Shown: one piece after another, positions 1 to 64,000 of the stretch
Numbering within the stretch: position 1 is the first letter of the stretch
Layout of the letters: each line of letters starts with the position of its first letter
Assembly: GCF_029338395.1 (NCBI RefSeq)
Contig: NZ_CP119809.1
Coordinates: forward strand, 248,001-312,000
Length of the DNA: 64,000 nucleotides
DNA from: Halorussus caseinilyticus
GTDB taxonomy: Archaea > Halobacteriota > Halobacteria > Halobacteriales > Haladaptataceae
Direction of reading: 5' to 3'
Program-made: the position numbers and the translations under genes
Notes under the pieces: model-generated
Told to the model about the DNA's origin: nothing
Databases searched by the model: none
What the model saw: only the letters and a program-made list of their open reading frames with translations

Positions 1-189
1 TGTTGTCGGTCTGGAGTTGGTGTTTCTGTCAGCTCTGTGTCTGTACTTCTGTCTGTTCTGCGTCCGAACTGTAGTTGCACTCGGGTGAGAGCGAGCGACT
101 GCTTGAACCGATGACCAGTTCCACCGGCCGGACACTCGTGGACTGGTCCACCGAGCGCGTGCCTCACGCCTCCCCAACCTCCTGCGTTG

Positions 190-234
190 CCTGCGACCGA
201 GGGTCGCAGGTCAGCGAGACGCGTCGCGTCTCGC
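190..234. repeat. Two adjacent perfect hairpins
   Basis: CCTGCGACC (190-198) pairs with GGTCGCAGG (202-210) around a 3-nt loop. GCGAGACGC (214-222) pairs with GCGTCTCGC (226-234), again with a 3-nt loop. The two-hairpin layout recurs at 8047-8108 and 39386-39459 with unrelated sequence. Confidence 0.75.
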
Positions 235-423
235 AAGCCTCGGTCGTCGCTCCCTACGGTCGCTCCTTCCTGTGCTACTCGTCCCTCGCGCGGACGGCCG
301 CGACACGCTCCGCGGTTGCGCCCGCACGCGCCGGGATGGGGAAGTCGTGGTCTCGGAACTCCGGGGCGGTCGAATCAGTCGCCGTCCCGACCCACGCCCA
401 CCGTCCCCTCGCCGCCTTCCGAT

Positions 424-435
424 TCCTATTTTTGG
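424..435 (+). promoter_or_regulatory. TATA-like box of mutS
   Basis: The A/T-rich stretch CCTATTTTTGG lies about 25-35 nt before the ATG at 459. This is the spacing expected if the transcript is leaderless and starts at that ATG, as is common in haloarchaea. It supports choosing 459 over starts further upstream. Confidence 0.5.
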
Positions 436-458
436 CTTCGGTTCCTCTACTTTCACTC

Positions 459-3086
459 ATGGACGCGGCGCTGGGGCCACCCGAGAAGATGGCCGAGAAC
501 GAGGACGACCTGACGCCGATGATGAGTCAGTACTTCGAACTCTGCGGCGAGTACGACGACTCGCTCGTGCTGTTTCAGGTGGGCGACTTCTACGAGACCT
601 TCTGCGAGGCGGCCGAGCGCACCGCCCGACTGCTCGAAATCGCGCTGACTCAGCGCGAGGACTCGACCGGCACCTACCCGATGGCTGGCATCCCCATCGA
701 CAACGCCGAGTCGTACATCGAGACCCTGCTCGACGCTGGCTACCGGGTCGCGGTCGCCGACCAAGTGCAGGAACCCGAGGAGGCCTCGGGCGTGGTGGAC
801 CGCGCGGTCACGCGCATCGTCACGCCCGGCACGCTGACCGAGGACGAACTGCTCGACACCGACGACAACAACTTCGTCGCCTGCCTCACCGAGGACCCCG
901 ACCGCTACGGACTCGCCTTCCTCGACGTTTCGACCGGCGACTTCTACGCGACCAGCGCCCGCCGCGAGGGGGCCGTCGCCGACGAGGTGAGTCGGTTCGC
1001 CCCCGCGGAGGCCATCGCGGAACCCGACGCCGCCATCGACCCCTTCGACGCCGACTGCATGGTCTCGCCCTACGACGCCGCGGCGTTCGACTACGAGGCG
1101 GCCCGCGAGCGAGTCGAGGCGTACTTCGGGTCGCCGGACGCCCTGCTCGCGGCCGACGCGGAAGTCCGGGCCTGCGGTGCCTTGCTCGCCTACGCCGAGT
1201 ACACCCGCGGGGGAGAGAACGACCACCTCGACTACCTCAATCACCTCACGCGCTACGAACCCCACGAGTACATGCTGTTGGACCGGGTGGCCCTCTCCAG
1301 TCTCGAACTGTTCGAGCGCCGGACGGTCCACGGCGACGCCGACGTGACCCTGCTGGGCGTGCTGGACGAAACGTCGTGCGCGCTCGGAAGCCGGAAGTTG
1401 AAAGACTGGCTCCGCCGACCCCTACTCGACCCCGACCGAATCGAGGCCCGACTCGATGCGGTCGAAGCGTGGACCCACGACGTGCAGGCCCGCGAGCAGG
1501 CCCGGAACCTGCTCCGAGACGTGTACGACATCGAGCGTCTCATCGCCCGCATCTCGCGGGGCCGGGCCAACGCCCGCGACCTGCGCTCGCTGAAGGCCAC
1601 CCTCGACGTGGTGCCCGAGCTGAAGACCGCGCTCGCCGACTTCGAGGCCGAGAAACTGGTCGAACTCCGGGCGGAGTTGGACGAACTCGCCGACGTTCGT
1701 GACCTCGTGGGCCGGGCCATCCGGGAGGACCCTTCGCGGGAAATCACCGAGGGCGACGTGATTCGGCCGGGCTACGACGACGAACTCGACGAACTCCGCG
1801 AGACCGAACGCGAGGGCAAGGCGTGGATAGACGACCTCGAAGCCAAAGAGCGCGAGCGGACCGGTATCGACTCGCTGAAGGTCGGTCACAACTCGGTCCA
1901 CGGCTACTACATCGAGGTGACGAACCCCAACCTCGATTCGGTGCCCGACGACTACAACCGCAGACAGACGCTGAAGAACTCCGAGCGGTTCTACACGCCC
2001 GAACTCAAGGAGCGCGAGGACGAGATTCTGCGCGCGGAGAACCGTGCCGACGACCTCGAACACGAGTTGTTCCGCGACGTGCGCGCGACGGTCGCGGCCG
2101 AGTCCGAGCGCGTACAGGCGGTCGCGGACGCGCTCGCGGAACTCGACGTGTTGGCCGCCCTCGGAGAAGTCGCGGCCACGCGGGACTACGCCCGCCCGGA
2201 AATCGGCGGTGAGGGCATCCACGTCGAGGGCGGACGCCACCCGGTCGTCGAGCGCACCCAGCAGTCGTTCGTGCCCAACGACGCCCATCTGGACCCCGAC
2301 GACGCCTTCGCGGTCGTCACCGGCCCGAACATGTCGGGGAAATCGACCTACATGCGGCAGGTCGCGCTCATCACGGTCCTCGCACAGACCGGAAGCTTCG
2401 TCCCGGCCGCCAGCGCCCGCATCGCCCCCGTGGACCGCATCTTCACCCGCGTCGGCGCGAGCGACGACATCGCCGGGGGTCGCTCTACCTTCATGGTCGA
2501 GATGACGGAACTCGCCTCGATTCTGGAGAGCGCCACTGGGGACTCGCTAGTCCTGCTGGACGAGGTTGGCCGGGGCACCAGCACCACGGACGGTCTCGCC
2601 ATCGCCCGCGCCGTGACCGAATTCGTCCACGACGAGATTGGCGCGCTGACGCTGTTCGCCACTCACCACCACGAACTCACTGAGACCGCAGAAGACCTCC
2701 CCTACGCCTTCAACCTCCACTTCGCGGCCGAGGGGACCGACGAGGAAGTTGTCTTCGACCACGACGTGCGCCGCGGCGCGGCCACCGCCTCCTACGGCGT
2801 GCAGGTCGCCCGCGAAGCGGGCGTCCCCGACGAGGTTGTCGAACGAGCGCGCGACCTGTTGGCCGAGGCGGAGTCCGCGGACGTGGAAGTCGGCGAGTCG
2901 GACGCGGAGTCCTCCGCGTCCGACTCGCCAGCACCTGATTCGCCAGCACCCGACTCGCCGCCGCAGGCCATCGCGGACGGTCCCGAGGACGAACTCGCCG
3001 CGCGCCTCCGCGAAGTTGACGTGGCGACGATGACGCCGCTGGAGGCGATGAACGAGTTGGCCGAGTTGAAGCGCGAAGTGGAGTAA
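459..3086 (+). CDS. mutS: DNA mismatch repair protein MutS
   Basis: Recognises mispaired bases and small loops and signals repair through an ABC-type ATPase. The 875-residue product has the mismatch-binding Phe-x-Glu (GDFYET) near residue 37, connector and lever domains, Walker A (GPNMSGKST), Walker B with signature ([14 protein letters not shown]) and the ATHHHEL segment. The MutS homology is continuous from the start to about residue 800, followed by an acidic Ser/Pro linker (ESADVEV through DSPPQA) and a short conserved tail. The start at 459 is preferred because of the TATA-like box 25-35 nt before it; the in-frame ATG at 489 is an alternative. No mutL lies in the window. The linker is encoded in part by an 18-bp perfect inverted repeat (2892-2929). 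Confidence 0.97.
2892..2929. repeat. 18-bp perfect inverted repeat inside mutS linker
   Basis: The arm 2892-2909 (GGCGAGTCGGACGCGGAG) is matched by its exact reverse complement at 2912-2929 across a 2-nt loop. It lies in the acidic, non-conserved C-terminal linker of MutS and keeps the frame open. Confidence 0.85.
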
Positions 3087-3137
3087 TTATCAGCCGAGAT
3101 ATAAATAATAGAGGTATTTGAGTCGCATTATATCCCA

Positions 3138-4241
3138 ATGAAGGTTTCAAGTATCAGTAGTACTAATTACAGCCTGATGAACACCCTTACACAGTTTTTT
3201 CAAAAATCTAATTTTTCATCAAACAGGGAAAAGGTGGGTCTAGCAATTTACTATATGCAGACGTATTGTGGCGAAGATCATGTCACAGCACAAGAAATAG
3301 GTGATTTGTTTTCTATAAATGAGATTTCGATGAGCCAGTCTGCAATTGTAGCCTACCTTTCAAATATGAAAGAAGAAGGTACAGTACTAACAATAGAAAG
3401 GAGACATTCAAGGGAGTATTTTTTATCTCCAGAAGGAATCAATGAGTTTGGGCAATTAGTTAACGATGAAAGGTTGGGAGACGAACCAAAATATAGAAAA
3501 GAGAAAAACGGTATAAACCTTGTTCCTTATATTATGGGATTAGATGATATGGTAGAAAGTATGGTATCCAAGCTCGTAAGCCGTAGAAAAGGGATTTGGA
3601 TTATTAGTAGCGTTATAATTCTCTTGCTAGCCGGAATCTCAGCGATGATAATAGCAAAGCTTCTCAAACCGATTAGCGGTATTATTATTTTCCTAACTGT
3701 ATCCATAATTGGATTTATGAAGGCGATCAATACTGTATTCGCTTTCATAGAGAATCTTGAAACTCGATTTACAAATGAAAAACAACAGAAAACAGACATC
3801 GAAAAAATAGAAAGTCCAGAAATCGGAGGACAAAATGTATCAAAGCGTGAGGACTTGATAAACAGTGAATTAAAACGTTTAGATGATTGGTATTTCATCA
3901 TCGAAAACGAGGATTGGGGAATCAATCCACAGAAATCAATCAGCGATGACCCAAAATTCCTCCTGTATATACTCGCTGCAAAGGTGGCAAGTAAACATGG
4001 GAGTCGAGATTCTGAAAAAGTGTCGTTAACAGAACTTGAAAACGAAGTTGAAACAAGATTCCCGGTAGAGCCGTTTATAAATAAGGCAAGAGAATTCCTA
4101 ATCCTTCACTACGATTTCGAAGAGGAAATTTTAGGCCATACTATTGAAAAAGAAACAGCGATGGTGGAGTTCGATTTTGATACCATAAGCAAAGGAGTGG
4201 ACTGGATCTTATCAGGGGATAGAGATCCACCTCAAAATTAA
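3138..4241 (+). CDS. A/T-rich membrane protein with N-terminal winged-helix-like region
   Basis: Function unknown. The 367-residue product begins with a region (about residues 20-110) that reads like a winged helix (short helices, then a basic hairpin ending REYFLSPEG). Two adjacent membrane segments follow (about 150-172 and 175-200), then a charged, probably cytoplasmic C-terminal domain of about 160 residues. Base composition and codon use (AAA, ATA, TTA, AGA rich) contrast sharply with every neighbour, so recent acquisition is likely. It sits between mutS and the convergent nucS. The ATG at 3138 follows ATTATATCCCA; the ATG at 3177 is an alternative start. A membrane-anchored sensor or a toxin/defence component are possible readings, but nothing in the sequence decides. 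Confidence 0.8.
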   Translation: MKVSSISSTNYSLMNTLTQFFQKSNFSSNREKVGLAIYYMQTYCGEDHVTAQEIGDLFSINEISMSQSAIVAYLSNMKEEGTVLTIERRHSREYFLSPEGINEFGQLVNDERLGDEPKYRKEKNGINLVPYIMGLDDMVESMVSKLVSRRKGIWIISSVIILLLAGISAMIIAKLLKPISGIIIFLTVSIIGFMKAINTVFAFIENLETRFTNEKQQKTDIEKIESPEIGGQNVSKREDLINSELKRLDDWYFIIENEDWGINPQKSISDDPKFLLYILAAKVASKHGSRDSEKVSLTELENEVETRFPVEPFINKAREFLILHYDFEEEILGHTIEKETAMVEFDFDTISKGVDWILSGDRDPPQN

Positions 4242-4272
4242 AATACTAACTTATGCCATCAAACGGGTCCAT

Positions 4273-5013
4273 TTATTCCGGAGGTCCTAGCGAGACGAAC
4301 TCCAGTCCCTTCTCGGCCAGCAACCCCCGCGCTCGCTCCGTCACCGAGGGCGCGACCAGAAAGCCCCGAATCTCGGCGTCGGCGTGGAGTTCCCGGTCCA
4401 GCGTCTCGACGTACCGCGAGAGTTGGCCCACCGCGTCCGGGCCGACCCGCTTGCGCTTGAGTTCCACCACGACCGTCGCGCCCTCGCGGTCCTCGCCGTA
4501 GATGTCCACTGCTCCGGCGGGCGTCTCGCGTTCGATGGCGAGCGGTCGAAAGCCCGCTTCCACGAGGTCCGGGTCGTCGAGGATGCGCTGGCGGAGGTCC
4601 TCCTCGGTGCCGGTCAGCGCGAGGTCGTGGCGGTCGGTCACGTCGAAGGTCGAGACCTGTTCGACCTGCTCGAACGCGACCACCAGTCGCTCGTCGGGCG
4701 CGGTTCGGCGGCTTACGATTCGGAACTCGCCGTCCGCGAGGGTCGCCTCGTGGGTGCATCCCGGCGGTTGCCAGTTGACCGGCTTCTGGCCCTCGTCGGT
4801 GTGGACCAGCGCGGTGCCGTCGGGTTTGAGGACGACCAGTCGGTCGCCCGGGCCGAGCGTGCTGGCCGCTCGCCCCTCGTACTCGACCGTACACCGGCCG
4901 AAGACGGTTATCATGGCTCCGCGGTCGATTGCCGCGCCGACGCGTTCGCGGGCCGTCTCGGGGTCCGGGCGGTGGAGGACGCCGCTCGCCGAATCGCCGT
5001 CTGCGCTCGTCAC
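4273..5013 (-). CDS. nucS: Mismatch-specific endonuclease NucS (EndoMS)
   Basis: Member of the RecB-like nuclease family that makes a double-strand cut at mismatches (archaeal EndoMS) or was first described on branched ssDNA (NucS). The 246-residue product has the N-terminal beta-rich DNA-binding domain (ITVFGRCTVEYEGRA, KPVNWQPPG) and the C-terminal nuclease core with VDIYG followed by VVELKRKRV, which supply the catalytic Asp, Glu and Lys, then the GQLSRYVE segment. It ends GLEFVSLGPPE, with no obvious PCNA-binding tail. It lies 24 nt after the minus-strand gene ending at 5038, so the two may be cotranscribed. Finding it beside mutS puts a MutS pathway and the MutS-independent route together. 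Confidence 0.93.
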   Translation of the reverse strand: MTSADGDSASGVLHRPDPETARERVGAAIDRGAMITVFGRCTVEYEGRAASTLGPGDRLVVLKPDGTALVHTDEGQKPVNWQPPGCTHEATLADGEFRIVSRRTAPDERLVVAFEQVEQVSTFDVTDRHDLALTGTEEDLRQRILDDPDLVEAGFRPLAIERETPAGAVDIYGEDREGATVVVELKRKRVGPDAVGQLSRYVETLDRELHADAEIRGFLVAPSVTERARGLLAEKGLEFVSLGPPE

Positions 5014-5037
5014 GGGTCGGCGTAGGCGGCGAGCGTA

Positions 5038-5613
5038 CTAAAGCGGCCCGCGTCGGTCGGGGAGTATCACCTCCCGGTCGTCGGCCCACGCCTCCGCGCG
5101 GTCGGCGAGGTAGTCGGTGGCCTCCTCGGGAGTCAGCGCACCCCAGTCCACCCCGTCACCGACGACGGCCTTCGTGGCGCGCAACCATCCCCGGAGGAAG
5201 TCGTCGTCGGGACGCGCCTCGACCGCCGCGCCGTGACCGACCGTCTCGCTCCGCTCGACGGTCTCGGACTCGGTGTCGAGACCGAACCACCAGACGTGGA
5301 ACGGCGTGGTCTCGTAGTCGGTGCCGACGCGGTAGAACGCCTCGTGGTGGAGGAAGTCGAGGCGGTCCGCGACGATTTCGGCCAGCGAGCAGTCGGTCGC
5401 CACGGGGTCGGGGTCCACGGCGAACGCGGTGTCGGTGGCGAAGGGCGTCTCGGCCGAGAGGCGGTCCGCGAGCGCGAAGTCGGCCCCGCCCCAGTGCGAG
5501 CGGTGGAGGTCGTAGGTGGCGTCGGCCCGAGAGCAGTCCGGGTCGTCGGCGTCGGTGGCGTCCGGGCCGGTAGAGTCGTCGCGGCGGTACGCGAGGAGTG
5601 CGCGGTGTCCCAT
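5038..5613 (-). CDS. Haloarchaeal conserved hypothetical (DUF6735-like)
   Basis: Function unknown. The 191-residue protein starts MGHRALLAYRR and continues with YDLHRSHWGG, a signature I associate with the haloarchaeal DUF6735 family; that name is from memory and unverified. It is acidic, soluble, rich in Trp and Tyr in the middle (HVWWFGLD), and has no membrane segment. It is followed by nucS after 24 nt on the same strand, so a shared transcript is plausible, but no repair function can be read from the sequence. Confidence 0.75.
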   Translation of the reverse strand: MGHRALLAYRRDDSTGPDATDADDPDCSRADATYDLHRSHWGGADFALADRLSAETPFATDTAFAVDPDPVATDCSLAEIVADRLDFLHHEAFYRVGTDYETTPFHVWWFGLDTESETVERSETVGHGAAVEARPDDDFLRGWLRATKAVVGDGVDWGALTPEEATDYLADRAEAWADDREVILPDRRGPL

Positions 5614-5932
5614 CCCGCCGAGTTCGTCTCCCTCCGGGATTTAAACGTTCGGCCGCGGTCGGCCGGACGTTCGGACAGGTTTCAAAATGTTTAGAACGTG
5701 TAAATATTGCTATAAGACGTGAAAAGAATGCTATAGTCGGTGGCGAATCGCCCGAGACTCGGAATTACTTGCCGTCACCTCTGACGGGTCGGACTCCGGT
5801 ATTCCGTCGCTCGGGCGGCGTCCAGTCGCTGTGTACCCGAAGCGCGGCGATTCCGTCGTAATCGGTCTCGGTGAGGGTTTCCGACGGGTACGGCCCTTTT
5901 CGTGTGCGGTGCGTAGCCGTGGGTAACTAACC
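5614..5932. other. Intergenic region before TauE/SafE gene
   Basis: Divergent promoter region of about 320 nt. The part near 5680-5745 is A/T-rich (TGTAAATATTGCTATAAG) and probably carries promoter elements. No coding region or RNA gene is apparent. Confidence 0.5.
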
Positions 5933-6880
5933 ATGTCTACGGCCACGACTGCCGAGCGATTCGTCGGGAATCTCGCCGATTTCCGGTATCGGGAAGTCCT
6001 GATGACCGGGGCGACGGCCGCCGTCCTCCTCGGTTCGGTGGCGCTGTTTCCCGGCGTCGAGAACGTCTCGAAGGGCATCGACGGGAACCTGACCGCGTGG
6101 CAACTCGCGCTGTTCCTCCTGCTCCCGATTGCGGCGGGCGCTATCAAGGGGACTATCGGCTTCGGCTACGCCCTCATCACGACGCCAATCTTCGCCACGG
6201 TCATCGACCCGACGATGGCAGTGGTGGTGCTTGCCATCCCGCCGTGGATGATTAACGTATTTCAGGTGGGCGAAACCGACACCGGACTCGGCTACGTCCG
6301 CGAGCGGTGGTCGCTCATCCTGCTCGCGCTGGTCGGGTCCATCGTCGGCGTGTTCTTCCTCGACACCTTCAGCACGCATCCGGTGGTTCCGTTCCTCATC
6401 GGCTTGCTCATCCTCGGCTACGTCCTCTTCGAGGTCGTGCAGAACTTCGTCACGGTCGAGGAGGCGCACAATCCGCTCGCACTCGGCGGCGTCGGCCTGC
6501 TGGAGGGTTTCCTACTCGCGGCGGCCAACCTCGGCCCGCTCCTGCCCGCGTACCTCCACACCTTCGAGCGCGACACCGAGCAGTACGTCGGCGGTCTCTC
6601 GATGGTGTTCACGTTCGTCTTCACCGCCCGCATCGTCCAGATGGCGCTGTTCACCGACCTGTTGACGACCTATCGGCTCTGGCTGGGGTGCGCGCTCGCG
6701 GTCGTGACCCTCGTCGGCCTCTTCGCGGGGACGTACCTCCGTCGCGCGGGCGTGGACGAGGACCGCTTCAACTGGCTCGTGGTCGGTCTCCTGTTCGTCA
6801 TCTCGCTCAACATCTTCTACAAGACCGGTCCCGCCGTACTGAACTCGATTCAGAACGTCGCGCTGACCCTCGGAATCTGA
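5933..6880 (+). CDS. TauE/SafE family permease
   Basis: Integral membrane protein of the sulfite/organosulfur exporter family (TauE/SafE). The 315-residue sequence has about eight hydrophobic segments in two halves. The first half carries AGAIKGTIGFGYALITTP, the family's Gly-rich motif; the second carries ANLGPLLPAYLH. A soluble N-terminal stretch of about 25 residues precedes the first helix. It is followed 80 nt later by a universal stress protein on the same strand. Substrate is not determined by sequence; a sulfur anion is suggested by family and by the sulfur genes from 9.0 to 14.4 kb. Confidence 0.85.
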   Translation: MSTATTAERFVGNLADFRYREVLMTGATAAVLLGSVALFPGVENVSKGIDGNLTAWQLALFLLLPIAAGAIKGTIGFGYALITTPIFATVIDPTMAVVVLAIPPWMINVFQVGETDTGLGYVRERWSLILLALVGSIVGVFFLDTFSTHPVVPFLIGLLILGYVLFEVVQNFVTVEEAHNPLALGGVGLLEGFLLAAANLGPLLPAYLHTFERDTEQYVGGLSMVFTFVFTARIVQMALFTDLLTTYRLWLGCALAVVTLVGLFAGTYLRRAGVDEDRFNWLVVGLLFVISLNIFYKTGPAVLNSIQNVALTLGI

Positions 6881-6960
6881 GTCGTCAGGCCTTTCTCACC
6901 CGCCTCCGCCGCTCCCGCGTGCCAACCTCTTTGTCGTCGCTCGCCCACCCTTCGAACGTC

Positions 6961-7824
6961 ATGTTCGAGGACATCCTCGTTCCAGTCGATGAAGGCGACG
7001 GGACCGACGCCGCAATCGGTCACGCCGCCGACCTCGCCGACCGCTTCGGCGCGACCGTTCACGTCCTGTTCGTCGCCGACACGAACCGCGATAGCGTGAC
7101 GCTCGTCGGAACCGACGTGGTGGACGCCTTGGAGCGCGAGGGGGCCGACATCGTGGAACCCGTCGCCGACGACGTGCGAGCGCGCGGCGTCGAGTGCGAG
7201 TCGGAAATCGCGCAGGGCGACCCCGCGACGACCATCGCCGACTACGCCGAGTCGCGGGGGATGGACCTCGTGGTGATGCCGACCCGCGGCCGGACGGGTC
7301 TCTCGCGCTACCTGCTCGGGAGCGTCACCGAGAAGGTCGTCCGACTCTCCGAGGTGCCCGTCCTCACGATTCGGACCCACGACGACGCCCGCACGTCGTT
7401 CCCCTACGAGAACGTCCTGATTCCGACCGACGGGAGCGAGGCCGCGAGCGGAGCCATCGACCGGGCCGTCGATTTCGCGTCCGCCTTCGACGCGACCCTT
7501 CACGCCGTCTCGGTGATAGACGACACCTCGCTCGGATTCGACGTGCGCTCGGCGTCGGCCTCCGGCGAACTCGAAGCCACCGCCGATGCCGCCCTCGCCG
7601 ATGCCGCCGCCAGAGCGAGCGACGCCGGGGTCGAAGCCGTGGTCGAGGAAGTCCTGCGCGGTGAAGTCGCTCGAACCATCCGGGAGTACGCCGAGGACAA
7701 CGACATCGACGTAGTGGTGATGGGGACCGCCGGACGCGGCGGCGCGGACAGAGTTCTCCTCGGAAGCGTAACCGAGCGACTCGTCCGCACGTCGCCGGTG
7801 CCGGTCGTGACCGTGCGACGATAG
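6961..7824 (+). CDS. Universal stress protein, two tandem UspA domains
   Basis: A 287-residue protein of two fused Usp domains (about 1-140 and 147-287). Each begins with a beta strand and Asp (MFEDILVPVDEG; YENVLIPTDGS) and ends with the ATP-binding Gly-rich segment (MPTRGRTGLSRYLLGS; MGTAGRGGADRVLLGS) and a final strand (VPVLTIR; VPVVTVRR). The motif G-2x-G-9x-G(S/T) suggests nucleotide binding in both halves. The ATG at 6961 starts exactly at the domain; the longer open frame upstream overlaps the permease and is rejected. Usp proteins beside transporters often modulate them; that role is inference here. Confidence 0.93.
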   Translation: MFEDILVPVDEGDGTDAAIGHAADLADRFGATVHVLFVADTNRDSVTLVGTDVVDALEREGADIVEPVADDVRARGVECESEIAQGDPATTIADYAESRGMDLVVMPTRGRTGLSRYLLGSVTEKVVRLSEVPVLTIRTHDDARTSFPYENVLIPTDGSEAASGAIDRAVDFASAFDATLHAVSVIDDTSLGFDVRSASASGELEATADAALADAAARASDAGVEAVVEEVLRGEVARTIREYAEDNDIDVVVMGTAGRGGADRVLLGSVTERLVRTSPVPVVTVRR

Positions 7825-7976
7825 TCGAACCATCTCCCGCGACCCGAACGCTCGCCCGACCTCGACGCACGAGAATTTAAACCCGAAGACGAGACGAACC
7901 CCGCCCGTGACCTGAGTGTCGCCGCGCGGGGAGTCGAGGCGGGTGCGCCGTGTGCCCCCGCGCGGAACCGAAACGC

Positions 7977-8039
7977 GGCCTGTTCGCCACCCGAATCGGC
8001 CTGTCCGTCATCCGAACCGACCTGTTCGCCACCCAGTCG
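7977..8039. repeat. Three tandem copies of a 21-bp unit
   Basis: Units at 7977-7997, 7998-8018 and 8019-8039 share the pattern GGCCTGTTCGCCACCCGAATC with a few substitutions. The repeat lies in a roughly 360-nt gene-free stretch (7825-8186) between the Usp gene and a convergent hypothetical. An open frame across it reads an Arg/Pro-rich repeat and is not believed to be a gene. Confidence 0.75.
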
Positions 8040-8046
8040 AACTGAC

Positions 8047-8108
8047 GGAGCGACGGCGTAGCCGTCGCTCCAGACAGTCGTTCCGTCGCGTCCGGCCGGA
8101 CGCGACGG
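8047..8108. repeat. Hairpin plus 26-bp perfect palindrome
   Basis: GGAGCGACGGC (8047-8057) pairs with GCCGTCGCTCC (8061-8071) across GTA. A 26-bp perfect palindrome with half-site CCGTCGCGTCCGG follows at 8083-8108. The location between convergent genes fits a bidirectional terminator, but no T-run follows. Confidence 0.75.
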
Positions 8109-8186
8109 ATTCGACGGTCCCTTCGGTACTCCGGAAGCGACGCCCGCACCGACAGTGACGGCGACCGGGGTAGCTCTTCGGCCGGG

Positions 8187-8834
8187 TCAAACTACGTCGC
8201 CGCGGACGGTCGCACCTTCCTGTCGCTTCCGGTAGGACTCGACGGCTCGGGCGGCCTCGTCCGTCTCGTCTTCGTCCATGCCGAGCATCTCCAGCGCGTC
8301 GGGGAGCGTCGGGAACGCGAGTTCGCTCTCGCGGAGTTTGCGCAGTGCCTCGTCGCTTCGCTGGCCCTCGGCCCAGAGGCAGACGCCCCGCGGGTCCAGA
8401 ATCTGCTCGTAGGCCTCCCGCTCTATCGCGCCCTTGAGACGCTGAGTCACGTTGTCCTCGAAACTGGAGTTACAGACTTCGAGGTGGACCGGTTCGTCCT
8501 CCGGCAGGAGGTGGGCGGCCAGACACTTCTCCGGCGCGACGTGGCCGCTGTCGTTCGCGCGGATGAACTCGGGGTACTCCTCGGCCCACGCCGCCCGGAC
8601 GGTCTTGCCGACGCCTTCGACGCCGTGGGACTTCCGAAATCGCTCGGCGGCGTCGCCGTCGTCGCCGCGTAGGAGGATGTCCTTGGTGACGTACACGTCC
8701 AGTCGCTCCACCGGGTCGAGTCCCAGTGCCACGTCGCCGTACACCCACAACTCGCGGACCGGCACGGGCATCGTCTCGTCCTCGACGGCGGCCAAAATCT
8801 CCTCGACGCGCTCGATAGCCTCGTCTCGGTTCAT
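8187..8834 (-). CDS. Haloarchaeal conserved hypothetical (DUF7095-like)
   Basis: Function unknown; 215 residues, soluble and acidic. The start MNRDEAIERVEEIL at 8834 is chosen because the open sequence upstream is Arg/Thr/Pro-rich and not family-like. A distinctive segment (VRELWVYGDVALGLDPVERL) is followed by DVYVTKDILL. This resembles the haloarchaeal DUF7095 family as I remember it (unverified). Conserved-looking Cys residues (PEKCLAAHLL, LEVCNSSF) and a C-terminal helical region are visible. Downstream on its own strand are the palindromes of 8047-8108. Confidence 0.75.
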   Translation of the reverse strand: MNRDEAIERVEEILAAVEDETMPVPVRELWVYGDVALGLDPVERLDVYVTKDILLRGDDGDAAERFRKSHGVEGVGKTVRAAWAEEYPEFIRANDSGHVAPEKCLAAHLLPEDEPVHLEVCNSSFEDNVTQRLKGAIEREAYEQILDPRGVCLWAEGQRSDEALRKLRESELAFPTLPDALEMLGMDEDETDEAARAVESYRKRQEGATVRGDVV

Positions 8835-8932
8835 TACCCGTCGGTTGGGGTTCGGGCGGGTTAACGGTGCTGTGTTCGTGGTCGTCGCTCGCGTAGCGAT
8901 GCGACTGGCCGATTCCGGACGAGTTCGCACCC

Positions 8933-8972
8933 GAGCGCCGCGTTCGCGCGGTTCCGCGCGAACGCGGCGCTC
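8933..8972 (-). terminator. 18-bp perfect hairpin after the HTH regulator gene
   Basis: GAGCGCCGCGTTCGCGCG (8933-8950) is matched exactly by its reverse complement at 8955-8972 with a 4-nt loop. It lies about 90 nt downstream of the minus-strand regulator gene ending at 9062 and upstream of the next minus-strand gene. The position suits transcription termination, but no clear T-run is seen. Confidence 0.5.
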
Positions 8973-9061
8973 GTCCCGTGGACTGTGACAGTCCGCGAAT
9001 CAGGGAACGTAACTGCACTTCCGAGAAAACGACTCGCTTCGGGAAATCCGGACGCTCGTCG

Positions 9062-9457
9062 TCAGTTCTCGGCCGCGACCGGTTGCTGGTCGTACTTGTC
9101 GCGGAACTCCTGAAGCAACTGGCCCATCTTGGCGTACCAGTCGTTGAGCATCCGTTGCATGTCGTCGGCCACCTCGTCGGGGTCGGTCGGCCGGTAGACG
9201 TGGTAGTAGCCGCCCTGTTCGTAGTTGACCTGCTCTTTCTGGACGAATCCGGACTGGAGAAGTCGCTGGATGGACCGGTACGCGGTCGAGCGCTCGCGGT
9301 CTACTCGGTCGGCAACCTCGTCGATAGTCAACGGCTCTTCGGTCTCTACGAGCGCCTGAAAGCACTCCCGGTCGAGTTCCTTCAGCCCGTGGATGCACTC
9401 TAACAGCCCCTCACACTCCATGTCCTTCTGAAGGTATTCAGCCATCGAGTCAGCCAT
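9062..9457 (-). CDS. Cys-containing HTH regulator of the sulfur cluster
   Basis: A 131-residue TrmB/MarR-like winged-helix protein. The start MADSMAEYLQ at 9457 is preferred over the upstream frame because an A/T-rich box lies about 25-35 nt before it. The wing-helix core is TIDEVADRVDRERSTAYRSI followed by a hairpin with GGYYHVYRP. The N-terminus holds three Cys (MECEGLLECIHG, DRECF), placed before the DNA-binding domain, where thiol or persulfide chemistry could alter binding; that is inference. C-terminal helix (DWYAKMGQLLQEFRDKY) is probably the dimer interface. The gene is downstream of the TauE gene and has its own promoter containing a motif shared with two other promoters of the cluster. 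Confidence 0.85.
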   Translation of the reverse strand: MADSMAEYLQKDMECEGLLECIHGLKELDRECFQALVETEEPLTIDEVADRVDRERSTAYRSIQRLLQSGFVQKEQVNYEQGGYYHVYRPTDPDEVADDMQRMLNDWYAKMGQLLQEFRDKYDQQPVAAEN

Positions 9458-9481
9458 TATAGCCGTGGGTAGGAACCAAGC

Positions 9482-9511
9482 ACGTAAAAGGTTTTGCATA
9501 GCTCGTACAAC
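9482..9511 (-). promoter_or_regulatory. Promoter and candidate operator of the sulfur regulator
   Basis: Read on the minus strand, GTTGTACGAGCTATGCAAAA is directly followed by the TATA-like CCTTTTACGT about 25-35 nt before the ATG at 9457. GTTGTRCR also precedes the promoters of the genes starting at 10722 and 13321. Confidence 0.5.
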
Positions 9512-9535
9512 ACTGCGCCGCGCGGTCGCGTCGGC

Positions 9536-10570
9536 TTAGTCGCTGGCCGACGCGACGGGTTCGCTGGTCTCGGCGCGGAGTTCCCGGACGGAACTCACGA
9601 CGACTGCACCGCTGACGAGCAGTGCGGCACCGACGATGATAGCGAGGCTAACCGTGTCCAGCACGGGCATCTCGAAGACGCCGCCGACCTTCCGGACGGC
9701 GACGGCGATAGCGCCCAGCAACAGCATCACGCCGAAGTACACCTTGATGTCGTCCTCCTCGACGAGACCGGTCGCGGCGGCACCGAGTCGCGCCCCGAGC
9801 GCGCTCCCGGCGAGAAGCGGCACTACGATAGAGAGGTTGACCGCGCCGTCCATCGCGTACAGGAAGCTCCCGAGACCGCCCGAGAACACGATTTCGAAGA
9901 GGTCGGTCCCGACTGCGACCGGCACCGGGACGCCGATGAGGTAGAACAGGGCGGGCATCCGGATGAACCCGCCGCCGACGCCGAGGAACCCCGACAGCAG
10001 GCCCGTGGCGAACGCGACGCCGAGAATCATCCAGAGCGAGACCGTCACGCCGCCCCGGAGCGTCATCATCGGGGGGACGTGGTAGGACTGAATAGTCTCG
10101 GCGATGTCCGGGATGTCGTCGGCGTCGAGTTCGTCGTCGCCGTCGGCGTCGTGGCTGACGCCGCCACCGCCACCCGTGACGGCTCTGTGGGTGATGAACA
10201 CGCCGATACCGCCGAGGAGCGCGACGTAGGCTACGCTGACCACCGTGTCGGCCAGACCGGCGTGCTGGAGCCAGTGGAGTCCGATTTTCCCGACTTCGAT
10301 GCCCGCGGTCGTCCCGGCAATCATCAGCACGCCGAGTTTGTAATCGACCTGTCCGAGGTCGCGGTGCTTGAGCGTGGCGATGACGGAGGTACCGAACACG
10401 AACGCGAGTCCGGACGCGACGGCCACGTCGGTCTCGTAGCCCATCACGAGCAACGCGGGCGTGACGAGAAACGACCCGCCCATCCCGAAGAACCCGAACA
10501 GGAGTCCGATGAGTAGCCCGAACCCGGCGAACATGCCCAGCAGGGACGCGGCGATACCGAATATCTCCAT
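9536..10570 (-). CDS. TauE/SafE family sulfur-anion permease
   Basis: A 344-residue membrane protein with eight or more hydrophobic segments. The N-terminal half carries the family motif LFGFFGMGGSFLVTPALL, and the second half the related GFLGVGGGFIRMPALFY. A soluble acidic loop (about residues 135-165) separates the halves, and the C-terminus is acidic. Known members export sulfite, sulfoacetate or related anions. The start at 10570 is 2 nt after the stop of the 49-residue gene at 10573-10722, so these two form an operon. Position among rhodanese, TusA and DsrE genes supports a role moving sulfite or thiosulfate. Confidence 0.92.
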   Translation of the reverse strand: MEIFGIAASLLGMFAGFGLLIGLLFGFFGMGGSFLVTPALLVMGYETDVAVASGLAFVFGTSVIATLKHRDLGQVDYKLGVLMIAGTTAGIEVGKIGLHWLQHAGLADTVVSVAYVALLGGIGVFITHRAVTGGGGGVSHDADGDDELDADDIPDIAETIQSYHVPPMMTLRGGVTVSLWMILGVAFATGLLSGFLGVGGGFIRMPALFYLIGVPVPVAVGTDLFEIVFSGGLGSFLYAMDGAVNLSIVVPLLAGSALGARLGAAATGLVEEDDIKVYFGVMLLLGAIAVAVRKVGGVFEMPVLDTVSLAIIVGAALLVSGAVVVSSVRELRAETSEPVASASD

Positions 10571-10572
10571 CG

Positions 10573-10722
10573 TCAGTCACCCCGGAGGAGTTCCGTGACG
10601 GTCGGTCCGAGCAGTCGCTCTGCGGCCCCGTAGCCGACGTACAGCACGATTGCTTCGAGTAGCACGACGCCTATCAGGAGCGCGGCCCCGACCGGACCCG
10701 TTACGCTTTCAAGCCCGAACAT
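10573..10722 (-). CDS. 49-residue single-span membrane protein (DUF7512-like)
   Basis: A small protein starting MFGLESVTGPVGAA, with one hydrophobic helix (LLIGVVLLEAIVLYVGYG) and a short polar tail ending LLRGD. It is read directly from the reverse complement; the frame is open and ends 2 nt before the TauE start. I recall short haloarchaeal proteins of this type (DUF7512) beside TauE permeases, though the number is unverified. It may be a small subunit or stabiliser of the permease; this is inference from adjacency. Confidence 0.75.
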   Translation of the reverse strand: MFGLESVTGPVGAALLIGVVLLEAIVLYVGYGAAERLLGPTVTELLRGD

Positions 10723-11135
10723 GATTCGTCCACCCCAGTAGTCTTGTATGCTTCATGGATTTCTGTACAACCGTACCTAACTGACTACTCCACTTAACAG
10801 TTTTGGATGGTTTGCACAATACCATATTCCGGTATCCTACGCATGGTTAGGTATAGGTTATGCGTGGCTACGGGTCGGGAATGACGCAAACTGGGCGGGT
10901 GTCGTCCGCACGTGACGAGACGCTTCCGTTCGTCGCGTCGGAGGCGCTCGTCGCGGCCGCTCTCTGCGCGAAGTATATTTCAAAATATAACAATACTACC
11001 ATCGGCTATCCGTCACTCGCCGTTCCGTGACTGTCCGCTCGCGGGGCGGTCGCTCGGTGAGCGTGTGTTTCCCGTTCGAGAACGTCAGCGTCGGTCGGGC
11101 GAATTCGGTCGCAGTGAAGTCGGTCGAAAGTCGAT
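10723..11135. promoter_or_regulatory. Gene-free regulatory region
   Basis: No gene is seen. On the minus strand a TATA-like CATACAAG lies about 25-30 nt before the start at 10722, preceded by GGTTGTACAG (about 10763-10772). A second TTGTGCAA-like site is at about 10812-10818. Near 10839-10865 an imperfect inverted repeat ACGCAT...ATGCGT occurs. A near-palindrome TATATTTCAAAATATA lies at about 10974-10989. Confidence 0.45.
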
Positions 11136-11624
11136 TCAGTCGCTGGTCGGGGTCGCGGCGGCGGCGTCGTCGGTGCGAGCGCGCCAGAGTCCCTGCGCGT
11201 ACGCGCCGAGGAACATCCCGGCGATGGCCAGCAGGATGGGGTAGTTCCCGACGCCGACGCTCGCGTAGGCCGCACCCGGACAGATGCCCGAGATTCCCCA
11301 CCCGACGCCGAAGATGACGCCGCCGGTGAGGACGTTCCGGTCGAACGACTTCAACCGTCGTGCGTAGGGTCGCCCCGTCAGCGGCGCGCGGTCGAGGACG
11401 TGGACGCCAACTGCGAACGCGGTGCCCGCGACCACCGACCCGACGCCGAGTACGAACAGCAGGCCGAAGTCCTCGAACTGGAGGAAGTCCAGCACGACTT
11501 CGGGCCGGGCCATGTGGCTCAGTCCGAGTCCAAATCCGAACACCAGTCCGCCGACCACGATGAGCGGCATGAACAGCGGATGGCGCCCCCGTCCGCCGTC
11601 TGCACCTCCGGTCGGGTCGCTCAC
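11136..11624 (-). CDS. YeeE/YedE transporter half, DUF6691-like
   Basis: A 162-residue membrane protein that looks like the C-terminal half of a YeeE/YedE (TsuA-type thiosulfate) transporter. It starts with GTG at 11624, and that GTGA overlaps the stop of the upstream half. Four or so membrane segments are visible (LIVVGGLVFGFGLGLSHM; GLLFVLGVGSVVAG; GVIFGVGWGISGICPG; AIAGMFLGAYAQGLW). The conserved cysteine motif GICPGAA is present. The partner half is encoded immediately upstream, so the transporter appears to be made from two polypeptides. TsuA-family proteins move thiosulfate along conserved cysteines; substrate here is inferred. Confidence 0.88.
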   Translation of the reverse strand: MSDPTGGADGGRGRHPLFMPLIVVGGLVFGFGLGLSHMARPEVVLDFLQFEDFGLLFVLGVGSVVAGTAFAVGVHVLDRAPLTGRPYARRLKSFDRNVLTGGVIFGVGWGISGICPGAAYASVGVGNYPILLAIAGMFLGAYAQGLWRARTDDAAAATPTSD

Positions 11625-12106
11625 GGCGACACCCCCGCGGCCTGCATCAGTTGGGCGGTCACGATTGCGACTCCGAGGAACGTCGCCACGTTGACCAGCG
11701 AGGTGGGAGCCACCGACCCGACGCCGCAGATGCCGTGGCCGGAGGTACACCCCTTTCCGATTCGAGTGCCGACGCCGACGAGGACGCCGCCGACGAAGAG
11801 GCGCGGCCACGAGACCGAAGTGGTCCAACCGAAGTCGCCGAACGCGAAGGCGTAGATGGCCGCGCCAGCGACGATGCTGAGCGTGAACGCGACCCGCCAG
11901 TCGCGGGAGGCGACGTACTTCGCGCGGTTGAACCGCGGTACGTCGGAGACGTACGACAGCGTCGATTCGAAGAACGTACTCGCTCCGGCCGGAATCGCGG
12001 TGCCGAGGTAGATGGCGGCGGTGCCCAAGCCGATGAGTGCCCCGCCAGCGGCGTACCGCCAGATTCCGTTCGGAAACAAGTCCGCGAACGTTACGAGTGG
12101 TTCCAT
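11621..12106 (-). CDS. YeeE/YedE transporter half, N-terminal type
   Basis: A 161-residue membrane protein with four hydrophobic segments and the family motif GKGCTSGHGICG, whose cysteines are the likely substrate-passing residues. It is 24 nt downstream of the rhodanese-dioxygenase gene and overlaps its partner half by 4 nt, so all three are one operon. The split arrangement is common in archaea and many bacteria. A role in uptake of thiosulfate or another sulfane-sulfur carrier fits the neighbours. Confidence 0.9.
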   Translation of the reverse strand: MEPLVTFADLFPNGIWRYAAGGALIGLGTAAIYLGTAIPAGASTFFESTLSYVSDVPRFNRAKYVASRDWRVAFTLSIVAGAAIYAFAFGDFGWTTSVSWPRLFVGGVLVGVGTRIGKGCTSGHGICGVGSVAPTSLVNVATFLGVAIVTAQLMQAAGVSP

Positions 12107-12130
12107 GGTAGTGTGTCAGTCCTCGATGGT

Positions 12131-13321
12131 TTAGTCGCTAGTCATCGCGTCGGAACTCGCCGCGCAGTTGTTCGGGCCGAGTTCCAACTCGAAGGCTTCT
12201 TCGTCGGTCTGGTCCGCCTGTCCGAGGTTGGTGGCGATGACCTCCTCGTAGTTGGCGGGACGCGGGGGCATGTCAGAGAGGACGAGTTCCACGAACTCGT
12301 CTTCGTCCATCGTGAGCGCGTCCATCTTCTCTTTCAGGTTGCCGATGGTCTCGGTGTAGGTGCCGTCCTCGCGGGTGTCAGCCGCGTCGCTGAAGTGGGC
12401 ACCGCCCACGATAACGTCGTCGTCCAGCGAGAGGACCCGCTCCTGCAACGACTCGTAGAGTTGGCGGGCCGCGTCGGGCGCGCCCTCGTCGCCGCCTTCG
12501 AGGTCCGGTCGGGCCACGCTCTCGGCGAACAGGCCGTCACCGGTCAGGAGAACGGCGTCGTCCACGAGATAGGAGGTCATGCCCGAGGTGTGACCGGGCG
12601 TGAAGACCGTCTCGATTTCCACGTCGCCGACCGCGAAGGTGTCGCCGTCCTCGGCGTGGGTCACCGCGTCGTCGTAGGTGACGCCGCGGTCGATTGCCGC
12701 CGCCGGGAGGACACCCTCGACGCCCTCGTCGGCGAGGGCGCGGACGCCCGACACGTGGTCGGCGTGGACGTGCGTGTCGATTGCGTACGTCAGGTCCGCC
12801 CCGAGCGCCTTGGCGTCCTGCTGGTAGGTGCCGGTGAACGCTCGCAGGGGGTCGATAACCGCGGCCTCGTCGCCGGAGACGACGAGGTAGCTCATACACC
12901 CGCTGGAGGGGCGCTGGTACTGCGCGACGGTGGCGTCGGTGTCGGCGTCTATCTCCACGTACTCGAAGATGCGCGCCCAGCCTTTCATGCCGTCCGCGAG
13001 GTTCTTGGCGTCGTAGCCGCGTTCGATTAGTTCGCCAGCGACGTACTCGCTCGACCCGCCCTTCGCGCAGACGACCGTAATCTCGCGGTCGTCTGGCAAC
13101 TGCTCGAAGACTTCCTCGTCGGGTTCGCCCGCGAGGAACTCGAAGTACGGGACGTTGAGGCTCTCGACGTTCTCGCCGTCGATGGCCCACTCTTCTACGT
13201 CGTCGGGGACGCGCGTATCGAGGACGAACACGTCCTCTCCGGCGTCGATTCGCTCTTTCAGCGTCTCGGGTTCGATGCTTCCGACCTCCACGTCCGGGGT
13301 CGGGAACTCTGGTTCGCTCAT
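12131..13321 (-). CDS. Rhodanese - metallo-beta-lactamase persulfide dioxygenase fusion
   Basis: A 396-residue two-domain enzyme. Residues about 10-120 form a rhodanese domain with the active-site cysteine loop CAKGGSS. Residues about 135-390 form a metallo-beta-lactamase domain with THVHADHVSG, a later GHTSG and TGDGLF, matching the ETHE1/persulfide dioxygenase type. Such fusions oxidise glutathione- or thiol-persulfide to sulfite and pass sulfane sulfur between carriers. A domain order of rhodanese first is the reverse of some bacterial fusions. It heads the operon with the YeeE/YedE halves, and its promoter shares the GTTGTRCR motif with the regulator gene. The ATG at 13321 has a TATA-like CCTTATGTG about 28 nt upstream. 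Confidence 0.93.
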   Translation of the reverse strand: MSEPEFPTPDVEVGSIEPETLKERIDAGEDVFVLDTRVPDDVEEWAIDGENVESLNVPYFEFLAGEPDEEVFEQLPDDREITVVCAKGGSSEYVAGELIERGYDAKNLADGMKGWARIFEYVEIDADTDATVAQYQRPSSGCMSYLVVSGDEAAVIDPLRAFTGTYQQDAKALGADLTYAIDTHVHADHVSGVRALADEGVEGVLPAAAIDRGVTYDDAVTHAEDGDTFAVGDVEIETVFTPGHTSGMTSYLVDDAVLLTGDGLFAESVARPDLEGGDEGAPDAARQLYESLQERVLSLDDDVIVGGAHFSDAADTREDGTYTETIGNLKEKMDALTMDEDEFVELVLSDMPPRPANYEEVIATNLGQADQTDEEAFELELGPNNCAASSDAMTSD

Positions 13322-13348
13322 TACGAGTTAACCTAATCGGACGCTCGC

Positions 13349-13386
13349 ACATAAGGCTTTGCATAGTATTGCGTTAACTGCACAAC
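13349..13386 (-). promoter_or_regulatory. Promoter and candidate operator of the dioxygenase operon
   Basis: On the minus strand GTTGTGCAG (13378-13386), then ATACTATGCAAAG (about 13356-13368), precede a TATA-like CCTTATG. The TATGCAAA and GTTGTRCR elements are both shared with the regulator promoter at 9482-9511. Confidence 0.45.
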
Positions 13387-13598
13387 ATAGATTTGCGGCG
13401 GTCTCGTCGGGTCTCGAACCGGAATACGCTTTATTCGGGGACGAAAACCCGTATTCAACGACTCTATCGTTTCATCGTGCGCGTCAACCGTGGCGGCTTG
13501 GCGTCTGGAACTTGTTCGTCACACCCAAGAACCAACAACCTTATATCCTGCCAGCCGGTATTGCTCGGTACACACAAGATAGACCACTGGTGTTACCA

Positions 13599-13856
13599 AT
13601 GAGTGAAACATACGACGTTACCGAGACGCTAGACGTGAAAGGACAGTCCTGCCCGATGCCCGTCGTCAAGTCCAAGCAAGCGACCGACGACCTCTCGGAG
13701 GGCGACGTGCTGGAAGTCGTCGCCACCGACTCCGGGAGCATGAGCGACATCGAAGGGTGGGCGAACACGACCGACGGCGTGGAACTGCTTGACCAAGCCG
13801 AGTCCGACGAGGGCGGCGAAGCAGTGTTCAAACACTACGTGCGCAAGACCGAATAA
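13599..13856 (+). CDS. tusA: TusA-family sulfur carrier protein
   Basis: An 85-residue protein with the TusA motif GQSCPMPVVKSKQA, whose Cys (residue 19) carries a persulfide. TusA homologues pass sulfur between rhodaneses, DsrE proteins and acceptors such as tRNA thiolation or sulfur-oxidation enzymes. The ATG at 13599 begins the conserved domain; a TATA-like CTTATATCC lies about 55 nt upstream, implying a short leader. It ends one base before the DsrE-like gene, so the pair is an operon divergent from the dioxygenase operon. Confidence 0.93.
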   Translation: MSETYDVTETLDVKGQSCPMPVVKSKQATDDLSEGDVLEVVATDSGSMSDIEGWANTTDGVELLDQAESDEGGEAVFKHYVRKTE

Positions 13857-13857
13857 C

Positions 13858-14442
13858 ATGAGTACGGACACCCCACAGAGTCCCGACCCCGCGGCGAACG
13901 CCGAGGAGGTCGCGGACCTGCAGGCGCGAATCGACGAACTGGAGGAGGAGCTATCGGCGGTCAAGTCCGAGGTGGGCGACGGCCAGAAGAAGATGACCAT
14001 CATCGCCACGAAGGGCACCTTCGACATGGCGTACCCACCGCTCATCCTCGCCAGCACCGCCGCCGCGTTCGGGTGGGACGTTGTGGTCTTCCACACGTTC
14101 TGGGGACTCGACATCCTCCACGAGGAGAAGTCCAAGAACCTCAAGATGAGCGCGGTCGGCAACCCGAGCATGCCGATGCCCAACGCCATCGCCTCGCTCC
14201 CGTTCATGGACTCGATGGCGACCAAGATGATGGAGAAGAAGATAGACGAGCAGGGCACCGCGACCATCGAGGAACTCATCGAGATGTCGCTGGACACCGG
14301 CGTCGATTTGCAGGCCTGCCAGATGACGATGGAACTGATGGACTACGACGAAGCCGAGATGTACGACGACGTGACGACGGGCGTCGGCGCGGCCACCGCG
14401 CTCGAACACATGGCCGACGCCGACATCCAGTTGCTCGTCTGA
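13858..14442 (+). CDS. DsrE/DsrF/DrsH-like sulfur-relay protein
   Basis: A 194-residue protein with an N-terminal coiled-coil (ADLQARIDELEEELSAVKSEV) followed by a DsrE-like fold (MTIIATKGTFDMAYPPLILA). The segment DLQACQMTMELMDY holds the single likely persulfide-bearing Cys. This is the DsrE2 type often found beside TusA and rhodanese, where it accepts or donates sulfane sulfur. It follows tusA by 1 nt. Confidence 0.9.
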   Translation: MSTDTPQSPDPAANAEEVADLQARIDELEEELSAVKSEVGDGQKKMTIIATKGTFDMAYPPLILASTAAAFGWDVVVFHTFWGLDILHEEKSKNLKMSAVGNPSMPMPNAIASLPFMDSMATKMMEKKIDEQGTATIEELIEMSLDTGVDLQACQMTMELMDYDEAEMYDDVTTGVGAATALEHMADADIQLLV

Positions 14443-14731
14443 TTTTTCGGCCACAGAGTAGCACTCATCCAATTTTAGTGGAGTTCTGTGCCTGATTGTC
14501 CGCGATAGCGTCGTACCGCCCGCTACTATTTTGTCGATTTCGGTACTTGTACTGACCCTGCAAGTCGTTAAACTAAATATCGATATAGGAAACCGCCTTC
14601 ATAGGCGAGGAAACTTCGAGTGACTTGAACTGTCCCGGTCTCACTGTCTGAAGGTGGTGAACCCGCCCATCGGAAAAATACTATCAGAAATACAAACTTT
14701 ACGCGCCAATCTGAAGACGTAGAAGAGTGGT

Positions 14732-15523
14732 CTATTGTTCCGGTGCCGTGAGCGTCACTTCGAGGTTGTTGTTCGCTTTGAAGTTGCTGTAGGCGTCGTA
14801 CGCGTTCGCGTCCACGTCGAACGACAGAGTACAACTGCTTCCGGCTTTTTGCCGGATGTCTACACGGCCGAATCGATTCGTCTCGTGCTTGTAGTCTGCA
14901 TCCCCTCCCCAGTCGTACGACCAAGACTGCGAGGTCGAATCGCCGCCCGAGGTAATGAAGGCCGCTACCATTGAGGTTCCGACGGCGACGGGTGCACTCG
15001 CACTGACGGTCGCCAGTGCGATAGCACCGCTAATCACGCTGTTGGCGATTTGGTTGAAATCGTTCTGATCTTTCTGATCTTTCAGTTCTTCGTTCTCGTA
15101 CGTACCGACATACGGGTAGCTGTCTTCGTCCGTAGTAACGCTGATCAGATCGTTTTCGTTCCAATCGACGGAGAGGCTGTCGTTTACGAGCCTGCTTTCT
15201 TCCTGACTCTTGTCTCCGAGTTCGGAGCCTTGGTAGACGATGCTGTGGGAGGAGACTTGAATTCTATGTACGAACACGTCGCTGAAGTCCTCGTCCCAGT
15301 AGCTATTGTACTGTTCGACGTACGCACCGTTTTCGAGCCAGTATTGCTCGCCGAACGTTCCGGACCCTTCTCCATAGTCGTGTGACGATGCCAGTTCGCC
15401 GTCCGATGTCGCTGCCGCTGCCGTCTGACTACCGAGACCTGCGCCAAGCCCGACCACTGTAGCGCCGCCGATTTTCTTGAGGGCTGAACGTCGGTCCACC
15501 GATAGCGGGGTATTTTCGCGCAT
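14732..15523 (-). CDS. Tat-exported protein of unknown function
   Basis: A 263-residue protein starting MRENTPLSVDRRSALKKIG, a twin-arginine signal with a hydrophobic stretch and Ala-rich cleavage region (QTAAAATSDG). The mature part is Trp/Tyr/Asp-rich with one further hydrophobic segment (VISGAIALATVSASAPVAVG) and a beta-rich C-terminus. No family is recognised. An A/T-rich box around 15540-15550 lies the right distance before the ATG at 15523, which is why the longer open frame is not used. Confidence 0.8.
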   Translation of the reverse strand: MRENTPLSVDRRSALKKIGGATVVGLGAGLGSQTAAAATSDGELASSHDYGEGSGTFGEQYWLENGAYVEQYNSYWDEDFSDVFVHRIQVSSHSIVYQGSELGDKSQEESRLVNDSLSVDWNENDLISVTTDEDSYPYVGTYENEELKDQKDQNDFNQIANSVISGAIALATVSASAPVAVGTSMVAAFITSGGDSTSQSWSYDWGGDADYKHETNRFGRVDIRQKAGSSCTLSFDVDANAYDAYSNFKANNNLEVTLTAPEQ

Positions 15524-15792
15524 CGTGTAAATACAACATATAGGAATACTAAAATATATCTTAGGGCATAATATATAATTAATATTTTGCAATAGTAATT
15601 TTATCGATGCAACGTCCCAAGCAACAAGACGCCCGAGATGTGGGTAAGACTACTGCAGTCAACGTAACCAAGCGGTTGCGAGCGGACGATAGTGGGGAAC
15701 TTACGGCCACCAAGATGCGGACACGAAAAGTAAAACGAGGGCCAGTCGAGACCGGTCTATCGGTACGAACGGTACTCGCCCGATGCGCCCGC

Positions 15793-16818
15793 TTACCGCG
15801 CCAACACGTCGAGTTGGTGGGCGACGTACACCAGTTCCCCGCGGTCGATTTGGTCGCGCCGCCGGGCGACCCACGCCGAGAGTCGGTCGTCGTCGATTGC
15901 CGACTCCGCGCGGACCGCGCTCTCGACCATCTCCACGATGCACTGGAGGAAGTAGCCCTCATCGGCGGGGTAGTCGCCGTCGCGCGGGTGGACCACCCAG
16001 TCGGACCCGCCCGCCGCGAGGAGTCCGCCGCTGCCGGACGCCCCGCCGTCGCCCGCGTCGGTGTCTCCGTCGCTTCCGCTACCTCCGTCTCCGTCGCGTC
16101 CGCCGCTCTGCTCTCGGCCGCCGACTGCGGCCGAGAGCAGGCGACGGCCCGCTCTGCTGTCGCCCGTCCGGTCGAGGTGACGGTGGAAGGCCTCGGTGAG
16201 GCGTGCCTCGAACTCGGGGTCGGCCACGGGTTGGAAAATCGTTCCGCGGTCGAAGGTGATTGGGCAGTACGCGAGACCGTCGGGCGCGAGCGCGTCCCGG
16301 AACACCGAGAGCGCGCGGTCGGGGTCCACGAGGTCCACGAAGGCGTGGGCGACCAGCAGGTCCACCGCCTCGTCGGTCGCCGCGAGGTAGTCGAACGCGT
16401 CGGCGGTCCGGAACTCGACTTCGACCCGGCGGCGACCCCGCGAGCAGACGAATCGGCCGTCCGCGCTCGCGTGCTGGTCGTTCGCATCCGCGGCCGCGCT
16501 CGCTCTCGCACGCTCGTCGCTCGCGCGCCCGACCGCGTACCCGAGCGCGCTCGCACGCGTGGGCAGGCGCTCGCGTGCGCACGCGACGTTTTCGCGTTTC
16601 ACGTCGAGCGCGGTGTACGTCACCCGGTTCGGAAGCCACGACCGGCCGAGCAGTCGGACGACGGACGCGCCGATACCCGCCCCGACTTCGAGGACCCGGA
16701 GGGGGTCGTCGCGGGCATCCCGGCCGTCGAGTTCCGCGGCGAGTCGGTCCTCGACGCGGGGGTTGAGCGCCCGTTCGTCCACGGTCCGCTTGGCCGAGAG
16801 GTACCGCTGGAAGTTCAC
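15793..16818 (-). CDS. SAM-dependent methyltransferase
   Basis: A class I methyltransferase of 341 residues. Motif I is LRVLEVGAGIGASVVRLL near residue 40, and the post-I acidic residue lies in YTALDVKRENV. It starts with GTG at 16818, overlapping the stop of the glycosyltransferase, so translation is probably coupled. Two low-complexity insertions stand out: ASDERARASAAADANDQHAS near residue 95, and a Gly/Asp/Ser tract (about residues 240-265) partly encoded by a 14-bp perfect inverted repeat (16108-16140). Substrate unknown; the operon suggests a pterin- or sugar-containing small molecule. Confidence 0.88.
   Translation of the reverse strand: MNFQRYLSAKRTVDERALNPRVEDRLAAELDGRDARDDPLRVLEVGAGIGASVVRLLGRSWLPNRVTYTALDVKRENVACARERLPTRASALGYAVGRASDERARASAAADANDQHASADGRFVCSRGRRRVEVEFRTADAFDYLAATDEAVDLLVAHAFVDLVDPDRALSVFRDALAPDGLAYCPITFDRGTIFQPVADPEFEARLTEAFHRHLDRTGDSRAGRRLLSAAVGGREQSGGRDGDGGSGSDGDTDAGDGGASGSGGLLAAGGSDWVVHPRDGDYPADEGYFLQCIVEMVESAVRAESAIDDDRLSAWVARRRDQIDRGELVYVAHQLDVLAR
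16108..16140. repeat. 14-bp perfect inverted repeat inside methyltransferase gene
   Basis: CTGCTCTCGGCCGC (16108-16121) is matched by its reverse complement at 16127-16140 across 5 nt. It falls near the low-complexity insertion of the methyltransferase. Confidence 0.8.
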
Positions 16819-17984
16819 GGCCGGACCTCCTCGGCGGGGTCGCTCGTCGCTCCGACCGCTTCGAGGAAGCGCCGGGCCGTCGCCATCGACTCGTCCCACC
16901 CGGGATGGCGCTCGAACCGGCGTCGGGCGGCCAGACTCGCCTCTCGGAGTCGGTCGCGGTCCGAGCGGAGAGTTTCGACCGCGGCGGCAATCGCTTCGGG
17001 GTCGTCCGGCGGGACCAGAAAGCCGTCCTCGCCGTGGGTGACGAGTTCGGCCGCGCCGCCAGCGGCGGTGGCGAGCGCGGGTAGGCCGAAGCCCATCCCC
17101 TCCAGATAGACGATACCGTAGCCCTCGTAGGCGGAGGGGACCGCGAGCAGGTGGCTCTCGCCGAGTCGGTCCGCGAGCGCGCGGTCGGGGACTCGGCCCT
17201 CGAACCGGACCGACTCGGCGAGACCGAGGTCTCGGGCGCGTTCGCGGACCCGCCGGGCGTACTCGGGGTCGGCGGACTCGCTCCCGACAACCGAGAGGTG
17301 CCAGTCGCCCGAGACGCGGGCGAGACCGTCGAGTAAGACGCCGAGACCCTTCCGCGGAACCACGTTGCCGACGAAGACGACGCGGAACGGGTCGCGGTCG
17401 GCGCGCGCCGCGATGGTCTCGCGGTCGATGTCCGGGTCGAATCGGTCGCCCGCGGGCCGAGCGACCACCGAGGGCCGGGGTCCGGCGAGTTCCTCGGCGG
17501 CGCGTCGGGTCGCGTCGCTGGCGTAGACGGCGGCGTCGGTGGTCCGGAGGTAGCGACGTTCGACCGCGCGGTAGAGTCGCTTTCGCCACGCGGACCACCG
17601 TTCGCTGGCCCGGAGGTGGTGGACGACGGCGACGACGGGCGCGTCCACGGCGCGGTTGTGGCCCACCAGCGAGGGGTGACAGAGTTCGTCCTCGACCAGC
17701 AGGTCGAACCCCCGGAGTCGGTGCCGGACTCGGGGGTCGAAGCCGTCGGCCAGCGCGCGAAGGTATCCGCGCTCCGGGAGCGAGACGACCGAGACGCGAT
17801 GGCCCGCCTCCCGGAGCGAGGCGGCGAGTCTCCGGTCGTAGAGGAACCCGCCGCTGGTGGTCGATAGTTCGCCGTAGACCACGAGTCCGACGTGTATCGT
17901 CCGGTCGTCGCGCTCCCGGCCGCCGATGGTCGCTCGGTCCTCGCGCGTCTTCCTCCCCGCGCGCATTTCCCTCCCGGCGCGCAT
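16815..17984 (-). CDS. Glycosyltransferase family 4 (GT-B)
   Basis: A 389-residue GT-B glycosyltransferase. The first Rossmann half starts at IHVGLVVYGE and includes the GGFLYDRRLA loop. The second half has VFVGNVVPRKGLGVLLDGL and the donor-binding motif PSAYEGYGIVYLEGMGFG with the family's two Glu. The N-terminal 28 residues are basic and variable, so one of the internal Met or a later start could be used. It begins 1 nt after the PTPS gene and overlaps the methyltransferase. Donor and acceptor are not determined; glycosylation of a pterin is a testable inference from the operon. Confidence 0.93.
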   Translation of the reverse strand: MRAGREMRAGRKTREDRATIGGRERDDRTIHVGLVVYGELSTTSGGFLYDRRLAASLREAGHRVSVVSLPERGYLRALADGFDPRVRHRLRGFDLLVEDELCHPSLVGHNRAVDAPVVAVVHHLRASERWSAWRKRLYRAVERRYLRTTDAAVYASDATRRAAEELAGPRPSVVARPAGDRFDPDIDRETIAARADRDPFRVVFVGNVVPRKGLGVLLDGLARVSGDWHLSVVGSESADPEYARRVRERARDLGLAESVRFEGRVPDRALADRLGESHLLAVPSAYEGYGIVYLEGMGFGLPALATAAGGAAELVTHGEDGFLVPPDDPEAIAAAVETLRSDRDRLREASLAARRRFERHPGWDESMATARRFLEAVGATSDPAEEVRP

Positions 17985-17985
17985 C

Positions 17986-18363
17986 TCACACCTCGCGCTC
18001 GTGAGACGCCCACGCCACGTCGTCCTCGCGGAGTTTGACCGTTACGGACTCGACTTCCGGGGCGTCCAAACCCTCCCAGAACCGCTCGCCGAACAGCCGT
18101 GCGAAGTGTTCGACGCTCGGGTTCAGGCCCTCGAACTCCGGCAACTCGTTGAGGGTCGCGTCCCGGTAGCGGTCCACCGTCGCGTCGATTCGGTCGTTCA
18201 GGGCGTCGATGTCCGTGAGGTAGCCGTACTCGTTCAACTCCCCGCCCGCGAGTTGGACCTTCGCGGCGTAGCGGTGTGAGTGCAGGTCGCCCTCGGGTCC
18301 GGGGTTCGGGACGGTCAGGAAGTGCTGTGCCACGAAATCGCGCTGGACCGTGACGGTGTACAT
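17986..18363 (-). CDS. 6-pyruvoyl-tetrahydropterin synthase / QueD-like enzyme
   Basis: A 125-residue PTPS-family protein (MYTVTVQRDFVAQHFL). The zinc-binding His pattern is visible as AQHFL then DLHSHRYAAKV, and the C-terminal acid in VTVKLRED. Family members convert dihydroneopterin triphosphate to 6-pyruvoyl-tetrahydropterin or to 6-carboxy-tetrahydropterin (queuosine/archaeosine path). No other archaeosine gene is nearby; instead it leads into a glycosyltransferase and methyltransferase with 1-nt and overlapping junctions. The ATG at 18363 is at the start of the domain. Confidence 0.9.
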   Translation of the reverse strand: MYTVTVQRDFVAQHFLTVPNPGPEGDLHSHRYAAKVQLAGGELNEYGYLTDIDALNDRIDATVDRYRDATLNELPEFEGLNPSVEHFARLFGERFWEGLDAPEVESVTVKLREDDVAWASHEREV

Positions 18364-18859
18364 TCCACTACCGGCACGACGGGCAGGGGCTTGAAAGTCG
18401 GGGCTAGAAACGACGACGTTCCCAGAGTCCTCGAAAGCCCCCGCCCGGTCGCGGCTCCGCGACCGGGCGGGGCTTCGTCCACCCCTCTCGGCTGGTTCGC
18501 CGAGCGCGTTCCGGTGGACTGGCCGTCCGAGCGTTCGCTGGCGGTTGGTCGGCCCGTCGTCGCGCTCGAACATCGGTCGTCTCCGAGAGACGTGTAAAAC
18601 TTCGCTTAGCAACGCTATAGATTTTCTTAAGAATGGTATAGATTGCTAATCGACGCCCGGCGCGCGGGGTCGTCGGGAGCGAAGAAGTCGGTTGGGGAGG
18701 TCGTGGCCCGCGGTGGCGATGCGGTCGCGGTCTGATTGATTCAAGCCTGAAGCGCGTTTTCGCTACACGAACTCGCGTTCGCGGTGGCGATGCGGTCGCG
18801 GTGCGGTCGTCCGACCGACGGCCTCCGTTCGTCTTCGACCGATAACGAATCTCCCACTT
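18364..18859. other. Intergenic region with hairpin and direct repeats
   Basis: No gene is seen in about 500 nt. It holds a 16-bp perfect hairpin (18439-18454 with 18457-18472), an A/T-rich promoter-like patch near 18600-18650 in which TATAGATT occurs twice, and a 23-nt direct repeat at 18709-18731 and 18780-18802 (shared core GGTGGCGATGCGGTCGCGGT). Confidence 0.6.
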
Positions 18860-19939
18860 TCAGTACCGAAACACCACGCCGAGAGCGTCTTCCGGACGCT
18901 CGTCCAGCAGTCGGTACGCCTCGCCCGCGTCCCCGATTTCGAACTCGTGGGTCACGAACCGCTCGGGACCCACCTCCCGCAGTCGGTTCCACGCCACGCT
19001 CAATCGGCGGTCCTTCGACCACCGGCCCCGCAGGTCCGGGTCGATGGTGCTGACCTGACTGCTCTCGACGCTGACTCGACTCCGGTGGAACCGCCCGCCG
19101 AGGTCGAGTTCCGTCGGCTTGGTGCCGTACCACGACCCGACGACGACCCGGCCGTCGTACCCCGTCGCGGAGATAGCCGAATCGAGCGCGTCCGGACAGC
19201 CCGAGAGTTCGTAGGTCAGGTCCGCGCCCGCGGCGGCGTCGCCCGACTCGGCGACGCCGCCGCTCGCTTGCCCGCCGTCGCCGGTCCCCACGCCCTCCCC
19301 GCCCAGTCGCTCCCGGATGCGCTCGCCGACCGACTCCGCGTCGGCGTCGAGCGCCGCGTCCGCGCCGAGCGAGCGCGACCGGTCGCGGCGCGCGGCGTGG
19401 CGGTCCACCGTCACCACGTCGGCCAGCGGGCACTCCGCCAGCAACGCGGTGGTCAGCAGGCCGACTACGCCCTGTCCGAAGACGGCCACTCGCTCGCCGA
19501 GGCGCGGCGCGCCGTCGTGCAGGAAGTTGACCGCCGTCTCGACGTTCGGCAGGAAGGTCGCGGCCGTCGCCGAGCAGTCGTCGGGCACCGCCAGCACCTC
19601 CGACACCGGCGCGCAGAAGTGGCTCTCGTGGGGGTTGAACCCGAACACGCGCCGGTCGGCCCACCGCTCGCCGACGCCCGGTCCGGTCGCAGTCACCCGG
19701 CCCACTGCCGCGTAGCCGTACCGGAGCGGAAACTCGAAGGTGCCCGTCAGGGCGTCGAGTTCCGCGTCGGTCGCCATCTCGGAGGGCACCTCCCCGCGGT
19801 AGACCAGTAGCTCCGTTCCGGGGCTGACCGCCGACCGCTCGGTCCGGACCCGGACCTCGCCCTCGCCGGGTTCGGGTATCTCGCGCTCGCGTACCTCCAC
19901 CGACCGCTCGCCCGTGAAGTAGAGTGACCGTGCTGGCAT
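18860..19939 (-). CDS. Zinc-binding alcohol dehydrogenase family protein
   Basis: A medium-chain dehydrogenase/reductase of 359 residues starting MPARSLYFTGERSVEV. The N-terminal GroES-like domain (SAVSPGTELLVYRGEVP) is followed by the Rossmann fold with VAVFGQGVVGLLTTALLA and VVTVDRH. The usual catalytic and structural zinc Cys clusters are not obvious, so it may be a Zn-independent or divergent member. A low-complexity insertion (GEGVGTGDGGQASGG) is partly encoded by a 12-bp inverted repeat (19232-19261). It sits on the same strand between a ParB-like protein and the PTPS-glycosyltransferase-methyltransferase genes. Confidence 0.88.
   Translation of the reverse strand: MPARSLYFTGERSVEVREREIPEPGEGEVRVRTERSAVSPGTELLVYRGEVPSEMATDAELDALTGTFEFPLRYGYAAVGRVTATGPGVGERWADRRVFGFNPHESHFCAPVSEVLAVPDDCSATAATFLPNVETAVNFLHDGAPRLGERVAVFGQGVVGLLTTALLAECPLADVVTVDRHAARRDRSRSLGADAALDADAESVGERIRERLGGEGVGTGDGGQASGGVAESGDAAAGADLTYELSGCPDALDSAISATGYDGRVVVGSWYGTKPTELDLGGRFHRSRVSVESSQVSTIDPDLRGRWSKDRRLSVAWNRLREVGPERFVTHEFEIGDAGEAYRLLDERPEDALGVVFRY
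19232..19261. repeat. 12-bp perfect inverted repeat inside dehydrogenase gene
   Basis: GGCGGCGTCGCC (19232-19243) pairs exactly with GGCGACGCCGCC (19250-19261). It encodes part of the low-complexity insertion of the dehydrogenase. Confidence 0.75.
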
Positions 19940-20034
19940 GTTCCCCCATTCCGACCGCGCTCGGCCGTCCGACAGGGGTACGGCGGGGTGGATTATCGTT
20001 CTTTGGCCCGAAATCGCTGGCGCTATCGGCCGCC

Positions 20035-20637
20035 TCAACCGTTCGGGAGTGAACCCCCGCCGAACACCCCCCGAACCGCCCCGCAGACCCGCTCTGACAG
20101 CGGTTTGGCAACGCGGTTCCTGCCGACGCCGAGGTACGCGCACTGGGGCGAGAACTCCCCCGAGCGCATCCGGAGCGACAGCGCCACCGCGCGGTGGTTG
20201 CCGTCGGCGACGTACCGCGGGACGCACCCCTCTCGCGTCGAGACGACCAGCGGACCCTCGGGCATCTCCTCGACGAACTCCAGAACCGTCCGTACGTCCA
20301 CGTCCGTCTCGGCCGCCAACTCGTCGGGGTCGCCGCGAGCGATTCGGTCGGCGGCGGCACACACCGTCCCGTCCGGCGAGAGCGCGCGCCACCGGAGACT
20401 CGGCGGTCCCTCGACCAACTGGAGTCCCTCGAAGTCCGCCCGGTGGAGCGTCGTCTCGTACCATCGGACGGGGGCGTCCCGCCAGACGAACGCCGCCGCG
20501 CCGGGCTTGCGGTCCAGCAGTTCGTCCAGCGCCTCGCGTTCGGACAGCGATTCGATTGGGAACCAGTCCACTTCGGGGTGACTGCGCTCCACCCGAAGCC
20601 ACTCCCGGAGGACTTCGACCTGACTCACGTGGCGCAT
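20035..20637 (-). CDS. ParB/sulfiredoxin-like domain protein
   Basis: A 200-residue soluble protein. The C-terminal half contains RYVADGNHRAVALSLRM, like the GNHR/GxHR motif of ParB-type and sulfiredoxin-fold proteins that bind phosphorylated nucleotides. The N-terminal half (MRHVSQVEVLREWLRVERSH) is helical. It precedes the dehydrogenase gene by 95 nt on the same strand. Assignment to the fold is from the one motif; function unknown. A nucleotide- or pterin-phosphate-binding role is possible. Confidence 0.65.
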   Translation of the reverse strand: MRHVSQVEVLREWLRVERSHPEVDWFPIESLSEREALDELLDRKPGAAAFVWRDAPVRWYETTLHRADFEGLQLVEGPPSLRWRALSPDGTVCAAADRIARGDPDELAAETDVDVRTVLEFVEEMPEGPLVVSTREGCVPRYVADGNHRAVALSLRMRSGEFSPQCAYLGVGRNRVAKPLSERVCGAVRGVFGGGSLPNG

Positions 20638-20921
20638 TCGCCGAGGCTACGTGCCCAAGTCACTCAATTCCGTTCCCCGGACCGCCGCGCTCGCGGGTTC
20701 AATAGTTGTCTCGCATGCGCGTGACGCGCACGCGCTACCCGCGTGCCGCCGACGCCGAGGCGTCGATTCGACCTCGCTCGCGCGGAATTAACAGATAATT
20801 TACCTGATGGTGGCCGCGTCTCACCGCGGAGTTACTCGCCGTTTCGCTGTCTCTTGGTTGCGTCCGGGAGTTCGACGGTCTCCGGGTATTAAGTCCGGTA
20901 CATCCTAAGCCTCGCCCCGGT

Positions 20922-21668
20922 ATGGTATCACTCGACACGTTCGACGCGCTGACGTACTGGACGCTCTGGATGACCGTGATTGCGATGGCGGCGGGCGCAG
21001 TCGTCCTCTACGTCGAAGGCCGAGGCATGGACGGAGAGGGCCGGGAACACGCGGTCGTGACCGTCTTCGTCCCGGTCGTCGCCGCCACGATGTACCTCGC
21101 CATGGCGCTCGGGTTCGGAGTATCCTGAATCTCGCTTACGGGCGAGGAGCAACTCGTGTTCTGGGGGCGGTACGCCGACTGAGTGGTGACGACGCCGCTG
21201 TTGTTGCTGGACCTCGCGCTGTTCGCGGGCGCGGACCGCGAGACCGTCGTCACCTTGCTCGGTCTCGACGTGTTCATGATAGTCACCGGCTTCTTCGCGG
21301 CGATTTCGGGCCACCCCGTCAACCGATACGTCTGGTGGGCCGTGAGTTCCGGCGCGTTCGTCGTCATCCTCTACGTCATCTTCGCCGAACTGCCGGGGTT
21401 CGCCAGCAGTTACGGCGACGACCGGGCCAGCAGTTTCGGCACGCTCCGGAACCTGCTGGCGGTGCTGTGGTTCGCCTACCACCTGCTGTGGCTCGTCGGC
21501 ACCGAAGGAGCGAGCGTGATTCCGCCCGGCGTCGAGACGGTGGGCTACGCCGTCCTCGACATCACCGCCAAGGTCGTGTTCGGTTACGCTCTGCTGAGTA
21601 GCGTCGGGTCGCTCGCTCCGCGCCACCGTGGGGCCGAGACTGGCGCTGGCGTCACCGCGGACGACTGA
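20922..21668 (+). pseudogene. Bacteriorhodopsin-like opsin with two in-frame TGA codons
   Basis: The frame from ATG 20922 to TGA 21668 (249 codons) encodes a full seven-helix microbial rhodopsin except for TGA at codons 69 (21126-21128) and 87 (21180-21182). All helices remain in one frame. Key residues: Arg83 and Asp86 (RYAD, counterparts of R82/D85), TTP, Asp97 (LLLLD, proton donor), Trp/Tyr of helix F (LWFAYHLLWL, with His replacing the usual Pro) and Asp213/Lys217 in YAVLDITAKVVFGY, Lys being the retinal site. The second TGA stands exactly where family members have the near-invariant Trp86. TGG-to-TGA mutation would explain both. TATTAAG and CATCCTAAG lie 25-35 nt before the ATG. No carotene oxygenase gene is nearby. 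Either a young pseudogene or readthrough. Confidence 0.9.
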
Positions 21669-21842
21669 GCGGGTCGTCCCGCCGACTCTCCGCGCCGGTC
21701 GGAACCCCCGGATACCGACGACCATTCTCTCGTACAAAAGTAATAGCGCGTATCGGGCCAGCGGTTACGAATATCGACAGCTCGCCCCGCTAAACCGTCC
21801 GAACGAAGGATTTATCACCGGAAGACCGATTAGTAATATAAA

Positions 21843-22037
21843 ATGTCGGTCCGATACCTCCTCCTCTTGGTGGGTCTCGCGCTTCTGGCTCTCGCGTGGG
21901 TCGGTGCCGGGTCCGCCGTCTACCTCGTGTACGGCGTCAGATGGGCTGGCGTCTTGCTCGCCGGGTTCGGGGTCGCCCTCGCGCTGGCACTGGTGTACAA
22001 AATAGTCGGTCAGAAGAGCGCCGCAGTCGAGAGCTGA
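21843..22037 (+). CDS. Two-span small membrane protein
   Basis: A 64-residue hydrophobic protein with two predicted membrane helices (YLLLLVGLALLALAWVGAG and WAGVLLAGFGVALALALVYK) joined by a short turn and a polar tail (GQKSAAVES). ATTAGTAATATAAA lies directly before the ATG at 21843. No family recognised. Confidence 0.65.
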   Translation: MSVRYLLLLVGLALLALAWVGAGSAVYLVYGVRWAGVLLAGFGVALALALVYKIVGQKSAAVES

Positions 22038-22048
22038 ATCTCAGCCCT

Positions 22049-23062
22049 CTAGAAGTTCCACCACGTGTCCATCCAGCACGACCAGTTGACCCGGTTGAGA
22101 GTAACGTCGTTCTGGAACTGCCCCTTCGTCTTGAGACGAACGATGTCGAGTTGCGTGCCCGAGGACTTCTCGTCCACGCGGCACGTGCTACCCGGTTCGA
22201 TTTCGTTGGGGTTGTGGCGGTTGGTGTAGCCCCAGATGTCGTACTTCCACTCGCCCTGCCCTTCGGACGGTTCGCCTTGCTCCACGATGTCGGTGTCCGA
22301 CGGGAAGTCGTAGCTGAACTCGAAGCTCGGAAGCCCAATCGAGACGTTGTAGGGCGACTCCTGAACGACCGGACCGCGCGAGTGGAGTTGTCGGCCGCTC
22401 GCGTTGCCGTGGTTCCAGTCGTGGTACGCCCACCCGACTTGGTTCATCCAATCGCTGCCGTCGTACTCCGACCCGTCTTTGCTGGTGCCGGGCACCATTC
22501 CGGAGTACTGGTGGAATCCATGCATGTCCTCGTCGTAGTCGTCGTTGCTCTCCTTGAGCTTTCGCCAGTCGTAGTTCGAGTAGATGACGCCGTACGGTGC
22601 GTTCTCGCTGTAGTACTCGTCGCTCGTCTCGTACTCCCAGCCACTGATTGCCTGCGTCGAGAGGTCACCCTGCGTCGAGAGTTTCCCGGACTGCTCGAAG
22701 CGCTTTTGGGCGTTCGCGGCTCGTGCGCGAGCGTTCTCGACGCTCTGTCCGGTCGCCACCGACTCGATGTGCTGTCGGGGCTTGCCGTTCGGACCGAGCG
22801 TGACAACGTAGTCCACGATGTCGAAACCGTCCTCGACACCGGGGTCGCTCATCGGGAGGGGTCGCTCGACCGACCCGCCTCGGCGCTCGAACTCGTGAAC
22901 GAGACTCATCCGTAGCCTGTGGATGTCTTCGACGCTGACTGGGTTGTTGGCGTCTCCGCGCAGACGCCGCGTCCCGGGTCCTTTCTTCGCAGTCGCAAGG
23001 TTCGGGCTGAACGCCGCCGCGGTAGCGATTCCGGCCGTCTTCAAGAAGTTTCGTCGTTTCAT
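22049..23062 (-). CDS. Tat-exported Trp-rich protein of unknown function
   Basis: A 337-residue protein. The start MKRRNFLKTAGIATAAAF at 23062 gives a classic Tat signal, so the 15 extra upstream codons are rejected. The mature protein is Trp-, Tyr- and Asp-rich (NYDWRKLKESNDD, WAYHDWNHG, WSCWMDTWWNF at the very end) and has two Cys (GSTCRVDE, NWSCWM) that could form a disulfide. No family is recognised; a secreted surface or inhibitor protein is possible. Confidence 0.8.
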   Translation of the reverse strand: MKRRNFLKTAGIATAAAFSPNLATAKKGPGTRRLRGDANNPVSVEDIHRLRMSLVHEFERRGGSVERPLPMSDPGVEDGFDIVDYVVTLGPNGKPRQHIESVATGQSVENARARAANAQKRFEQSGKLSTQGDLSTQAISGWEYETSDEYYSENAPYGVIYSNYDWRKLKESNDDYDEDMHGFHQYSGMVPGTSKDGSEYDGSDWMNQVGWAYHDWNHGNASGRQLHSRGPVVQESPYNVSIGLPSFEFSYDFPSDTDIVEQGEPSEGQGEWKYDIWGYTNRHNPNEIEPGSTCRVDEKSSGTQLDIVRLKTKGQFQNDVTLNRVNWSCWMDTWWNF

Positions 23063-23249
23063 CTTTTTCTCTGGTTGTTGCAACCAAATATACGTAAGTC
23101 GCGCCACTAAATATTATTAATTATCTAAGAAAAGTAAAAGCGTGACCGAGTGGCCACTGACGAACCATCGTTCAATTGTCGCAAGTAGAACATGCGCTAA
23201 TTATTAGTTGAATAGAAAAATAAAAGCACTTCCCTAATAATTCAAATCT

Positions 23250-24014
23250 ATGGGAACCGTCCACGAACGACCCTCCCTCGAACTAATCGTCAAACGTTCA
23301 CACATCCTCGAACACGTTATCGACGGCACGACGAGAAAAAGTGAGATTCAAAAACGTTGTAGTGAATCGCGCTCAACCGTCTATCGCGCGCTGGAGCAAC
23401 TGACCGAACAGGGAATCCTCGCGGAGCGCGGTCGGGGGTACGTCCCCACCTCGTTCGGAAAACGGCTATTTCGGGAGTACGAGCAGTATCACCGACGGGC
23501 GACCGACGTGTCCGATGCGAAGGACATCCTCGAAACGCTTCCAGACTCGGGAGTTCCGAACGAAGTGTTCATCGACGCCGACATCGAGTACCCGAATCCC
23601 TATTCGCCGACGACGATGCTGACGTGTTTCACCGACGTTCTCCACACCTCCTCGCGGGTAGCGTGGTTGTCCCCCGTCCTGTACCCCCAATACGTCGATA
23701 TTTGGACCGAACTCACCGACGACGAGACGGTTCGCACGCTCCTGCTCCTCCAATCGGAAGCGATGACCTATCTCGAACGTGAGGACCCCGACGCGAGCGA
23801 CACGCTCGCGGACGCGAGTCACGTCTCCCTCGAACAGAACGACGCGGAACTCCCGTTCGGACTCGTCGTCACCGATAGCTCCGACCCCGTGATGATACTC
23901 ATCGCTCACGGCGACGACGGAGGATTTCGCGGAATCGTCCGGAACTCCGCCGACGCCGCCGTCGAGTGGGCGCGCGGCGTCTTCGCAGACTACTGGACGG
24001 GGCCCGAACTTTGA
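23250..24014 (+). CDS. HTH regulator, FilR1/DUF1724-type
   Basis: A 254-residue transcriptional regulator. The winged helix occupies about residues 10-75 (IDGTTRKSEIQKRCSESRST, then YRALEQLTEQGILAERGRGY). The C-terminal domain (about 95-250) reads like the haloarchaeal/methanogen FilR1 (DUF1724) ligand domain, ending FRGIVRNSADAAVEWARG. A second member of the same type is at 53850-54641. It is divergent from the Tat-exported protein at 22049-23062 across an A/T-rich 190-nt promoter region, and might regulate it. Confidence 0.85.
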   Translation: MGTVHERPSLELIVKRSHILEHVIDGTTRKSEIQKRCSESRSTVYRALEQLTEQGILAERGRGYVPTSFGKRLFREYEQYHRRATDVSDAKDILETLPDSGVPNEVFIDADIEYPNPYSPTTMLTCFTDVLHTSSRVAWLSPVLYPQYVDIWTELTDDETVRTLLLLQSEAMTYLEREDPDASDTLADASHVSLEQNDAELPFGLVVTDSSDPVMILIAHGDDGGFRGIVRNSADAAVEWARGVFADYWTGPEL

Positions 24015-24071
24015 CCGCTGAGGTCGGGAACGGAACCGGTAGGCCGCTCCGGACTCTCTCCCCGGTCTAAC

Positions 24072-24278
24072 TCACGGGTCCTCCTCGCTGGTCTCACCGT
24101 CTTTCTGGAGCAACTCGTGGATGTCCTCTTCGTCCAACAGGTCCACGAGACTCTCACCGTCTTCCCACGCCGCGAGTTCCTCGTCGGTCAACCAGTTCGA
24201 GGGGTCCCGGCCCGTCGCGTCCATCAGCGATTCGAGTCGGTCGTCTACGTCTTCGGGGTCGTACCCACCCACGGGCAT
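24072..24278 (-). CDS. Small acidic protein
   Basis: A 68-residue, strongly acidic soluble protein (MPVGGYDPEDVDDRLESL through GETSEEDP) with no membrane segment. The composition is typical of genuine haloarchaeal small proteins, and it is not a shadow of a longer gene on the other strand. No family recognised. Confidence 0.6.
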   Translation of the reverse strand: MPVGGYDPEDVDDRLESLMDATGRDPSNWLTDEELAAWEDGESLVDLLDEEDIHELLQKDGETSEEDP

Positions 24279-24349
24279 GTTCCGCGGTACGCGCTCAGTG
24301 GACTTAGCCCTCGGGGGCGTTCTCGTTTCCCACGTTCCGGCTCAAGCCG

Positions 24350-24377
24350 CCGCGCGCTCGCGAATGCGAGCGCGCGG
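24350..24377. repeat. 12-bp perfect hairpin
   Basis: CCGCGCGCTCGC (24350-24361) pairs with GCGAGCGCGCGG (24366-24377) across GAAT. It lies in the gene-free stretch 24279-24623, which also holds the ncsA promoter (TTTGATATATCG near 24550, ATATAG near 24565). Confidence 0.75.
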
Positions 24378-24623
24378 CCCTTTCCTCGGGTACTCGTTCA
24401 GTCGTCCCGCTCTCGTGGAGCGGTCGGCACGCGAGAGGGACAGTAGAAAAATAAAACTCTGCCTTTGAGAATTCTGTAGTTGGTTCTCGACGCCTAACGG
24501 CGCTCCCGAACGTCGAAGCGAGAGCTCCGACTTCTCGACAGGCTCGCCGATTTGATATATCGAAATATAGTTTACGAACTCGAGGCGAAACCGACAAACG
24601 CCCGGAACCGAAAGCGATACGCG

Positions 24624-25640
24624 ATGGACTGCGACAAATGCGGCCGGGAGGCGGTGATGCACGCCGCCTATTCGGGGTTGCACCTCTGCGAGGACCACTT
24701 CGTCGCTTCCGTGGACAAGCGCGTCCGGCGTCGCATCCGGGAAGACGACCTCGTGCCCAGCGACGCCACCCCGGAGAATCCCCAGACGTGGGTGGTCGGC
24801 CTGTCCGGTGGCAAAGACAGCATCGTCCTCACCGACATCCTCCACCGGACCTTCGAGAAGGACCCGCGCATCGAACTCGTCGCGCTCACGATTCACGAGG
24901 GCATCGAGGGCTACCGCGACGAGAGCGTCGAGGCCTGCGTGGAGTTGACCGACGAGTTGGACATCCGCCACGAACTCGTCACCTACGAGGAGGAGTTCGA
25001 CGTGCGGATGGACGACGTGGTGGAGAAAGACCCCGAGGGGATGGCCGCCTGCGCGTACTGCGGGGTGTTCCGCAGAGACTTGCTCTCGAAGTACGCCGAG
25101 AAGTACGACGCGGACAAACTCCTGACAGGCCACAACCTCGACGACGAGGCAGAGACCGCGCTGATGAACTTTCTGGAGGGCGACGTGGCCCAAATCGCCA
25201 AGCACTTCGACGCCAGTCTCGGTAGCTTCGAGGAGCGCGAGTCGCCGGGCGACTCGGACGCGAGCGGGGGACCGCGAGCGCGCGGCGAACAGGACGACTT
25301 CGTGCCGCGTGCGAAACCGCTCCGGGACGTGCCCGAGAAGGAAGTCGCGCTCTACGCCCACCTCGAAGACCTTCCGGCCCACATCACGGAATGTCCCCAC
25401 GCCAGCGAAGCCTACCGCGGCGAGATTCAGGAACTGCTCCACGGACTCGAAGAGAACCACCCCGGCACTCGCCACTCGATTATGGCGGGCTACGAGGAAC
25501 TCGCCGCCCTCGCCGCCGAGGAGTTCGGCGCGCGCGAGGAGGGCGACACCGACCTCGGCGAGTGCGACCGGTGTGGCGCGTCCACGACCCGAAACATCTG
25601 TCGGAAGTGTTCGCTCCTCGACTCGATTCACGCGGTCTGA
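24624..25640 (+). CDS. ncsA: tRNA 2-thiolation enzyme NcsA
   Basis: PP-loop ATPase (TIGR00269/TtuA type) that thiolates wobble U34 of tRNAs, in haloarchaea with a ubiquitin-like sulfur carrier (SAMP2). The 338-residue product has an N-terminal zinc finger (MDCDKCGRE), PP-loop (VGLSGGKDSI), the central ACAYCGVFRR motif, GHNLDDEAET, and a C-terminal zinc finger (CDRCGA, CRKCSLLD). Start at 24624 places the first CxxC at residue 3; the 24 codons before it look unrelated. A likely non-conserved insertion (ERESPGDSDASGGPRARG) is encoded partly by a 9-bp inverted repeat (25238-25256). The adjacent convergent ftsZ2 is the usual haloarchaeal neighbour. Confidence 0.94.
   Translation: MDCDKCGREAVMHAAYSGLHLCEDHFVASVDKRVRRRIREDDLVPSDATPENPQTWVVGLSGGKDSIVLTDILHRTFEKDPRIELVALTIHEGIEGYRDESVEACVELTDELDIRHELVTYEEEFDVRMDDVVEKDPEGMAACAYCGVFRRDLLSKYAEKYDADKLLTGHNLDDEAETALMNFLEGDVAQIAKHFDASLGSFEERESPGDSDASGGPRARGEQDDFVPRAKPLRDVPEKEVALYAHLEDLPAHITECPHASEAYRGEIQELLHGLEENHPGTRHSIMAGYEELAALAAEEFGAREEGDTDLGECDRCGASTTRNICRKCSLLDSIHAV
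25238..25256. repeat. 9-bp inverted repeat inside ncsA
   Basis: CGAGTCGCC (25238-25246) pairs with GGCGACTCG (25248-25256) around a single base. It encodes the start of an insertion-like segment in NcsA. Confidence 0.6.
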
Positions 25641-25724
25641 CCCTTCTCTTCGACTCCGATTTACACGTTCGAGAAAAGAGCGAAAACACGCGATTCGACG
25701 GCACTGACCGAAACGCGGTGCCCG

Positions 25725-26981
25725 TCAGCGAATTACGTCGAGTCCGTTGTTCTGCTCTACTTCGTTGCGGCCGCCGTCGCTCTGGGCACCCCACGAGTCG
25801 TTCGACCCGCCCGTGGTCTCTCGGGAGTCGCGGGAGTTGCCGCCGGTGTTGCCCGTTCGGCCGAGACCACCGAGGTCATCGACGTTCTGGCTGGCGTCGA
25901 ACGACTGGGCGTCCACGTCGCGCATCTTCTGGCGCGAGCGGTCGGCCTGCTTTTGCGTACTCGGGCCGAGGACCTGCGCGCTCTGGACCCCGGTCATGAT
26001 AGCCATGACGCGGACCTTGCCCTTGTAGTTGTCCTGAATGCGCGCGCCCCAGATGACGTTCGCGCTGGCTTCGAGTCGCTCGGTGATGTTGCTGGCGATT
26101 GACTCGGCCTCCTTGAGCGTGAGGTCCGGGCCGCCCGTGATGTGGACCAGTCCGCCCGACGCGCCCCTGTAATCCACGTCGAGTAGCGGGTGGTTCATCG
26201 CGTCTCGGACGACCTCCTCGGTCTTGTTCTTGTCTTGGGTCTCGCCGACCAGCATCACCGCGACTCCGCCCTGATTCATGATAGATGTCATGTCGGCGTA
26301 GTCGAGGTTGATGAGCGAGGGCTGAGTGATGGTCTCGGAGATGCCCTTGACCGTCTCGGCGATGATTTGGTCCATCACCGAGAACGCCTTGCCGATGGGC
26401 AGGTTCGGGACGTAATCGAGCAGTCGGTTGTTGTCCAGCACGATGATGGAGTCGGCCTCGTTGCGGAGTTTTTCGAGACCCTCTTCTGCCTTCACCGTGC
26501 GGGCGCGCTCGACGTTGAACGGCGTCGAGACCATCCCGACGACGATTGCACCCTGCTCTTTGGCGATTTTGGAGACGACGGGTGCCGCGCCGGTGCCGGT
26601 ACCGCCGCCCATCCCGGCGGTGACGAACACGAGGTCCGCGTCGCCGAGTACCTCCTTGATGGTTCCCTGCGCCATCTCGGTGGCGCGCTCGCCCATCGAG
26701 GGGTCGCCGCCAGCGCCGAGTCCGTTGGTCAGGGACTTGCCGACCAGAATCTTCGTGTCGGCCTCTATCATCTTGAGGTGCTGTTTGTCGGTGTTGATAG
26801 CGACCGTATCCGCTCCTTCGACGCCGATGTTGTAGAGTCGGTTGACGGTGTTGTTACCGGCACCGCCACAGCCGACGATGACGATTCGGGGGTCCCCGAA
26901 CTCGTCGCCGTTTACCGAGGCGTCCATCTCGCGGCTCTCCTCTTCGGCGTTCTCCAACGCGTCTTGAACGATGTCCTGCAT
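25725..26981 (-). CDS. ftsZ2: Cell division GTPase FtsZ2
   Basis: Tubulin-like GTPase that with FtsZ1 builds the division ring in haloarchaea. The 418-residue product has [14 protein letters not shown], the tubulin signature [10 protein letters not shown], the T7-type NLDYADM segment and the C-terminal tail NGLDVIR. The N-terminus ([17 protein letters not shown]) and tail match FtsZ2 rather than FtsZ1. The linker before the tail is Gly/Asn/Ser-rich (about residues 360-410). It starts 3 nt after the cdrS stop, so the two are one operon. Confidence 0.97.
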
Positions 26982-26984
26982 GTT

Positions 26985-27164
26985 CTACACCTTCGCCCAC
27001 GAACGCTTGTTCGTCGTCTGCTCTGTCGTGTCGTCTTGTTCGTTCAACATGTCTCGAACAGCGGCCCGAATCGCTTCGCTCCGGTTCGGGAACTCGCCCG
27101 TCTCGACCATCTGTTCGACCTCTTCTATCTGCTGTTTCGGAATGCGGAGTGTCACACGCTCCAT
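26985..27164 (-). CDS. cdrS: Cell division regulator CdrS (ribbon-helix-helix)
   Basis: A 59-residue ribbon-helix-helix DNA-binding protein ([20 protein letters not shown], then [18 protein letters not shown]). CdrS was described as a regulator of ftsZ2 and other division genes in Halobacterium and Haloferax. Too short for many annotation cut-offs; it was read directly from the reverse complement. ftsZ2 follows 3 nt later. A TATA-like TTACTA lies 23-28 nt before the ATG and overlaps one GTAAGAC site, so binding there could block transcription. Confidence 0.94.
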
Positions 27165-27187
27165 AGTTTGTAATTTCCCCTGTTGTA

Positions 27188-27353
27188 GTAAGACGGCACG
27201 CGACTTCCCGCACGTTCTGTCTTACACCGTGTAACCGCCGAATGCGGTCGTTTTACCAGCTTCCGGTCACGGTGTAAGACAACCGTCTTACGCGAACGTA
27301 TGAACATAGCCAAAACTTAAATAATTAACGCCGGGAGTAAAACGATGTCTTAC
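27188..27353. promoter_or_regulatory. Cluster of five GTAAGAC sites between cdrL-like gene and cdrS
   Basis: GTAAGAC (or its complement GTCTTAC) occurs at 27188-27194, 27219-27225, 27274-27280, 27285-27291 and 27347-27353. Two of them are part of a 14-bp perfect inverted repeat, TGTCTTACACCGTG (27218-27231) and CACGGTGTAAGACA (27268-27281). The first site overlaps the cdrS TATA region. Probable operators for a ribbon-helix-helix protein such as CdrL or CdrS. Confidence 0.7.
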
Positions 27354-27990
27354 GACCGGTCGAGAACGTCGGCCGCGGGGGTTCGGCGGCCGCAACTCGG
27401 GCAGAATCCCCAGTCCGACCGTACCTCGTCGCCGCACTCACAGAAGACCCGCCGAGACGCCTTCTCGCCGCAGTTGGGGCAGTAAACGTGGTCGTCCGAC
27501 AGCGACTCGCCGCACTGTCCGCAGGCGTTCTCGGTCTCGGGCGGTGGGTCGCTCGCTCCGGCGTCGGACGGCCGGTCGGACGCGGCGTCGTCAGACGGCG
27601 TGTCGGACACGGGTGCGCGTCGGTCCGCCGCTCGGTCGGACCGAACTGCGTCGCTTTCGAGCGTGACGTTGACGTTTACGTCCTGTGCGCGCTCGGTGCC
27701 ACGGGTCCGTGGCTCCCGCGCGGCGAGTCGCTCGGCGACCAACTCGTCCACGCGTTCGGCGAGCATCGCGTCGAGGGTGTCGTCGCTCCGACGCTCGTCG
27801 CGTCCCGCGCTTGGGGTCCCCCGCGCTCGCCGCTCGCAGGCGCGCGGCGAGAGCGCCGCGCGCCTGCACCGCGCTCGGAAGCGTCGAGGTACGTCCGGAG
27901 GGCCTCGCGCATGATTTCGCTCTTCGAGGCGTCGCGGGCCTCGATGCGCTCGACCAGTTCCTCGTCCGCGCGGAAGGTTATCTTACTCAT
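27350..27990 (-). pseudogene. cdrL: CdrL-like ribbon-helix-helix / zinc-ribbon protein, frame-broken
   Basis: The first frame from ATG 27990 encodes a ribbon-helix-helix domain (MSKITFRADEELVERIEARD, SKSEIMREALRTYLD). The C-terminal part, in another frame ending at 27350, has AMLAERVDELVAERLAARE and double zinc ribbons (CGQCGESL, CPNCGEKA, CECGDEV, CPSCGRR). Adding one base in the C5 run at 27818-27822 (G5 on the coding strand) joins the frames as ERGGTPSAGRDERRSDDTLD and gives 213 residues. The break lies 14 nt from a 14-bp perfect inverted repeat (27836-27867). CdrL is the known longer regulator beside cdrS, so the call rests on position and domain; a homopolymer sequencing error is as likely as a real mutation. 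Confidence 0.8.
27836..27867. repeat. 14-bp perfect inverted repeat inside cdrL-like gene
   Basis: GCAGGCGCGCGGCG (27836-27849) pairs with its exact reverse complement at 27854-27867 across AGAG. Confidence 0.8.
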
Positions 27991-28443
27991 GTGGCAGTTC
28001 GACTTACACTATCACGGCCGCCCTATTTCAATCTTCTCCAGATGTCTGACGACGGGAGACGCGGAGCGACGAGGCGTCTCGTCGCGGTTCTCGGACGATT
28101 GCGTTCGCGCTCGGACTGTGGAATTCGGGCCGTCGCGCTCGCCGACCGGCGAACTCGCCGGTCGGCGAGCGTACGCTACCCCGGCCTTCCTCGAAAAATA
28201 GCTACACAGTTCTCAGACAATTGTAAACACATTGTAAAAATATGTGTAGATTGTTAAAGGACTGCTAGAGGAGTCCGAGCGCGCCGGTCGTCTCGACGCC
28301 GACCGGCCGCGAGCGGACGCTCGCGGCCGTGACTCGGGCTTTAGGCGGCGACGTGCCCGTTCGTGTGACTCGCTGGAAGGGGACACGGTACCGATGAATA
28401 ATAACCCTTAAGTCCGGCAGGGCACCTACGTGAAACTGCGTGC
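27991..28443. other. Gene-free region with two hairpins and tRNA promoter
   Basis: No gene is seen in about 450 nt. It holds a 16-bp perfect hairpin (28136-28151 with 28156-28171), an A/T-rich patch (28196-28260, with TTGTAAACACATTGTAAAAA), an 11-bp hairpin (28305-28315 with 28318-28328), and a box-A-like ATAACCCTTAAGT about 35 nt before the tRNA. Confidence 0.6.
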
Positions 28444-28517
28444 CCGCCCTTAGCTCAGACTGGTAGAGCAGTCGACTGTAGATCGACTTGCCCCCCGTTC
28501 AAATCGGGGAGGGCGGA
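28444..28517 (+). tRNA. tRNA-Tyr (GTA)
   Basis: Complete cloverleaf of 74 nt. The acceptor CCGCCCT pairs with AGGGCGG, the anticodon arm is GTCGA-CTGTAGA-TCGAC giving anticodon GTA, and the T arm has CCCCC-GTTCAAATC-GGGG-type pairing. No intron and no encoded CCA. Confidence 0.95.
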
Positions 28518-28611
28518 CTTTTTCTGCGAAATTCCGACCGACACGATTTGAGCAGACGAGTCGCACGCCCGGAATGGCGCGGAGCGCCACATGCCCGGAC
28601 CGTCTCGGCGA

Positions 28612-28633
28612 GTTCAAATCGGGGAGAGCGGAC
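28612..28633 (+). repeat. Partial copy of tRNA-Tyr 3' end
   Basis: GTTCAAATCGGGGAGAGCGG and the next two bases repeat the tRNA 3' end at 28497-28518 with one mismatch in 22. Such repeats mark integration into tRNA genes, but only about 90 nt of sequence separate the copies and no integrase is present, so a remnant attachment site or local duplication is meant. Confidence 0.6.
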
Positions 28634-28741
28634 TACTTTTCACGGCGTAACACGAAGGAGCGAAGCGACTGAACCGCGCCGTGAGACTCGAAGTCTCGAC
28701 ACCAGTTCCTTTTTGTTAGTCGGCCGAACGTCTCATCTCAC

Positions 28742-29194
28742 ATGCAAGTCTCGGGAGCGAAATCGCTGGCGACGACACTGTTCGACGTTTCGGTCTTCGG
28801 GTTCTCTCTCGTCGCGGGCGCGTTTTGGCTCGCCGTCCGAGCGTCGTCGGTCGCGTGTTCGTCTCGGTTGTCGGTCGCGGTCTTGTGCGATAGCTACGGC
28901 GTCGATACCTTGTTCGTCGGAATCCACGCGGTGCTGTTAGCGATAGCCGGGTGCGTCGTCTACCGGACGGCCGGTTCGCTCTACGTCTCCGGCGTCACTC
29001 TCACGTTTGGTCTGCTGGGAAGTTTCATCAGTTCGTTCGTCCTGACCACGACGCTCGGGGAGTTCCGGCCACCGACGACCGTCCTCTCGTTCGCAGATAC
29101 AGTCGCCATTACGGCAGTGGCGTATCTCACCTACGTGATTCTGATAGTGGTGGCGATGGCGAAATCCCGCCCCCGAGTGCGTATAACGCGGTGA
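28742..29194 (+). CDS. Four-span membrane protein
   Basis: A 150-residue protein with about four hydrophobic helices (FGFSLVAGAFWLAVRA; LFVGIHAVLLAIAGCVVY; GVTLTFGLLGSFISSFVL; ITAVAYLTYVILIVVAMA) and a basic C-terminus (KSRPRVRITR). Three Cys lie near the first loop and second helix. No family recognised; neighbours give no clue. Confidence 0.65.
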   Translation: MQVSGAKSLATTLFDVSVFGFSLVAGAFWLAVRASSVACSSRLSVAVLCDSYGVDTLFVGIHAVLLAIAGCVVYRTAGSLYVSGVTLTFGLLGSFISSFVLTTTLGEFRPPTTVLSFADTVAITAVAYLTYVILIVVAMAKSRPRVRITR

Positions 29195-29281
29195 AACCTC
29201 GGCATCTGGAAACGGAACCCGTTCGCCGGATTCGGCGCACCGACCCGGAGCTATTTACCGAACCTGTTCGTAGCGTGTCGT

Positions 29282-29506
29282 ATGGACTACCGGCAGAACG
29301 TCGGCGGTATCGACCGCATCGTCCGCGGCGTACTGGGAATCTGGCTCGTCGCCGTCGCCATCAGCGCACTGCTCGACGAGAAGCGCGTGACGGCGGCGAC
29401 GGCGGCCATCGCGGGGGCCGGACTGCTCCGCAACGCCCAGAGCCAGCACTGCGGTGGCAACGCGCTGTTGGGAATCGACACGACTTCGGACGACTCGCCG
29501 GAGTGA
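29282..29506 (+). CDS. DUF2892-type small membrane protein
   Basis: A 74-residue protein matching the YgaP-membrane-type DUF2892 pattern: MDYRQNVGGIDRIVRGVLGI, a hydrophobic helix, a second helix (ATAAIAGAGLLRNAQ) and CGGNALLGIDT. DUF2892 proteins often sit beside sulfur or rhodanese genes; none is adjacent here. A TATA-like CTATTTACC lies about 30 nt before the ATG. Confidence 0.85.
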   Translation: MDYRQNVGGIDRIVRGVLGIWLVAVAISALLDEKRVTAATAAIAGAGLLRNAQSQHCGGNALLGIDTTSDDSPE

Positions 29507-29532
29507 ACTGACGAGACGAACCGACCGGAACT

Positions 29533-29760
29533 TCAGGGGTTCCGGTCCTGCACTTCGATAATCTCGGCGTTGTCAACGTACTCCTCGCCGCCGCCCTTCC
29601 GGACCTGAATCGTCTTGCCCGGCAGGTCCTCGTGGGTCTCCTCTTGGGGAACCGACACCGCCGTCACCTCCTCCAGCGTCACCGACCGCCGGAGTAGGGT
29701 CTCGCCGTCCTCGGTCACGCGCTCCCATTCGTCGGCGTCCCCGTCGAAGTCGTCAGCCAT
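29533..29760 (-). CDS. Small acidic protein downstream of SLC13 permease
   Basis: A 75-residue soluble acidic protein (MADDFDGDADEWERVTED through EVQDRNP) with a beta-rich middle (TAVSVPQEETHEDLPGKTIQ). It begins 1 nt after the permease stop, so it is cotranscribed and possibly coupled. No family recognised; a regulatory partner of the permease is conceivable. Confidence 0.7.
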   Translation of the reverse strand: MADDFDGDADEWERVTEDGETLLRRSVTLEEVTAVSVPQEETHEDLPGKTIQVRKGGGEEYVDNAEIIEVQDRNP

Positions 29761-29761
29761 C

Positions 29762-31591
29762 TCACACGCCCCAAATCGCCGCGATGCCGAGCGTCGTGAC
29801 CACCGTCAGGAGCAGTTGCAGGGGCGCACCAACCCGCACGTAGTCGGTGAACCGGTACCCGCCGGGACTGTAGACCATCAGGTTCGTCTGGTAGCCCATC
29901 GGCGTCATAAACGCCGTCGAAGCCGCGAACGTGACCGCGAGCGTGAACGCCAAGGCGTTCGCACCCGCCTCGCCCGCGGTGCTGACCGCGATAGGGAGGA
30001 CGAGCGCCACGCTTGCGACCGGCGTGATGAGGTTCGCCAGCAGTCCGGTCAGCAGGTAGAACAGCGCGAGCGTAGCGATTACTGGCAGGAACGCCGACGC
30101 CTCGGTCACGTACGACGCGAGCAGTCGCGCGGCCCCCGTCTGGTCCATCGCCAGTCCGAGCGGAATGACGCCAGCCAGCAGGAAGACGACCTCCCAGTTC
30201 ACCGCGTCGTAGGCGTCCGCGGGCCGAACGACGTTGCCGACGACCATCGCCACGACGCCACCGAGCGCCGCGATAGCGATGTGGAGCAGGTCCGCGGCGG
30301 CGGCCCCGATGACGGCGACGACGATGCCGATTGCGAGCGTGACCTCTCGGCGGTCGATTGGTTCGGGGTCGATGTCGAGACTCCCGCCGACGCGTTCGGT
30401 GACCACGCAGTCGCCGGTCTCTTCGAGGTGGTCGAGACCGCTCTGGGTCGCGTGGACCAGCAGGCCGTCGCCCTCTCCCAGCACCGTGTCGGCCACGTCT
30501 TCGACGACGAGTTCGCTCCCGCGCCGGACCGCCAACACCGTCGCGTCGAAGCGTTCGCCCAACTGCGTCTCGCCGACCGCCTGCCCGAGCAGTCCCGAGC
30601 CTTCGGAGACGATGACCGCCGCGAGTGTCCCCCTGCCTTCGCCGAGTGCGAGTTCCTCTTCGGTCACTTCGGCCCGCGGGAGTCGGCGGAGTCCGGTCTC
30701 GTCCACGAACGCTCGGACGTTCTCGTCTTCGGCCCGGACGGTCAGCACGTCGCCCGCCTCGATTTCCCGGTCGGTCCGGGACGCGACGAGCGTCTGGTCG
30801 CCGCGGACGATTTGGAGGATTTTCACGTCGCCGTTCCGGGCCTCGGCGACGGTCTGTCCCACCAGCGACGACGACGCCGGGACGTATACCCGCGCGAGTC
30901 GCCCCCGGAGACCGAACTCCTCGGTCAGGTCGTAGGGCGCGATGCGCGCGGGCAGAAGCCACTGGCCGACCGTCAGCAGATAGAGCGACCCGACGACCAA
31001 CACGAGGACGCCCAGCGGCGTGAACTGGAACATCGAGAAGGGCGCGCCCGCCACCCCGAGGTCTGCCGCGACCGAACTCGCCACCAGATTCGTCGCGGTC
31101 CCGACCAACGTCAGCGTCCCGCCGAGCATCGCGGCGTACGACAGCGGAATCAGCAGTTTCGAGGGCGAGGTATGGGTCCGGTCGGCGAGGTCGGTTATCA
31201 TCGGGATGAACAGCGCGACGACCGGCGTGTTGTTGACGACGCCCGCGAGCGGTCCCGTGATGCCCACCGTCGCGGTCAGGAGTCGCCCGCGGTCCCCGCC
31301 AGTGAACCGGGCGACCGCGACCTCCAGTCGCTTGACCGCGCCGGTCTCCTCGACGCCCGCGCTCAGGATGTACATCGCCAGAATCGTCACGGTCGCGGGA
31401 CTGGCGAACCCAGAGATGGCTTCTTCCGCCGAGATGTGCGTGAACTCCTGAAGGACGACCAACGAGACGAGAACCGCCAGCGCCGTCGTGTCGGTCGGAA
31501 TCGCCTCGGTGACGAACAGCGCCACCGCGACGACGACGATGGCGAAGACGACGAGTACGTCCGCAGTCAACGCTGGCGACCCCTGAATCAT
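29762..31591 (-). CDS. SLC13/DASS-type permease with two TrkA-C domains
   Basis: A 609-residue anion transporter. Membrane segments 1-6 (ADVLVVFAIVVVAVALFVTE onward, with GVVNNTPVVALFIPM) are followed by two soluble RCK-C/TrkA-C domains (about 215-300 and 305-395) and a second membrane half, including the SNT-like MGYQTNLMVYSPG. The family moves dicarboxylates, sulfate or other anions with sodium. The cytosolic RCK-C pair suggests ligand control of transport. A sulfur anion is a reasonable guess in this genome but unproven. Confidence 0.92.
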   Translation of the reverse strand: MIQGSPALTADVLVVFAIVVVAVALFVTEAIPTDTTALAVLVSLVVLQEFTHISAEEAISGFASPATVTILAMYILSAGVEETGAVKRLEVAVARFTGGDRGRLLTATVGITGPLAGVVNNTPVVALFIPMITDLADRTHTSPSKLLIPLSYAAMLGGTLTLVGTATNLVASSVAADLGVAGAPFSMFQFTPLGVLVLVVGSLYLLTVGQWLLPARIAPYDLTEEFGLRGRLARVYVPASSSLVGQTVAEARNGDVKILQIVRGDQTLVASRTDREIEAGDVLTVRAEDENVRAFVDETGLRRLPRAEVTEEELALGEGRGTLAAVIVSEGSGLLGQAVGETQLGERFDATVLAVRRGSELVVEDVADTVLGEGDGLLVHATQSGLDHLEETGDCVVTERVGGSLDIDPEPIDRREVTLAIGIVVAVIGAAAADLLHIAIAALGGVVAMVVGNVVRPADAYDAVNWEVVFLLAGVIPLGLAMDQTGAARLLASYVTEASAFLPVIATLALFYLLTGLLANLITPVASVALVLPIAVSTAGEAGANALAFTLAVTFAASTAFMTPMGYQTNLMVYSPGGYRFTDYVRVGAPLQLLLTVVTTLGIAAIWGV

Positions 31592-31667
31592 CGTCCGGGG
31601 TATCGGCGAACGGGGAAGTTAGCGTTGCGGTGGCGCGAGTTCGGATTGGTCGCCGACGGTCGGCGCT

Positions 31668-32201
31668 TCATGCGAACCCGAAACTCTCGGTTTCAGGTCT
31701 TCCGATAACGTCCATCACGACTTCGTAGAGGTCGTGAATCTGGTGACGGGCGCGGCTACTCCGGTCGAGGTCGGCCATCCAGCGATACCGGACGATGCCG
31801 TCCTCGTCCACGAAGAAACAGGCTCGGCGCGCCCGCAGAGCGAGTCCGAACGCCCGGTAGGTCAGGCCGTAGGACTTGGCTATCGAGAGGTCGCGGTCCG
31901 AACAGAACGGGAAGGTCACGTCTAGGTAGTCCACGAACTCCTGATTGGTCCGCGGTCTGGCGCGGTTGACGCCGACGACTCGAAGTCGGTCGTCGGCCGA
32001 GAACCAGTCGTACTTGCCGAGGGCGTGGCGCTCGGCGAACGTCTCCAACTCGAAGTCGGTGGGTTGGAACACCAGCAGGACCGCGCCGTCCGACAGGAGC
32101 GACGACAGAGACACCTCCGACACCGACCCGTCAGGTGCCGCTAACGGCGCGGTGAACGCCGGGGCCTGCGAACCGACCGTCGGACCGCCCGAATCTTCCA
32201 T
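31668..32201 (-). CDS. Redoxin-fold protein lacking the peroxidatic cysteine
   Basis: A 177-residue AhpC/TSA-like protein (GSQAPAFTAPLAAPDG, then LLVFQPTDFELETFAE). Where peroxiredoxins carry TP-x-x-C the sequence reads QPTDFELE, without Cys. Two other Cys occur later (FPFCSDRD, RRACFFVD), so it could use different chemistry or be a scaffold. The ATG at 32201 is chosen because TTTAAA lies about 25 nt upstream; a TTG 15 nt further up is less likely. Confidence 0.85.
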   Translation of the reverse strand: MEDSGGPTVGSQAPAFTAPLAAPDGSVSEVSLSSLLSDGAVLLVFQPTDFELETFAERHALGKYDWFSADDRLRVVGVNRARPRTNQEFVDYLDVTFPFCSDRDLSIAKSYGLTYRAFGLALRARRACFFVDEDGIVRYRWMADLDRSSRARHQIHDLYEVVMDVIGRPETESFGFA

Positions 32202-32292
32202 CGTTTCCTCTTTCAACCGGAACGGGTTTAAATTTTCGCCATATCCGCCCTATCCGACTAGTTTATGACCGGGGACCGACAACGCGGTTCCC

Positions 32293-32631
32293 ATGACGCC
32301 GCTGTTCGCCGACACGCTGGTCGTCGTGGCGTTGGTCGGCTTCTACGGGGGACTCGCGCGGGACCTCGGCGCGACTACCGAGTTTCTGGACCGGCGACTC
32401 GGGGTGGGACTCTCGCTGGGGGCCTACGTCGCGGGAGGTATCGGGACACTGTTAGCGCTGGCGACGATGGCAGTCGAAATTTCGCGGGTCGAGTCGGGTG
32501 TCGTCGTCGCGGCGGCGACGGCGGTCGGACTAGGCGCGTCGTTCGCGGTCGTGTTCGGCCTGTTCTTCCGGTTCGGCATCGCGGTGTACGCCATCCTGCT
32601 CCGGATGGGGCTGAACCTCTCGGGAAGCTGA
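32293..32631 (+). CDS. Three-span membrane protein
   Basis: A 112-residue hydrophobic protein (MTPLFADTLVVVALVGFYGG; GVGLSLGAYVAGGIGTLLAL; VVAAATAVGLGASFAVVFGL) ending GLNLSGS. It lies alone between the divergent redoxin gene and the M24 peptidase gene. No family recognised. Confidence 0.65.
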   Translation: MTPLFADTLVVVALVGFYGGLARDLGATTEFLDRRLGVGLSLGAYVAGGIGTLLALATMAVEISRVESGVVVAAATAVGLGASFAVVFGLFFRFGIAVYAILLRMGLNLSGS

Positions 32632-32699
32632 GGCGGGCGTGACCGCGACGGGTTGCCCCCACGTCAATATTTAACCGCACGGGTTTCGTGGGTCGGAGC

Positions 32700-33902
32700 A
32701 TGCCGACGCGCGTACCCGACGCCGAGTTTCAGGACCGACTCGACGCCGCTCGCGGCCGACTCGCCGAGACCGGAGCGGACGCCGGAGTCTGGTTCGGCGC
32801 GACCAGCATCGAGTACCTGACCGGCTTCGACCACGTTCAGACCGAGCGACCGGTCGTCCTCGCGGTGACCGACGACCGGGTGGCGGTGACGGTGCCCCGC
32901 CTCGAAGTCGAGCGAGTCGAACCGAACCCGCGAATCGACGCGGTTCACCACTACTTCGACTACCCCGGCGGGAAACCGCTCGAAGCCGCGGCGGAGATGC
33001 TCTCGGACCTCGGCGTCGAATCGGTCGCCGCCGACGCCGACGGCGCGCCCGGCGTGATGGGTTACGAGGGGCCGAAACTCTCGGCGTTCGTGGACGTAGA
33101 GACCCAGAACTGGGTCCAACGGATGCGGTGGGCCAAGTCCGACGCGGAAGTCGAGTTGATTCGGGAGTCAGCGCGGTGGGGCAACCTCGCCCACCGCTAC
33201 CTCGCGGACTTCACCGAAGTCGGCGAACACCCCGCGACGGTGAGCCAGCGCGCCTCGCTGGAGGCGTCGCGGGCGATGCTCGACGCGCTGGGCGACCAGT
33301 ACGTCCCGCGGACCCGCGGCGACGGCCCGGCCCACGCCGGATTCATCACCGGCGAGCAGACCGCCCTGCCCCACGGCCACACCGCCAACCGGCGCTTGCA
33401 GGAGGGCGACGTGTTGGTGACGGGCGCGAGCGCCGAGGTGGACGGCTACCACTCCGAGTTAGAGCGGACGATGTTCCTCGGCGAACCCACCGACGAGCAG
33501 GCCCACTACTTCGAACTCATGCTGGAGGCCCAGACCATCGCCATCGACGCGCTCGGGCCGGGCGTCGAGGTGTCTTACGTGGACGAGCAGGTGTGGGACT
33601 TCTTCGAAGAGCAGGGCGTGGCGGACCTCGCACAGCACCACGTCGGCCACAACATCGGACTGGGGATACACGAACCGCCGTACATCGACCGCGGGTGGAC
33701 CGACCACTGCGAGGACCGCCCCGGCCGGGACGACGCGGACGCCGAGATGGAACCCGGCCACGTCTACACCATCGAACCGGGAATCTACACCGACGAGTAC
33801 GGCTATCGACACTCCGACACGATTGCGATTACCGAGGACGGCGTGGACTGGTTGACCTACTTCCCGCGGGACTTGGAGTCGAACGTCATCAGCGTGGAGT
33901 AG
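32700..33902 (+). CDS. M24-family peptidase homologue with altered metal ligands
   Basis: A 400-residue pita-bread-fold protein (Xaa-Pro aminopeptidase/creatinase superfamily). An N-terminal creatinase-like domain (about 1-140) precedes the catalytic domain with HGHTANRRLQEGDVL, HHVGHNIGLGIHE and EPGHVYTIEPGIYTDEYG. The His and two Glu ligands are present. The first metal Asp is not evident in VLVTGASAEVDGYHSELERT, and the second is Glu, as in creatinase- or lyase-like branches rather than true aminopeptidases. The ATG at 32700 is used; TATTTAA lies about 30 nt upstream. Confidence 0.88.
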   Translation: MPTRVPDAEFQDRLDAARGRLAETGADAGVWFGATSIEYLTGFDHVQTERPVVLAVTDDRVAVTVPRLEVERVEPNPRIDAVHHYFDYPGGKPLEAAAEMLSDLGVESVAADADGAPGVMGYEGPKLSAFVDVETQNWVQRMRWAKSDAEVELIRESARWGNLAHRYLADFTEVGEHPATVSQRASLEASRAMLDALGDQYVPRTRGDGPAHAGFITGEQTALPHGHTANRRLQEGDVLVTGASAEVDGYHSELERTMFLGEPTDEQAHYFELMLEAQTIAIDALGPGVEVSYVDEQVWDFFEEQGVADLAQHHVGHNIGLGIHEPPYIDRGWTDHCEDRPGRDDADAEMEPGHVYTIEPGIYTDEYGYRHSDTIAITEDGVDWLTYFPRDLESNVISVE

Positions 33903-34074
33903 TCGGTCCGCGCGGAGTAGTCGGTCGCTGGCGGTGCGGTCGCGGTCCGGCGTAGAACAATCTATAAATTTCTAAAACAAAGAATTTTATGTCTTAAGAA
34001 AACACAAAAATCCTCCCTAAGAACGAAGACTCACATCCGACCGATTCAAGTCCACTTGCACTAACACCGACGTA
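33903..34074. promoter_or_regulatory. A/T-rich promoter region of the cobalamin operon
   Basis: The stretch 33955-34030 is A/T-rich (AATCTATAAATTTCTAAAAC, then TTTTATGTCTTAAGAAAAC) and probably holds the operon promoter. No cobalamin-riboswitch-like structure is recognised. Confidence 0.5.
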
Positions 34075-34713
34075 GTGGCAGTCTCGTTCGACCTCTTCGG
34101 AACGCTCGTCACGGCCGACAGGCCCGACGACCCCGCCAGCGCCGTCGCCGCGGAACTCCGCGAGCGCGGGGTGGCGGTCCCCGACGACTGGGACCGGGCC
34201 TACCGCGAGGTCCACGTCGACGCGCCCGAGGGCGCGGAGGTGCCGCTGATGGCCCACGTCAGCGCCGCCCTCGCCAGTCGCGGCGTCGATGCGCCCGGCA
34301 ACGCCGCGCGCCGGGCCGTCGTCGCGGCGTTCGACCCCGATGTCGAAACCCGCGAGGGCGCGGTCGAAGCCATCGAGTCTGCCAGCGACCGCGGACCGGT
34401 CGCAGTTCTCTCGAACTGCGCGGTCCCGCAACTCGCCCGCAAAGCCCTGATTCGGTCGGCCCTCGACCGCGAGGCGTTCGACGCCGTCGTCACCAGCGTC
34501 GCCTGCGGGTGGCGCAAGCCCGACGCGCGGGCGTTCGAGACCTGCGCCGACCGACTCGGCGTCCCCGTCTCGGAACTCGTCCACGTCGGCGACGACCCGC
34601 GGACCGACGGCGGCGCGGCCGACGCGGGACTCACCGACGACGGCGGCACCGCGGTCCTCCTGTCGGAGGTGCCCCTCGCGGCGTTCCCCGACTGGTTGGA
34701 GGGGCGGCGATGA
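34075..34713 (+). CDS. HAD-superfamily hydrolase
   Basis: A 212-residue haloacid-dehalogenase-type phosphatase starting with GTG. Motif I is SFDLFGTLVT (the second Asp of DxD is replaced by Phe-Gly, as in dehalogenase-like branches), motif II VLSNCAV, motif III Lys in CGWRKPDA, and motif IV VGDDPRTDGG. It overlaps cbiB by 4 nt (ATGA). In this operon it may dephosphorylate a cobalamin precursor, such as adenosylcobalamin 5'-phosphate or alpha-ribazole phosphate; that is inference. Confidence 0.88.
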   Translation: MAVSFDLFGTLVTADRPDDPASAVAAELRERGVAVPDDWDRAYREVHVDAPEGAEVPLMAHVSAALASRGVDAPGNAARRAVVAAFDPDVETREGAVEAIESASDRGPVAVLSNCAVPQLARKALIRSALDREAFDAVVTSVACGWRKPDARAFETCADRLGVPVSELVHVGDDPRTDGGAADAGLTDDGGTAVLLSEVPLAAFPDWLEGRR

Positions 34714-35723
34714 CCTCGGCGTCCGCCCTCGCGCTCCCCATCGCGTTCGCCCTCCTGCTCGACGCCGCAGTCGCCGAACCCCCGAATCGCTTCCACCCCG
34801 TGGCGTGGTTCGGGTCGCTGGTCGCCGCCTTCGACCGGGAGTGGTCCCGGCCTCGACTCGCGGGTCTCGCCGTCGCCGCCGCGCTCCCGGTGGTCGCGGC
34901 CGGACTCGTCGTACTCGCCGTCTTCGCCGCGACTCGGCTCCACCCCGTCGCTGGCACCGTCGCCGCGGGACTCGCCGTCTTCGCTACGACGAGTGTCCGG
35001 ATGCTCTCGGCGAAGGCCGCCGAGGTGGTCGCCGCGACCGAGACCGACCTGCCGACCGCCCGCGAGCGACTGCGGTGGTTGGCCGGTCGGGACGCCGCCG
35101 ACCTCTCGCCGGGCGAGGTCCGGAGCGCCGCGGTCGAGAGCGCCGCCGAGAACCTCGCCGACGGCGTGGTGGCCCCACTGCTCGCGTTCGCGCTTCTCGC
35201 GCCCGTCTCGCCGTCGCTCGGGGCCGGGGCCGCGGCGTGGGTCAAAGCGGTCAACACCCTCGACTCGATGCTGGGCTACCGCGAGACGCCCCACGGCACC
35301 GCCAGCGCCCGCCTCGACGACCTCGTAATGTGGATTCCCGCTCGCGCGAGCGCGCTCCTGCTCGCGCTCGCGGCGCTCGCGCCCGGCGCGCTCCCCGACG
35401 GCGCGCGGTGGGCCGACGCCCCGCCCTCGCCGAACTCCGGGTGGCCGATGGCGACGCTGGCGGCGGTCGTGGACGCCAGACTGGAAAAGCCCGGCGTCTA
35501 CGTCCTGAACTCCGACGCCGCGCTCCCCTCGGTCGAGTCCTCGCGCGAGGGCGTCCGGGTCGTCTCGGCCGCGGGCGTGCTGGCGTTCGTCCTCGCGGGC
35601 GCTCTCGCCGTCCTGTTGACCCAGTTTCTCGCCTCCGGCGAGAGTGTCTCGCTCGCCACCTTCGCGGGCGTCGGCGCGATGACCGCGCCGACGCCCGCCC
35701 GGGAGGTGGTGGCGTGGTCCTGA
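34710..35723 (+). CDS. cbiB: Adenosylcobinamide-phosphate synthase CbiB
   Basis: Integral membrane enzyme that attaches (R)-1-aminopropan-2-ol phosphate to adenosylcobyric acid. The 337-residue product shows the family motifs EPPNRFHPVAWFG, SAAVESAAENLADGVVAPL and VNTLDSMLGY, with several membrane helices. Start at 34710 overlaps the HAD stop; its 3' end overlaps cobS by 10 nt. Confidence 0.95.
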   Translation: MTSASALALPIAFALLLDAAVAEPPNRFHPVAWFGSLVAAFDREWSRPRLAGLAVAAALPVVAAGLVVLAVFAATRLHPVAGTVAAGLAVFATTSVRMLSAKAAEVVAATETDLPTARERLRWLAGRDAADLSPGEVRSAAVESAAENLADGVVAPLLAFALLAPVSPSLGAGAAAWVKAVNTLDSMLGYRETPHGTASARLDDLVMWIPARASALLLALAALAPGALPDGARWADAPPSPNSGWPMATLAAVVDARLEKPGVYVLNSDAALPSVESSREGVRVVSAAGVLAFVLAGALAVLLTQFLASGESVSLATFAGVGAMTAPTPAREVVAWS

Positions 35724-36499
35724 CCGCGGTCCGCGGCGCGCTGGGCTTTCTCACCCGGATTCCGACCGGCCGGACCGACGAGGCGTGGACCGCCTTCCGC
35801 GAGACCCCGGCGGCGTTCCCGCTGGCCGGGTGGGTCGTGGGTGCGCTGGCCGCGCTTCCGCTCGCGGCACCGGCCGTCGTACCGGCCGCGCCGGTTCCGG
35901 TCCCGACGGTCGCGTTCGGCTACCTGCTCGCGGTCTACGCCGTCACCGGCGTCAACCACGCCGACGGGGTGGCCGACCTCGGTGACGCCGCGGTGGTCCA
36001 CGGCGACCCCGAGAGACGCCGGGCCGTGCTGAAAGACACCGAGGTCGGCGTCGGCGCGGTGCTGGCGCTCGGTCTCGCGCTCGCCGGTCTCGCGCTCGGC
36101 GCGCTCTCGCTGGCCCGACTCCCGCCGGTCGCGCCCTCGTCGGCGGCGGTCGGCGTCCCGACTGCGGTCGGGGTCGCCCTCGCCGCCGAAGTCGGCGCGA
36201 AGGTCGGGATGGCCGCGCTCGCTTGCCTCGGGACGCCCGCGTTCGAGGGACTGGGGTCCGCGTTCACCGACAACTCGCCGACTTCGCTGGTCGCGCCGGG
36301 CCTCGTCGCGGTCCCCGTCGCTCTGCTCGGCGTCCCCGCCCTCGCCGCCCTCGCCGGAGGGGTCGCCGTCGCGCTCGCGCTCCTGTCGTGGTCCCGGTCG
36401 GCTCTCGGCGGCGTCAACGGCGACGTGTTCGGCGCGGCCAACGAACTCGCCCGACTCGCTGGTCTCCACGCGGGGGTGGTCGCGTGGACGCTATCGTGA
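35714..36499 (+). CDS. cobS: Adenosylcobinamide-GDP ribazoletransferase CobS
   Basis: Membrane enzyme joining adenosylcobinamide-GDP with alpha-ribazole (phosphate). The 261-residue protein starts with GTG (VVLTAVRGALGFLTRIPTGR) inside the cbiB end. The acid-rich catalytic region NHADGVADLGDAAVVHGDPE and the later VNGDVFGAANELA match the family. About six membrane helices. Confidence 0.95.
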   Translation: MVLTAVRGALGFLTRIPTGRTDEAWTAFRETPAAFPLAGWVVGALAALPLAAPAVVPAAPVPVPTVAFGYLLAVYAVTGVNHADGVADLGDAAVVHGDPERRRAVLKDTEVGVGAVLALGLALAGLALGALSLARLPPVAPSSAAVGVPTAVGVALAAEVGAKVGMAALACLGTPAFEGLGSAFTDNSPTSLVAPGLVAVPVALLGVPALAALAGGVAVALALLSWSRSALGGVNGDVFGAANELARLAGLHAGVVAWTLS

Positions 36500-37071
36500 T
36501 GTGCGGCGGCCGGGGCACCCGCCTCGACAGCGAGACCGAGAAACCCCTCTTCGAGGTCGGCGGCCGACCGATGCTCGCGCGCGTCGCCGACGCCCTCGCC
36601 GGAAGTCGAGCCGAGACCGCTCACGCTGTCGTCTCGCCCCACGCGCCCGAGACCCGCGAATTCGCCGCCGAGCGCGCCGACCTCGCCCCCGTCGAGACGC
36701 CCGGCGAGGGCTACGTCGAGGACCTGCGGGCCGCCCTGCGAGCGGTCGAACCGCCGGTTCTCACGGTCGCCGCGGACCTGCCCCTCCTCGACGCGGACGC
36801 CGTGAACGCGGTCCTCGACGCCTACGACGAGGCTCGCCGCGGGGTCCCCGAACCACCCTCGAAGACGGTCTGCGTCCCGGCCGCGCTCAAGCGTGAACTC
36901 GGCGCGAGCATCGACACCGCCTTCGAGCGCGACGGTCGGGAAGTGGCCCCCGCGGGCGTCAATATCGTCGCCCAGACGGATACGGAAACCATGTACGAGA
37001 CCTACGACGCACGACTGGCAGTGAACGTGAATCGACTCCCGGACGCCGACCTCGCGGAGGCGTTGCTGTGA
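36484..37071 (+). CDS. cobY: Adenosylcobinamide-phosphate guanylyltransferase CobY
   Basis: The archaeal, non-orthologous replacement for CobU: transfers GMP from GTP to adenosylcobinamide phosphate. The 195-residue product has the nucleotidyltransferase signature [33 protein letters not shown] and PAGVNI. The GTG at 36484 is preferred over the ATG at 36499 because the first beta strand (VDAIVM) would otherwise be lost. It overlaps cobS by 16 nt and cobT by 4 nt. Confidence 0.95.
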
Positions 37072-38072
37072 GACTCGTCGTCTTCGCCGGGACGACCCGG
37101 ACCGCCGAAATCGACGGCCTGAGCGCCGCGGGTGCCGACCCGGAGGCGATGGTCCACACCCCGAGCGCCGACGCCGAGATTCTCGAATACGGCGCACCGG
37201 TCCGCGCGCCCGTCGTCCCGGTCAGTCCCACGGGGTGTCCGACTCCGGCGGTCGTGACTCGCGCGGTCCGCGAACTCGCCGACTTCGAGACGACCGTGGT
37301 GGACGCCGGACTCGCCGAACCCACCGCCGCGCCGACCGTCACGGTCGGCGCGCGCCCCGGCGAGGACGTGCGCGAGGAGGACCCCGTGCCGACCGCGCCC
37401 GGTGCCTTCGCCGCCGCCCGGCAGTTCGGCCGCCGACTCCCCGACGACGAGGTGGTCGTCGCCGAGACGATTCCCGGCGGGACCACGACCGCACTCGGCG
37501 TCCTGACCGCACTCGGCGAAGAGCGCGGCGTCTCGTCGTCGCTCCCCGACAACCCAATCGAGCGAAAGCGCGAGGTGGTCGCCGACGCCCTCGACGCCAG
37601 CGGACTCGACCCCGGCGACGCGGCGGGCGACCCCCGACTCGCGCTCCGGAAGGTCGGCGACCCCGTGCTGGCGAGCGCCGCGGGGTTCGTCGCCGGGGCC
37701 GCCCGGTCGGGCACCCGCGTCACGCTCGCTGGCGGGACCCAACTCGTGGCTGTCGCGGCGCTGGCGCGCCACGCGGGACTCGACTCGGCGCTCTCGCTCG
37801 CCACGACTCGGTTCGTCGCCGACGACCCGGCCGTGGACCTCCGGAGCGCGGGCGCGGACTTCGACCTCGACGTGACCGTCACCGACCCCGGATTCGACGG
37901 GACCGACCACCCCGCGACGGCCCGGTACGCCGCCGGAGAAGCCAAGGAGGGCGTCGGCATGGGCGGCGCGTTGGCGCTGGCCGACCGCGAGGGCGTCCCG
38001 ATGGCTCGGGTCCGCGAGGAGGTTCGGTCGGTGTACGACGAACTGGTGGAGGGAGAGGATGGACCCGGATAG
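37068..38072 (+). CDS. cobT: Archaeal CobT-like phosphoribosyltransferase
   Basis: A 334-residue member of the nicotinate-nucleotide-dimethylbenzimidazole phosphoribosyltransferase family, archaeal type (UPF0284). Visible features: [30 protein letters not shown] and [17 protein letters not shown]. It makes alpha-ribazole phosphate for the lower ligand. Start is GTG at 37068 ([16 protein letters not shown] follows), in a GTGA overlap with cobY; its end overlaps cobD by 14 nt. Confidence 0.92.
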
Positions 38073-39069
38073 CGTCCGCGGGGCCGAGCGGGTGCCCCAC
38101 GGCGGGCGCGACGACCCCGACCTGTTGGAGTTCAGCGCGAACACCAACCCCCGGACGCCGCCGGGAACCCGCGAGGTCTACGCCGAGTCGTTCGACCCCT
38201 CTCGGTCGTATCCCGACGACGACTACCCCGCGTTCCGGCGGGCCGCGGCCGACTTCGCGGACTGCGACCCGGAGGCGGTCGTTCCGACTGCCGGGGGTCT
38301 GGCGGCGCTCCGCCTCGCGTTCGCCGTCGGCGTCTCGCCCGGCGACTCCGTGCTGGTCCCGTACCCGAGTTTCGGCGAGTACGCCCGCGAGGTGCGCTTG
38401 CAGGGCGGCGACCCCGCGTTCGTGCCCCACGACGAACTCCTCGACGCCGACCCCGCGGGCCACGCCGCGGCGGTCGTCTGCAACCCCAACAACCCGACCG
38501 GGGACGCCTACGACGCCGACGCCCTCCGGGAGTTCGCGGCCCGGTGTCGGGACGCCGGGACGCTTCTGGTCGCCGACGAGGCCTTCCTCGGGTTCACCGA
38601 CCGACCGTCGCTGGCCGGGCGCTCGGGGGTCGTGGTCGCTCGCTCGCTGACCAAACTCTTCGGCCTGCCGGGTCTCCGGGCCGGGTTCGCGGCGGCGACC
38701 GGCGAACTCGGCGCGGACCTCGCTACCGCCCGGCGCGCGTGGAGTCTCGGAACGCCCGCGGCCCGCGTCGGTGCCCACTGCCTGTGCCAGTCGGCGTTCG
38801 TCGCCGAGACCCGCCAGCGCGTCCGCCGGGAACGAAACCGGATGGCCGACGCCCTCCGCGGGGAGTTCGGCGTCCATCCCTCGGATGCGCCCTTCCTCCT
38901 GCTGGACGTTGGCGAGCGCGACCCCGCAGAAATCGTCGCGTCGGCCCGCGAGCAGGGGGTCGCGCTCCGGGACGCCACCACTTTCCGGGGGTTGGATTCG
39001 CACGTCAGGGTCGCGGTCCGGACTCCCGACGAGAACGACCGTCTGCTGGAGGTGCTGGCAGGTGGTTGA
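38059..39069 (+). CDS. cobD: Threonine-phosphate decarboxylase-like CobD
   Basis: A 336-residue PLP enzyme of the aminotransferase class I/II fold, like histidinol-phosphate aminotransferase. Features: [28 protein letters not shown] and the PLP-lysine in [15 protein letters not shown]. In the cobalamin context it supplies aminopropanol phosphate from threonine phosphate. It overlaps its neighbours on both sides. Confidence 0.93.
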
Positions 39070-39823
39070 GTTCGAGACCACCGTCCGCGAGGGCGTCCTC
39101 AGGGTGCGCCGCGAGGGAGCGCGGTGGCTCTCGACCGGGTGGGGAGGGGGTGAGCGCCGGGGCGACGCCGCCTACAACGTCTCGGTGCCCGAGGGGTTCG
39201 ACCGGACCGACCTCGACGCCTACCTCGCCGAGCGCCGCCAGCGGGCCGGATTCGGCGAATCCGGCCCGTGTCTGCTCACGGGCGTCGAACTCCGCCACGC
39301 TCGCGGCGCGCGGTGCGGACCGGTCTCGGCGATTGGGACCGCTGGCGTCTCGAACCCGGCCGCGCTCCCGATGGTCGCCGCGAGCGAGTCCGCCGACGCG
39401 TCGGCGGACTCGGGCGCTGGCGGCGAGCGCGCGGAATCGGCGTCCGACGCCGATTCCGCGCCCGAAATCGGCACCGTCAACGTCCTCGTCGGCACCCACC
39501 GGGCGCTGGCCGACGGCGCGCTGGCGAACCTGCTGGCGGTCGCAGTCGAGACCAAGACCGCGACTCTGCTCGCCGAGACCGGGTTTCCGGGCACCACGTC
39601 CGACGCCGTGGTCGCGGCGTGCGACCCGGCGGGCGAGGAAGTCGCCTTCACGGGGTCCGCGACCGAAGTCGGGGCCTGCGCCCGGGCTTGCGTCCGCGAG
39701 GCGGTGCGAGCGGCCCTCGACTCCCGGTACGGGGACCGGACCGACGATACGATTCCCGCGTCGGTCGCCGACGCCGACCACGGCGTCGTGACCGACCGGC
39801 GCGCAGTAGTGTTTAAACCATGA
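39062..39823 (+). CDS. cbiZ: Adenosylcobinamide amidohydrolase CbiZ
   Basis: Salvage enzyme that removes the aminopropanol arm of cobinamide to give cobyric acid, which CbiB then uses. The 253-residue product starts with GTG ([13 protein letters not shown]) 8 nt inside cobD. Family motifs include GDAAYNVSVPEG, GTAGVSNPA, GTVNVLVGTHRALADGAL and FTGSATEVG. A segment of about 28 residues before IGTVNVLVG (ASESADASADSGAGGERAES and on) looks like an insertion and is encoded by two perfect inverted repeats (39386-39459). Confidence 0.95.
   Translation: MVEFETTVREGVLRVRREGARWLSTGWGGGERRGDAAYNVSVPEGFDRTDLDAYLAERRQRAGFGESGPCLLTGVELRHARGARCGPVSAIGTAGVSNPAALPMVAASESADASADSGAGGERAESASDADSAPEIGTVNVLVGTHRALADGALANLLAVAVETKTATLLAETGFPGTTSDAVVAACDPAGEEVAFTGSATEVGACARACVREAVRAALDSRYGDRTDDTIPASVADADHGVVTDRRAVVFKP
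39386..39459. repeat. Two perfect palindromes inside cbiZ
   Basis: A 26-bp palindrome with half-site GAGTCCGCCGACG spans 39386-39411. A 13-bp hairpin follows: GCGGAATCGGCGT (39431-39443) with its reverse complement at 39447-39459. Both stay in frame and code for the insertion-like segment of CbiZ. Confidence 0.85.
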
Positions 39824-40413
39824 CTAACGATACAGAATCCAGCTCCGGCGGCATCGACCCATCGACCCCCGACGAGTTCGGTCTCGTGCAGGCGTGGTGG
39901 GGCGACGGGAAGGGCAAGACCACCGCGGCGCTCGGCATGGGCTTTCGGGCCGCGGGTCACGGCTACCGCGTCCACCTGCTCCAGTTCATGAAGGGCGGCG
40001 CGAACAGCGTCGAGGACGCTCGCGGGGAGTACGCCGCCATCGACGCCCTTCCGACGTTCACCTACGAGACCACCGGCGAGTACGGGTGGCACGGCTTCGC
40101 GGACGGGAGCGACGACGACCAACACGCCGCCCGCGCGAAGGCGGCGCTGGCCCGCGCCCGCGACGCCGCCGACGAGGGCTACCACATGCTGATTTTGGAC
40201 GAAGTGCTGTACGCCGCCAACCGGGGTCTCGTCGAACCCGAGGCGGTCCGGGAGTTCGTCGCGTCGAAACCCGACGGTCTCGAACTCGTCCTGACCGGCG
40301 GCCACCGGCGTCCCGAGTACGTCGCGGACCTCGCGGACCTCGTGACCCACGTCGAGAAGGAACGCCACCCCATCGAGGACGGGCAGGGCGCGCGGAAGGG
40401 CACCGAGTACTGA
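39820..40413 (+). CDS. cobA: Cob(I)yrinic acid a,c-diamide adenosyltransferase (CobA/CobO/BtuR)
   Basis: Adds the 5'-deoxyadenosyl group to cobalt. The 197-residue protein has the P-loop GDGKGKTTAALGMGF, LLQFMKGG, a Walker-B-like HMLILDEVLYAA and VLTGGHRRPEY. It overlaps cbiZ by 4 nt and closes the operon. Adenosylation is needed for CbiB/CbiZ substrates. Confidence 0.95.
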   Translation: MTNDTESSSGGIDPSTPDEFGLVQAWWGDGKGKTTAALGMGFRAAGHGYRVHLLQFMKGGANSVEDARGEYAAIDALPTFTYETTGEYGWHGFADGSDDDQHAARAKAALARARDAADEGYHMLILDEVLYAANRGLVEPEAVREFVASKPDGLELVLTGGHRRPEYVADLADLVTHVEKERHPIEDGQGARKGTEY

Positions 40414-40553
40414 AAATCTGCCTCTCGGAAATGTAAAACTTGCTCTAAGAAATGTTTCTCTATCTTTAGCGATTGTATAATTTTCTCGCGCTCGGTCGCC
40501 GCCGCTCGCCGTCGAACGGCACCGTTGACTGTCCGACGCGCCAAGCGCCGGGT

Positions 40554-41499
40554 ATGGTCCGCTCGAACCGCCCGGCGCGACGCTGGCGCGTCGCGCTTCT
40601 CGCTCTCGCCGCTCTCGCAGTGACGCTCGTCGCACGCCGTCTCCGGCGCGCGGTCGCTCGCGCCCGAGACGTACCGCTGAGTCCGCTCACCGCCGGATGG
40701 CGCGTCGGTGCGGACTACCCGGAGCGCCGCGGCATCGTCGCCGACGGCGAAGTCGCGGGGGAGATGGACGACGTGGCCGACTACGCCAGTCCCACCTTCG
40801 ACCCTACGGCGCTCGCGCCCGCAGTCCGGGACTTCTACGAACGCACTGCCGACTACGGACTCGCCTACCGCGTCCGGTGGCACCCCCGTTCCGCCTCGGC
40901 GCGGCCCTCGCCAGCGGCGTCACCAGTCGAATCGAGCAGTTGAACCTCCCCGGACCGGGCGAGTCTGGCGTCCGGGACCTCGACAGTCGATTCGCGCGCG
41001 TGGACCCGGACGCCGACCCACGGCCGGGCGCTCGGGCGTGGGTCCGGACGCGCGCGGACCGCGAGGCGCGGGGCGGTGACGCCGCCTCGCGCCTCGAACC
41101 GGCGGACCGGACGGCCGTCTTCGTGGCGGTCTACGCCCACCACGAGCGGGATTCCGGCGACTCCGAGCGCGACCGAGCGACCCGGTACGTCAACGTCGCG
41201 GTCCCTCTGCCGTGGTCGAACCTGAGTACGGTCCTCAGGCCGGAGAACCGCGGCGACGGTCTCGAACTCACGACGCTCGACGCCGCGGGCGACGAGGGAC
41301 TGTATCTGGCGACTCCGCTGGGGTCGGTTGCGCTCCCACTGGACCAGCGGTTTCGGGTTCGGCCCGCCGACGAACGGGACGCGGGGAGTTCGGCGCGCGC
41401 GCCGAACTCCCCGAGGGCATCGTCGCCACTCACGAGATGTGGGTGTTCGGCCGTCGGTTTCTCACGATACGCTACGCGGGTCGCCCCGAGGAGACGTGA
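40554..41499 (+). pseudogene. Hypothetical protein with two frame breaks
   Basis: Three consecutive segments in three frames together make one haloarchaeal-type protein: an N-terminal membrane helix (RWRVALLALAALAVTLVARR) with VPLSPLTAGWRVGADYPERR; a middle part with LGAALASGVTSRIEQLNLPG and YVNVAVPLPWSNLSTVLRPE; and a C-terminus AELPEGIVATHEMWVFGRRF. Restoring one C in the run 40883-40887 and one G in the run 41383-41386 makes 948 nt and a 315-residue product. The second break is at the foot of a 30-bp perfect palindrome (41383-41412). Either a decaying gene or two homopolymer sequencing errors. Function unknown. Confidence 0.75.
41383..41412. repeat. 30-bp perfect palindrome
   Basis: GGGGAGTTCGGCGCG (41383-41397) is followed directly by its reverse complement (41398-41412). 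It lies in the frameshifted gene at the second break. Confidence 0.8.
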
Positions 41500-41570
41500 G
41501 AGCGCGCGGTGACGAAAAGAGCGACCGACACGGCGGGTGGAGGGCCGATGCGGTCGAACGGGGAGAAAGC

Positions 41571-41707
41571 GGAACTTCGGACCTTACCTGATGTGGTGAA
41601 CGTGGACTGTACTTGCGAGCGTGATAGATGTGGTGAGAGTGGAACTTCGGACCTTACCGAGAGTGTGGTAGATAGGGTGGAACTTCGGACCTTACCTGAT
41701 GTGGTGA
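41571..41707. repeat. Dispersed GGAACTTCGGACCTTACC repeats
   Basis: GGAACTTCGGACCTTACC occurs at 41571-41588, 41641-41658 and 41679-41696. The first and third copies continue identically for another 11 nt (TGATGTGGTGA), and AGATGTGGTGA appears again near 41625-41636. The patch sits between the convergent frameshifted gene and the RND/MMPL gene. A 70-codon open frame crosses it (repeating ELRTLPDVV) but coding is doubtful. Confidence 0.8.
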
Positions 41708-41711
41708 GTGT

Positions 41712-44219
41712 TCAATCCTGATGACCCGCGGGCGTGGCCCCCGACTGGGCGTCGCCCTCGGGCATCGTGTGGACGTAGCGCGTCCAGACGACCAGCAGAC
41801 TCGGCAGGACGAAGATGCTCACGACGAACGAGAGCGTCAGCGCGAGGACGACGAGTTTCCCGAAGCTCTGGAGCGCCGGGGACGACGCCAGCAGGAGCGC
41901 GCTGAACGCGCCGGTCGAAGTGAGCGTGCTACCGAGGAGCGCGCCGCCGGTGCCGGTGACGGCCTCGCGGAGCGCCAAGTAGGAGTCACCGGTGCGTTCG
42001 AGTTCCTCGGCGAATCGGTCGGTGATGTGGATGTTGTAGTCGATACCGAGACCGATGACGAGGCTCATCAACAGCGACGTGAACAGCGTCAGGGGAACGT
42101 CGAGGAGATACATGCCACCGACCACGAGCGCGGTGACGAGGACGATGGGAATCACCGTGACTGCGCCGAGCGTGGCGCTTCCCTGCGTGAGTCGGTAGAC
42201 GAGCATCAGCATGACGAACACCGCGATGAGCGCGACGATGAGCGTGGTCAGGATGTTCTCGGCCGTCTGCTCGGACTCGGCCGCACTCACCGTCGCGCGT
42301 CCGACTGCCGTCGCGGTGAGCGTCTCGTCGTCTCCGACGGTATCGGCGACGGCTCGCATCTGTTCGGTCTGGGTCTCGTAACTCGCGCTCGGTTCGATGG
42401 GGACGACGAGTCGGACCGACCGGAACTCGCCGTCGGTGCGCTCGACGACCTGCGCGGCCTTCTCGGGGGCCGCGTCGTAGAGCGCCGTGTACACCTGTTC
42501 GAGGTTCTGGTCGGGCACGCCGTTACCGTCGGTGTCGGCCTCCCGGAACACGCTGGCGAACTCCTCGTCTTCGGCCGCCACGGACTCCATGACCGAGACG
42601 GGACCGACGAACGGAACCGTCCCGGACTGCTCGAAGACGATGCCGCTCTCGGCGGCGCGTTCGCGGCCGTCGGCGAGTCGTTCGAGCGTCTTCGGGTCCG
42701 TCACGTCGCCTTCCACGAGGACCTGTGACTTGCGCCGGTCGCTCTGGTCGGCCGACCGGTAGCGTTCGTTGACGAACTGGCTGTGTTGGTTGAACTCGGT
42801 AACGTCCCACGCGAGGGGTTCGGGGAGATTCTGTTTCCACTCGGCGATGTCGCCGTCGTCGCGCTGAATCGACTGGCGGTCCAAGTCGTTCCACATGACG
42901 CCGCCAGCGGTACCGGCCACGAGTGCGGCGACGATGACGACCGGCGCGGCCTTCCGCGCGAGGTCGGCACCGCTTCCGAGAATCGGTTCGAGCAGTCGGG
43001 TCTTCCCGAGGGGTTGCTTGCGTCGGTCGAAGCCGAACCCTTCGAGGAAGCCGTCGATGCTCACCTTCATGGCCGGAACGATGGTCACGAAGATGACGAA
43101 CGCCGAGATGACGCCGAGAGTGATGCCGATAGAGAGGTCGCGGATGACGCCGAAGTCGCTCGTGACGTTCGACATGAACCCGACCCCGGTAGTGATAGTG
43201 ACGAGACCGATTGCGACCGCCACCGACGACAGCGCCCGGTTCATCGGCCCGCGGATGTCGTCGCCCTCCTTGCGTTCCTCGCGGTAGCGCATGAACACGT
43301 GGAGACCGTAGTCAACGCTGAGTCCGACGATGAGGACCGGACCGATGACGAGCGTCATCCCGGCCGGAACCTGTAGCCAGCCGAGGATGCCGAACATCCA
43401 GACGACCGACAGCAGGACGCCGATGAGTCCGACCACCACGTCGACGATGTCGCGGTAGGAGAACACGAGAACCGCGAGGATGGCCGCGAGCGCGGCCGGA
43501 AGGACCAACTCGAACGTGTCCTGTTGGGTCTGTCGGAGCGAGTCAGACTGGGCGTGTGCGCCGAGGGTGAAGTACCCGGTCGTGTCCTTCGCGCGGTCGT
43601 ACAGCGCGTGGGTCTCGGTTCGTCCCTCCAGACTACTGCCGTCGGCCTCCGTCTCGAACTGGAAGACCATCCGGCGACTCGTCGCGCTCGCGGTGCCCGG
43701 TTCGTAGTCCTTGGGCATCAGTTGGCGCGCCGCCGCGCCCGAGAGCGCCTTCTTGACGGACTGCTCGACCTCGGAGTCGCTCGCCGATTCGAGCGCCGAG
43801 AGTTGCTCGTCGAGAGTCGCGTCCGGGCTTCCGGCCAACTGCTTGGCGACGAGGTTCGAGACACCGACGACGCCGCCCTTCTCGGGGAGCGCCGCGGCGA
43901 CCGTCTCGTTCTCTCGGACCGCCTGCTGGTACCGGAGCGATTCGAGCAACGACTCCTTCGAGAGGACGTTGCCGCCGTCGTCCCTGACGTAGACGGCCGC
44001 TGGCGTCCCCGCCGAGTCGTTCTGGTCGCCGTAGTGGTTCTGGATGTAGTTCTGTTTCTGTGCGACTTCGGTGTCGCCGGTACTCGCGTCGGCCGCGCTT
44101 CCGACTTGAAGGTTCGTCACGCCAGCGCCCACGCCCGCCGTCAGCAGGAGCATCACGACGACGACGAGGCGGTTGTGGTCCGTGACGAACTGAGCCATCT
44201 TCGAGAACAGTTCTCTCAT
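41712..44219 (-). CDS. RND/MMPL-family exporter
   Basis: An 835-residue membrane protein of two homologous halves, each a membrane helix, a large external domain (about 45-230 and 440-615) and five further helices. Family signatures include LVIGPVLIVGLSVDYGLHVF and LMSLVIGLGIDYNIHITDRF in TM4 of each half, with GALLGSTLTSTGAFSALLLA. Such proteins export lipids, siderophores or drugs with proton flow. Its own promoter region is 44220-44510. No accessory subunit is seen. Confidence 0.9.
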   Translation of the reverse strand: MRELFSKMAQFVTDHNRLVVVVMLLLTAGVGAGVTNLQVGSAADASTGDTEVAQKQNYIQNHYGDQNDSAGTPAAVYVRDDGGNVLSKESLLESLRYQQAVRENETVAAALPEKGGVVGVSNLVAKQLAGSPDATLDEQLSALESASDSEVEQSVKKALSGAAARQLMPKDYEPGTASATSRRMVFQFETEADGSSLEGRTETHALYDRAKDTTGYFTLGAHAQSDSLRQTQQDTFELVLPAALAAILAVLVFSYRDIVDVVVGLIGVLLSVVWMFGILGWLQVPAGMTLVIGPVLIVGLSVDYGLHVFMRYREERKEGDDIRGPMNRALSSVAVAIGLVTITTGVGFMSNVTSDFGVIRDLSIGITLGVISAFVIFVTIVPAMKVSIDGFLEGFGFDRRKQPLGKTRLLEPILGSGADLARKAAPVVIVAALVAGTAGGVMWNDLDRQSIQRDDGDIAEWKQNLPEPLAWDVTEFNQHSQFVNERYRSADQSDRRKSQVLVEGDVTDPKTLERLADGRERAAESGIVFEQSGTVPFVGPVSVMESVAAEDEEFASVFREADTDGNGVPDQNLEQVYTALYDAAPEKAAQVVERTDGEFRSVRLVVPIEPSASYETQTEQMRAVADTVGDDETLTATAVGRATVSAAESEQTAENILTTLIVALIAVFVMLMLVYRLTQGSATLGAVTVIPIVLVTALVVGGMYLLDVPLTLFTSLLMSLVIGLGIDYNIHITDRFAEELERTGDSYLALREAVTGTGGALLGSTLTSTGAFSALLLASSPALQSFGKLVVLALTLSFVVSIFVLPSLLVVWTRYVHTMPEGDAQSGATPAGHQD

Positions 44220-44510
44220 CTCGAAGCGCCCCCGTTAGTGCCGGTAATCGGGCCGTCTGGCCCGGCGAGCGGGCCTGATTTCCGCACTGTGCCGTCGCGT
44301 ATCGAATCGACGAAGCGATGCTTTGGTTGGTTCATCTCGCTCTATTCGAACCGTCGAACCCTTACTCCATATAAGGGGAAGCGTAGTTGTGAACGACGCA
44401 ACTGTGGGAAAGATTTATATGTTATCTCGTATTCACGACGCGCTCGCACGGAACAAACAGTAGTTCTCCGACGGTGAGACTTTTAACACGTCGGGCGCAA
44501 CTCCGGAGTA
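44220..44510. promoter_or_regulatory. Divergent promoter region of exporter and minD
   Basis: ACTTTTAACACG near 44480-44491 lies about 25 nt before minD and fits a leaderless promoter. CCCTTACTCCATATAAGGGG near 44370 and TTTATATG near 44413 are further A/T elements, the former an imperfect palindrome. No gene is seen. Confidence 0.5.
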
Positions 44511-45284
44511 ATGGTCGAGGCGTTCGCGGTAGCCAGCGGGAAAGGCGGAACCGGCAAGACCACGACGACGGTTGCGCTGGGCATGGCGCTGGCCGACGAG
44601 TACGACGTGACGATAGTGGACGCCGACACGGGAATGGCGAACCTGCTGTTCCACACCGGCCTGACCGACGCCGACGCGACCCTCCACGACCTGCTGGTCG
44701 CGGACGCCGACGCCGAAGTCGCCGACGCGGTGTACGACCGGTTCGGCATGTCGGTGGTTCCCTGCGGAACGAGTCTCGCCGCGTTTGAGGACGCCGACCC
44801 AGACAGACTCCGAGAGGTGGTCGCCGAACTCGCCGCGGACACCGACGTTCTCCTGTTGGACTCGCCCGCGGCGCTCGGGTCCAAGAGCGCCGTCCTTCCC
44901 ATCGTCCTCGCCGACCGCGTGGTCGTCGTCCTCCAACCGACGGTTCCGGCGCTCAGCGACGGCCTGAAGGTCCAAGAGTACGCCCACTCCTACGGCACCG
45001 ACACCGCAGGCGTCCTGTTCAACAAGGTCCACGACCCGACGGGCGCGGCGGGCGTCACCGAGAAGGCCGAACGCTACTTCGACGGGCCGACGCTGGCGAC
45101 GGTGCCCGACTCCGACGCCGCCCGAGACGCCCGGCGCGCGGGCGAACCCTTGCTCGCCCACGACCCCGACAGCGACGCCGCCCGCGCGTACCGCGAGGCC
45201 GCGGCGAACCTCGACGTTCGGGCGGGCGAGTCTGGCGAGGTGGCCGACCGCTTCCGGAGCGCCGTCGTCCCCGACTCGCCATGA
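44511..45284 (+). CDS. minD: MinD/ParA-family ATPase
   Basis: A 257-residue deviant-Walker ATPase: KGGTGKTTTTVALGMALA near the N-terminus, VDADTGMANL and LLLDSPAALG. In haloarchaea MinD homologues influence polar placement of motility and chemosensory structures rather than FtsZ. No membrane-targeting tail is evident; the C-terminus is acidic. It overlaps the next gene by 4 nt, so the downstream protein is a probable partner. Confidence 0.9.
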   Translation: MVEAFAVASGKGGTGKTTTTVALGMALADEYDVTIVDADTGMANLLFHTGLTDADATLHDLLVADADAEVADAVYDRFGMSVVPCGTSLAAFEDADPDRLREVVAELAADTDVLLLDSPAALGSKSAVLPIVLADRVVVVLQPTVPALSDGLKVQEYAHSYGTDTAGVLFNKVHDPTGAAGVTEKAERYFDGPTLATVPDSDAARDARRAGEPLLAHDPDSDAARAYREAAANLDVRAGESGEVADRFRSAVVPDSP

Positions 45285-45859
45285 CGCCCGCCGAACCCAC
45301 CGACCCGGCCCTGCCCGACGGAACTCTGCTTCGCTCCCGAGTGGAGTCGGACCCGGCCGACCCCCTCGAAACCGCGCTTGACCGCGCGCTGACGGGGTAC
45401 GCCGTCTTCGAACCGCAGGGGTCGCTCTTGCTCGGCGGCGACGACGCCCGCGCGGGCGTCGTCGCCTTCGAAGAGGGCGTGCCCCGGTTCGCGTACCACA
45501 CCGGAACCGGCCGCGGCGGACCGGCGGCGCTGGCGGACCTCGCCGCGCCGGGACCCTACGACGTGGAACTCCGGGACCTCTCGGCCGACGAGTTCGCCGA
45601 GTACGACCGACCCGACCTGCGGGTCCCGCCCGGACTGGTCGCCGACCGACTCGCGGGCGACCCGGCCCTCGCCGAGCGAACCCGCGAGGCGGCACCGCCC
45701 GAGTGGACCGAGGACGCCGCCGACGGCGACGAGGGGTCGCTGGACGCGGTGGAGGCGTTCTTGGACGACGAGGAGAAAATCGACGCGATTCGGGACCGTG
45801 CCCGCGAGGAGGCCAGAGAGCGCGCCAGCCGGTGGGGACTCGACGGGGAATTAGAATAA
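45281..45859 (+). CDS. MinD-associated hypothetical protein
   Basis: A 192-residue acidic soluble protein. The N-terminal two-thirds (DRALTGYAVFEPQGSLLLGG, ARAGVVAFEEGVPRFAYHTG) reads as a compact beta-rich domain; the C-terminal helix (EKIDAIRDRAREEARERASR) is amphipathic. ATGA overlap with minD implies coupled translation and a linked role, e.g. as adaptor or regulator. No family recognised. Confidence 0.75.
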   Translation: MTPAEPTDPALPDGTLLRSRVESDPADPLETALDRALTGYAVFEPQGSLLLGGDDARAGVVAFEEGVPRFAYHTGTGRGGPAALADLAAPGPYDVELRDLSADEFAEYDRPDLRVPPGLVADRLAGDPALAERTREAAPPEWTEDAADGDEGSLDAVEAFLDDEEKIDAIRDRAREEARERASRWGLDGELE

Positions 45860-45892
45860 TTGATGTGTGGGCCGTCTCGTTTTCCTACTGTC

Positions 45893-46069
45893 ATGGCAGA
45901 CCAAGTATCCAGCACGCAAGGGATGACACAACATAGAGAGATTGGGACCATCGGGTACATCGTCGGAACCGGCGCGTCGGTGCTGTTGCTTCCCGTACTC
46001 CCGTTCCTGATTGCGCTGTACCTCTTCCAGCGAGCGACCGGCGGGCGCGGCGAACCGGGTTCGAACTGA
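45893..46069 (+). CDS. Single-span micro-membrane protein (paralogue A)
   Basis: A 58-residue protein with one helix in the pattern GTIGYIVGTGASVLLLPVLP. It is clearly paralogous to the 64-residue protein at 49286-49480: both start MxxQVS, then share G-x-x-GY-x-V and LLPVLPF. Resembles haloarchaeal DUF7535-like proteins (name unverified). Both copies flank the large surface protein at 46181-49234. Start at 45893 matches the paralogue's start. Confidence 0.75.
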   Translation: MADQVSSTQGMTQHREIGTIGYIVGTGASVLLLPVLPFLIALYLFQRATGGRGEPGSN

Positions 46070-46180
46070 CGCTTCGAGACTGGCGGATTTCCGACACTAT
46101 TCCGGGTCGGAACGACCCTCCGTGGGCCGATTACTTTTGAAGAGAAAGAATTATCAATTTAGTGTTTGTTTTCCCGATAA

Positions 46181-49100
46181 ATGGTATTCGAGCTTACCGA
46201 TTCGGGGGGCAAGATTTTCGCCGCCCTCTCCGTCGTGTTACTCGGGTTCTCTGTGGTCGGCGCGCCGGTCGGAGTCGCCGACGTTGCAACTGCGGGGAAC
46301 ACCGGAAACACGGGTGGGACAGTCTCGAACGACGACTGGCCGACGTTCCGACACGGTCCCACGCGGTCGGGATACAGTCAGAACGCTTTGCCGCCCGTCG
46401 AGAACGTCACGGAAGCGTGGGCGTTTCAGGGAGACGACAGGGCGACTTCCACGCCCGCCGTGGTCGGCGACACGGTGTACTTCGCCGGGAGCGAGGAGAA
46501 TCAAGTGTACGCGATACGCGCCTCGGACGGAACCGTCCGGTGGACCTTCGTTCTCGACTACTCCGTCGCCGACATCGCGGTTGACGACGGGACGGTCTAC
46601 TTCGTGGAGGGCGGCCAAGACGACCTCCTCTACGCGGTGAACGCGACCACCGGCGAGAAGGAGTGGGACGCGACCCTCGCTTACGACACGGCCGTCGCAC
46701 CCACCGTTGCGAACGGGACGGTCTACGTCGGCACGACGGACACGTACAGTTCCAGTACGACGTATGCCTTCGACGCCGAGACGGGGACCGAACGATGGAC
46801 GTATCAGGAGTCGGCGAACCTCGAAACCGCACTCGCGTTCGCGGACGGGACCGTCTACGCTGGGTACAAAGACGGCTATCTCCGGGCGATAGACGCCGAG
46901 AACGGTACGCTCGACTGGAGCGAACGTCTCCCCGGCGGTGCGCTCACGGCACCCTCCGTCGTCGGTGACAGGATATACGTCAGCTCGAACAACCAGTCTG
47001 CGTCCGAAGGAAGTGTGTACGCCGTGGACGTGGCCGGGAACAGTGGCACCGTCGAGTGGAACTACACCGCGAGTCTCGACGCACTCGGCTCGCCGGTCGT
47101 AGTGGACGGGACGGCGGTCTTCCCGATTTCCGGCCCGACGACCACAGAGGGTATCGTTCGACTTCGCGCCAGCGACGGGAGCCACCTCAGGACGACGTGG
47201 ACGACGCGGGACCTCTCGACCGCCGCCGTCGCCGGAGGCGACACCGTGGTCGTCGGAACTAACCGCGGTCCGTTGGCGGTAGACACCGCCGGGAACGTCC
47301 GCTGGTTCCGCAACCTCAGCGTCGGCAGTGACCGCCCCTACATGTACGACCCGCCGTCGGTCGGCGACGGGGCCGTCTACGCCGGACTCGGGCACAACGA
47401 CGATTCGCTCGTCAAACTCACGGGCAACGTCGTCGGCACGCCGAACCTCACCCTCGTCAACTACACCGTCTCGGACACGAACGTCACCGTCGGCGAGACG
47501 ATAGTCGTGAACGCGACTGTCCGGAACACGGGCGAGGCCGGTGGGAACCTCTCGGTCGAACTCCACCGGGACGGAACGCTGTCCTCCGAGAAACTCGTTT
47601 GGGCTAGCGCACACTCGGTGACGACCTCGCCGCTCTCCACGTCGTTCTCGTCGTCCGGAAATCACTCGCTGGCAGTCGGGTCGCTCGCTTCGACCGACGT
47701 GACGGTCCGCGACGAGACGCCGCCGACCGCACCCGACGCGGTGTCCGTCCCCGAGTGGGTCAACGACACCGCTCCCGTGTCGTGGTCTGGCGTGACCGAC
47801 AACGGCATCATCGACCACTACGAGATGCAGGTTGACGACGGTCCGTGGCAGTCGGTCGGAAACGACGCGGAGACCATCAACCTCACCAACGGGACTCACG
47901 AGATTTCGGTCCGGGCGGTCGATACCGGCGGTAACGTCGGCCCGGCGACCAACGCGACGACGCACGCCGACACGATTCCGCCGTCCGCGCCGAACGTCTC
48001 GGTCCCGGAGGGGTGGACCGACGGCGACGTGACGGTCTCGTGGAGCAACGTCACCGACGGCGAGAGCGGACTCGACTCCTACGAGTTCCGCGCCGACGGC
48101 CAAGCGTGGTCCTACCCCACGATACAGACGAGCGGTGAGTTCGATTTCAACACGAGTGGAAACCACACCGTCTCGGTCCGCGGCATCGACGCGGTTGACA
48201 ACCGAGGACCGGCGACGAACGAGACGGTCCGCGTGGACGCGATGGGTCCGAACCTCACCATCGAATCGCGGTCCGTGAACTACACCGACAAACCGGTCGT
48301 CTTCGTCAACGTCACCGACGTTCGGTCCGGCGTCGTGCCCTCGGACGTGAACGTCACCGTAGACAACCAGAACGTCACGAACTACTCGGTCGTCGGCGAC
48401 AGCGTGGTCTACCGGAAGAACGTCAGTCACGGTCTCCACACGGTGAAAGTCACTTCGACTGACGGCGTGGGGAACACGGCGTGGTCGCTCTACACGGTTG
48501 CGACCGGCGGCGACGGGTCGGGCGGAAACAGCGGCGGCGGTGGCGGAGGCGGCGGCGGGAGCGTCCCGCCGCCGCCGGTGCTGGTCGAAGTCGTCGAGCA
48601 GACCGACGATTCCCTCCGTGCCGAAGTCACCGGCGTCCGCGCAGACGCCGCCGCCGACGTGTCGCTGTCGGGTCTCGGGAACGAGCGCGTGGCCTTCCAG
48701 AAGGTGAGCGTCACGCCCGGAACCGACGACGCAGGGCCTCGGTTCTCTATCGAAGCGACGAGCGTAGACGACTCGGGCGTGGCCCCACTCCCCGCCGACG
48801 AGACGCTCGGAGTCCTGCGGGTCGAACCGACGAACGTCGAGAGCGACCAGTTCACCCGGTCGAAAGTCCGGTTCCGAGTCCCGACCGGCGGCGTCTCGCC
48901 CGAGGAAGTCACGGCGTACCGCTACCGCGACGGCGAGTGGCAGGCGCTCGAAACCGAGTTCGTCGGCGAGCGCGAGGGGGCCTACGCCTTCCGCGCGAAG
49001 TCGGATGGGGTCTCGCTGTTCGGCGTCGGCGTGACCGAAGTCGCCGGGACTTCGACCACCGAACCGACGACGACTCGGACGACGCGGGCGACCACGACGG

Positions 49101-49234
49101 TCTCGTCCGGCGACGCGACTGCGACGACGCGGGCCACGACCGACGACGGGTCGGGGTCGGTCCCCGGATTCGGCCCGGTCGTCGCGCTGGTCGCACTCGC
49201 AATCACGTTCGCGGCCGCGAGTCGCCGCACGTAG
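46181..49234 (+). CDS. PQQ-like beta-propeller surface protein with PGF-CTERM anchor
   Basis: A 1017-residue exported protein. After an N-terminal hydrophobic segment (IFAALSVVLLGFSVVGAPVG), residues about 50-420 form PQQ-like propeller blades (repeats of VVGDTVYFAG, YAIRASDGTVRWTF). A CARDB-like segment (about 425-505), two Ig/fibronectin-like repeats (about 510-690), a Gly-rich spacer (about 775-790) and a PGF-pre-PGF domain (about 795-960) follow. The C-terminus is a Thr-rich stalk and the PGF-CTERM signal (VPGFGPVVALVALAITFA, then basic), which archaeosortase A replaces with a lipid anchor. Role: probably cell-surface binding or an S-layer-associated enzyme scaffold. Confidence 0.92.
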   Translation: MVFELTDSGGKIFAALSVVLLGFSVVGAPVGVADVATAGNTGNTGGTVSNDDWPTFRHGPTRSGYSQNALPPVENVTEAWAFQGDDRATSTPAVVGDTVYFAGSEENQVYAIRASDGTVRWTFVLDYSVADIAVDDGTVYFVEGGQDDLLYAVNATTGEKEWDATLAYDTAVAPTVANGTVYVGTTDTYSSSTTYAFDAETGTERWTYQESANLETALAFADGTVYAGYKDGYLRAIDAENGTLDWSERLPGGALTAPSVVGDRIYVSSNNQSASEGSVYAVDVAGNSGTVEWNYTASLDALGSPVVVDGTAVFPISGPTTTEGIVRLRASDGSHLRTTWTTRDLSTAAVAGGDTVVVGTNRGPLAVDTAGNVRWFRNLSVGSDRPYMYDPPSVGDGAVYAGLGHNDDSLVKLTGNVVGTPNLTLVNYTVSDTNVTVGETIVVNATVRNTGEAGGNLSVELHRDGTLSSEKLVWASAHSVTTSPLSTSFSSSGNHSLAVGSLASTDVTVRDETPPTAPDAVSVPEWVNDTAPVSWSGVTDNGIIDHYEMQVDDGPWQSVGNDAETINLTNGTHEISVRAVDTGGNVGPATNATTHADTIPPSAPNVSVPEGWTDGDVTVSWSNVTDGESGLDSYEFRADGQAWSYPTIQTSGEFDFNTSGNHTVSVRGIDAVDNRGPATNETVRVDAMGPNLTIESRSVNYTDKPVVFVNVTDVRSGVVPSDVNVTVDNQNVTNYSVVGDSVVYRKNVSHGLHTVKVTSTDGVGNTAWSLYTVATGGDGSGGNSGGGGGGGGGSVPPPPVLVEVVEQTDDSLRAEVTGVRADAAADVSLSGLGNERVAFQKVSVTPGTDDAGPRFSIEATSVDDSGVAPLPADETLGVLRVEPTNVESDQFTRSKVRFRVPTGGVSPEEVTAYRYRDGEWQALETEFVGEREGAYAFRAKSDGVSLFGVGVTEVAGTSTTEPTTTRTTRATTTVSSGDATATTRATTDDGSGSVPGFGPVVALVALAITFAAASRRT

Positions 49235-49285
49235 CGCGCTCGCGGGCAGAACGCCTTTGACCGTCGGAGTCGTATTCGTTCCGCC

Positions 49286-49480
49286 ATGACCGGCCAAGTG
49301 TCCAGAATGGAGGGTCAGACCGCCAACGGACAGATGGGGGCAGTGGGGTACGTCGTGGCCGCGGGAGTCGCAGTGATACTCCTGCCGGTGTTGCCGTTCG
49401 TCGCGGTGCTGTGGGTGGTGTCGGAACTCGGCGGGAGCGACGAGCGCGAAGAAGGGTACTCGGGGGAGAACGCGGCGTAG
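49286..49480 (+). CDS. Single-span micro-membrane protein (paralogue B)
   Basis: A 64-residue paralogue of the protein at 45893-46069 (GAVGYVVAAGVAVILLPVLP), with an acidic tail. It follows the beta-propeller gene by 50 nt. Convergent with the nuclease gene, whose 3' end lies 6 nt away. Confidence 0.75.
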   Translation: MTGQVSRMEGQTANGQMGAVGYVVAAGVAVILLPVLPFVAVLWVVSELGGSDEREEGYSGENAA

Positions 49481-49486
49481 GGGTCG

Positions 49487-50458
49487 TCAGTACGACTTCG
49501 AGTTGACGTACTCGCCGCCGTCGGTGTAGAGATAGCCCGTGTCGCCGTCGTTGTTCCACACCGCGTAGTCGGTTCGGCCCCAGTAGAGGTGGCTGGCGGT
49601 GTCGCTTCCGGTGCCGGTGTGGAGCGTCACCGTCTGGCCCGAGTCGAGACTGAAGCTACCGGGGAAGTCGTACTGGTTGCCGTACTCGTCTTCCATCTCC
49701 CACCCACCGAGGTCCGCGCTCGCGCTCCGGCGGTTCTGGAGGACGACGAACTCCTCGTTCATGTTGGCGTAGTCGTCGCCCACCGGGTCGGGGTGGAACC
49801 GCTCGATGGTGACTTCGCCGAGTTCGCTGGCGGGGTCCTCGCAGGCCCACACGCCGATACCGGCGCTCTGAGCGTCGCTCTCGGCCGCGTAGAACTCGTC
49901 GCTCATGCTGAAGGTGCTGTCGTAGACGCGGGCGTGGCCGTGGTCGATGAGTTGGTAGTTGAAGTTCTCGCCGTCGATGTAGACGTACGCGAGCAGTCGG
50001 CCGTAGTAGCCCCGCCGGTCGGCCTCCGAGTCGAACTTGAGGGTGACGCGCTCGCCGAGCAGGCGGTTTTTCGCCATCGCGCTGGCGACTTCGCCCTCGT
50101 AGCCGAGACAGGTCTCGCCGTCGCCGGTGTCGGGCACGCCCTCGAACTCGCTCGGGGAGGTACTGCCGTACACCTCCGGCGTATCGACGCCGAGCAGTCG
50201 CACCTCGTCGGTGCTTCCGTTGTCGTACTCGACGGTGACGGTATCGCCGTCGGTCACGTCGATGACCGTGACCTCTTCGGTGCCGCTGATTGACTGGGTG
50301 GAGTAATCGGTTGCCTGTACGCCCGCCGCACCGCCGGACCGCAGGTCCGTCGGACCTGCGGTCGCTCGGGTCGCGGAGACACCGCTCGCGGGGGCCGCCA
50401 CGCTGACGACGAGCAGTGCGACGAGAAGCGCCGTGAGACCGTGCTTGTCGAGTTGCAC
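49487..50458 (-). CDS. Secreted thermonuclease with lamin-tail domain
   Basis: A 323-residue exported protein. A signal peptide (HGLTALLVALLVVSVAAPAS) is followed by a staphylococcal-nuclease-like domain (about 62-205) with RLLGVDTPEVYG and SEADRRGYYGRLLAYVYI, which hold the catalytic Arg/Glu/Arg set and the Ca-binding Asp, and then a lamin-tail domain (about 215-323: EFVVLQNRRSASADLGGWEM, WNNDGDTGYLYT). It would degrade extracellular DNA or RNA; the lamin-tail probably binds surface or nucleic acid. A second lamin-tail protein lies at 63086-64000. Confidence 0.92.
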   Translation of the reverse strand: MQLDKHGLTALLVALLVVSVAAPASGVSATRATAGPTDLRSGGAAGVQATDYSTQSISGTEEVTVIDVTDGDTVTVEYDNGSTDEVRLLGVDTPEVYGSTSPSEFEGVPDTGDGETCLGYEGEVASAMAKNRLLGERVTLKFDSEADRRGYYGRLLAYVYIDGENFNYQLIDHGHARVYDSTFSMSDEFYAAESDAQSAGIGVWACEDPASELGEVTIERFHPDPVGDDYANMNEEFVVLQNRRSASADLGGWEMEDEYGNQYDFPGSFSLDSGQTVTLHTGTGSDTASHLYWGRTDYAVWNNDGDTGYLYTDGGEYVNSKSY

Positions 50459-50878
50459 AGGGTGCTAGAAGCGCGTTCATTTTTTTATTCTTTTCTAAGA
50501 AATAAATATGCGTCTGCGGTCGGCAATGGATTGTTTTGTATTGCTATTGGCTTGGTAAATATATCTTAGAAAAACATTTTTGTTGCTTTAGGCGGTGCGT
50601 TCGCCTTTCGCGCGGCGCACGCGACACTCACTGCGAGTGAGGACCACCACGCCGTAGACGGTGTGGAATCCGGGCGATGGGAGTTTCAGATTCGCAGTTC
50701 AATCATCGAACTGCCACATCCCGGCGGGACGAGTCGTCCCGTGGGTATCGGTGTGGCGGACCGCTGGCGGGACAAAACCGCCGTTGCTCTCGTTCTCGAC
50801 CGGTTTGGATTCCCTGCGTCGTTTTTGCCACCGAGAGTTCACCGGTCGGGTTGTGCTGTTTGGCGAGGGTCGGCGGGG
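50459..50878. other. Gene-free region upstream of nuclease gene
   Basis: About 420 nt without a supported gene; several 70-codon open frames occur near 50660-50890 but have poor composition. The part 50480-50580 is very A/T-rich and contains TTTTCTAAGAAATAAATATG and ATATCTTAGAAAAAC, i.e. the nuclease promoter region plus two copies of a recurring CTAAGAAA-type motif. Confidence 0.55.
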
Positions 50879-51472
50879 TTAGTTGGATAGCGTGATTGTG
50901 GTTCCCTCGCTGGTTTCGACCGTCTGGTTCGCGGTCGAACGCAGTTCGATGGTTTCGTTTCCGTCGTCGAACGCGAGTCGGACGTTGTCGTCGGAACTCG
51001 CGTCGTGTTCGAGGACGAGTCGGTCGTCATCGGTGTTGACCGTCACGTCGTCGTCGCTCGTCTCTCCGACGGAAAGTCCGGTCGAGGCGTTCAGGGTGAC
51101 CGGTTCTTTCACCGTCACGACTTCACCGCGTTCGGGGGTGACGTGGGCGACGACGCGCGTCTCTTGGGGTGCGTCGGCGGGGGCAACGGAGACGTACACC
51201 AGTCGTTCGTCGGGGTTGCCGGTCCACACGTCGAAGTGGATTGCTCGTCCGGAGTCGAACGCGCGTCGCACTTCGTCGTTGGCCCACGCCGCTTTAACGA
51301 CGCTTTCGACGGCTTGCGGACTCAGGGTTCCGTTCGAGTCGGTAACGTCGATGGTATGGTTTTCGGGCAGTTCGGTTTCCGGCGTCTCGTCCGGGTTCAG
51401 GGCGACTACGACGCCACTCGCGCCGAGTACGACTGTGAGAGTCAGCGCGAGTACTCCAAGTTTGTATTTCAT
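50879..51472 (-). CDS. Exported protein of unknown function
   Basis: A 197-residue protein with a signal-type N-terminus (MKYKLGVLALTLTVVLGASG). The mature part has a helical segment (LSPQAVESVVKAAWANDEVR) and beta-rich regions (FDVWTGNPDERLVYVSVAP), and ends in a Ser/Thr-rich tail. A GTG 12 nt upstream (51484) could also start translation. No family recognised. Confidence 0.7.
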   Translation of the reverse strand: MKYKLGVLALTLTVVLGASGVVVALNPDETPETELPENHTIDVTDSNGTLSPQAVESVVKAAWANDEVRRAFDSGRAIHFDVWTGNPDERLVYVSVAPADAPQETRVVAHVTPERGEVVTVKEPVTLNASTGLSVGETSDDDVTVNTDDDRLVLEHDASSDDNVRLAFDDGNETIELRSTANQTVETSEGTTITLSN

Positions 51473-51665
51473 AGTTTCTATCACTGTTTCCTGAGAGCGA
51501 CTCGGGAAGTGCGGCGTTGGTTGGTACGCGGGGTCGCCGCTACGACGGTCCCGAATCGCTCTCGTTTCCCCCTACGATGAAACGCCTTAAAGTGTTTGAT
51601 TGGAAACTGGTTTTGGCGGGGCTTTTCACCGATTACAGGCCGCTAGCGGAGGGGTTATCTCCCTC

Positions 51666-52295
51666 CTACCGTCCCGGCCCCGACCGCAACTCCACGATAT
51701 TTCCCATTCCGTGTCGCTTGCGCTCGACGAGGTTCTTACTTTCCAACGTATCCAGCGTCCGACTCACCGTCGCCTTCGAGAGGTCCGTCTCCGTCACGAT
51801 TTCACGCTGAGCAATCTCCCCTCCCGAGTCCAGAACCAAATCGTAAACCGTCTCCTCGCTGTCCTTGAGTCGCTTCACCGGCTTGTTCTTCGCTTTCTGC
51901 TGGAGACCCTCCTCGCCGTGGGCCTTCGCGGTGGGGGTCTCCTCGGAGTCGCTCGATTCTGTCGGTGGTCGACTTACGTGGTCGTTCGTCGGTCGAGCGT
52001 CAGTTTCGGGGGACGCGTTCGTCCGCTGGCGTTGCGAACGGTCGTTCGGCGTTCGGTTCCGGTCGCCGAGAACGAGCAGGGTTCCGCTGACGCTGAGAAT
52101 ACACGTCGATACCACGATTACGGCGATGTCGCTGTAGGTGAAATACTCCCCTAACTTGGTTGCCTCCGTCCCGTTTCCAGCCATCGACACCATGACTGGC
52201 GACGGTGTAATCAGTTGCACCGCGAGAACTACTGTTGAAGCGACGAATACGACTGCAGTGAGAAGTTGGTTGTGCTGGAGGGCACGAACGTTCAT
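51666..52295 (-). CDS. Membrane-anchored winged-helix regulator
   Basis: A 209-residue protein with two N-terminal membrane helices (LLTAVVFVASTVVLAVQLI; IAVIVVSTCILSVSGTLLVL), a basic/polar linker (about 80-135) and a C-terminal winged helix (EETVYDLVLDSGGEIAQREI, LSKATVSRTLDTLESKNLVE). This is the haloarchaeal membrane-tethered HTH type (DUF7343-like, unverified). It is divergent from the exported protein gene at 52432 and neighbours another at 50879; it may sense the envelope. The ATG at 52295 is chosen because upstream codons do not fit. Confidence 0.85.
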   Translation of the reverse strand: MNVRALQHNQLLTAVVFVASTVVLAVQLITPSPVMVSMAGNGTEATKLGEYFTYSDIAVIVVSTCILSVSGTLLVLGDRNRTPNDRSQRQRTNASPETDARPTNDHVSRPPTESSDSEETPTAKAHGEEGLQQKAKNKPVKRLKDSEETVYDLVLDSGGEIAQREIVTETDLSKATVSRTLDTLESKNLVERKRHGMGNIVELRSGPGR

Positions 52296-52431
52296 AGCCC
52301 AGTGTCTCTGGTAAGCCGCCCTAATTCTTGTTGTTCCACTGTCGTAATTCGGCGGCGAAAGGCGTTCCGAAGTGGTTTCCAACCCGTTTCACCCCAGCAT
52401 TCATCCGGCGTTTCAACCAACAGTACAACCG

Positions 52432-53088
52432 ATGACCGCCGATGTCCGTTCCCGCCTCGTCGTCCTGTTGGTCCTCGCCGTCGTCGGCGTCGGATTGGCT
52501 GGTGTCGGAACGACGTTCGGAGTGGCGGACCCGATTACCGAGACTGGTCCCCGCACCGAATTCGTCGTGTCCGAACGGAACATCACGTTCTCACAGGGCG
52601 ACCGAAACCGGACCGTAATCGACAACACCTCGCACGCGACCGAAATCAAAATAACGGAGGTGGACTCCGGTCGCTTCTTAGTCAATAAGACGGCCACCCC
52701 ATTCACGAGCACCGAACGACGACGTGCAAAAGCAATCGTCCGACGGAACGCAACCGTGGACACCCGGCTTCAGGCCCTCGACGGATACCGACTCACCGTC
52801 ACGCCCGTATACACGCTCAACGTGAGCGCCGAGACGATTGCCGCCGGGACCGACCGCACGAACACGACCGGAACGAGCGTCTACGCGGTCGAACCCGCCG
52901 AGACCGACGACCGAGCGGGAACCGTCGTCGTCCAACGAACCACGCGGTACGCTCCCGACGAGGCCGTGGTCGAAGTCCGACGACGCGACTCGTCGGAACT
53001 CCAGTACGCGATTCGCGTCGACCTGACGAACGAAACCGTCGTCGATGTCACCGACTGGACGGCGGTTCGTCGGTCCTCGGTCGAGTAA
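52432..53088 (+). CDS. Exported or membrane-anchored protein, unknown
   Basis: A 218-residue protein with an N-terminal hydrophobic segment (LVVLLVLAVVGVGLAGVG) and an extracellular Thr/Asn/Arg-rich domain with several N-glycosylation-type sequons (NIT, NRT, NKT, NVS, NTT, NET). A beta-rich fold is likely. It is divergent from the membrane-tethered regulator. No family recognised. Confidence 0.7.
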   Translation: MTADVRSRLVVLLVLAVVGVGLAGVGTTFGVADPITETGPRTEFVVSERNITFSQGDRNRTVIDNTSHATEIKITEVDSGRFLVNKTATPFTSTERRRAKAIVRRNATVDTRLQALDGYRLTVTPVYTLNVSAETIAAGTDRTNTTGTSVYAVEPAETDDRAGTVVVQRTTRYAPDEAVVEVRRRDSSELQYAIRVDLTNETVVDVTDWTAVRRSSVE

Positions 53089-53156
53089 CTGGTTGGTGAT
53101 ACACTCGGTGGCGGCGGGGTCCGCGATAAAACGTAAAAAGGGTCGGGTCGAACGGG

Positions 53157-53660
53157 CTACTCTTCGACGTTGCCGCTGTAGTCAACCGCTTCCGTGTTGG
53201 CGTCGGGTGCGGCGATGAACGCGGCCCAGTCGTCGCTGTACCACGGTACGTCGACGTTGACCGTCGCGGCACCGCCGGTGACTTCGACGGCAGCGCCTTC
53301 GCCCTTGTTTCGGTCGAACACGCCGACGAGAAGGTTCTCGTAGTCGGGGCCCCAGTCGACGTTGACGGTGACTTGCTTGCCCTCGTTCCAGACGAACGAC
53401 CCGTGGAGATTGTACGTTCCGGGGGTGACCGTTCCGCTGAAACTGAGTGCCTGAATCGACGGGCCGGACGACTCGCCGGTCTCGATGTAGTCCGGGTCGT
53501 ACGTGATGTCCATCGAGTCGGTCGACGGCGAGTCGGCGGTGGCGAGCGTGGAGATGCTACCGAGTCCGCCAGCGAATGCACCGATGCCAGCCGCTGTCTT
53601 GAGGACGCTACGACGAGTCGAGTTCGTTCCGGAGTTGCTTCCGGTGGGGTCTTCGGTCAT
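53157..53660 (-). CDS. Tat-exported small beta-rich protein
   Basis: A 167-residue protein with a Tat signal (NSTRRSVLKTAAGIGAFAGG). The mature domain (SFSGTVTPGTYNLHGSFVWN through FIAAPD) is beta-rich with Trp and Asp, resembling a carbohydrate- or prepeptidase-type C-terminal sandwich. The ATG at 53660 has a TATA-like GTTTTAC about 30 nt upstream. No catalytic motif. Confidence 0.75.
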   Translation of the reverse strand: MTEDPTGSNSGTNSTRRSVLKTAAGIGAFAGGLGSISTLATADSPSTDSMDITYDPDYIETGESSGPSIQALSFSGTVTPGTYNLHGSFVWNEGKQVTVNVDWGPDYENLLVGVFDRNKGEGAAVEVTGGAATVNVDVPWYSDDWAAFIAAPDANTEAVDYSGNVEE

Positions 53661-53849
53661 TTTGTGACTCCGCACTCGGAGATTATCGGGGTAAAACGAT
53701 TACTCAAACGGTTGGGACGATTACAATAATTACGTTCGGCTACGAGAAGTAGCCACCCCCTGCCGGAACTTCGCACTGGTGCGATTCGGGCGATTCAACC
53801 ACTCGCATACTAGTTAGAATTAAAACATTAGCGGGAATTAGATAGAACG

Positions 53850-54641
53850 ATGGTTCCCGACCCAACCGACCTCGTCTCTCTCGTCAACCGTCGGTACGAT
53901 TACCTCCAAACGCTCAGCGACACCCCTCGGTCGAAACGAGACCTCGTAGACACGCTCGACACTCCACGCTCGACCTTGGACGATATTGTCCGCGAACTCG
54001 ACGAGAACGGTCTCGTCGAATACCACAATGGTACATGGCAACTCACCACATTTGGTCGCTGTGCCCTCGACCTCCACACCGAATACGAAGACGACCTCGA
54101 AAGCCTCCTCTCGACGCCTCCCGTCATCGAGGACCTCCCCAACGACACACCCGTCGGAAACCGACTCCTCGTCGGTGCAGAAACCAACGTTTCGACGGCG
54201 GCCATCCCCGACGCGGTGATGGAAGTGTTCTTCGAGTCGCTCAAGTCAGCGACTCGAATCCGATGTTTCACTCCGACGGTGATGGCCGGACACTACGAAT
54301 CGGTCTATCAATCGGCGACGACGGGAGGAGAATCCCGACTCGACCTCATCTTCTCGGCCAACGTGTTCGACCACCTCCAACGATTCTACCCCGAACGAAT
54401 AGACGAGATGCTCGCCGACGAGAACATTACTTGCTACGTTGGCGATGTCCCAGTGACCTTCTCGCTGTGGATTGCCGATGACGACCACGTCGGAATCATC
54501 GTCTACACCGAACAAGGCATCCGCGGCATCGTGAAAAACGACACCGACGATGCTCTAGCGTGGGGTATCGAGCAGTACAACCGGATTCAGCGGGACGCGA
54601 GACGGGTTTCTCGCGCCGAGGTGGACTCCACTCCCCGCTAG
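53850..54641 (+). CDS. HTH regulator, FilR1/DUF1724-type (second copy)
   Basis: A 263-residue regulator related to the one at 23250-24014: winged helix (PRSKRDLVDTLDTPRSTLDD, ELDENGLVEYHNGTW) and a FilR1-like C-terminal domain ending GIRGIVKNDTDDALAWGIEQ. The two copies end with the same G-I-R/F-G-I-V-K/R-N pattern. Divergent from the Tat-exported protein at 53157-53660. Target unknown. Confidence 0.85.
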   Translation: MVPDPTDLVSLVNRRYDYLQTLSDTPRSKRDLVDTLDTPRSTLDDIVRELDENGLVEYHNGTWQLTTFGRCALDLHTEYEDDLESLLSTPPVIEDLPNDTPVGNRLLVGAETNVSTAAIPDAVMEVFFESLKSATRIRCFTPTVMAGHYESVYQSATTGGESRLDLIFSANVFDHLQRFYPERIDEMLADENITCYVGDVPVTFSLWIADDDHVGIIVYTEQGIRGIVKNDTDDALAWGIEQYNRIQRDARRVSRAEVDSTPR

Positions 54642-54716
54642 CCACGAAGACCCATCTCCCGAGTACGACGATTGGAAGCGCACACGCCGAGAAGATACCC
54701 CCGACGGAAATCCGAA

Positions 54717-54732
54717 TACTTGAACGAGAGTA
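54717..54732. promoter_or_regulatory. Candidate TrmB operator
   Basis: TACT-TGAACGA-GAGTA (54717-54732) fits the TACT-N7/8-GAGTA motif published for Halobacterium TrmB. It lies about 40 nt before the trmB start, so it suggests autoregulation. Confidence 0.7.
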
Positions 54733-54771
54733 TACGTGGAAGTTATTGAGGGGGCAGAACAAGAAACCGGT

Positions 54772-55842
54772 ATGGACTCGACCGAACTCGTGGACATTCT
54801 GGAGCGATACGGTCTCTCCCCGTATCAAGCGACCGCGTACGTCACCGTGTTGGAGCGGGGAACCCTCGCCGCCCAAGAAGTCGCCAACCTCAGTTCCGTC
54901 CCCCAACCGCGCGTCTACGACATCCTGCGGGACCTCGAAGAGGAGGGGTTCGTCACGACCTACGAACAGGACAAACTCTACGTGCAGGCGCTCAATCCCG
55001 ACGACGCTCTCGACGTGGTGAGAGAGCGCGCGGCCGAACTCGAAGCGGCCGTCGAGGAGATTACCGACCGGTGGCAACAACCCGCGGTCAAAGAACACAC
55101 CATCAGTCTGGTCCAGCGGGGCCAGACGGTCTTCGAGAAGGCCCGCGAGGAACTCGACCACGCCGTGGACCACGCCCAACTCGTCTGTAAGACCGACCAC
55201 CTCGAGGCGTTGTGGCCGACGCTCGTCGCCGCCCACGACCGGAACGTCTTCGTGGACGTATCGCTGTACGACGTGGAAGACCGCGAGTCGCTGGCCGAGT
55301 ACGACTTCTCGGAACTCTGTACTCACGCCCGCGTCCTCCGGCGTCCGCTTCGGTCCGACCCCTTCGGCGCGCTCATCGACCGCGAGCGGGCCTGTTACTC
55401 GTGGTACCCCGCGACCGACGACGAGTACGGCATCTACATCGACGACAGCGCCCACGAGAACATGGTGTGGAACTTCATGATGAACCTCCGGGACGCCGCC
55501 GAGGAACACTACATCGCCACGCCCTACGACCCGCCGCTCCGGTTCGGCGCGCTTCGGGACTGCCTGCACGTCGTCGAACCGCTCGTCCGCGAGGGTCGGA
55601 CGCTCACCGCCGAAATCGAGGGGACGTGGGTCGATAGCGGCCGCCGGTGTGAGGTCGCCGGGACGGTCCTGAACATCGACTATCCGGGGTTCGAGGCGGG
55701 CGAGACGGCCACGCCCCTCCAGATGTTCACCGACGCTCGCCTCACCCTCGACACCGGCGACGAGACGTACACCGTCGGCGGGTTCGACGCTCTCATCGAG
55801 GACATCGAGGCGACCCGCGTCGTCGTGACGGGCATCGAGTGA
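54772..55842 (+). CDS. trmB: Sugar-responsive regulator TrmB
   Basis: A 356-residue TrmB-family regulator that in haloarchaea links sugar level to gluconeogenesis, glycolysis and cofactor genes. The N-terminal wHTH (MDSTELVDILERYGLSPYQA, VANLSSVPQPRVYDILRDL) is followed by the typical coiled region (AAELEAAVEEITDRWQQP) and a C-terminal sugar-binding domain (about 150-356). Start at 54772 matches the family N-terminus; the GTG at 54736 would add 12 unrelated residues. The TACT-N7-GAGTA site is immediately upstream. Confidence 0.92.
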   Translation: MDSTELVDILERYGLSPYQATAYVTVLERGTLAAQEVANLSSVPQPRVYDILRDLEEEGFVTTYEQDKLYVQALNPDDALDVVRERAAELEAAVEEITDRWQQPAVKEHTISLVQRGQTVFEKAREELDHAVDHAQLVCKTDHLEALWPTLVAAHDRNVFVDVSLYDVEDRESLAEYDFSELCTHARVLRRPLRSDPFGALIDRERACYSWYPATDDEYGIYIDDSAHENMVWNFMMNLRDAAEEHYIATPYDPPLRFGALRDCLHVVEPLVREGRTLTAEIEGTWVDSGRRCEVAGTVLNIDYPGFEAGETATPLQMFTDARLTLDTGDETYTVGGFDALIEDIEATRVVVTGIE

Positions 55843-55872
55843 CGACGCCCCCTCTGTCACCCGACTCGCCGC

Positions 55873-56820
55873 TCACGCCGTCCGGACGTTCAGCACGCCG
55901 GGGTCGGTCTCGACTTCCACGACTGCGACGCCGGGCGCACCCGCGTTGACGACGTACCGGTCGCCACTGTCGGTCGCCACGGTGTCGATGCCGTACTGGT
56001 GGGTGTGGCCGCCGAACGCCGCGTGGGGGCTGGCGCGGCGAATCGCGTGCTTGAGCGCGAGCGACCCGCTCCGGACCCGTCCGTAGAGACCGGACCCGGA
56101 GTGGTGGTGGTCGAACGCCACGTCGAACGGCGGGACGTGCGCGAACAGCAGGACTCGTTCGTCGGCGGTCGCAAGCGAGTACAGCGTCTCGTAGCGGTCT
56201 TCGAGTGTCTCCAACTGGTCGACCAGACGCGCCTTCGCCCGGCCAGCGACGCCGAGTGCGTCCGCCACGTCGTCGCCGTCGGCGTCACCGTCGAGGTACC
56301 GGCCAGCGACCGATTCGACCTCGTTCGCGCGCTCGGCCGCGAGGTGGTCGATGGTCGCCGTGGTCGCGTCTTCGACGGGGTTGGTCGCGGAGAACTCGGT
56401 GTACCGAATCTCGGGCGCTTGGTCGAACTGCTCGCACCCCCACCCGGCGAACGCGAACCCGTCGAGGTCCGATAGCCCGAGTTCCGCGGCGTCCACCGCT
56501 CGCTCGTGGAGGACGACCGCCCGGTCGAGTCCCTCGGTGAGGCGCTCGGCGCAGTCCAGCGGGTCGTGGTTGCCGGGCACGACCAGAATCGGGAGGTCGT
56601 ACTCGTCGTGGAGGAACTCGTAGAACGCCCGGCCGACGCGCTCGTAGCGTTCGCCCGCCGCCGCGGACTTGGCGTGGTCGCGGTTCTCGTCGATGACATC
56701 CCCGACGGTCACGACGGCGTCGAACTTCGCTTCCTCGATTGCGGGCCGGGCGTACGCCGGTCGGTCGTCTCCCGGTCCGAGATGTAGGTCGTTGAGGAGG
56801 AGGAGTCGCACGCTACTCAC
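55873..56820 (-). CDS. Calcineurin-type metallophosphoesterase
   Basis: A 315-residue phosphoesterase. The metal motifs are clear: NDLHLGP (DxH), VVTVGDVID (GD), VVPGNHD (GNHD), FAHVPPFD (H) and AFGGHTHQYG (GHxH). It could be a phosphatase, phosphodiesterase or nuclease. It starts with GTG at 56820 inside the end of the TIM-barrel gene, and is the last gene of a five-gene overlapping operon. Confidence 0.93.
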   Translation of the reverse strand: MSSVRLLLLNDLHLGPGDDRPAYARPAIEEAKFDAVVTVGDVIDENRDHAKSAAAGERYERVGRAFYEFLHDEYDLPILVVPGNHDPLDCAERLTEGLDRAVVLHERAVDAAELGLSDLDGFAFAGWGCEQFDQAPEIRYTEFSATNPVEDATTATIDHLAAERANEVESVAGRYLDGDADGDDVADALGVAGRAKARLVDQLETLEDRYETLYSLATADERVLLFAHVPPFDVAFDHHHSGSGLYGRVRSGSLALKHAIRRASPHAAFGGHTHQYGIDTVATDSGDRYVVNAGAPGVAVVEVETDPGVLNVRTA

Positions 56821-57745
56821 TTCCCCTCGCGTCGGCCATCCGGTCCCGAAGCGCCGTGACGCGCCGCCGCAACTCGTCGGAGTCGGCCAGCAGGTCCGCG
56901 CTCGGTTCGACCACGACCTGCGCTCCGAGGTCCGGAACCGTCGCCAGCGCCCGGTCGAGAACCGGGTCCTCGTGGTGGGCGTCGAAGCGCGGCACGCCGT
57001 CGGTGGTCGGGTCGTTCAGGTGGACGCTCCCGACCGCTCGGCCGCCCAACCGGAGCGACTTCAGAAGCGGCAGGTACGGACTGTCGGCGTCCGTCGGCGG
57101 CCACGCATCGGGCGTCCGGTCGTCGAGTTCGGACTCGAAGTCGCGGGCCGCGGGCGGGACGCCCGGCCCGAGTCGCGTCCGAATCGCCTCGACGTTCTCC
57201 GGGTCGAGACGGCGGCCCGCCCCTTCGCGGGGGAGGTGGGCGCTATCGACCGTGAGTCGGAGGTCCGACAGCGGCCGGTACCGGCGCGCGAGCGAGGCGA
57301 CGAACCCGAGGTCTTCGGGGGTGTGCCACGGCGACTCGACGGCGGTGTTCTCGACCGAAATCTCCCGGTTGGTTAGTTCGAGCAAGTTCGACAACAGCGG
57401 TATCGCGTCGTCGTACCCCGACTTCTTCGGCGGATGCGCGACCAGCGTGGCCGCCCGGAGACGGTCCAACTGCCCGTGAACGAAGTCCACAATCGTCCCG
57501 CGGTTCGCGGCCGTGAGCGCCATCCCCACCTCGTCGCCGCGGGTCTCGGTGCCCGGCGGGAGGTGGACGCTGGCGATGCGGTGAGCCTCGACGCCGCTGG
57601 CGTCGAGGCGGGCGTCGAGGTCGGATTCGCCGACCAACAGGTCGCGGTGGTCCCAACTGAACTTGAGTTCGACCGCACCGGGAACTCGCGCGGCGACCGA
57701 GAGTCGGTCGGGCGGGAGCGACACCGCAATCGGCGGGTCTAACAC
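56813..57745 (-). CDS. TIM-barrel protein, endonuclease IV / sugar isomerase superfamily (copy 2)
   Basis: A 310-residue xylose-isomerase-like TIM barrel starting with GTG (VLDPPIAVSLPPDRLS). Metal-site-like motifs: VAHPPKKSG, SVENTAVESPW (Glu), LTVDSAHLPREG (Asp-His) and SVHLNDPTTD (His-Asp). The superfamily includes sugar-phosphate isomerases/epimerases and endonuclease IV. It overlaps its neighbours by 7 and 8 nt. Substrate unknown. Confidence 0.85.
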   Translation of the reverse strand: MLDPPIAVSLPPDRLSVAARVPGAVELKFSWDHRDLLVGESDLDARLDASGVEAHRIASVHLPPGTETRGDEVGMALTAANRGTIVDFVHGQLDRLRAATLVAHPPKKSGYDDAIPLLSNLLELTNREISVENTAVESPWHTPEDLGFVASLARRYRPLSDLRLTVDSAHLPREGAGRRLDPENVEAIRTRLGPGVPPAARDFESELDDRTPDAWPPTDADSPYLPLLKSLRLGGRAVGSVHLNDPTTDGVPRFDAHHEDPVLDRALATVPDLGAQVVVEPSADLLADSDELRRRVTALRDRMADARGSE

Positions 57746-58674
57746 GCGCCTCCCTCCCGAACGGCGTCCGAAATCCGGGCCACCGCCTCGGCGGTCTCGA
57801 ACGCCGACCGAAGTTCGACCACGACCGGACAGTCGATGTCGCGGGCGTCGAGCGCGTCGGCCACGCGGCCGAGCGACGGCGCGCCGACGGTCGGCGGCAG
57901 GTGGTGGTACTCGCCGACCGACTCCTCGACCGCGAGTGCGTCCGACGACTCGACGCCGAACGTCTCGCACACGCTCCCGAGTTCGTCGGTCGCACTCGCC
58001 GGGAGCGTCCCGTGGAGGTGGACGCTCGCGGGCGACTCCACGGCGTCTAGCAACTCGAAGGGGTCGCGCGCGTGCCCGAGGTCGCAGGTGAACGCGAGGG
58101 CGTCCCGTCGCCCGAGGCGGTCGGCCGTCGCCCGCAACGCCGTCACGTCCTCGGGCGTCGTCAGGAGGTAGTCGAACGGCCCACGCGGGCAGACGTTCTC
58201 CAGTGCGACCGGGCCGCGGTACCGGCGTTCGGCCCGTCGGTGGTCTCTCGACGCCGCGAGGGTCCGGACGAGTCGCTCGCGCCGCGCTTCGAGGTCGGCG
58301 CTCTCGGCCGCCGGAAACCGCGGCGGGTGGACCGTCGTGAGTTCCGGCGCGAGGTTGCGGACTCGCTCGACGTTTCCGTCGTCGTCGTGTTCGTAGACCA
58401 TCTGGCTCTCCTTGAGGTGGGTGTTGAGTTCCACGTCGCCGTCGTCTTCCGCGCCCCGAACCAGCGGCGGGAGGTGGACGGTCCGCACGTCGAGACCGAA
58501 CGACTCGGCCTTCGACACGTCGTGTTCGACGTAGGACATCGCGTTGACCGTGACGAACAGTTCGACGGGTATCCTCCGGTCGGCGAGTTCGGCGAGAAAG
58601 TCGCGGAGTCGCTGGTCGCCGCGGGAGGCCTGCGAGAGTTCGTCCTGCGTCACGCTGAAACGGAGGTCGGTCAC
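57739..58674 (-). CDS. TIM-barrel protein, endonuclease IV / sugar isomerase superfamily (copy 1)
   Basis: A 311-residue protein, divergent from copy 2 but with the same plan: ELFVTVNAMSYV, RTVHLPPLVRG, TTVHPPRFPA, VALENVCPRGPFDY (Glu), FTCDLGHARDPF (Asp-His) and SVHLHGTLP (His). It starts with GTG 11 nt after the winged-helix gene and ends inside copy 2. Two such enzymes in tandem may act as a heterodimer or as successive steps. Confidence 0.85.
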   Translation of the reverse strand: MTDLRFSVTQDELSQASRGDQRLRDFLAELADRRIPVELFVTVNAMSYVEHDVSKAESFGLDVRTVHLPPLVRGAEDDGDVELNTHLKESQMVYEHDDDGNVERVRNLAPELTTVHPPRFPAAESADLEARRERLVRTLAASRDHRRAERRYRGPVALENVCPRGPFDYLLTTPEDVTALRATADRLGRRDALAFTCDLGHARDPFELLDAVESPASVHLHGTLPASATDELGSVCETFGVESSDALAVEESVGEYHHLPPTVGAPSLGRVADALDARDIDCPVVVELRSAFETAEAVARISDAVREGGAC

Positions 58675-58685
58675 GGTTCCGCTCG

Positions 58686-59243
58686 CTACTCCTGCAACTC
58701 CTGTAACCCCTCTCGAACCGCCGAGCGGGGCATCTCGGTGTCGGACGCGATTCGTCCGACGTGTCGGGCGGTCAGGTCCTCCACGAAGAAGTCGTTCTTG
58801 AGCGCCCAGTTGCGAATCGCGTCGGCGATGCTCGGCGTGTAGAGGACGGTCCGTCCGTCGCGGTACCGCCCGAGTTCGCCCGCGTCCACTAGCGCGTTCA
58901 GTTGGTTCGACATCCACGGCCGGTGTTTGGCCGACTGGTACTCCTCGAAGAACGACGGATGCTGTTCGCCGATGAGGTCGATAATCTGGGTCGTGCTTCG
59001 GGGACTGCCCATCGACGTGAGGAGTTCGCCGAGTCGTTCCTGTGCGGGCGTGACCTCGATTGCCTCCCGGTTCTCGGCGGTCTCGACCGATTCCGAGTCG
59101 GCACCGAGGTAGCCGAGGTCCGAGAGCGTCTCGCGCAACAGCGCCGGGTCGTTCTCCGCGAGTCGTCGCAGTGCCGTCTTCGTCTCCGAGTCGAGCGTCT
59201 CGAAAACGGCTTGGAGTTCTCCGTCGGTGGCGTCACGAACCAT
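58686..59243 (-). CDS. Winged-helix protein of the JAMM operon
   Basis: A 185-residue soluble protein. An N-terminal helical part (residues about 1-50: LQAVFETLDSETKTALRRLA) precedes a winged helix (about 70-140: STTQIIDLIGEQHPSFFEEY, MSNQLNALVDAGELGRYRDG) and a further C-terminal HTH-like segment (RHVGRIASDTEMPRSAVREG). The ATG at 59243 lies within the end of the JAMM gene (11-nt overlap). It may be a DNA-binding regulator or an adaptor of the complex. Confidence 0.8.
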   Translation of the reverse strand: MVRDATDGELQAVFETLDSETKTALRRLAENDPALLRETLSDLGYLGADSESVETAENREAIEVTPAQERLGELLTSMGSPRSTTQIIDLIGEQHPSFFEEYQSAKHRPWMSNQLNALVDAGELGRYRDGRTVLYTPSIADAIRNWALKNDFFVEDLTARHVGRIASDTEMPRSAVREGLQELQE

Positions 59244-60045
59244 CGGCTATCACCACGTCCCGCGAGTTTCTGAACCGCGGGCCGAACAGCGCGAGTTCGT
59301 GCCGGTACTGGTCGCCGCGCCACGAGATACCGCTATTGAGGGCGGTCGGGTCGTGGCGCTCTTCGACCGACGGGACGCCCGACTGTTCGACGTAGGCGTG
59401 GATGCCGTGGAAGAACTCGAAGTCGTCGGTGCCGAACGCGTCTTCGTAGCAACTCTTGACGCTCTCTGCGCTCTTTCGGTCCACATCGCTCGGCGTCGTC
59501 GTCCCGCCGGGATGGGTGTGGAACCGGGCGATGACGTTTGGCGTCTCGCCGTCGGGGTACGACGCGGCCACGCGCCGCGCGACCTTCCCTTCGAGCGTGG
59601 TGACGCTACTGCGGGTCGCCGACTTGTAGTACTCGGGTTTGTCGAGACCGAACAGTTCGGTCGGCGTCGTCGGCGACTGGCCCGTCAGGACGTACACCGT
59701 CTCGACGCGTTCGTGGGCACCGTTCTTGCCACGGGTTTCGAGCGCCTGCATGAACGGCTTCGAGTCGGGGAACGCGAACGTCCCGCGCGAGTAGGTTCCG
59801 ACAGGGGAGTCTCGCGGCGAGACCTTCGGTTGCGGGTCCGTCTGCGGTCGCGTCTTGGTCGAACTCTTCTCGGAGGACACGTCGAACGTGTGGGTGTCGA
59901 ACCACGAGTCACCGTCCAGTATGCCCGAGGGGTCACCTGACCCGACGTTCACGTCGGTTCCCCACGCGCCAGCGTTGGTTCGGACTTCCACGTCGGGGTC
60001 GTCGGCGGAATCGTCGTCGTCGTCTCCGAAGAAGCGGTCGAACAT
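59233..60045 (-). CDS. JAMM/MPN-domain metalloprotease
   Basis: A 270-residue protein. Residues about 1-85 are an acidic, low-complexity head (MFDRFFGDDDDDSADDPD, with a Ser/Thr/Pro-rich linker). The MPN domain follows: VETVYVLTG supplies a Glu upstream, and HTHPGGTTTPSDVD is a perfect H-x-H-x7-S-x-x-D zinc motif. In haloarchaea JAMM enzymes remove ubiquitin-like SAMPs; this one is longer than those desampylases and has a different context. It heads an overlapping operon with a winged-helix protein, two TIM barrels and a phosphoesterase. Start at 60045 is 35 nt after the upstream membrane-protein gene. Confidence 0.92.
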   Translation of the reverse strand: MFDRFFGDDDDDSADDPDVEVRTNAGAWGTDVNVGSGDPSGILDGDSWFDTHTFDVSSEKSSTKTRPQTDPQPKVSPRDSPVGTYSRGTFAFPDSKPFMQALETRGKNGAHERVETVYVLTGQSPTTPTELFGLDKPEYYKSATRSSVTTLEGKVARRVAASYPDGETPNVIARFHTHPGGTTTPSDVDRKSAESVKSCYEDAFGTDDFEFFHGIHAYVEQSGVPSVEERHDPTALNSGISWRGDQYRHELALFGPRFRNSRDVVIADGS

Positions 60046-60080
60046 TGGGGATTACCTCGTTGCTGGCCCGAGACGGACCG

Positions 60081-60836
60081 TCACTTTTTGACTCCGATGT
60101 TGATGTCCCGCGGACTCATCTTGGTCATCGCCAGCACCGCGACCAGCAGGATGAACATGAGACCGCCGATAATCAGCAGGTTCTGGGAGACGGGCAGACT
60201 GCTCTCGGACTCCTCCGGTGCCGGTCCCGAAGTCGTCTGAGTCTGCTCGCTTCCGGTGTTCTCGGTCGCCTCGACGGGTTCTTTCACGTCGAAGGTGAAC
60301 GACATGCCGTCGATTTCCTGCGCGAGGTCCTTGTGGCCCTTGGGCCAGTAGGTGATGTCGGCGGTGACGGTGCGCTTGCCGGTGTTGGTGCTGTAGACGT
60401 TCGCGCGGATGTCCTTGATGCCGCCCTGCGGTCGGACCTCGAAGCTACCCGAAACCATGCCAGCACCGCCCGAGAGGATGTCGGACGAACCCTGGATGGT
60501 CATCCCGCTCGGGACGCTCATCGTGATTTGGACGACGACGGGACAGGTCGCCGTCGGTGAGACTTGGAAGCCCCCCGAGATTTCACCGGGCTGGGACGCC
60601 TTGACGGTCTTCTGAGGCGCGTACAGTCGGGCTTGGTCCATGCTCGGCGGCGAGGACAGGTCGCCACACTCGCCTTGGGTGGTGGCGGGTGCCGCCGCGG
60701 TGGTGGTAGTCTGGGTCGTGTTCTGAGCCGTGGTGTTACTCTGGAGCTGTGCGGCCGCTGGAGCGGCGACTCCCGCCCCGAGGACGAGAAGCGCCGTCAT
60801 TGCGACGAACGCGCGCTGAAGTTTGGTATCTTTCAT
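60081..60836 (-). CDS. Exported membrane-anchored protein before the JAMM operon
   Basis: A 251-residue protein with a signal sequence (LQRAFVAMTALLVLGAGVAA), a Thr/Gln/Asn-rich stretch with sequons, a beta-rich domain with two Cys (GECGDLSS and TATCPVVVQ) likely disulfide-bonded, and a C-terminal membrane helix (NLLIIGGLMFILLVAVLAM) followed by a short basic tail. A TATATATA box lies about 27-34 nt before the ATG at 60836. Only 35 nt separate it from the JAMM gene, so they may share a transcript. Confidence 0.8.
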   Translation of the reverse strand: MKDTKLQRAFVAMTALLVLGAGVAAPAAAQLQSNTTAQNTTQTTTTAAAPATTQGECGDLSSPPSMDQARLYAPQKTVKASQPGEISGGFQVSPTATCPVVVQITMSVPSGMTIQGSSDILSGGAGMVSGSFEVRPQGGIKDIRANVYSTNTGKRTVTADITYWPKGHKDLAQEIDGMSFTFDVKEPVEATENTGSEQTQTTSGPAPEESESSLPVSQNLLIIGGLMFILLVAVLAMTKMSPRDINIGVKK

Positions 60837-61044
60837 CTCTCGTCTCCGATATAACACTCCTTGTATATATATCTTTACGAGTAAAGTTACGAGTAATGCA
60901 TTACGAATAAAGGGGGCGTAATTGGCCTGAAACGCGTGAATATCCGAGATTTGCTCGATGAGTCACCGCACCGAATCGTACTGTTTCGGTGATAGCACCT
61001 CCGAAGTGTAATTTTTCTTTAATAGGTGGCCCGACGACGGGCCG

Positions 61045-62958
61045 CTATCGGCGACGAGCGAGGAGGACGAACCCTGCGAGCGCCAACGCCGCCGCTCCGA
61101 CGCCGAATCCGGGCGTCTCCGTGGAACTCGTGGTTTCGGTGCTCTCGTCGCCGGTCTGGGCCTCGGAGAGGACCTGTAGCGGAATCGTGACCGATTTGCT
61201 CGTGGCGTTGTCCTTGTCCTCGCCTAAGTAGTACACCGCGTGACCGGTGATGCCGAACCGTCCCGGTTCGTTCGCCGAGAGTTCGATTTCGAGTCCCTTC
61301 GTGCCGCCGGGCGAGAGCGTCATCGTCCGGACGTACTGGCCGCTTCCGCTGTCCACGAACCCGGTTCCCTCCACGGAGACGCCGCTGGGCGTCTCGATGA
61401 TGAGTTGGACGTGCATCTGGCCGTCGTTGGAGATGAGATTCGACGCGCTGAACGTCAAAATCGCGGGTTCGTCCCGGCCCACGATGGTCTTCTCTCCGCG
61501 CAACAGGAGGTTCACCCGGTCGCTGGCGACGTTGAGCGACTTCTGTTCGACTACATTCTCGCCACCGCCGCCACTGCCCCGGACCGTGGCCGATTCGGTT
61601 TCCGGGTTGCTCTCTACGGGGTCGAGACCCTTCCGGACCTCGCTGGCGTCCGACCGACCGTCGCCGTCGGTGTCGGCGTCCGTCGGGTCCGTGCCGAGTT
61701 CGGCCTCCTTGTCGTCGGGCAACCCGTCGCCGTCGGTGTCGGCTTTCGTCGGGTCGCTCCCGGTGGACAGTTCCTCTTGGTCGGTCAGGCCGTCGCCGTC
61801 GGTGTCGGCGTTCGTCGGGTCGGTTCCCTCCTCGACTTCCGTGCCGTCGTCCAGACCGTCGCCGTCCGTATCGACCGCGAGCGGGTCGGAACCGGCGTCC
61901 GACTCGTCCCCGTCGTCGAGTCCGTCGCCGTCGGAGTCGGCGGTCAGCGGGTCGGTTCCGGCGTCGAGTTCCGCGCCGTCGTCGAGTCCGTCGCCGTCGG
62001 TGTCCGCTTCCAGCGGGTCCGTCTCGCCCTCGACTTCTTCGGCGTCGGTCAGGCCGTCGCCGTCGGTGTCCTCGTTTCGTGGGTCGGTCCCGAGTTCTTC
62101 CTCGCGGCTGTCGATGAGTCCGTCGCCGTCCAAATCGTTGAGTTCGACCCCGACCTGCTTGGTCTCGGTACTCCCGGACTCGGCCCACGTCGGGACGACT
62201 TCCGCCGTGACCGAAACGTCACCCGACTCGTCGGGGGCGAACGTGTACGAGAACTCCACGTCCGTGGACTCGTCTTCGGCGAGCGACACCTGCTTCGTGC
62301 CGACGACGCGGGACCCGACTTCGAGGGTGACGGTGGCGTTGTCCCGGAAGTCACCCGCCTTCTCCTCGTTGTAGTCGAGTCCCGCGTTCGTGTTCGACAC
62401 CGTGAGTCTCGTTGTGACTTCTTCGCCGACCGTCGGCGACGACGGGAACAGCTCGAAGGTGTCCACCTCGAACTTCTCGGAACTCGACTGCTGGACCTCG
62501 AACTGGACGTGGGTGTCCTCGGCGCTGTACCGCCGGTAGAAATCGACGTAGATGTAGTACCATCCCGACTCCTCTACGGTCGGGTAACTCTGTCGTTCGT
62601 ACTCCTCGCTGAAGTCGTCCCATCCCCAGATGCCGATGCGCTCGGTTCCGCTCGCCGTCTCTCTGTGCAGGTAGAAGGTGTACGACTCGTCGGTCTTGAT
62701 ACACCAGTCCTCGGGGACGATTGCGCTCCCCGGTTTTTCGACGTATATTTTGAACCAGCGTCCCGAGTCGGTGTTCGAACCCAACTCCACGTAGTCGCCG
62801 CTCTTTATGGTCTGGGCCGCCGACTGCTCGGTCCCGCCGTCCTCGAACTGGTAGTCCTCCGAAATCTCCTCGCAGTGGGCGCTCGCTGGCGCGGGGGCGA
62901 ACGCCAACGCCCCGACCAGTAGTATCACGACCAATAGGAATTCCGTTCGAAATGTCAT
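61045..62958 (-). CDS. Thrombospondin type 3 repeat surface protein with PGF-CTERM
   Basis: A 637-residue exported protein. A signal peptide (FLLVVILLVGALAFAPAPAS) is followed by an N-terminal beta domain (about 25-165), a CARDB-like segment (about 170-270), eight Ca-binding repeats of about 22 residues (each with DxDGDGLxD), a second beta domain, and the C-terminal TPGFGVGAAALALAGFVLLA sorting signal with basic end. Repeats of this kind stiffen surface stalks in the presence of calcium. An ATATATG-type box lies about 25 nt upstream of the ATG at 62958. Confidence 0.92.
   Translation of the reverse strand: MTFRTEFLLVVILLVGALAFAPAPASAHCEEISEDYQFEDGGTEQSAAQTIKSGDYVELGSNTDSGRWFKIYVEKPGSAIVPEDWCIKTDESYTFYLHRETASGTERIGIWGWDDFSEEYERQSYPTVEESGWYYIYVDFYRRYSAEDTHVQFEVQQSSSEKFEVDTFELFPSSPTVGEEVTTRLTVSNTNAGLDYNEEKAGDFRDNATVTLEVGSRVVGTKQVSLAEDESTDVEFSYTFAPDESGDVSVTAEVVPTWAESGSTETKQVGVELNDLDGDGLIDSREEELGTDPRNEDTDGDGLTDAEEVEGETDPLEADTDGDGLDDGAELDAGTDPLTADSDGDGLDDGDESDAGSDPLAVDTDGDGLDDGTEVEEGTDPTNADTDGDGLTDQEELSTGSDPTKADTDGDGLPDDKEAELGTDPTDADTDGDGRSDASEVRKGLDPVESNPETESATVRGSGGGGENVVEQKSLNVASDRVNLLLRGEKTIVGRDEPAILTFSASNLISNDGQMHVQLIIETPSGVSVEGTGFVDSGSGQYVRTMTLSPGGTKGLEIELSANEPGRFGITGHAVYYLGEDKDNATSKSVTIPLQVLSEAQTGDESTETTSSTETPGFGVGAAALALAGFVLLARRR
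61616..62136 (-). repeat. Eight 66-bp units encoding DxDGDGxxD repeats
   Basis: The nucleotide repeat of about 66 bp encodes 22-residue thrombospondin type 3 units with core DTDGDGLTD. The recurring GTCGCCGTCGGTGTCGGC makes the DNA prone to copy-number change. Confidence 0.85.
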
Positions 62959-63033
62959 TATTCGGTTCTGCGAATGCAGAATATATGAGTGTTGCCGTCT
63001 AAAAAGTTAGAAATATAAACTATCTCGCCGAGA

Positions 63034-63079
63034 CACTGCGAGCGAGTCGGCGGTCTTAACCGCCGACTCGCTCGCAGTG
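63034..63079 (-). terminator. 21-bp perfect hairpin after the lamin-tail gene
   Basis: The 21-nt arm 63034-63054 (starting CACTGCGAGCGAGTCGGCGG) is matched exactly by 63059-63079 across CTTA. It lies 6 nt downstream of the minus-strand lamin-tail gene stop, followed on that strand by A/T-rich DNA with a short T run. It is probably a terminator. Confidence 0.65.
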
Positions 63080-63085
63080 TGGCGC

Positions 63086-64000
63086 TCAGACGAGCGTCCC
63101 GGCTATCAACACGTCGCGGTCGTCGTAGAGCAACGCCGCGTCGCCGTCGTTGTTCCAGACGGGTTTGTCCGCGCCCCAGTAGAGAACCGGGTCGCTGTCG
63201 GTTCCGTCGCCGGTCACGACGACGCACCAGTCGCTCGCGTCCACGACGAACTCGTCGGGGAACTCGTAGCGCCGACCCGACAGGTCCTCGACGCGCCACC
63301 CGGTGAGGTCCACCGGGTCGTCGCCGACGTTCCGGAAGGCGACGAACTCGCCGGTCAGGTTCTCGAAGTCGTCGCCCGGCGCGTCGGGTTCGACCAGACA
63401 CTCGAACGGCGAGTCGTCCGGAACCGACCCGAGGTCCGGATAGCTCTGGGTCGTGACGGGAGCGCCCTCCTCGTCGTAGACGTGAATCTCGTCCACGGCG
63501 TCGTTCCACACCGGCGCGCCGCTATTCCAGTAGAGGTCCGACTCGTCGTCGTCTCCCTCGCCGGTCCGGAGGCGCACCACGTCGCCCGCGTCGATGGTGA
63601 ACCCCTCGGGGAAGGCGTACTCGTGGCCCGCGCGGTCCGCGACGGTCCACCCGGTGAGGTCGAGCGTCCGCCCGGCGGCGTTCCGGAACGCGACGTACTC
63701 CTCGTCGAGGTTCTCGAAGGTGCCGCCCGCCGACCGTTGGCTGACGACCGCGACCGACAGCGCCCCGGTCTCGCCCGGCGGTCGCTCGGCGATAACGTCG
63801 AACTGGAGGTCACTGGACACCTCACCCGTGCCGACCGTCGCCTCGCGGCTACTCCAGAGGTGGGTCGAACCGTCGGTCCACCGGGCGTGACGGTAGCGGC
63901 GGGTGACGCGCTTGCCGGTTCTGGGCACCTCTTCCTCGGGGATGGACGCGTCTCGCTCGTCCAGAATCGCGCCCTTCGGGTCGGTGTCGTGGTCGCGGTC
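63086..64000 (-). CDS. Protein with two lamin-tail domains, 5' end outside window
   Basis: The frame is open to the window edge; 304 residues are visible. Two lamin-tail domains occupy about the last 230 residues (EEYVAFRNAAGRTLDLTGWT, FPEGFTIDAGDVV; and GEFVAFRNVGDDPVDLTGWR, FPDEFVVDASDWC). The N-terminal part in view is charged (GAILDERDASIPEEEVPRTG) without signal peptide. Lamin-tail domains often follow nucleases or other hydrolases; the catalytic part may lie beyond 64000. Downstream is a strong hairpin. Confidence 0.85.
   Translation of the reverse strand, partial: DRDHDTDPKGAILDERDASIPEEEVPRTGKRVTRRYRHARWTDGSTHLWSSREATVGTGEVSSDLQFDVIAERPPGETGALSVAVVSQRSAGGTFENLDEEYVAFRNAAGRTLDLTGWTVADRAGHEYAFPEGFTIDAGDVVRLRTGEGDDDESDLYWNSGAPVWNDAVDEIHVYDEEGAPVTTQSYPDLGSVPDDSPFECLVEPDAPGDDFENLTGEFVAFRNVGDDPVDLTGWRVEDLSGRRYEFPDEFVVDASDWCVVVTGDGTDSDPVLYWGADKPVWNNDGDAALLYDDRDVLIAGTLV

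Follow-up and report, generated by a model that had tools for sequence, protein, structure and literature searches.

An opsin frame with two in-frame TGA codons in Halorussus caseinilyticus: a probable young pseudogene of a light-driven proton pump

The opsin frame considered here, which lies in a window of 64,000 nucleotides of Halorussus caseinilyticus DNA (the whole stretch that was analysed), is very probably what remains of a bacteriorhodopsin-type gene for a light-driven proton pump: a pseudogene, young and without function, in a light-pump cassette that is being lost piecemeal; we put the probability of this reading at about 0.92. As a pseudogene it is ordinary in kind, and it provides no evidence for the readthrough of stop codons. 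An earlier sequence-only reading of the window had named a very young pseudogene as the simplest explanation, and that proposal is now supported by intact orthologues in the same genus, by the replacement of Pro187 by His, by a raised dN/dS and by the disappearance of the partner gene. The features of the locus are collected in Table 1.

Table 1. Features of the opsin locus, in positions of the window
Feature	Position	Strand	Remarks
Left syntenic flank gene	20035..20637	-	No Pfam match; common to congeners
Upstream block, promoter-like	20870..20921	+	Begins GGGTATTAAGTC; conserved with intact orthologues
Bacteriorhodopsin-type proton-pump opsin, probable pseudogene	20922..21668	+	248 codons, two internal TGA codons; syntenic intact orthologues in G004, G007 and G015
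Codon 69 TGA, B-C loop	21126..21128	+	CGA (Arg) in 3/3 orthologues; one C-to-T transition
Codon 87 TGA, helix C	21180..21182	+	TGG (Trp) in 3/3 orthologues; Trp in 40/40 homologues; one G-to-A transition
161-codon open frame	21183..21668	+	GTG start directly after the second TGA; without Arg83, Asp86 and Trp87
Codon 187 CAC (His), helix F	21480..21482	+	Pro in 40/40 homologues; equivalent to bacteriorhodopsin Pro186
Unrelated segment, ~2.4 kb	21702..24066		In place of the 643-codon fused gene (L105 10522-12453); homology break
Small membrane protein (predicted), 64 codons	21843..22037	+	Open frame in the replacing segment
Secreted protein, Tat signal	22049..23107	-	In the replacing segment
Winged-helix regulator (FilR1_middle / HVO_A0261_N)	23250..24014	+	In the replacing segment
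Right syntenic flank gene, TtuA/NcsA-like PP-loop protein	24552..25640	+	Common to congeners

Translation of the frame on the forward strand confirms the TGA codons at positions 69 and 87 and ends on a further TGA, the terminal codon. With both internal stops read through, the protein matches Bac_rhodopsin (PF01036) at 1.3e-55 over residues 14-227 according to Pfam, and a search of the genome returned a 181-bit opsin match that was flagged as holding two TGA codons. The best solved relatives are deltarhodopsin (PDB code 4fbz) and archaerhodopsin-2 (PDB code 1vgo). The proton acceptor Asp86, the donor Asp97 and the retinal Lys217, which the sequence-only reading had listed as kept, are indeed in place, as are Arg83 and Asp213; together with the full-length domain, the acceptor, donor and retinal Lys mark the frame as descended from a proton pump. 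In these five residues and in its whole-length Pfam and PDB matches it resembles deltarhodopsin, archaerhodopsin-2 and bacteriorhodopsin, but it departs from these haloarchaeal pumps, and from what a working proton-pump gene would have, in that the frame is interrupted at two codons and that the family-invariant Trp of helix C and Pro of helix F have given way to TGA and His, respectively. Judging from the conserved upstream block, the transcription signal of the opsin has apparently not yet decayed. A protein product is not to be expected from the frame.

Intact orthologues of the opsin were found in three same-genus genomes among the 59 related genomes searched (G004, G007 and G015; 81-83% identity). 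The remaining congeners have a more distant opsin or none, and a scan of a collection of genome contigs gave no closer opsin orthologue. The three genomes are syntenic with the window across about 15-20 kb, and the frame that is disrupted in the window is intact in them at the same locus. In many genomes, paralogues of the flank gene seem to be interrupted by TAG, but these codons turned out to be ordinary C-terminal stops.

The orthologues give the ancestral codons. The sequence-only reading had placed codon 87 at the near-invariant Trp of helix C and explained the stop as a change from TGG to TGA, and this is borne out by both the orthologues and the wider homologues (Table 1). Its expectation of TGG at both codons is not: codon 69 was never Trp, being CGA in every congeneric orthologue, and the wider homologues have Arg or mixed residues there. 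With CGA and TGG at the respective codons in all three orthologues, the comparison indicates that the two stops arose independently, by a C-to-T and a G-to-A transition that replaced two different amino acids. When GC-to-AT mutation is doubled in a codon model, these two kinds of change account for about one third of all expected nonsense changes. Aligned with 40 homologues (41 opsins in all), the window opsin deviates from the fully invariant columns at two sites, the stop at Trp87 and codon 187. The earlier statement that the frame shows no indel and no lost motif therefore stands as regards frameshifts, of which there are none, and falls as regards the rest, since, relative to its orthologues, the frame lacks one in-frame codon in each of two loops (A-B and B-C), and the Pro of helix F is now His. 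The codon missing from the A-B loop was probably deleted on the window lineage, as suggested by the lengths of the outgroups; the difference in the B-C loop is ambiguous as to lineage and cannot be polarised.

The second component of the cassette is missing from the window altogether. In the three genomes with an intact opsin, a single long gene (643 codons in G004) lies within about 0.2 kb after it. The second half of this gene matches Brp (PF15461, 1.4e-72) and is a Brp-type beta-carotene 15,15'-dioxygenase that forms retinal; the first half has no Pfam match and, on our own reading of its sequence, appears to resemble lycopene cyclase. Weak matches to the lycopene-cyclase family PF18916 (22-33 bits) are found in the same three genomes away from the opsin locus, and this family is therefore uninformative here. 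Homology between the window and its relatives stops at 21701, 33 bases past the opsin stop (L105 10400), and resumes at 24067-24079 (L105 12463), just past the end of the fused gene. The fused gene is thus precisely absent from the window locus and unrelated DNA stands in its place. A PF15461 search gave no match anywhere in the window's genome (and matches in 25 of the 59 other genomes), and the whole fused protein used as a query likewise found nothing there. The cassettes of the three relatives and of the window agree in having an orthologous opsin at one and the same position within a shared pair of flank genes. They differ in that the relatives keep an intact opsin and the fused gene, whereas the window has a broken opsin and other DNA instead of the fused gene.

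Selection on the opsin was analysed with a four-taxon codon maximum-likelihood model (our own implementation) with the TGA codons masked. The window branch has a dN/dS of 0.148 against 0.048 elsewhere, an approximately threefold rise (2dlnL of 10.2); the profile likelihood places the value at roughly 0.085-0.27, and comparison with a dN/dS of 1 gives a 2dlnL of about 29. The rise is not genome-wide, because seven neighbouring genes show none on the window branch (2dlnL of at most 1.7). The sequence-only reading had proposed dN/dS after the TGA codons as a test. For codons 88-248 alone the rise is not significant (dN/dS of 0.10, clearly below 1; 2dlnL of 2.4), so relaxation confined to the downstream part is not what is seen; selection is relaxed over the whole frame, with the excess mainly upstream of the first TGA (dN/dS of 0.29 for codons 1-68; heterogeneity 2dlnL of 9.5 for a test that was picked post hoc). 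Among the changes behind the excess in codons 1-68 are several in helix B from Ile or Ala to Val. If the opsin was first fully constrained and then neutral, approximately 10% of the branch would have been neutral, corresponding to roughly 40 substitutions. Nonsense changes are expected to make up 1.1-3.6% of neutral changes, and two stops among some 40 are therefore unremarkable and fit a neutral phase. The selection data suggest a recent inactivation that is loosely dated, and residual use would be compatible with them. The points that speak against a pseudogene, namely the lack of a frameshift, the apparent constraint on the part after the stops and the conserved promoter-like block, all fit recent inactivation.

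Both stops differ from the ancestral codons by a single transition, which would also agree with a sequencing or assembly error in a gene that really reads CGA and TGG and is intact. We regard such an error as improbable: two random errors would leave the change of an invariant Pro, the raised dN/dS and the lost partner gene unexplained, and the opsin is the only gene with internal true-frame stops among the window genes that have relatives in the congener stretches fetched. Apparent TGA or TAG interruptions elsewhere in the window (for example at 36894, 44786, 57582 and 59938), judged by third-position mismatch patterns and by the frames of the open reading frames, belong to frames that do not code for protein or to stretches outside genes.

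Readthrough of both TGA codons, by suppression or local recoding, to a full-length functional opsin is more improbable still. The frame is otherwise open, its dN/dS after the stops remains well below 1 and the promoter-like block upstream is conserved, all of which would be expected of a gene in use. An Arg and a Trp have been replaced, however, and a single inserted residue cannot restore both. Reassignment or suppression of TGA as Trp would be right at codon 87 and wrong at codon 69; as the latter was Arg, the opsin would not be restored by a suppressor that inserts Trp. No tRNA with a UCA anticodon is present among the 45 tRNA matches of the genome, in a search that could miss tRNAs with long introns, and the tRNA-Trp, found separately by pattern, has the anticodon CCA. 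One 86-base tRNA-family match (L090; G000:C1:1760785-1760870, minus strand) was left unassigned by ARAGORN and is possibly a degenerate tRNA; its presumed anticodon loop, picked by eye, is GCTCTCC and does not contain TCA. TGA is an ordinary stop elsewhere, as the sequence-only reading had held, and terminates the opsin itself as well as other genes. The only archaeal stop-codon readthrough reported so far is that for selenocysteine and pyrrolysine (PMC8211752). Recoding to selenocysteine is not supported: at codon 69 the homologues show Arg or a mixture of residues and at codon 87 Trp, not the Cys or selenocysteine that it calls for. The readthrough that had been entertained as the exciting alternative is made unlikely by the Arg ancestry of codon 69, the loss of Pro187, the raised dN/dS on the branch and the absence of the Brp gene, the partner in retinal synthesis. 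No better odds can be given to a version in which near-cognate tRNAs read both TGA codons at a useful rate in this gene only, so that some full-length opsin is made and works with retinal that is scavenged or made in another way, although the low dN/dS past the stops is compatible with it. Bacteriorhodopsin cleaved within the B-C loop can reassemble in vitro, and codon 69 lies in that loop with a GTG directly behind the second TGA, but assembly of an N-terminal helix A-B piece with a reinitiated C-terminal piece is the least credible reading of all: pieces begun after codon 69 end at codon 87, the second TGA falls after Asp86, and the piece from codon 88, which lacks Arg83, the acceptor Asp86 and Trp87 and is therefore no pump by itself, does not allow one to be rebuilt.

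For the pseudogene, we propose the following history. The ancestral locus consisted of the opsin followed by the single fused gene, as it does to this day in three species of the genus, and the lycopene-cyclase-like and Brp products of the fused gene would together have made retinal for the pump. On the window lineage the fused gene was exchanged for unrelated DNA, and opsin function would have been lost through the two independent transitions that turned CGA (codon 69) and TGG (codon 87) into TGA, together with the replacement of the invariant Pro of helix F by His. Ribosomes would now stop at codon 69 and leave a 68-residue fragment of helices A and B. What we infer is the functional death of the opsin and a causal link between its loss and that of the fused gene; the order of the two cannot be told.

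A chain leading from no Brp to no retinal and on to a dead opsin is plausible rather than proven. A second opsin in the window's genome, which is sensory rhodopsin II-like and intact (L106 7452-10516; G000:C1 about 2300950-2304020), directly follows a transducer gene and overlaps its end. It has a dN/dS of 0.05-0.06 against 0.09-0.10, and is thus under normal constraint in a genome without a Brp/Blh match, which argues against taking the loss of retinal as proven; given this constraint, the organism may obtain retinal by another route. A carotenoid cleavage oxygenase of the RPE65 family that is encoded in the window's genome (PF03055; L109 1501-2907, G000:C1:1415912-1417318), with PDB entry 6vcf as its closest solved relative, is a possible alternative source. 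Three genomes of the comparison (G001, G002 and G010) have an opsin and no Brp match. A PF03055 gene is present in some of the Brp-less congeners and is not found in G001 and G002. Retinal production has been shown in a rhodopsin-bearing bacterium that has none of the known genes for retinal (PMC7734400).

Comparison of the locus between the same two flank genes in 11 congeners places the window in a wider pattern. The opsin and the fused gene are both present in three of them (those with the intact orthologues), the fused gene alone, with the opsin absent, in five (G003, L145; G013, L146; G009, L147; G014, L148; G008, L152) and neither in the remaining three (G006, G016 and G017). The window's genome adds a further state, with a dead opsin and the fused gene missing. 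Patchy gain and loss of rhodopsins is known in haloarchaea (PMC1885257), and bop clusters with crtY and brp have been described along with strains that keep the accessory genes without bop (PMC7755889). As in those haloarchaea, the opsin or its accessory genes have here been lost in pieces; unlike those cases, the window shows the loss in mid-course, at a point where the dead opsin can still be recognised. The finding takes one haloarchaeal case off the list of candidates for stop-codon readthrough and offers in its place a clean snapshot of the erosion of a phototrophy cassette, in which the locus within one genus is complete, reduced to the fused Brp gene, empty, or left with a freshly dead opsin without Brp.

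Follow-up and report, generated by a model that had tools for sequence, protein, structure and literature searches.

Gene organization of the locus

We analyzed a stretch of 64,000 nucleotides from Halorussus caseinilyticus (contig NZ_CP119809.1, positions 248,001 to 312,000 of the forward strand), referred to below as the window. An original prediction made from the sequence alone described a tightly coupled run of five genes on the minus strand with overlaps of 7–11 nt and an 11-nt gap. The ORF coordinates confirm this layout: JAMM, wHTH, TIM1, TIM2 and MPE are all present between positions 60045 and 55873, their reading frames overlapping by 11, 7 and 8 nt with a single 11-nt gap. The run on the same strand extends upstream of JAMM, with SP258 at a distance of 35 nt followed by a gene for a PGF-CTERM surface protein (62958–61045). 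The gene conserved together with JAMM is SP258, which lies outside the five genes first considered. The features are listed below.

55873..56820, minus strand: MPE, calcineurin-like metallophosphoesterase, 315 aa, GTG start, accessory module
56813..57745, minus strand: TIM2, second isomerase-like barrel, 310 aa, GTG start, accessory module
57739..58674, minus strand: TIM1, AP_endonuc_2/xylose-isomerase-like barrel, 311 aa, GTG start, accessory module
58686..59243, minus strand: wHTH, winged-helix protein, 185 aa, 11-nt overlap with JAMM, core module
59233..60045, minus strand: JAMM (core module), 270-aa stand-alone protein resembling JAMM/MPN+ metalloproteases
59479..59520, minus strand: HxH...D stretch of the metal-site motif in JAMM, from H176 to D189 (ORF-derived coordinates)
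59737–59739, minus strand: conserved Glu E103 of the JAMM metal-site motif
60081..60836, minus strand: SP258 (core module), secreted membrane protein having a signal-peptide-like N-terminus, an Ig-like domain, a transmembrane (TM) helix near the C-terminus and a short tail
60084..60122, minus strand: putative cytoplasmic C-terminal tail of SP258, residues 239–251, proposed ligand or substrate of JAMM
61045..62958, minus strand: TSP3-repeat surface protein, 637 aa (Pfam TSP3_bac 7e-43), weak PGF-CTERM

Twelve pairwise comparisons covering the five genes and SP258 gave dN/dS values of 0.17–0.41, with 0.18 and 0.24 for JAMM. We therefore conclude that all six genes are selected as proteins.

SP258 and the surface proteins at JAMM loci

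SP258 contains two hydrophobic segments, at residues 6–24 and 220–238. In all 12 haloarchaeal loci that are readable, SP258 is the gene immediately upstream of JAMM, and so it is in two genomes outside the haloarchaeal order, G411 and G506. Locus L075 stands outside this count as it lies at a contig end, and L071, L072 and L074 were dropped as duplicates of G176, G124 and G215. The SP258 domain corresponds to the C-terminal domain of PGF-CTERM proteins encoded elsewhere in the same genomes, but the JAMM-linked form lacks the PGF motif and keeps a putative cytoplasmic tail. All JAMM-linked copies (14/14) end in a TM helix plus short tail without PGF, whereas PGF-CTERM is found in 9 of 11 unlinked copies, the remaining two stopping at the TM helix. 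In the JAMM-less Halorussus genome G017 an SP258 copy, 67% identical, bears PGF-CTERM. The tail sequence is not strictly conserved. The match G074:1107580 sits within locus L046, and second SP258-like genes near JAMM (L046 3409–4596, L047 14170–14832, L048 12074–13012), which have neither tail nor PGF, were not counted as linked. In a search of 185 genomes, JAMM was present in 7 of the 10 that were positive for SP258.

Further surface proteins accompany the pair. A homologous PKD surface protein is encoded in 9 of 12 JAMM loci, and one further locus has a PKD protein by annotation. The 637-aa TSP3 protein of the window matches the PGF-CTERM model TIGR04126 with an E-value of 0.001 and a score of 18.7, below the cut-off of 24.5. 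Its C-terminal domain matches PGF-anchored secreted proteins located beside JAMM in G411 (41% identity) and G506 (38%).

The JAMM protein and its winged-helix neighbor

The catalytic Glu, HxH, Ser and Asp of JAMM/MPN+ metalloproteases, shared also with the haloarchaeal desampylase HvJAMM1, are all found in the window protein. An alignment of 10 relatives shows E103, H176, H178, S186 and D189 unchanged in every one, in agreement with the intact zinc motif originally proposed. The match to Pfam Prok-JAB (PF14464) is weak for the window protein (21.3, cut-off 25), and relatives in G411 (25.9) and G377 (30.7) pass. No relative of JAMM was found in the viral contigs searched.

The intact residues, together with published work on HvJAMM1–SAMP1 regulation (PMC4443979), would agree with a ubiquitin-like deconjugase of the desampylase type that came to lie among surface genes by chance. 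We consider this improbable. The NCBIfam desampylase model NF041370 gives a score of 15.1 against a cut-off of 130, profile scans of 10 window proteins detected no Ubl, E1 or E2, and the linkage of JAMM to surface proteins holds across two classes. The haloarchaeal JAMM relatives further differ from HvJAMM1 in that their N-terminus is extended by an acidic stretch of about 90 residues, and in that their fixed partners are SP258 and wHTH rather than a Ubl or an E1. Operons of the prokaryotic ubiquitin-like kind (JAB + E1 + E2 + Ubl) are likewise compact and include a JAB-type enzyme, but the window operon has no E1, E2 or Ubl.

Relatives of wHTH were located with a purpose-made profile (A4). 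This profile places wHTH next to JAMM in each of the 13 haloarchaeal loci, and in most gene calls the two reading frames overlap; it also detects wHTH in G411 and G506. Comparison of wHTH with HTH families gave generic matches only, all below the cut-offs, and the best PDB match, a penicillinase repressor, is insignificant (E 0.36). wHTH is probably a DNA-binding protein, though it may not bind DNA.

ImmA–ImmR and BlaR1–BlaI are known metalloprotease/repressor pairs. In these, too, a metalloprotease-like gene and a winged-helix gene are coupled, and a membrane protein is involved. The constant adjacency and the penicillinase repressor match, insignificant as it is, would be in line with a similar arrangement, in which JAMM is the protease of wHTH or of a conjugate on wHTH and SP258 is no more than a regulated output, or else the sensor. 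We regard this as a rather unlikely explanation. In G411 and G506 a gene for a secreted protein is inserted between JAMM and wHTH, yet SP258 still lies directly upstream of JAMM, and the pairing of the SP258 tail with JAMM would be left unexplained. The cassette also differs from both known pairs in having a JAMM fold instead of M78 or M56, and in a separate membrane protein, SP258, with its bulk outside the cell.

Distribution of the core and accessory modules

SP258, JAMM and wHTH form a core module defined by gene order, intact motifs and conservation across two archaeal classes. Outside the haloarchaeal order, the gene order SP258–JAMM–PGF surface protein–wHTH occurs in two of four loci examined (G411, G506). 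The other two have no clear SP258: G377 encodes a different secreted protein, with a weak wHTH at a distance of 1 kb, and in G454 both SP258 and wHTH are missing from the gene order. Matches of the alignment-based search in G411 and G454 arise by construction, both being in the query alignment; short weak hits in G504, G505 and G498 were excluded.

The original prediction took the five genes for one coordinated machine in nucleic-acid repair, defence or nucleotide processing. The overlapping frames and the purifying selection on all five genes are in agreement with such a unit, as is the presence of both JAMM and TIM in 5 genomes (p = 1.7e-6 uncorrected for relatedness; p = 0.21 by genus; JAMM counted in 9 genomes, G138 being excluded as a 77-residue fragment with 3 stops). 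Against it, the intact set was found in only 1 of 293 haloarchaeal genomes, so that the co-occurrence beyond close relatives on which the prediction had been made to depend is absent. Four of the five genes plus a barrel remnant are present in G066, where TIM1 is shortened through an in-frame deletion, and in G114 and G176, where TIM2 is truncated after about 36 codons; the accessory genes have thus been lost piece by piece among related Halorussus. Genome G074 has four of the five genes and lacks TIM1, and G124 retains two, with neither barrel nor MPE. Halobellus and Haloquadratum, among others, have loci with JAMM–wHTH but no barrels; conversely, TIM and MPE occur without JAMM in Haloplanus rubicundus (plasmid), G100 and G126. 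Based on this distribution and the barrel remnants we rejected the five-gene machine as the main reading and judge it very unlikely. TIM1, TIM2 and MPE constitute an accessory module that is separable and repeatedly found together. Repair or defence gains no positive evidence: matches of the five genes to PADLOC defence components are weak, reaching at most 21.7 bits, and the constant partners of the core are secreted surface proteins.

Each of the six JAMM-positive Halorussus has a type IV pilus-like cluster (T2SSF and DUF7289-type pilins) upstream within this region, and the cassette might be viewed as part of it. Five JAMM-negative Halorussus examined nevertheless retain the pilin cluster at the same anchors. 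The T2SSF gene and JAMM are on different contigs in G215 and G088, and in G280 they are about 0.5 Mb apart around the chromosome. Because JAMM-less Halorussus keep the cluster and it is unlinked in these three genomes, we rejected it as a partner; membership of the cassette in the pilus cluster is highly improbable.

The accessory barrels and the phosphoesterase

Structure models bear out the two isomerase-like barrels of the original prediction, both matching the TIM barrel of the xylose-isomerase/tagatose-epimerase/AP_endonuc_2 type. The TIM1 model matches tagatose-3-epimerase and sugar isomerases (best E 5e-8), that of TIM2 matches UlaE and rhamnose isomerase (best E 1e-6). Conserved His/Glu/Asp positions of this superfamily, which includes tagatose 3-epimerase, UlaE and CbiR, are also found in both proteins. 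At the level of families they differ from its members: TIM1 reaches 17.9 against PF01261 (AP_endonuc_2, gathering score 31.1), and TIM2 matches neither PF01261 nor any other family scanned. Profile comparison of TIM1 with TIM2 by hhalign gave a homology probability of 0.6%, with few sequences in the profiles. Cobamide remodelling by a CbiR-like TIM1 lying near cobalamin-type genes was considered and rejected: the CbiR phosphodiesterase model NF041277 scores 16.2 with a cut-off of 105, and the other TIM1 loci examined have no neighbors of this type.

MPE is a calcineurin-type phosphoesterase as predicted, passing PF00149 (37.9, cut-off 21.5), and its blocks GD..DENRDHAKS, GNHD, GWGCEQFD and GHTH are conserved over 9 relatives. 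On a plasmid of Halobellus ramosii, a gene roughly 8 kb from JAMM encodes a metallophosphoesterase that shares 28% identity with MPE; it was treated as generic and not as MPE.

A search for FtsZ-like genes matched 282 of 293 genomes; since mostly canonical FtsZ-type genes were matched, this gene is unusable for counting accessory clusters. The extra FtsZ-like gene of the window genome has no accessory-cluster genes around it.

A role of the accessory module in conflict is conceivable, as TIM/MPE-type clusters elsewhere lie near an Mrr-type restriction endonuclease gene and, in G126, near a genuine E1–JAB locus.

Proposed function of the cassette

Our model for JAMM acting on the SP258 tail is the way in which JAMM enzymes grip ubiquitin by its extended C-terminus; the tail model is based on sequence co-variation among related genomes. 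The explanation we prefer, at about even probability, is that two modules have been joined in Halorussus and that the core is a regulatory JAMM/wHTH cassette, linked to the membrane, with this tail as its target. The core would consist of a membrane-anchored SP258, a cytoplasmic JAMM and a wHTH translated in overlap with it, usually accompanied by PGF-CTERM or PKD surface proteins having the SP258 domain. The Ig-like domain of SP258 would be located in the cell-surface layer with the short C-terminal tail inside the cytoplasm, where JAMM may bind or trim it. wHTH could then relay the outcome of this step to transcription of surface-protein genes. TIM1, TIM2 and MPE form an independent set of metal enzymes, recruited beside the core in Halorussus and dispensable there, which would work one after another on a phosphorylated sugar or nucleotide. 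Their translational coupling to the core in the window could, however, equally reflect a functional connection inside this genus.

Neither a description of either module nor a named system with this combination, which the original prediction likewise did not know, was recognised in those parts of the literature covered in open-licence PMC papers. More tentatively, the core could represent an archaeal signalling or processing system kept across two classes, in which a ubiquitin-tail-like C-terminus of SP258 is shown to a dedicated JAMM coupled with wHTH, in the absence of a ubiquitin-like protein.

The locus illustrates how an overlapping operon can mislead, as the tight coupling seen in one genus joined modules whose evolution runs apart. 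JAMM enzymes are usually considered in connection with ubiquitin-like tags. If the proposed function is true, a JAMM that has a winged-helix protein and a surface protein anchored in the membrane as its constant partners in two archaeal classes would mean a different job for this fold, and SP258–JAMM–wHTH offers a compact, testable three-gene unit.

Gene content and conservation

The five ORFs lie on one strand with the overlaps originally described, and to these we add SP258, which was absent from that gene set and sits 35 nt upstream of JAMM:

60836-60081, minus strand: SP258, a surface protein with an Ig-like domain, a C-terminal membrane helix and a short tail
60045-55873, minus strand: JAMM, winged helix (wHTH), barrels TIM1 and TIM2, phosphoesterase (MPE)

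The names first given to the genes mostly hold: the JAMM metal-site residues are intact, MPE scores above the Pfam PF00149 cut-off and the predicted folds of TIM1 and TIM2 match sugar-isomerase TIM barrels (pLDDT 78.7 and 87.1, from shallow alignments of five and four sequences). By sequence, however, TIM1 is only weakly AP_endonuc_2-like, and family-model scans returned no family match for TIM2. His, Glu and Asp positions are conserved in TIM1 and TIM2, suggesting that both may carry metal sites. Twelve pairwise dN/dS values for the five genes and SP258 range between 0.17 and 0.41, indicating purifying selection.

The proposed co-occurrence of the five families as one machine was not borne out: among 293 genomes of the order all five are intact in the window's genome only. 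JAMM was matched in 10 genomes (one a broken fragment, G138), TIM1 in 7 (one a 35-residue remnant, one split by stops), TIM2 in 7 (two being 34-residue remnants) and MPE in 22 (E<=1e-10). G066 keeps JAMM, wHTH, TIM2 and MPE with TIM1 cut to about 50 codons by an in-frame internal deletion; G114 and G176 retain TIM1 and MPE, TIM2 being truncated after about 36 codons; in G074 TIM2 and MPE stand behind a PKD gene, and G124 has JAMM-wHTH without TIM1, TIM2 or MPE. From the remnants and losses in these five JAMM-bearing Halorussus relatives, part of Halorussus probably inherited the five-gene order from a common ancestor, and either barrel can disappear.

Core module

Traced with our own profiles, the order SP258-JAMM-wHTH recurs in Halorussus, G280, Halobellus inordinatus (G215) and G088, as well as in a Haloquadratum MAG (L073), an uncultured MAG (L076) and a Halobellus ramosii plasmid (L082). 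JAMM and wHTH are the only core genes visible at a Halorubrum californiense contig end (L075). In total, wHTH accompanies JAMM at 13/13 loci and SP258 at 12/12 readable ones. Outside the order JAMM was matched in three genomes of a phylum-wide sample of 246 (G411, G377 and G454) and, in a search across the class of G506, in 6 of 59 genomes, G506 among them. Both G411 and G506 group an SP258-like gene, JAMM, a PGF-type secreted protein and wHTH on one strand; across 129-142 residues, the secreted proteins are 41% and 38% identical to the C-terminal region of the window's TSP3 protein, encoded upstream of SP258 (62958-61045, minus strand). A different secreted protein adjoins JAMM in G377, where wHTH is matched weakly at a distance of 1 kb, and SP258 was not found at the G454 JAMM locus.

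Genomic location

The Halorussus cassette site is flanked on one side by a ParA-type gene pair, on the other by a T2SSF/pilin cluster. It spans roughly 1-3 kb in five JAMM-negative species (G136, G130, G041, G017, G156), about 6-11 kb in G066, G124 and G074, and about 36 kb in the window genome, where it encodes DUF6603 and secreted-type proteins of very large size. Because JAMM-negative Halorussus share these flanks, we regard the pilin cluster as an anchor and reject it as a partner; in G280, G215 and G088 it lies elsewhere, away from JAMM. The very large proteins of the window genome form an insertion that separates the SP258/TSP3 genes from the pilin cluster:

L062 11086-19999 and L063 244-9757 (G000:C1 311086-329757): proteins of 816 (lamin-tail domain), over 2153, 1273, 1162 (DUF6603) and 736 aa

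FilR1-type and TrmB-type regulator genes (53850-55842) adjoin MPE on the opposite strand, and JAMM-less G136 carries a TrmB 87% identical to the window's at the same anchor. Window positions 3001-4000, between called genes, have 38% GC (genome about 65%).

Accessory module

A Haloplanus rubicundus plasmid without JAMM carries both barrels and MPE within about 4 kb. Their companions are two further metallophosphoesterases (three in all), DUF1810, a dual-specificity phosphatase, a SIMPL protein, a tubulin-like protein (PF13809) and an Mrr-type endonuclease, possibly an unnamed system of its own. This cluster and two further loci taken up below are:

L081 655-14056: the cluster, on plasmid NZ_CP031147.1 (region 198739-219677)
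L052 (G126:C16) 6104-9436: small ubiquitin-like ORF (by eye), E2-like ORFs and an E1-JAB fusion (ThiF E 5e-39, weak Prok-E2_E, PADLOC E1-E2 matches)
L114 11037-12134 (G000:C1 near 1651118-1652128): second, divergent FtsZ-like gene of the window genome

Similar clusters hold TIM2-MPE in G100 and a broken TIM1 with MPE in G126, where the L052 group directly adjoins the MPE/DUSP/FtsZ-like/SIMPL/TIM1 cluster. The divergent FtsZ-like gene is closest to the copies in accessory-type clusters and lacks their neighbours. TIM1 has no MPE nearby in G272 and G210, and TIM2 and MPE are widely separated in G281. TIM and MPE occur together in 8/10 TIM genomes (hypergeometric 1e-8 by genome and 0.003 by genus, not phylogeny-corrected); TIM and JAMM share one genus only (p 0.21). 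Judging from the families, the substrate would be a phospho-sugar or nucleotide.

SP258 tail and proposed mechanism

By hydropathy, JAMM-adjacent SP258 ends in a hydrophobic helix followed by a short tail, without PGF, in 14/14 loci; the tail contains basic residues and, close to the terminus, a hydrophobic-x-hydrophobic stretch. At 11 loci away from JAMM, in contrast, nine SP258-domain proteins end in PGF-CTERM and two (G066 at L168, G083 at L171) stop at the helix. SP258 of the JAMM-less Halorussus G017, 67% identical to the window's, carries PGF-CTERM. SP258 was matched in 10/185 genomes, seven of them JAMM-positive. As the genomes are related, this contrast in C-termini is suggestive rather than a count of independent events.

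The SP258 tail may resemble the C-terminus of ubiquitin, which JAMM enzymes bind in extended form. The strongest rival explanation is that JAMM cleaves its neighbour wHTH. What the data show directly is gene order, conservation, intact metal-site residues, hydropathy-based topology and purifying selection; as a mechanism we favor action on SP258, a reading whose novelty is provisional because it was judged from text searches of open-licence literature. Three more large PGF-CTERM surface proteins of the window genome have an SP258-type domain at their C-terminus and may be clients of this system:

L163, G000:C1 366-369 kb
L164, G000:C1 741-743 kb
L165, G000:C1 2277-2280 kb

JAMM would act at the membrane on the SP258 tail, and wHTH would relay this event to transcription, thereby controlling surface proteins.
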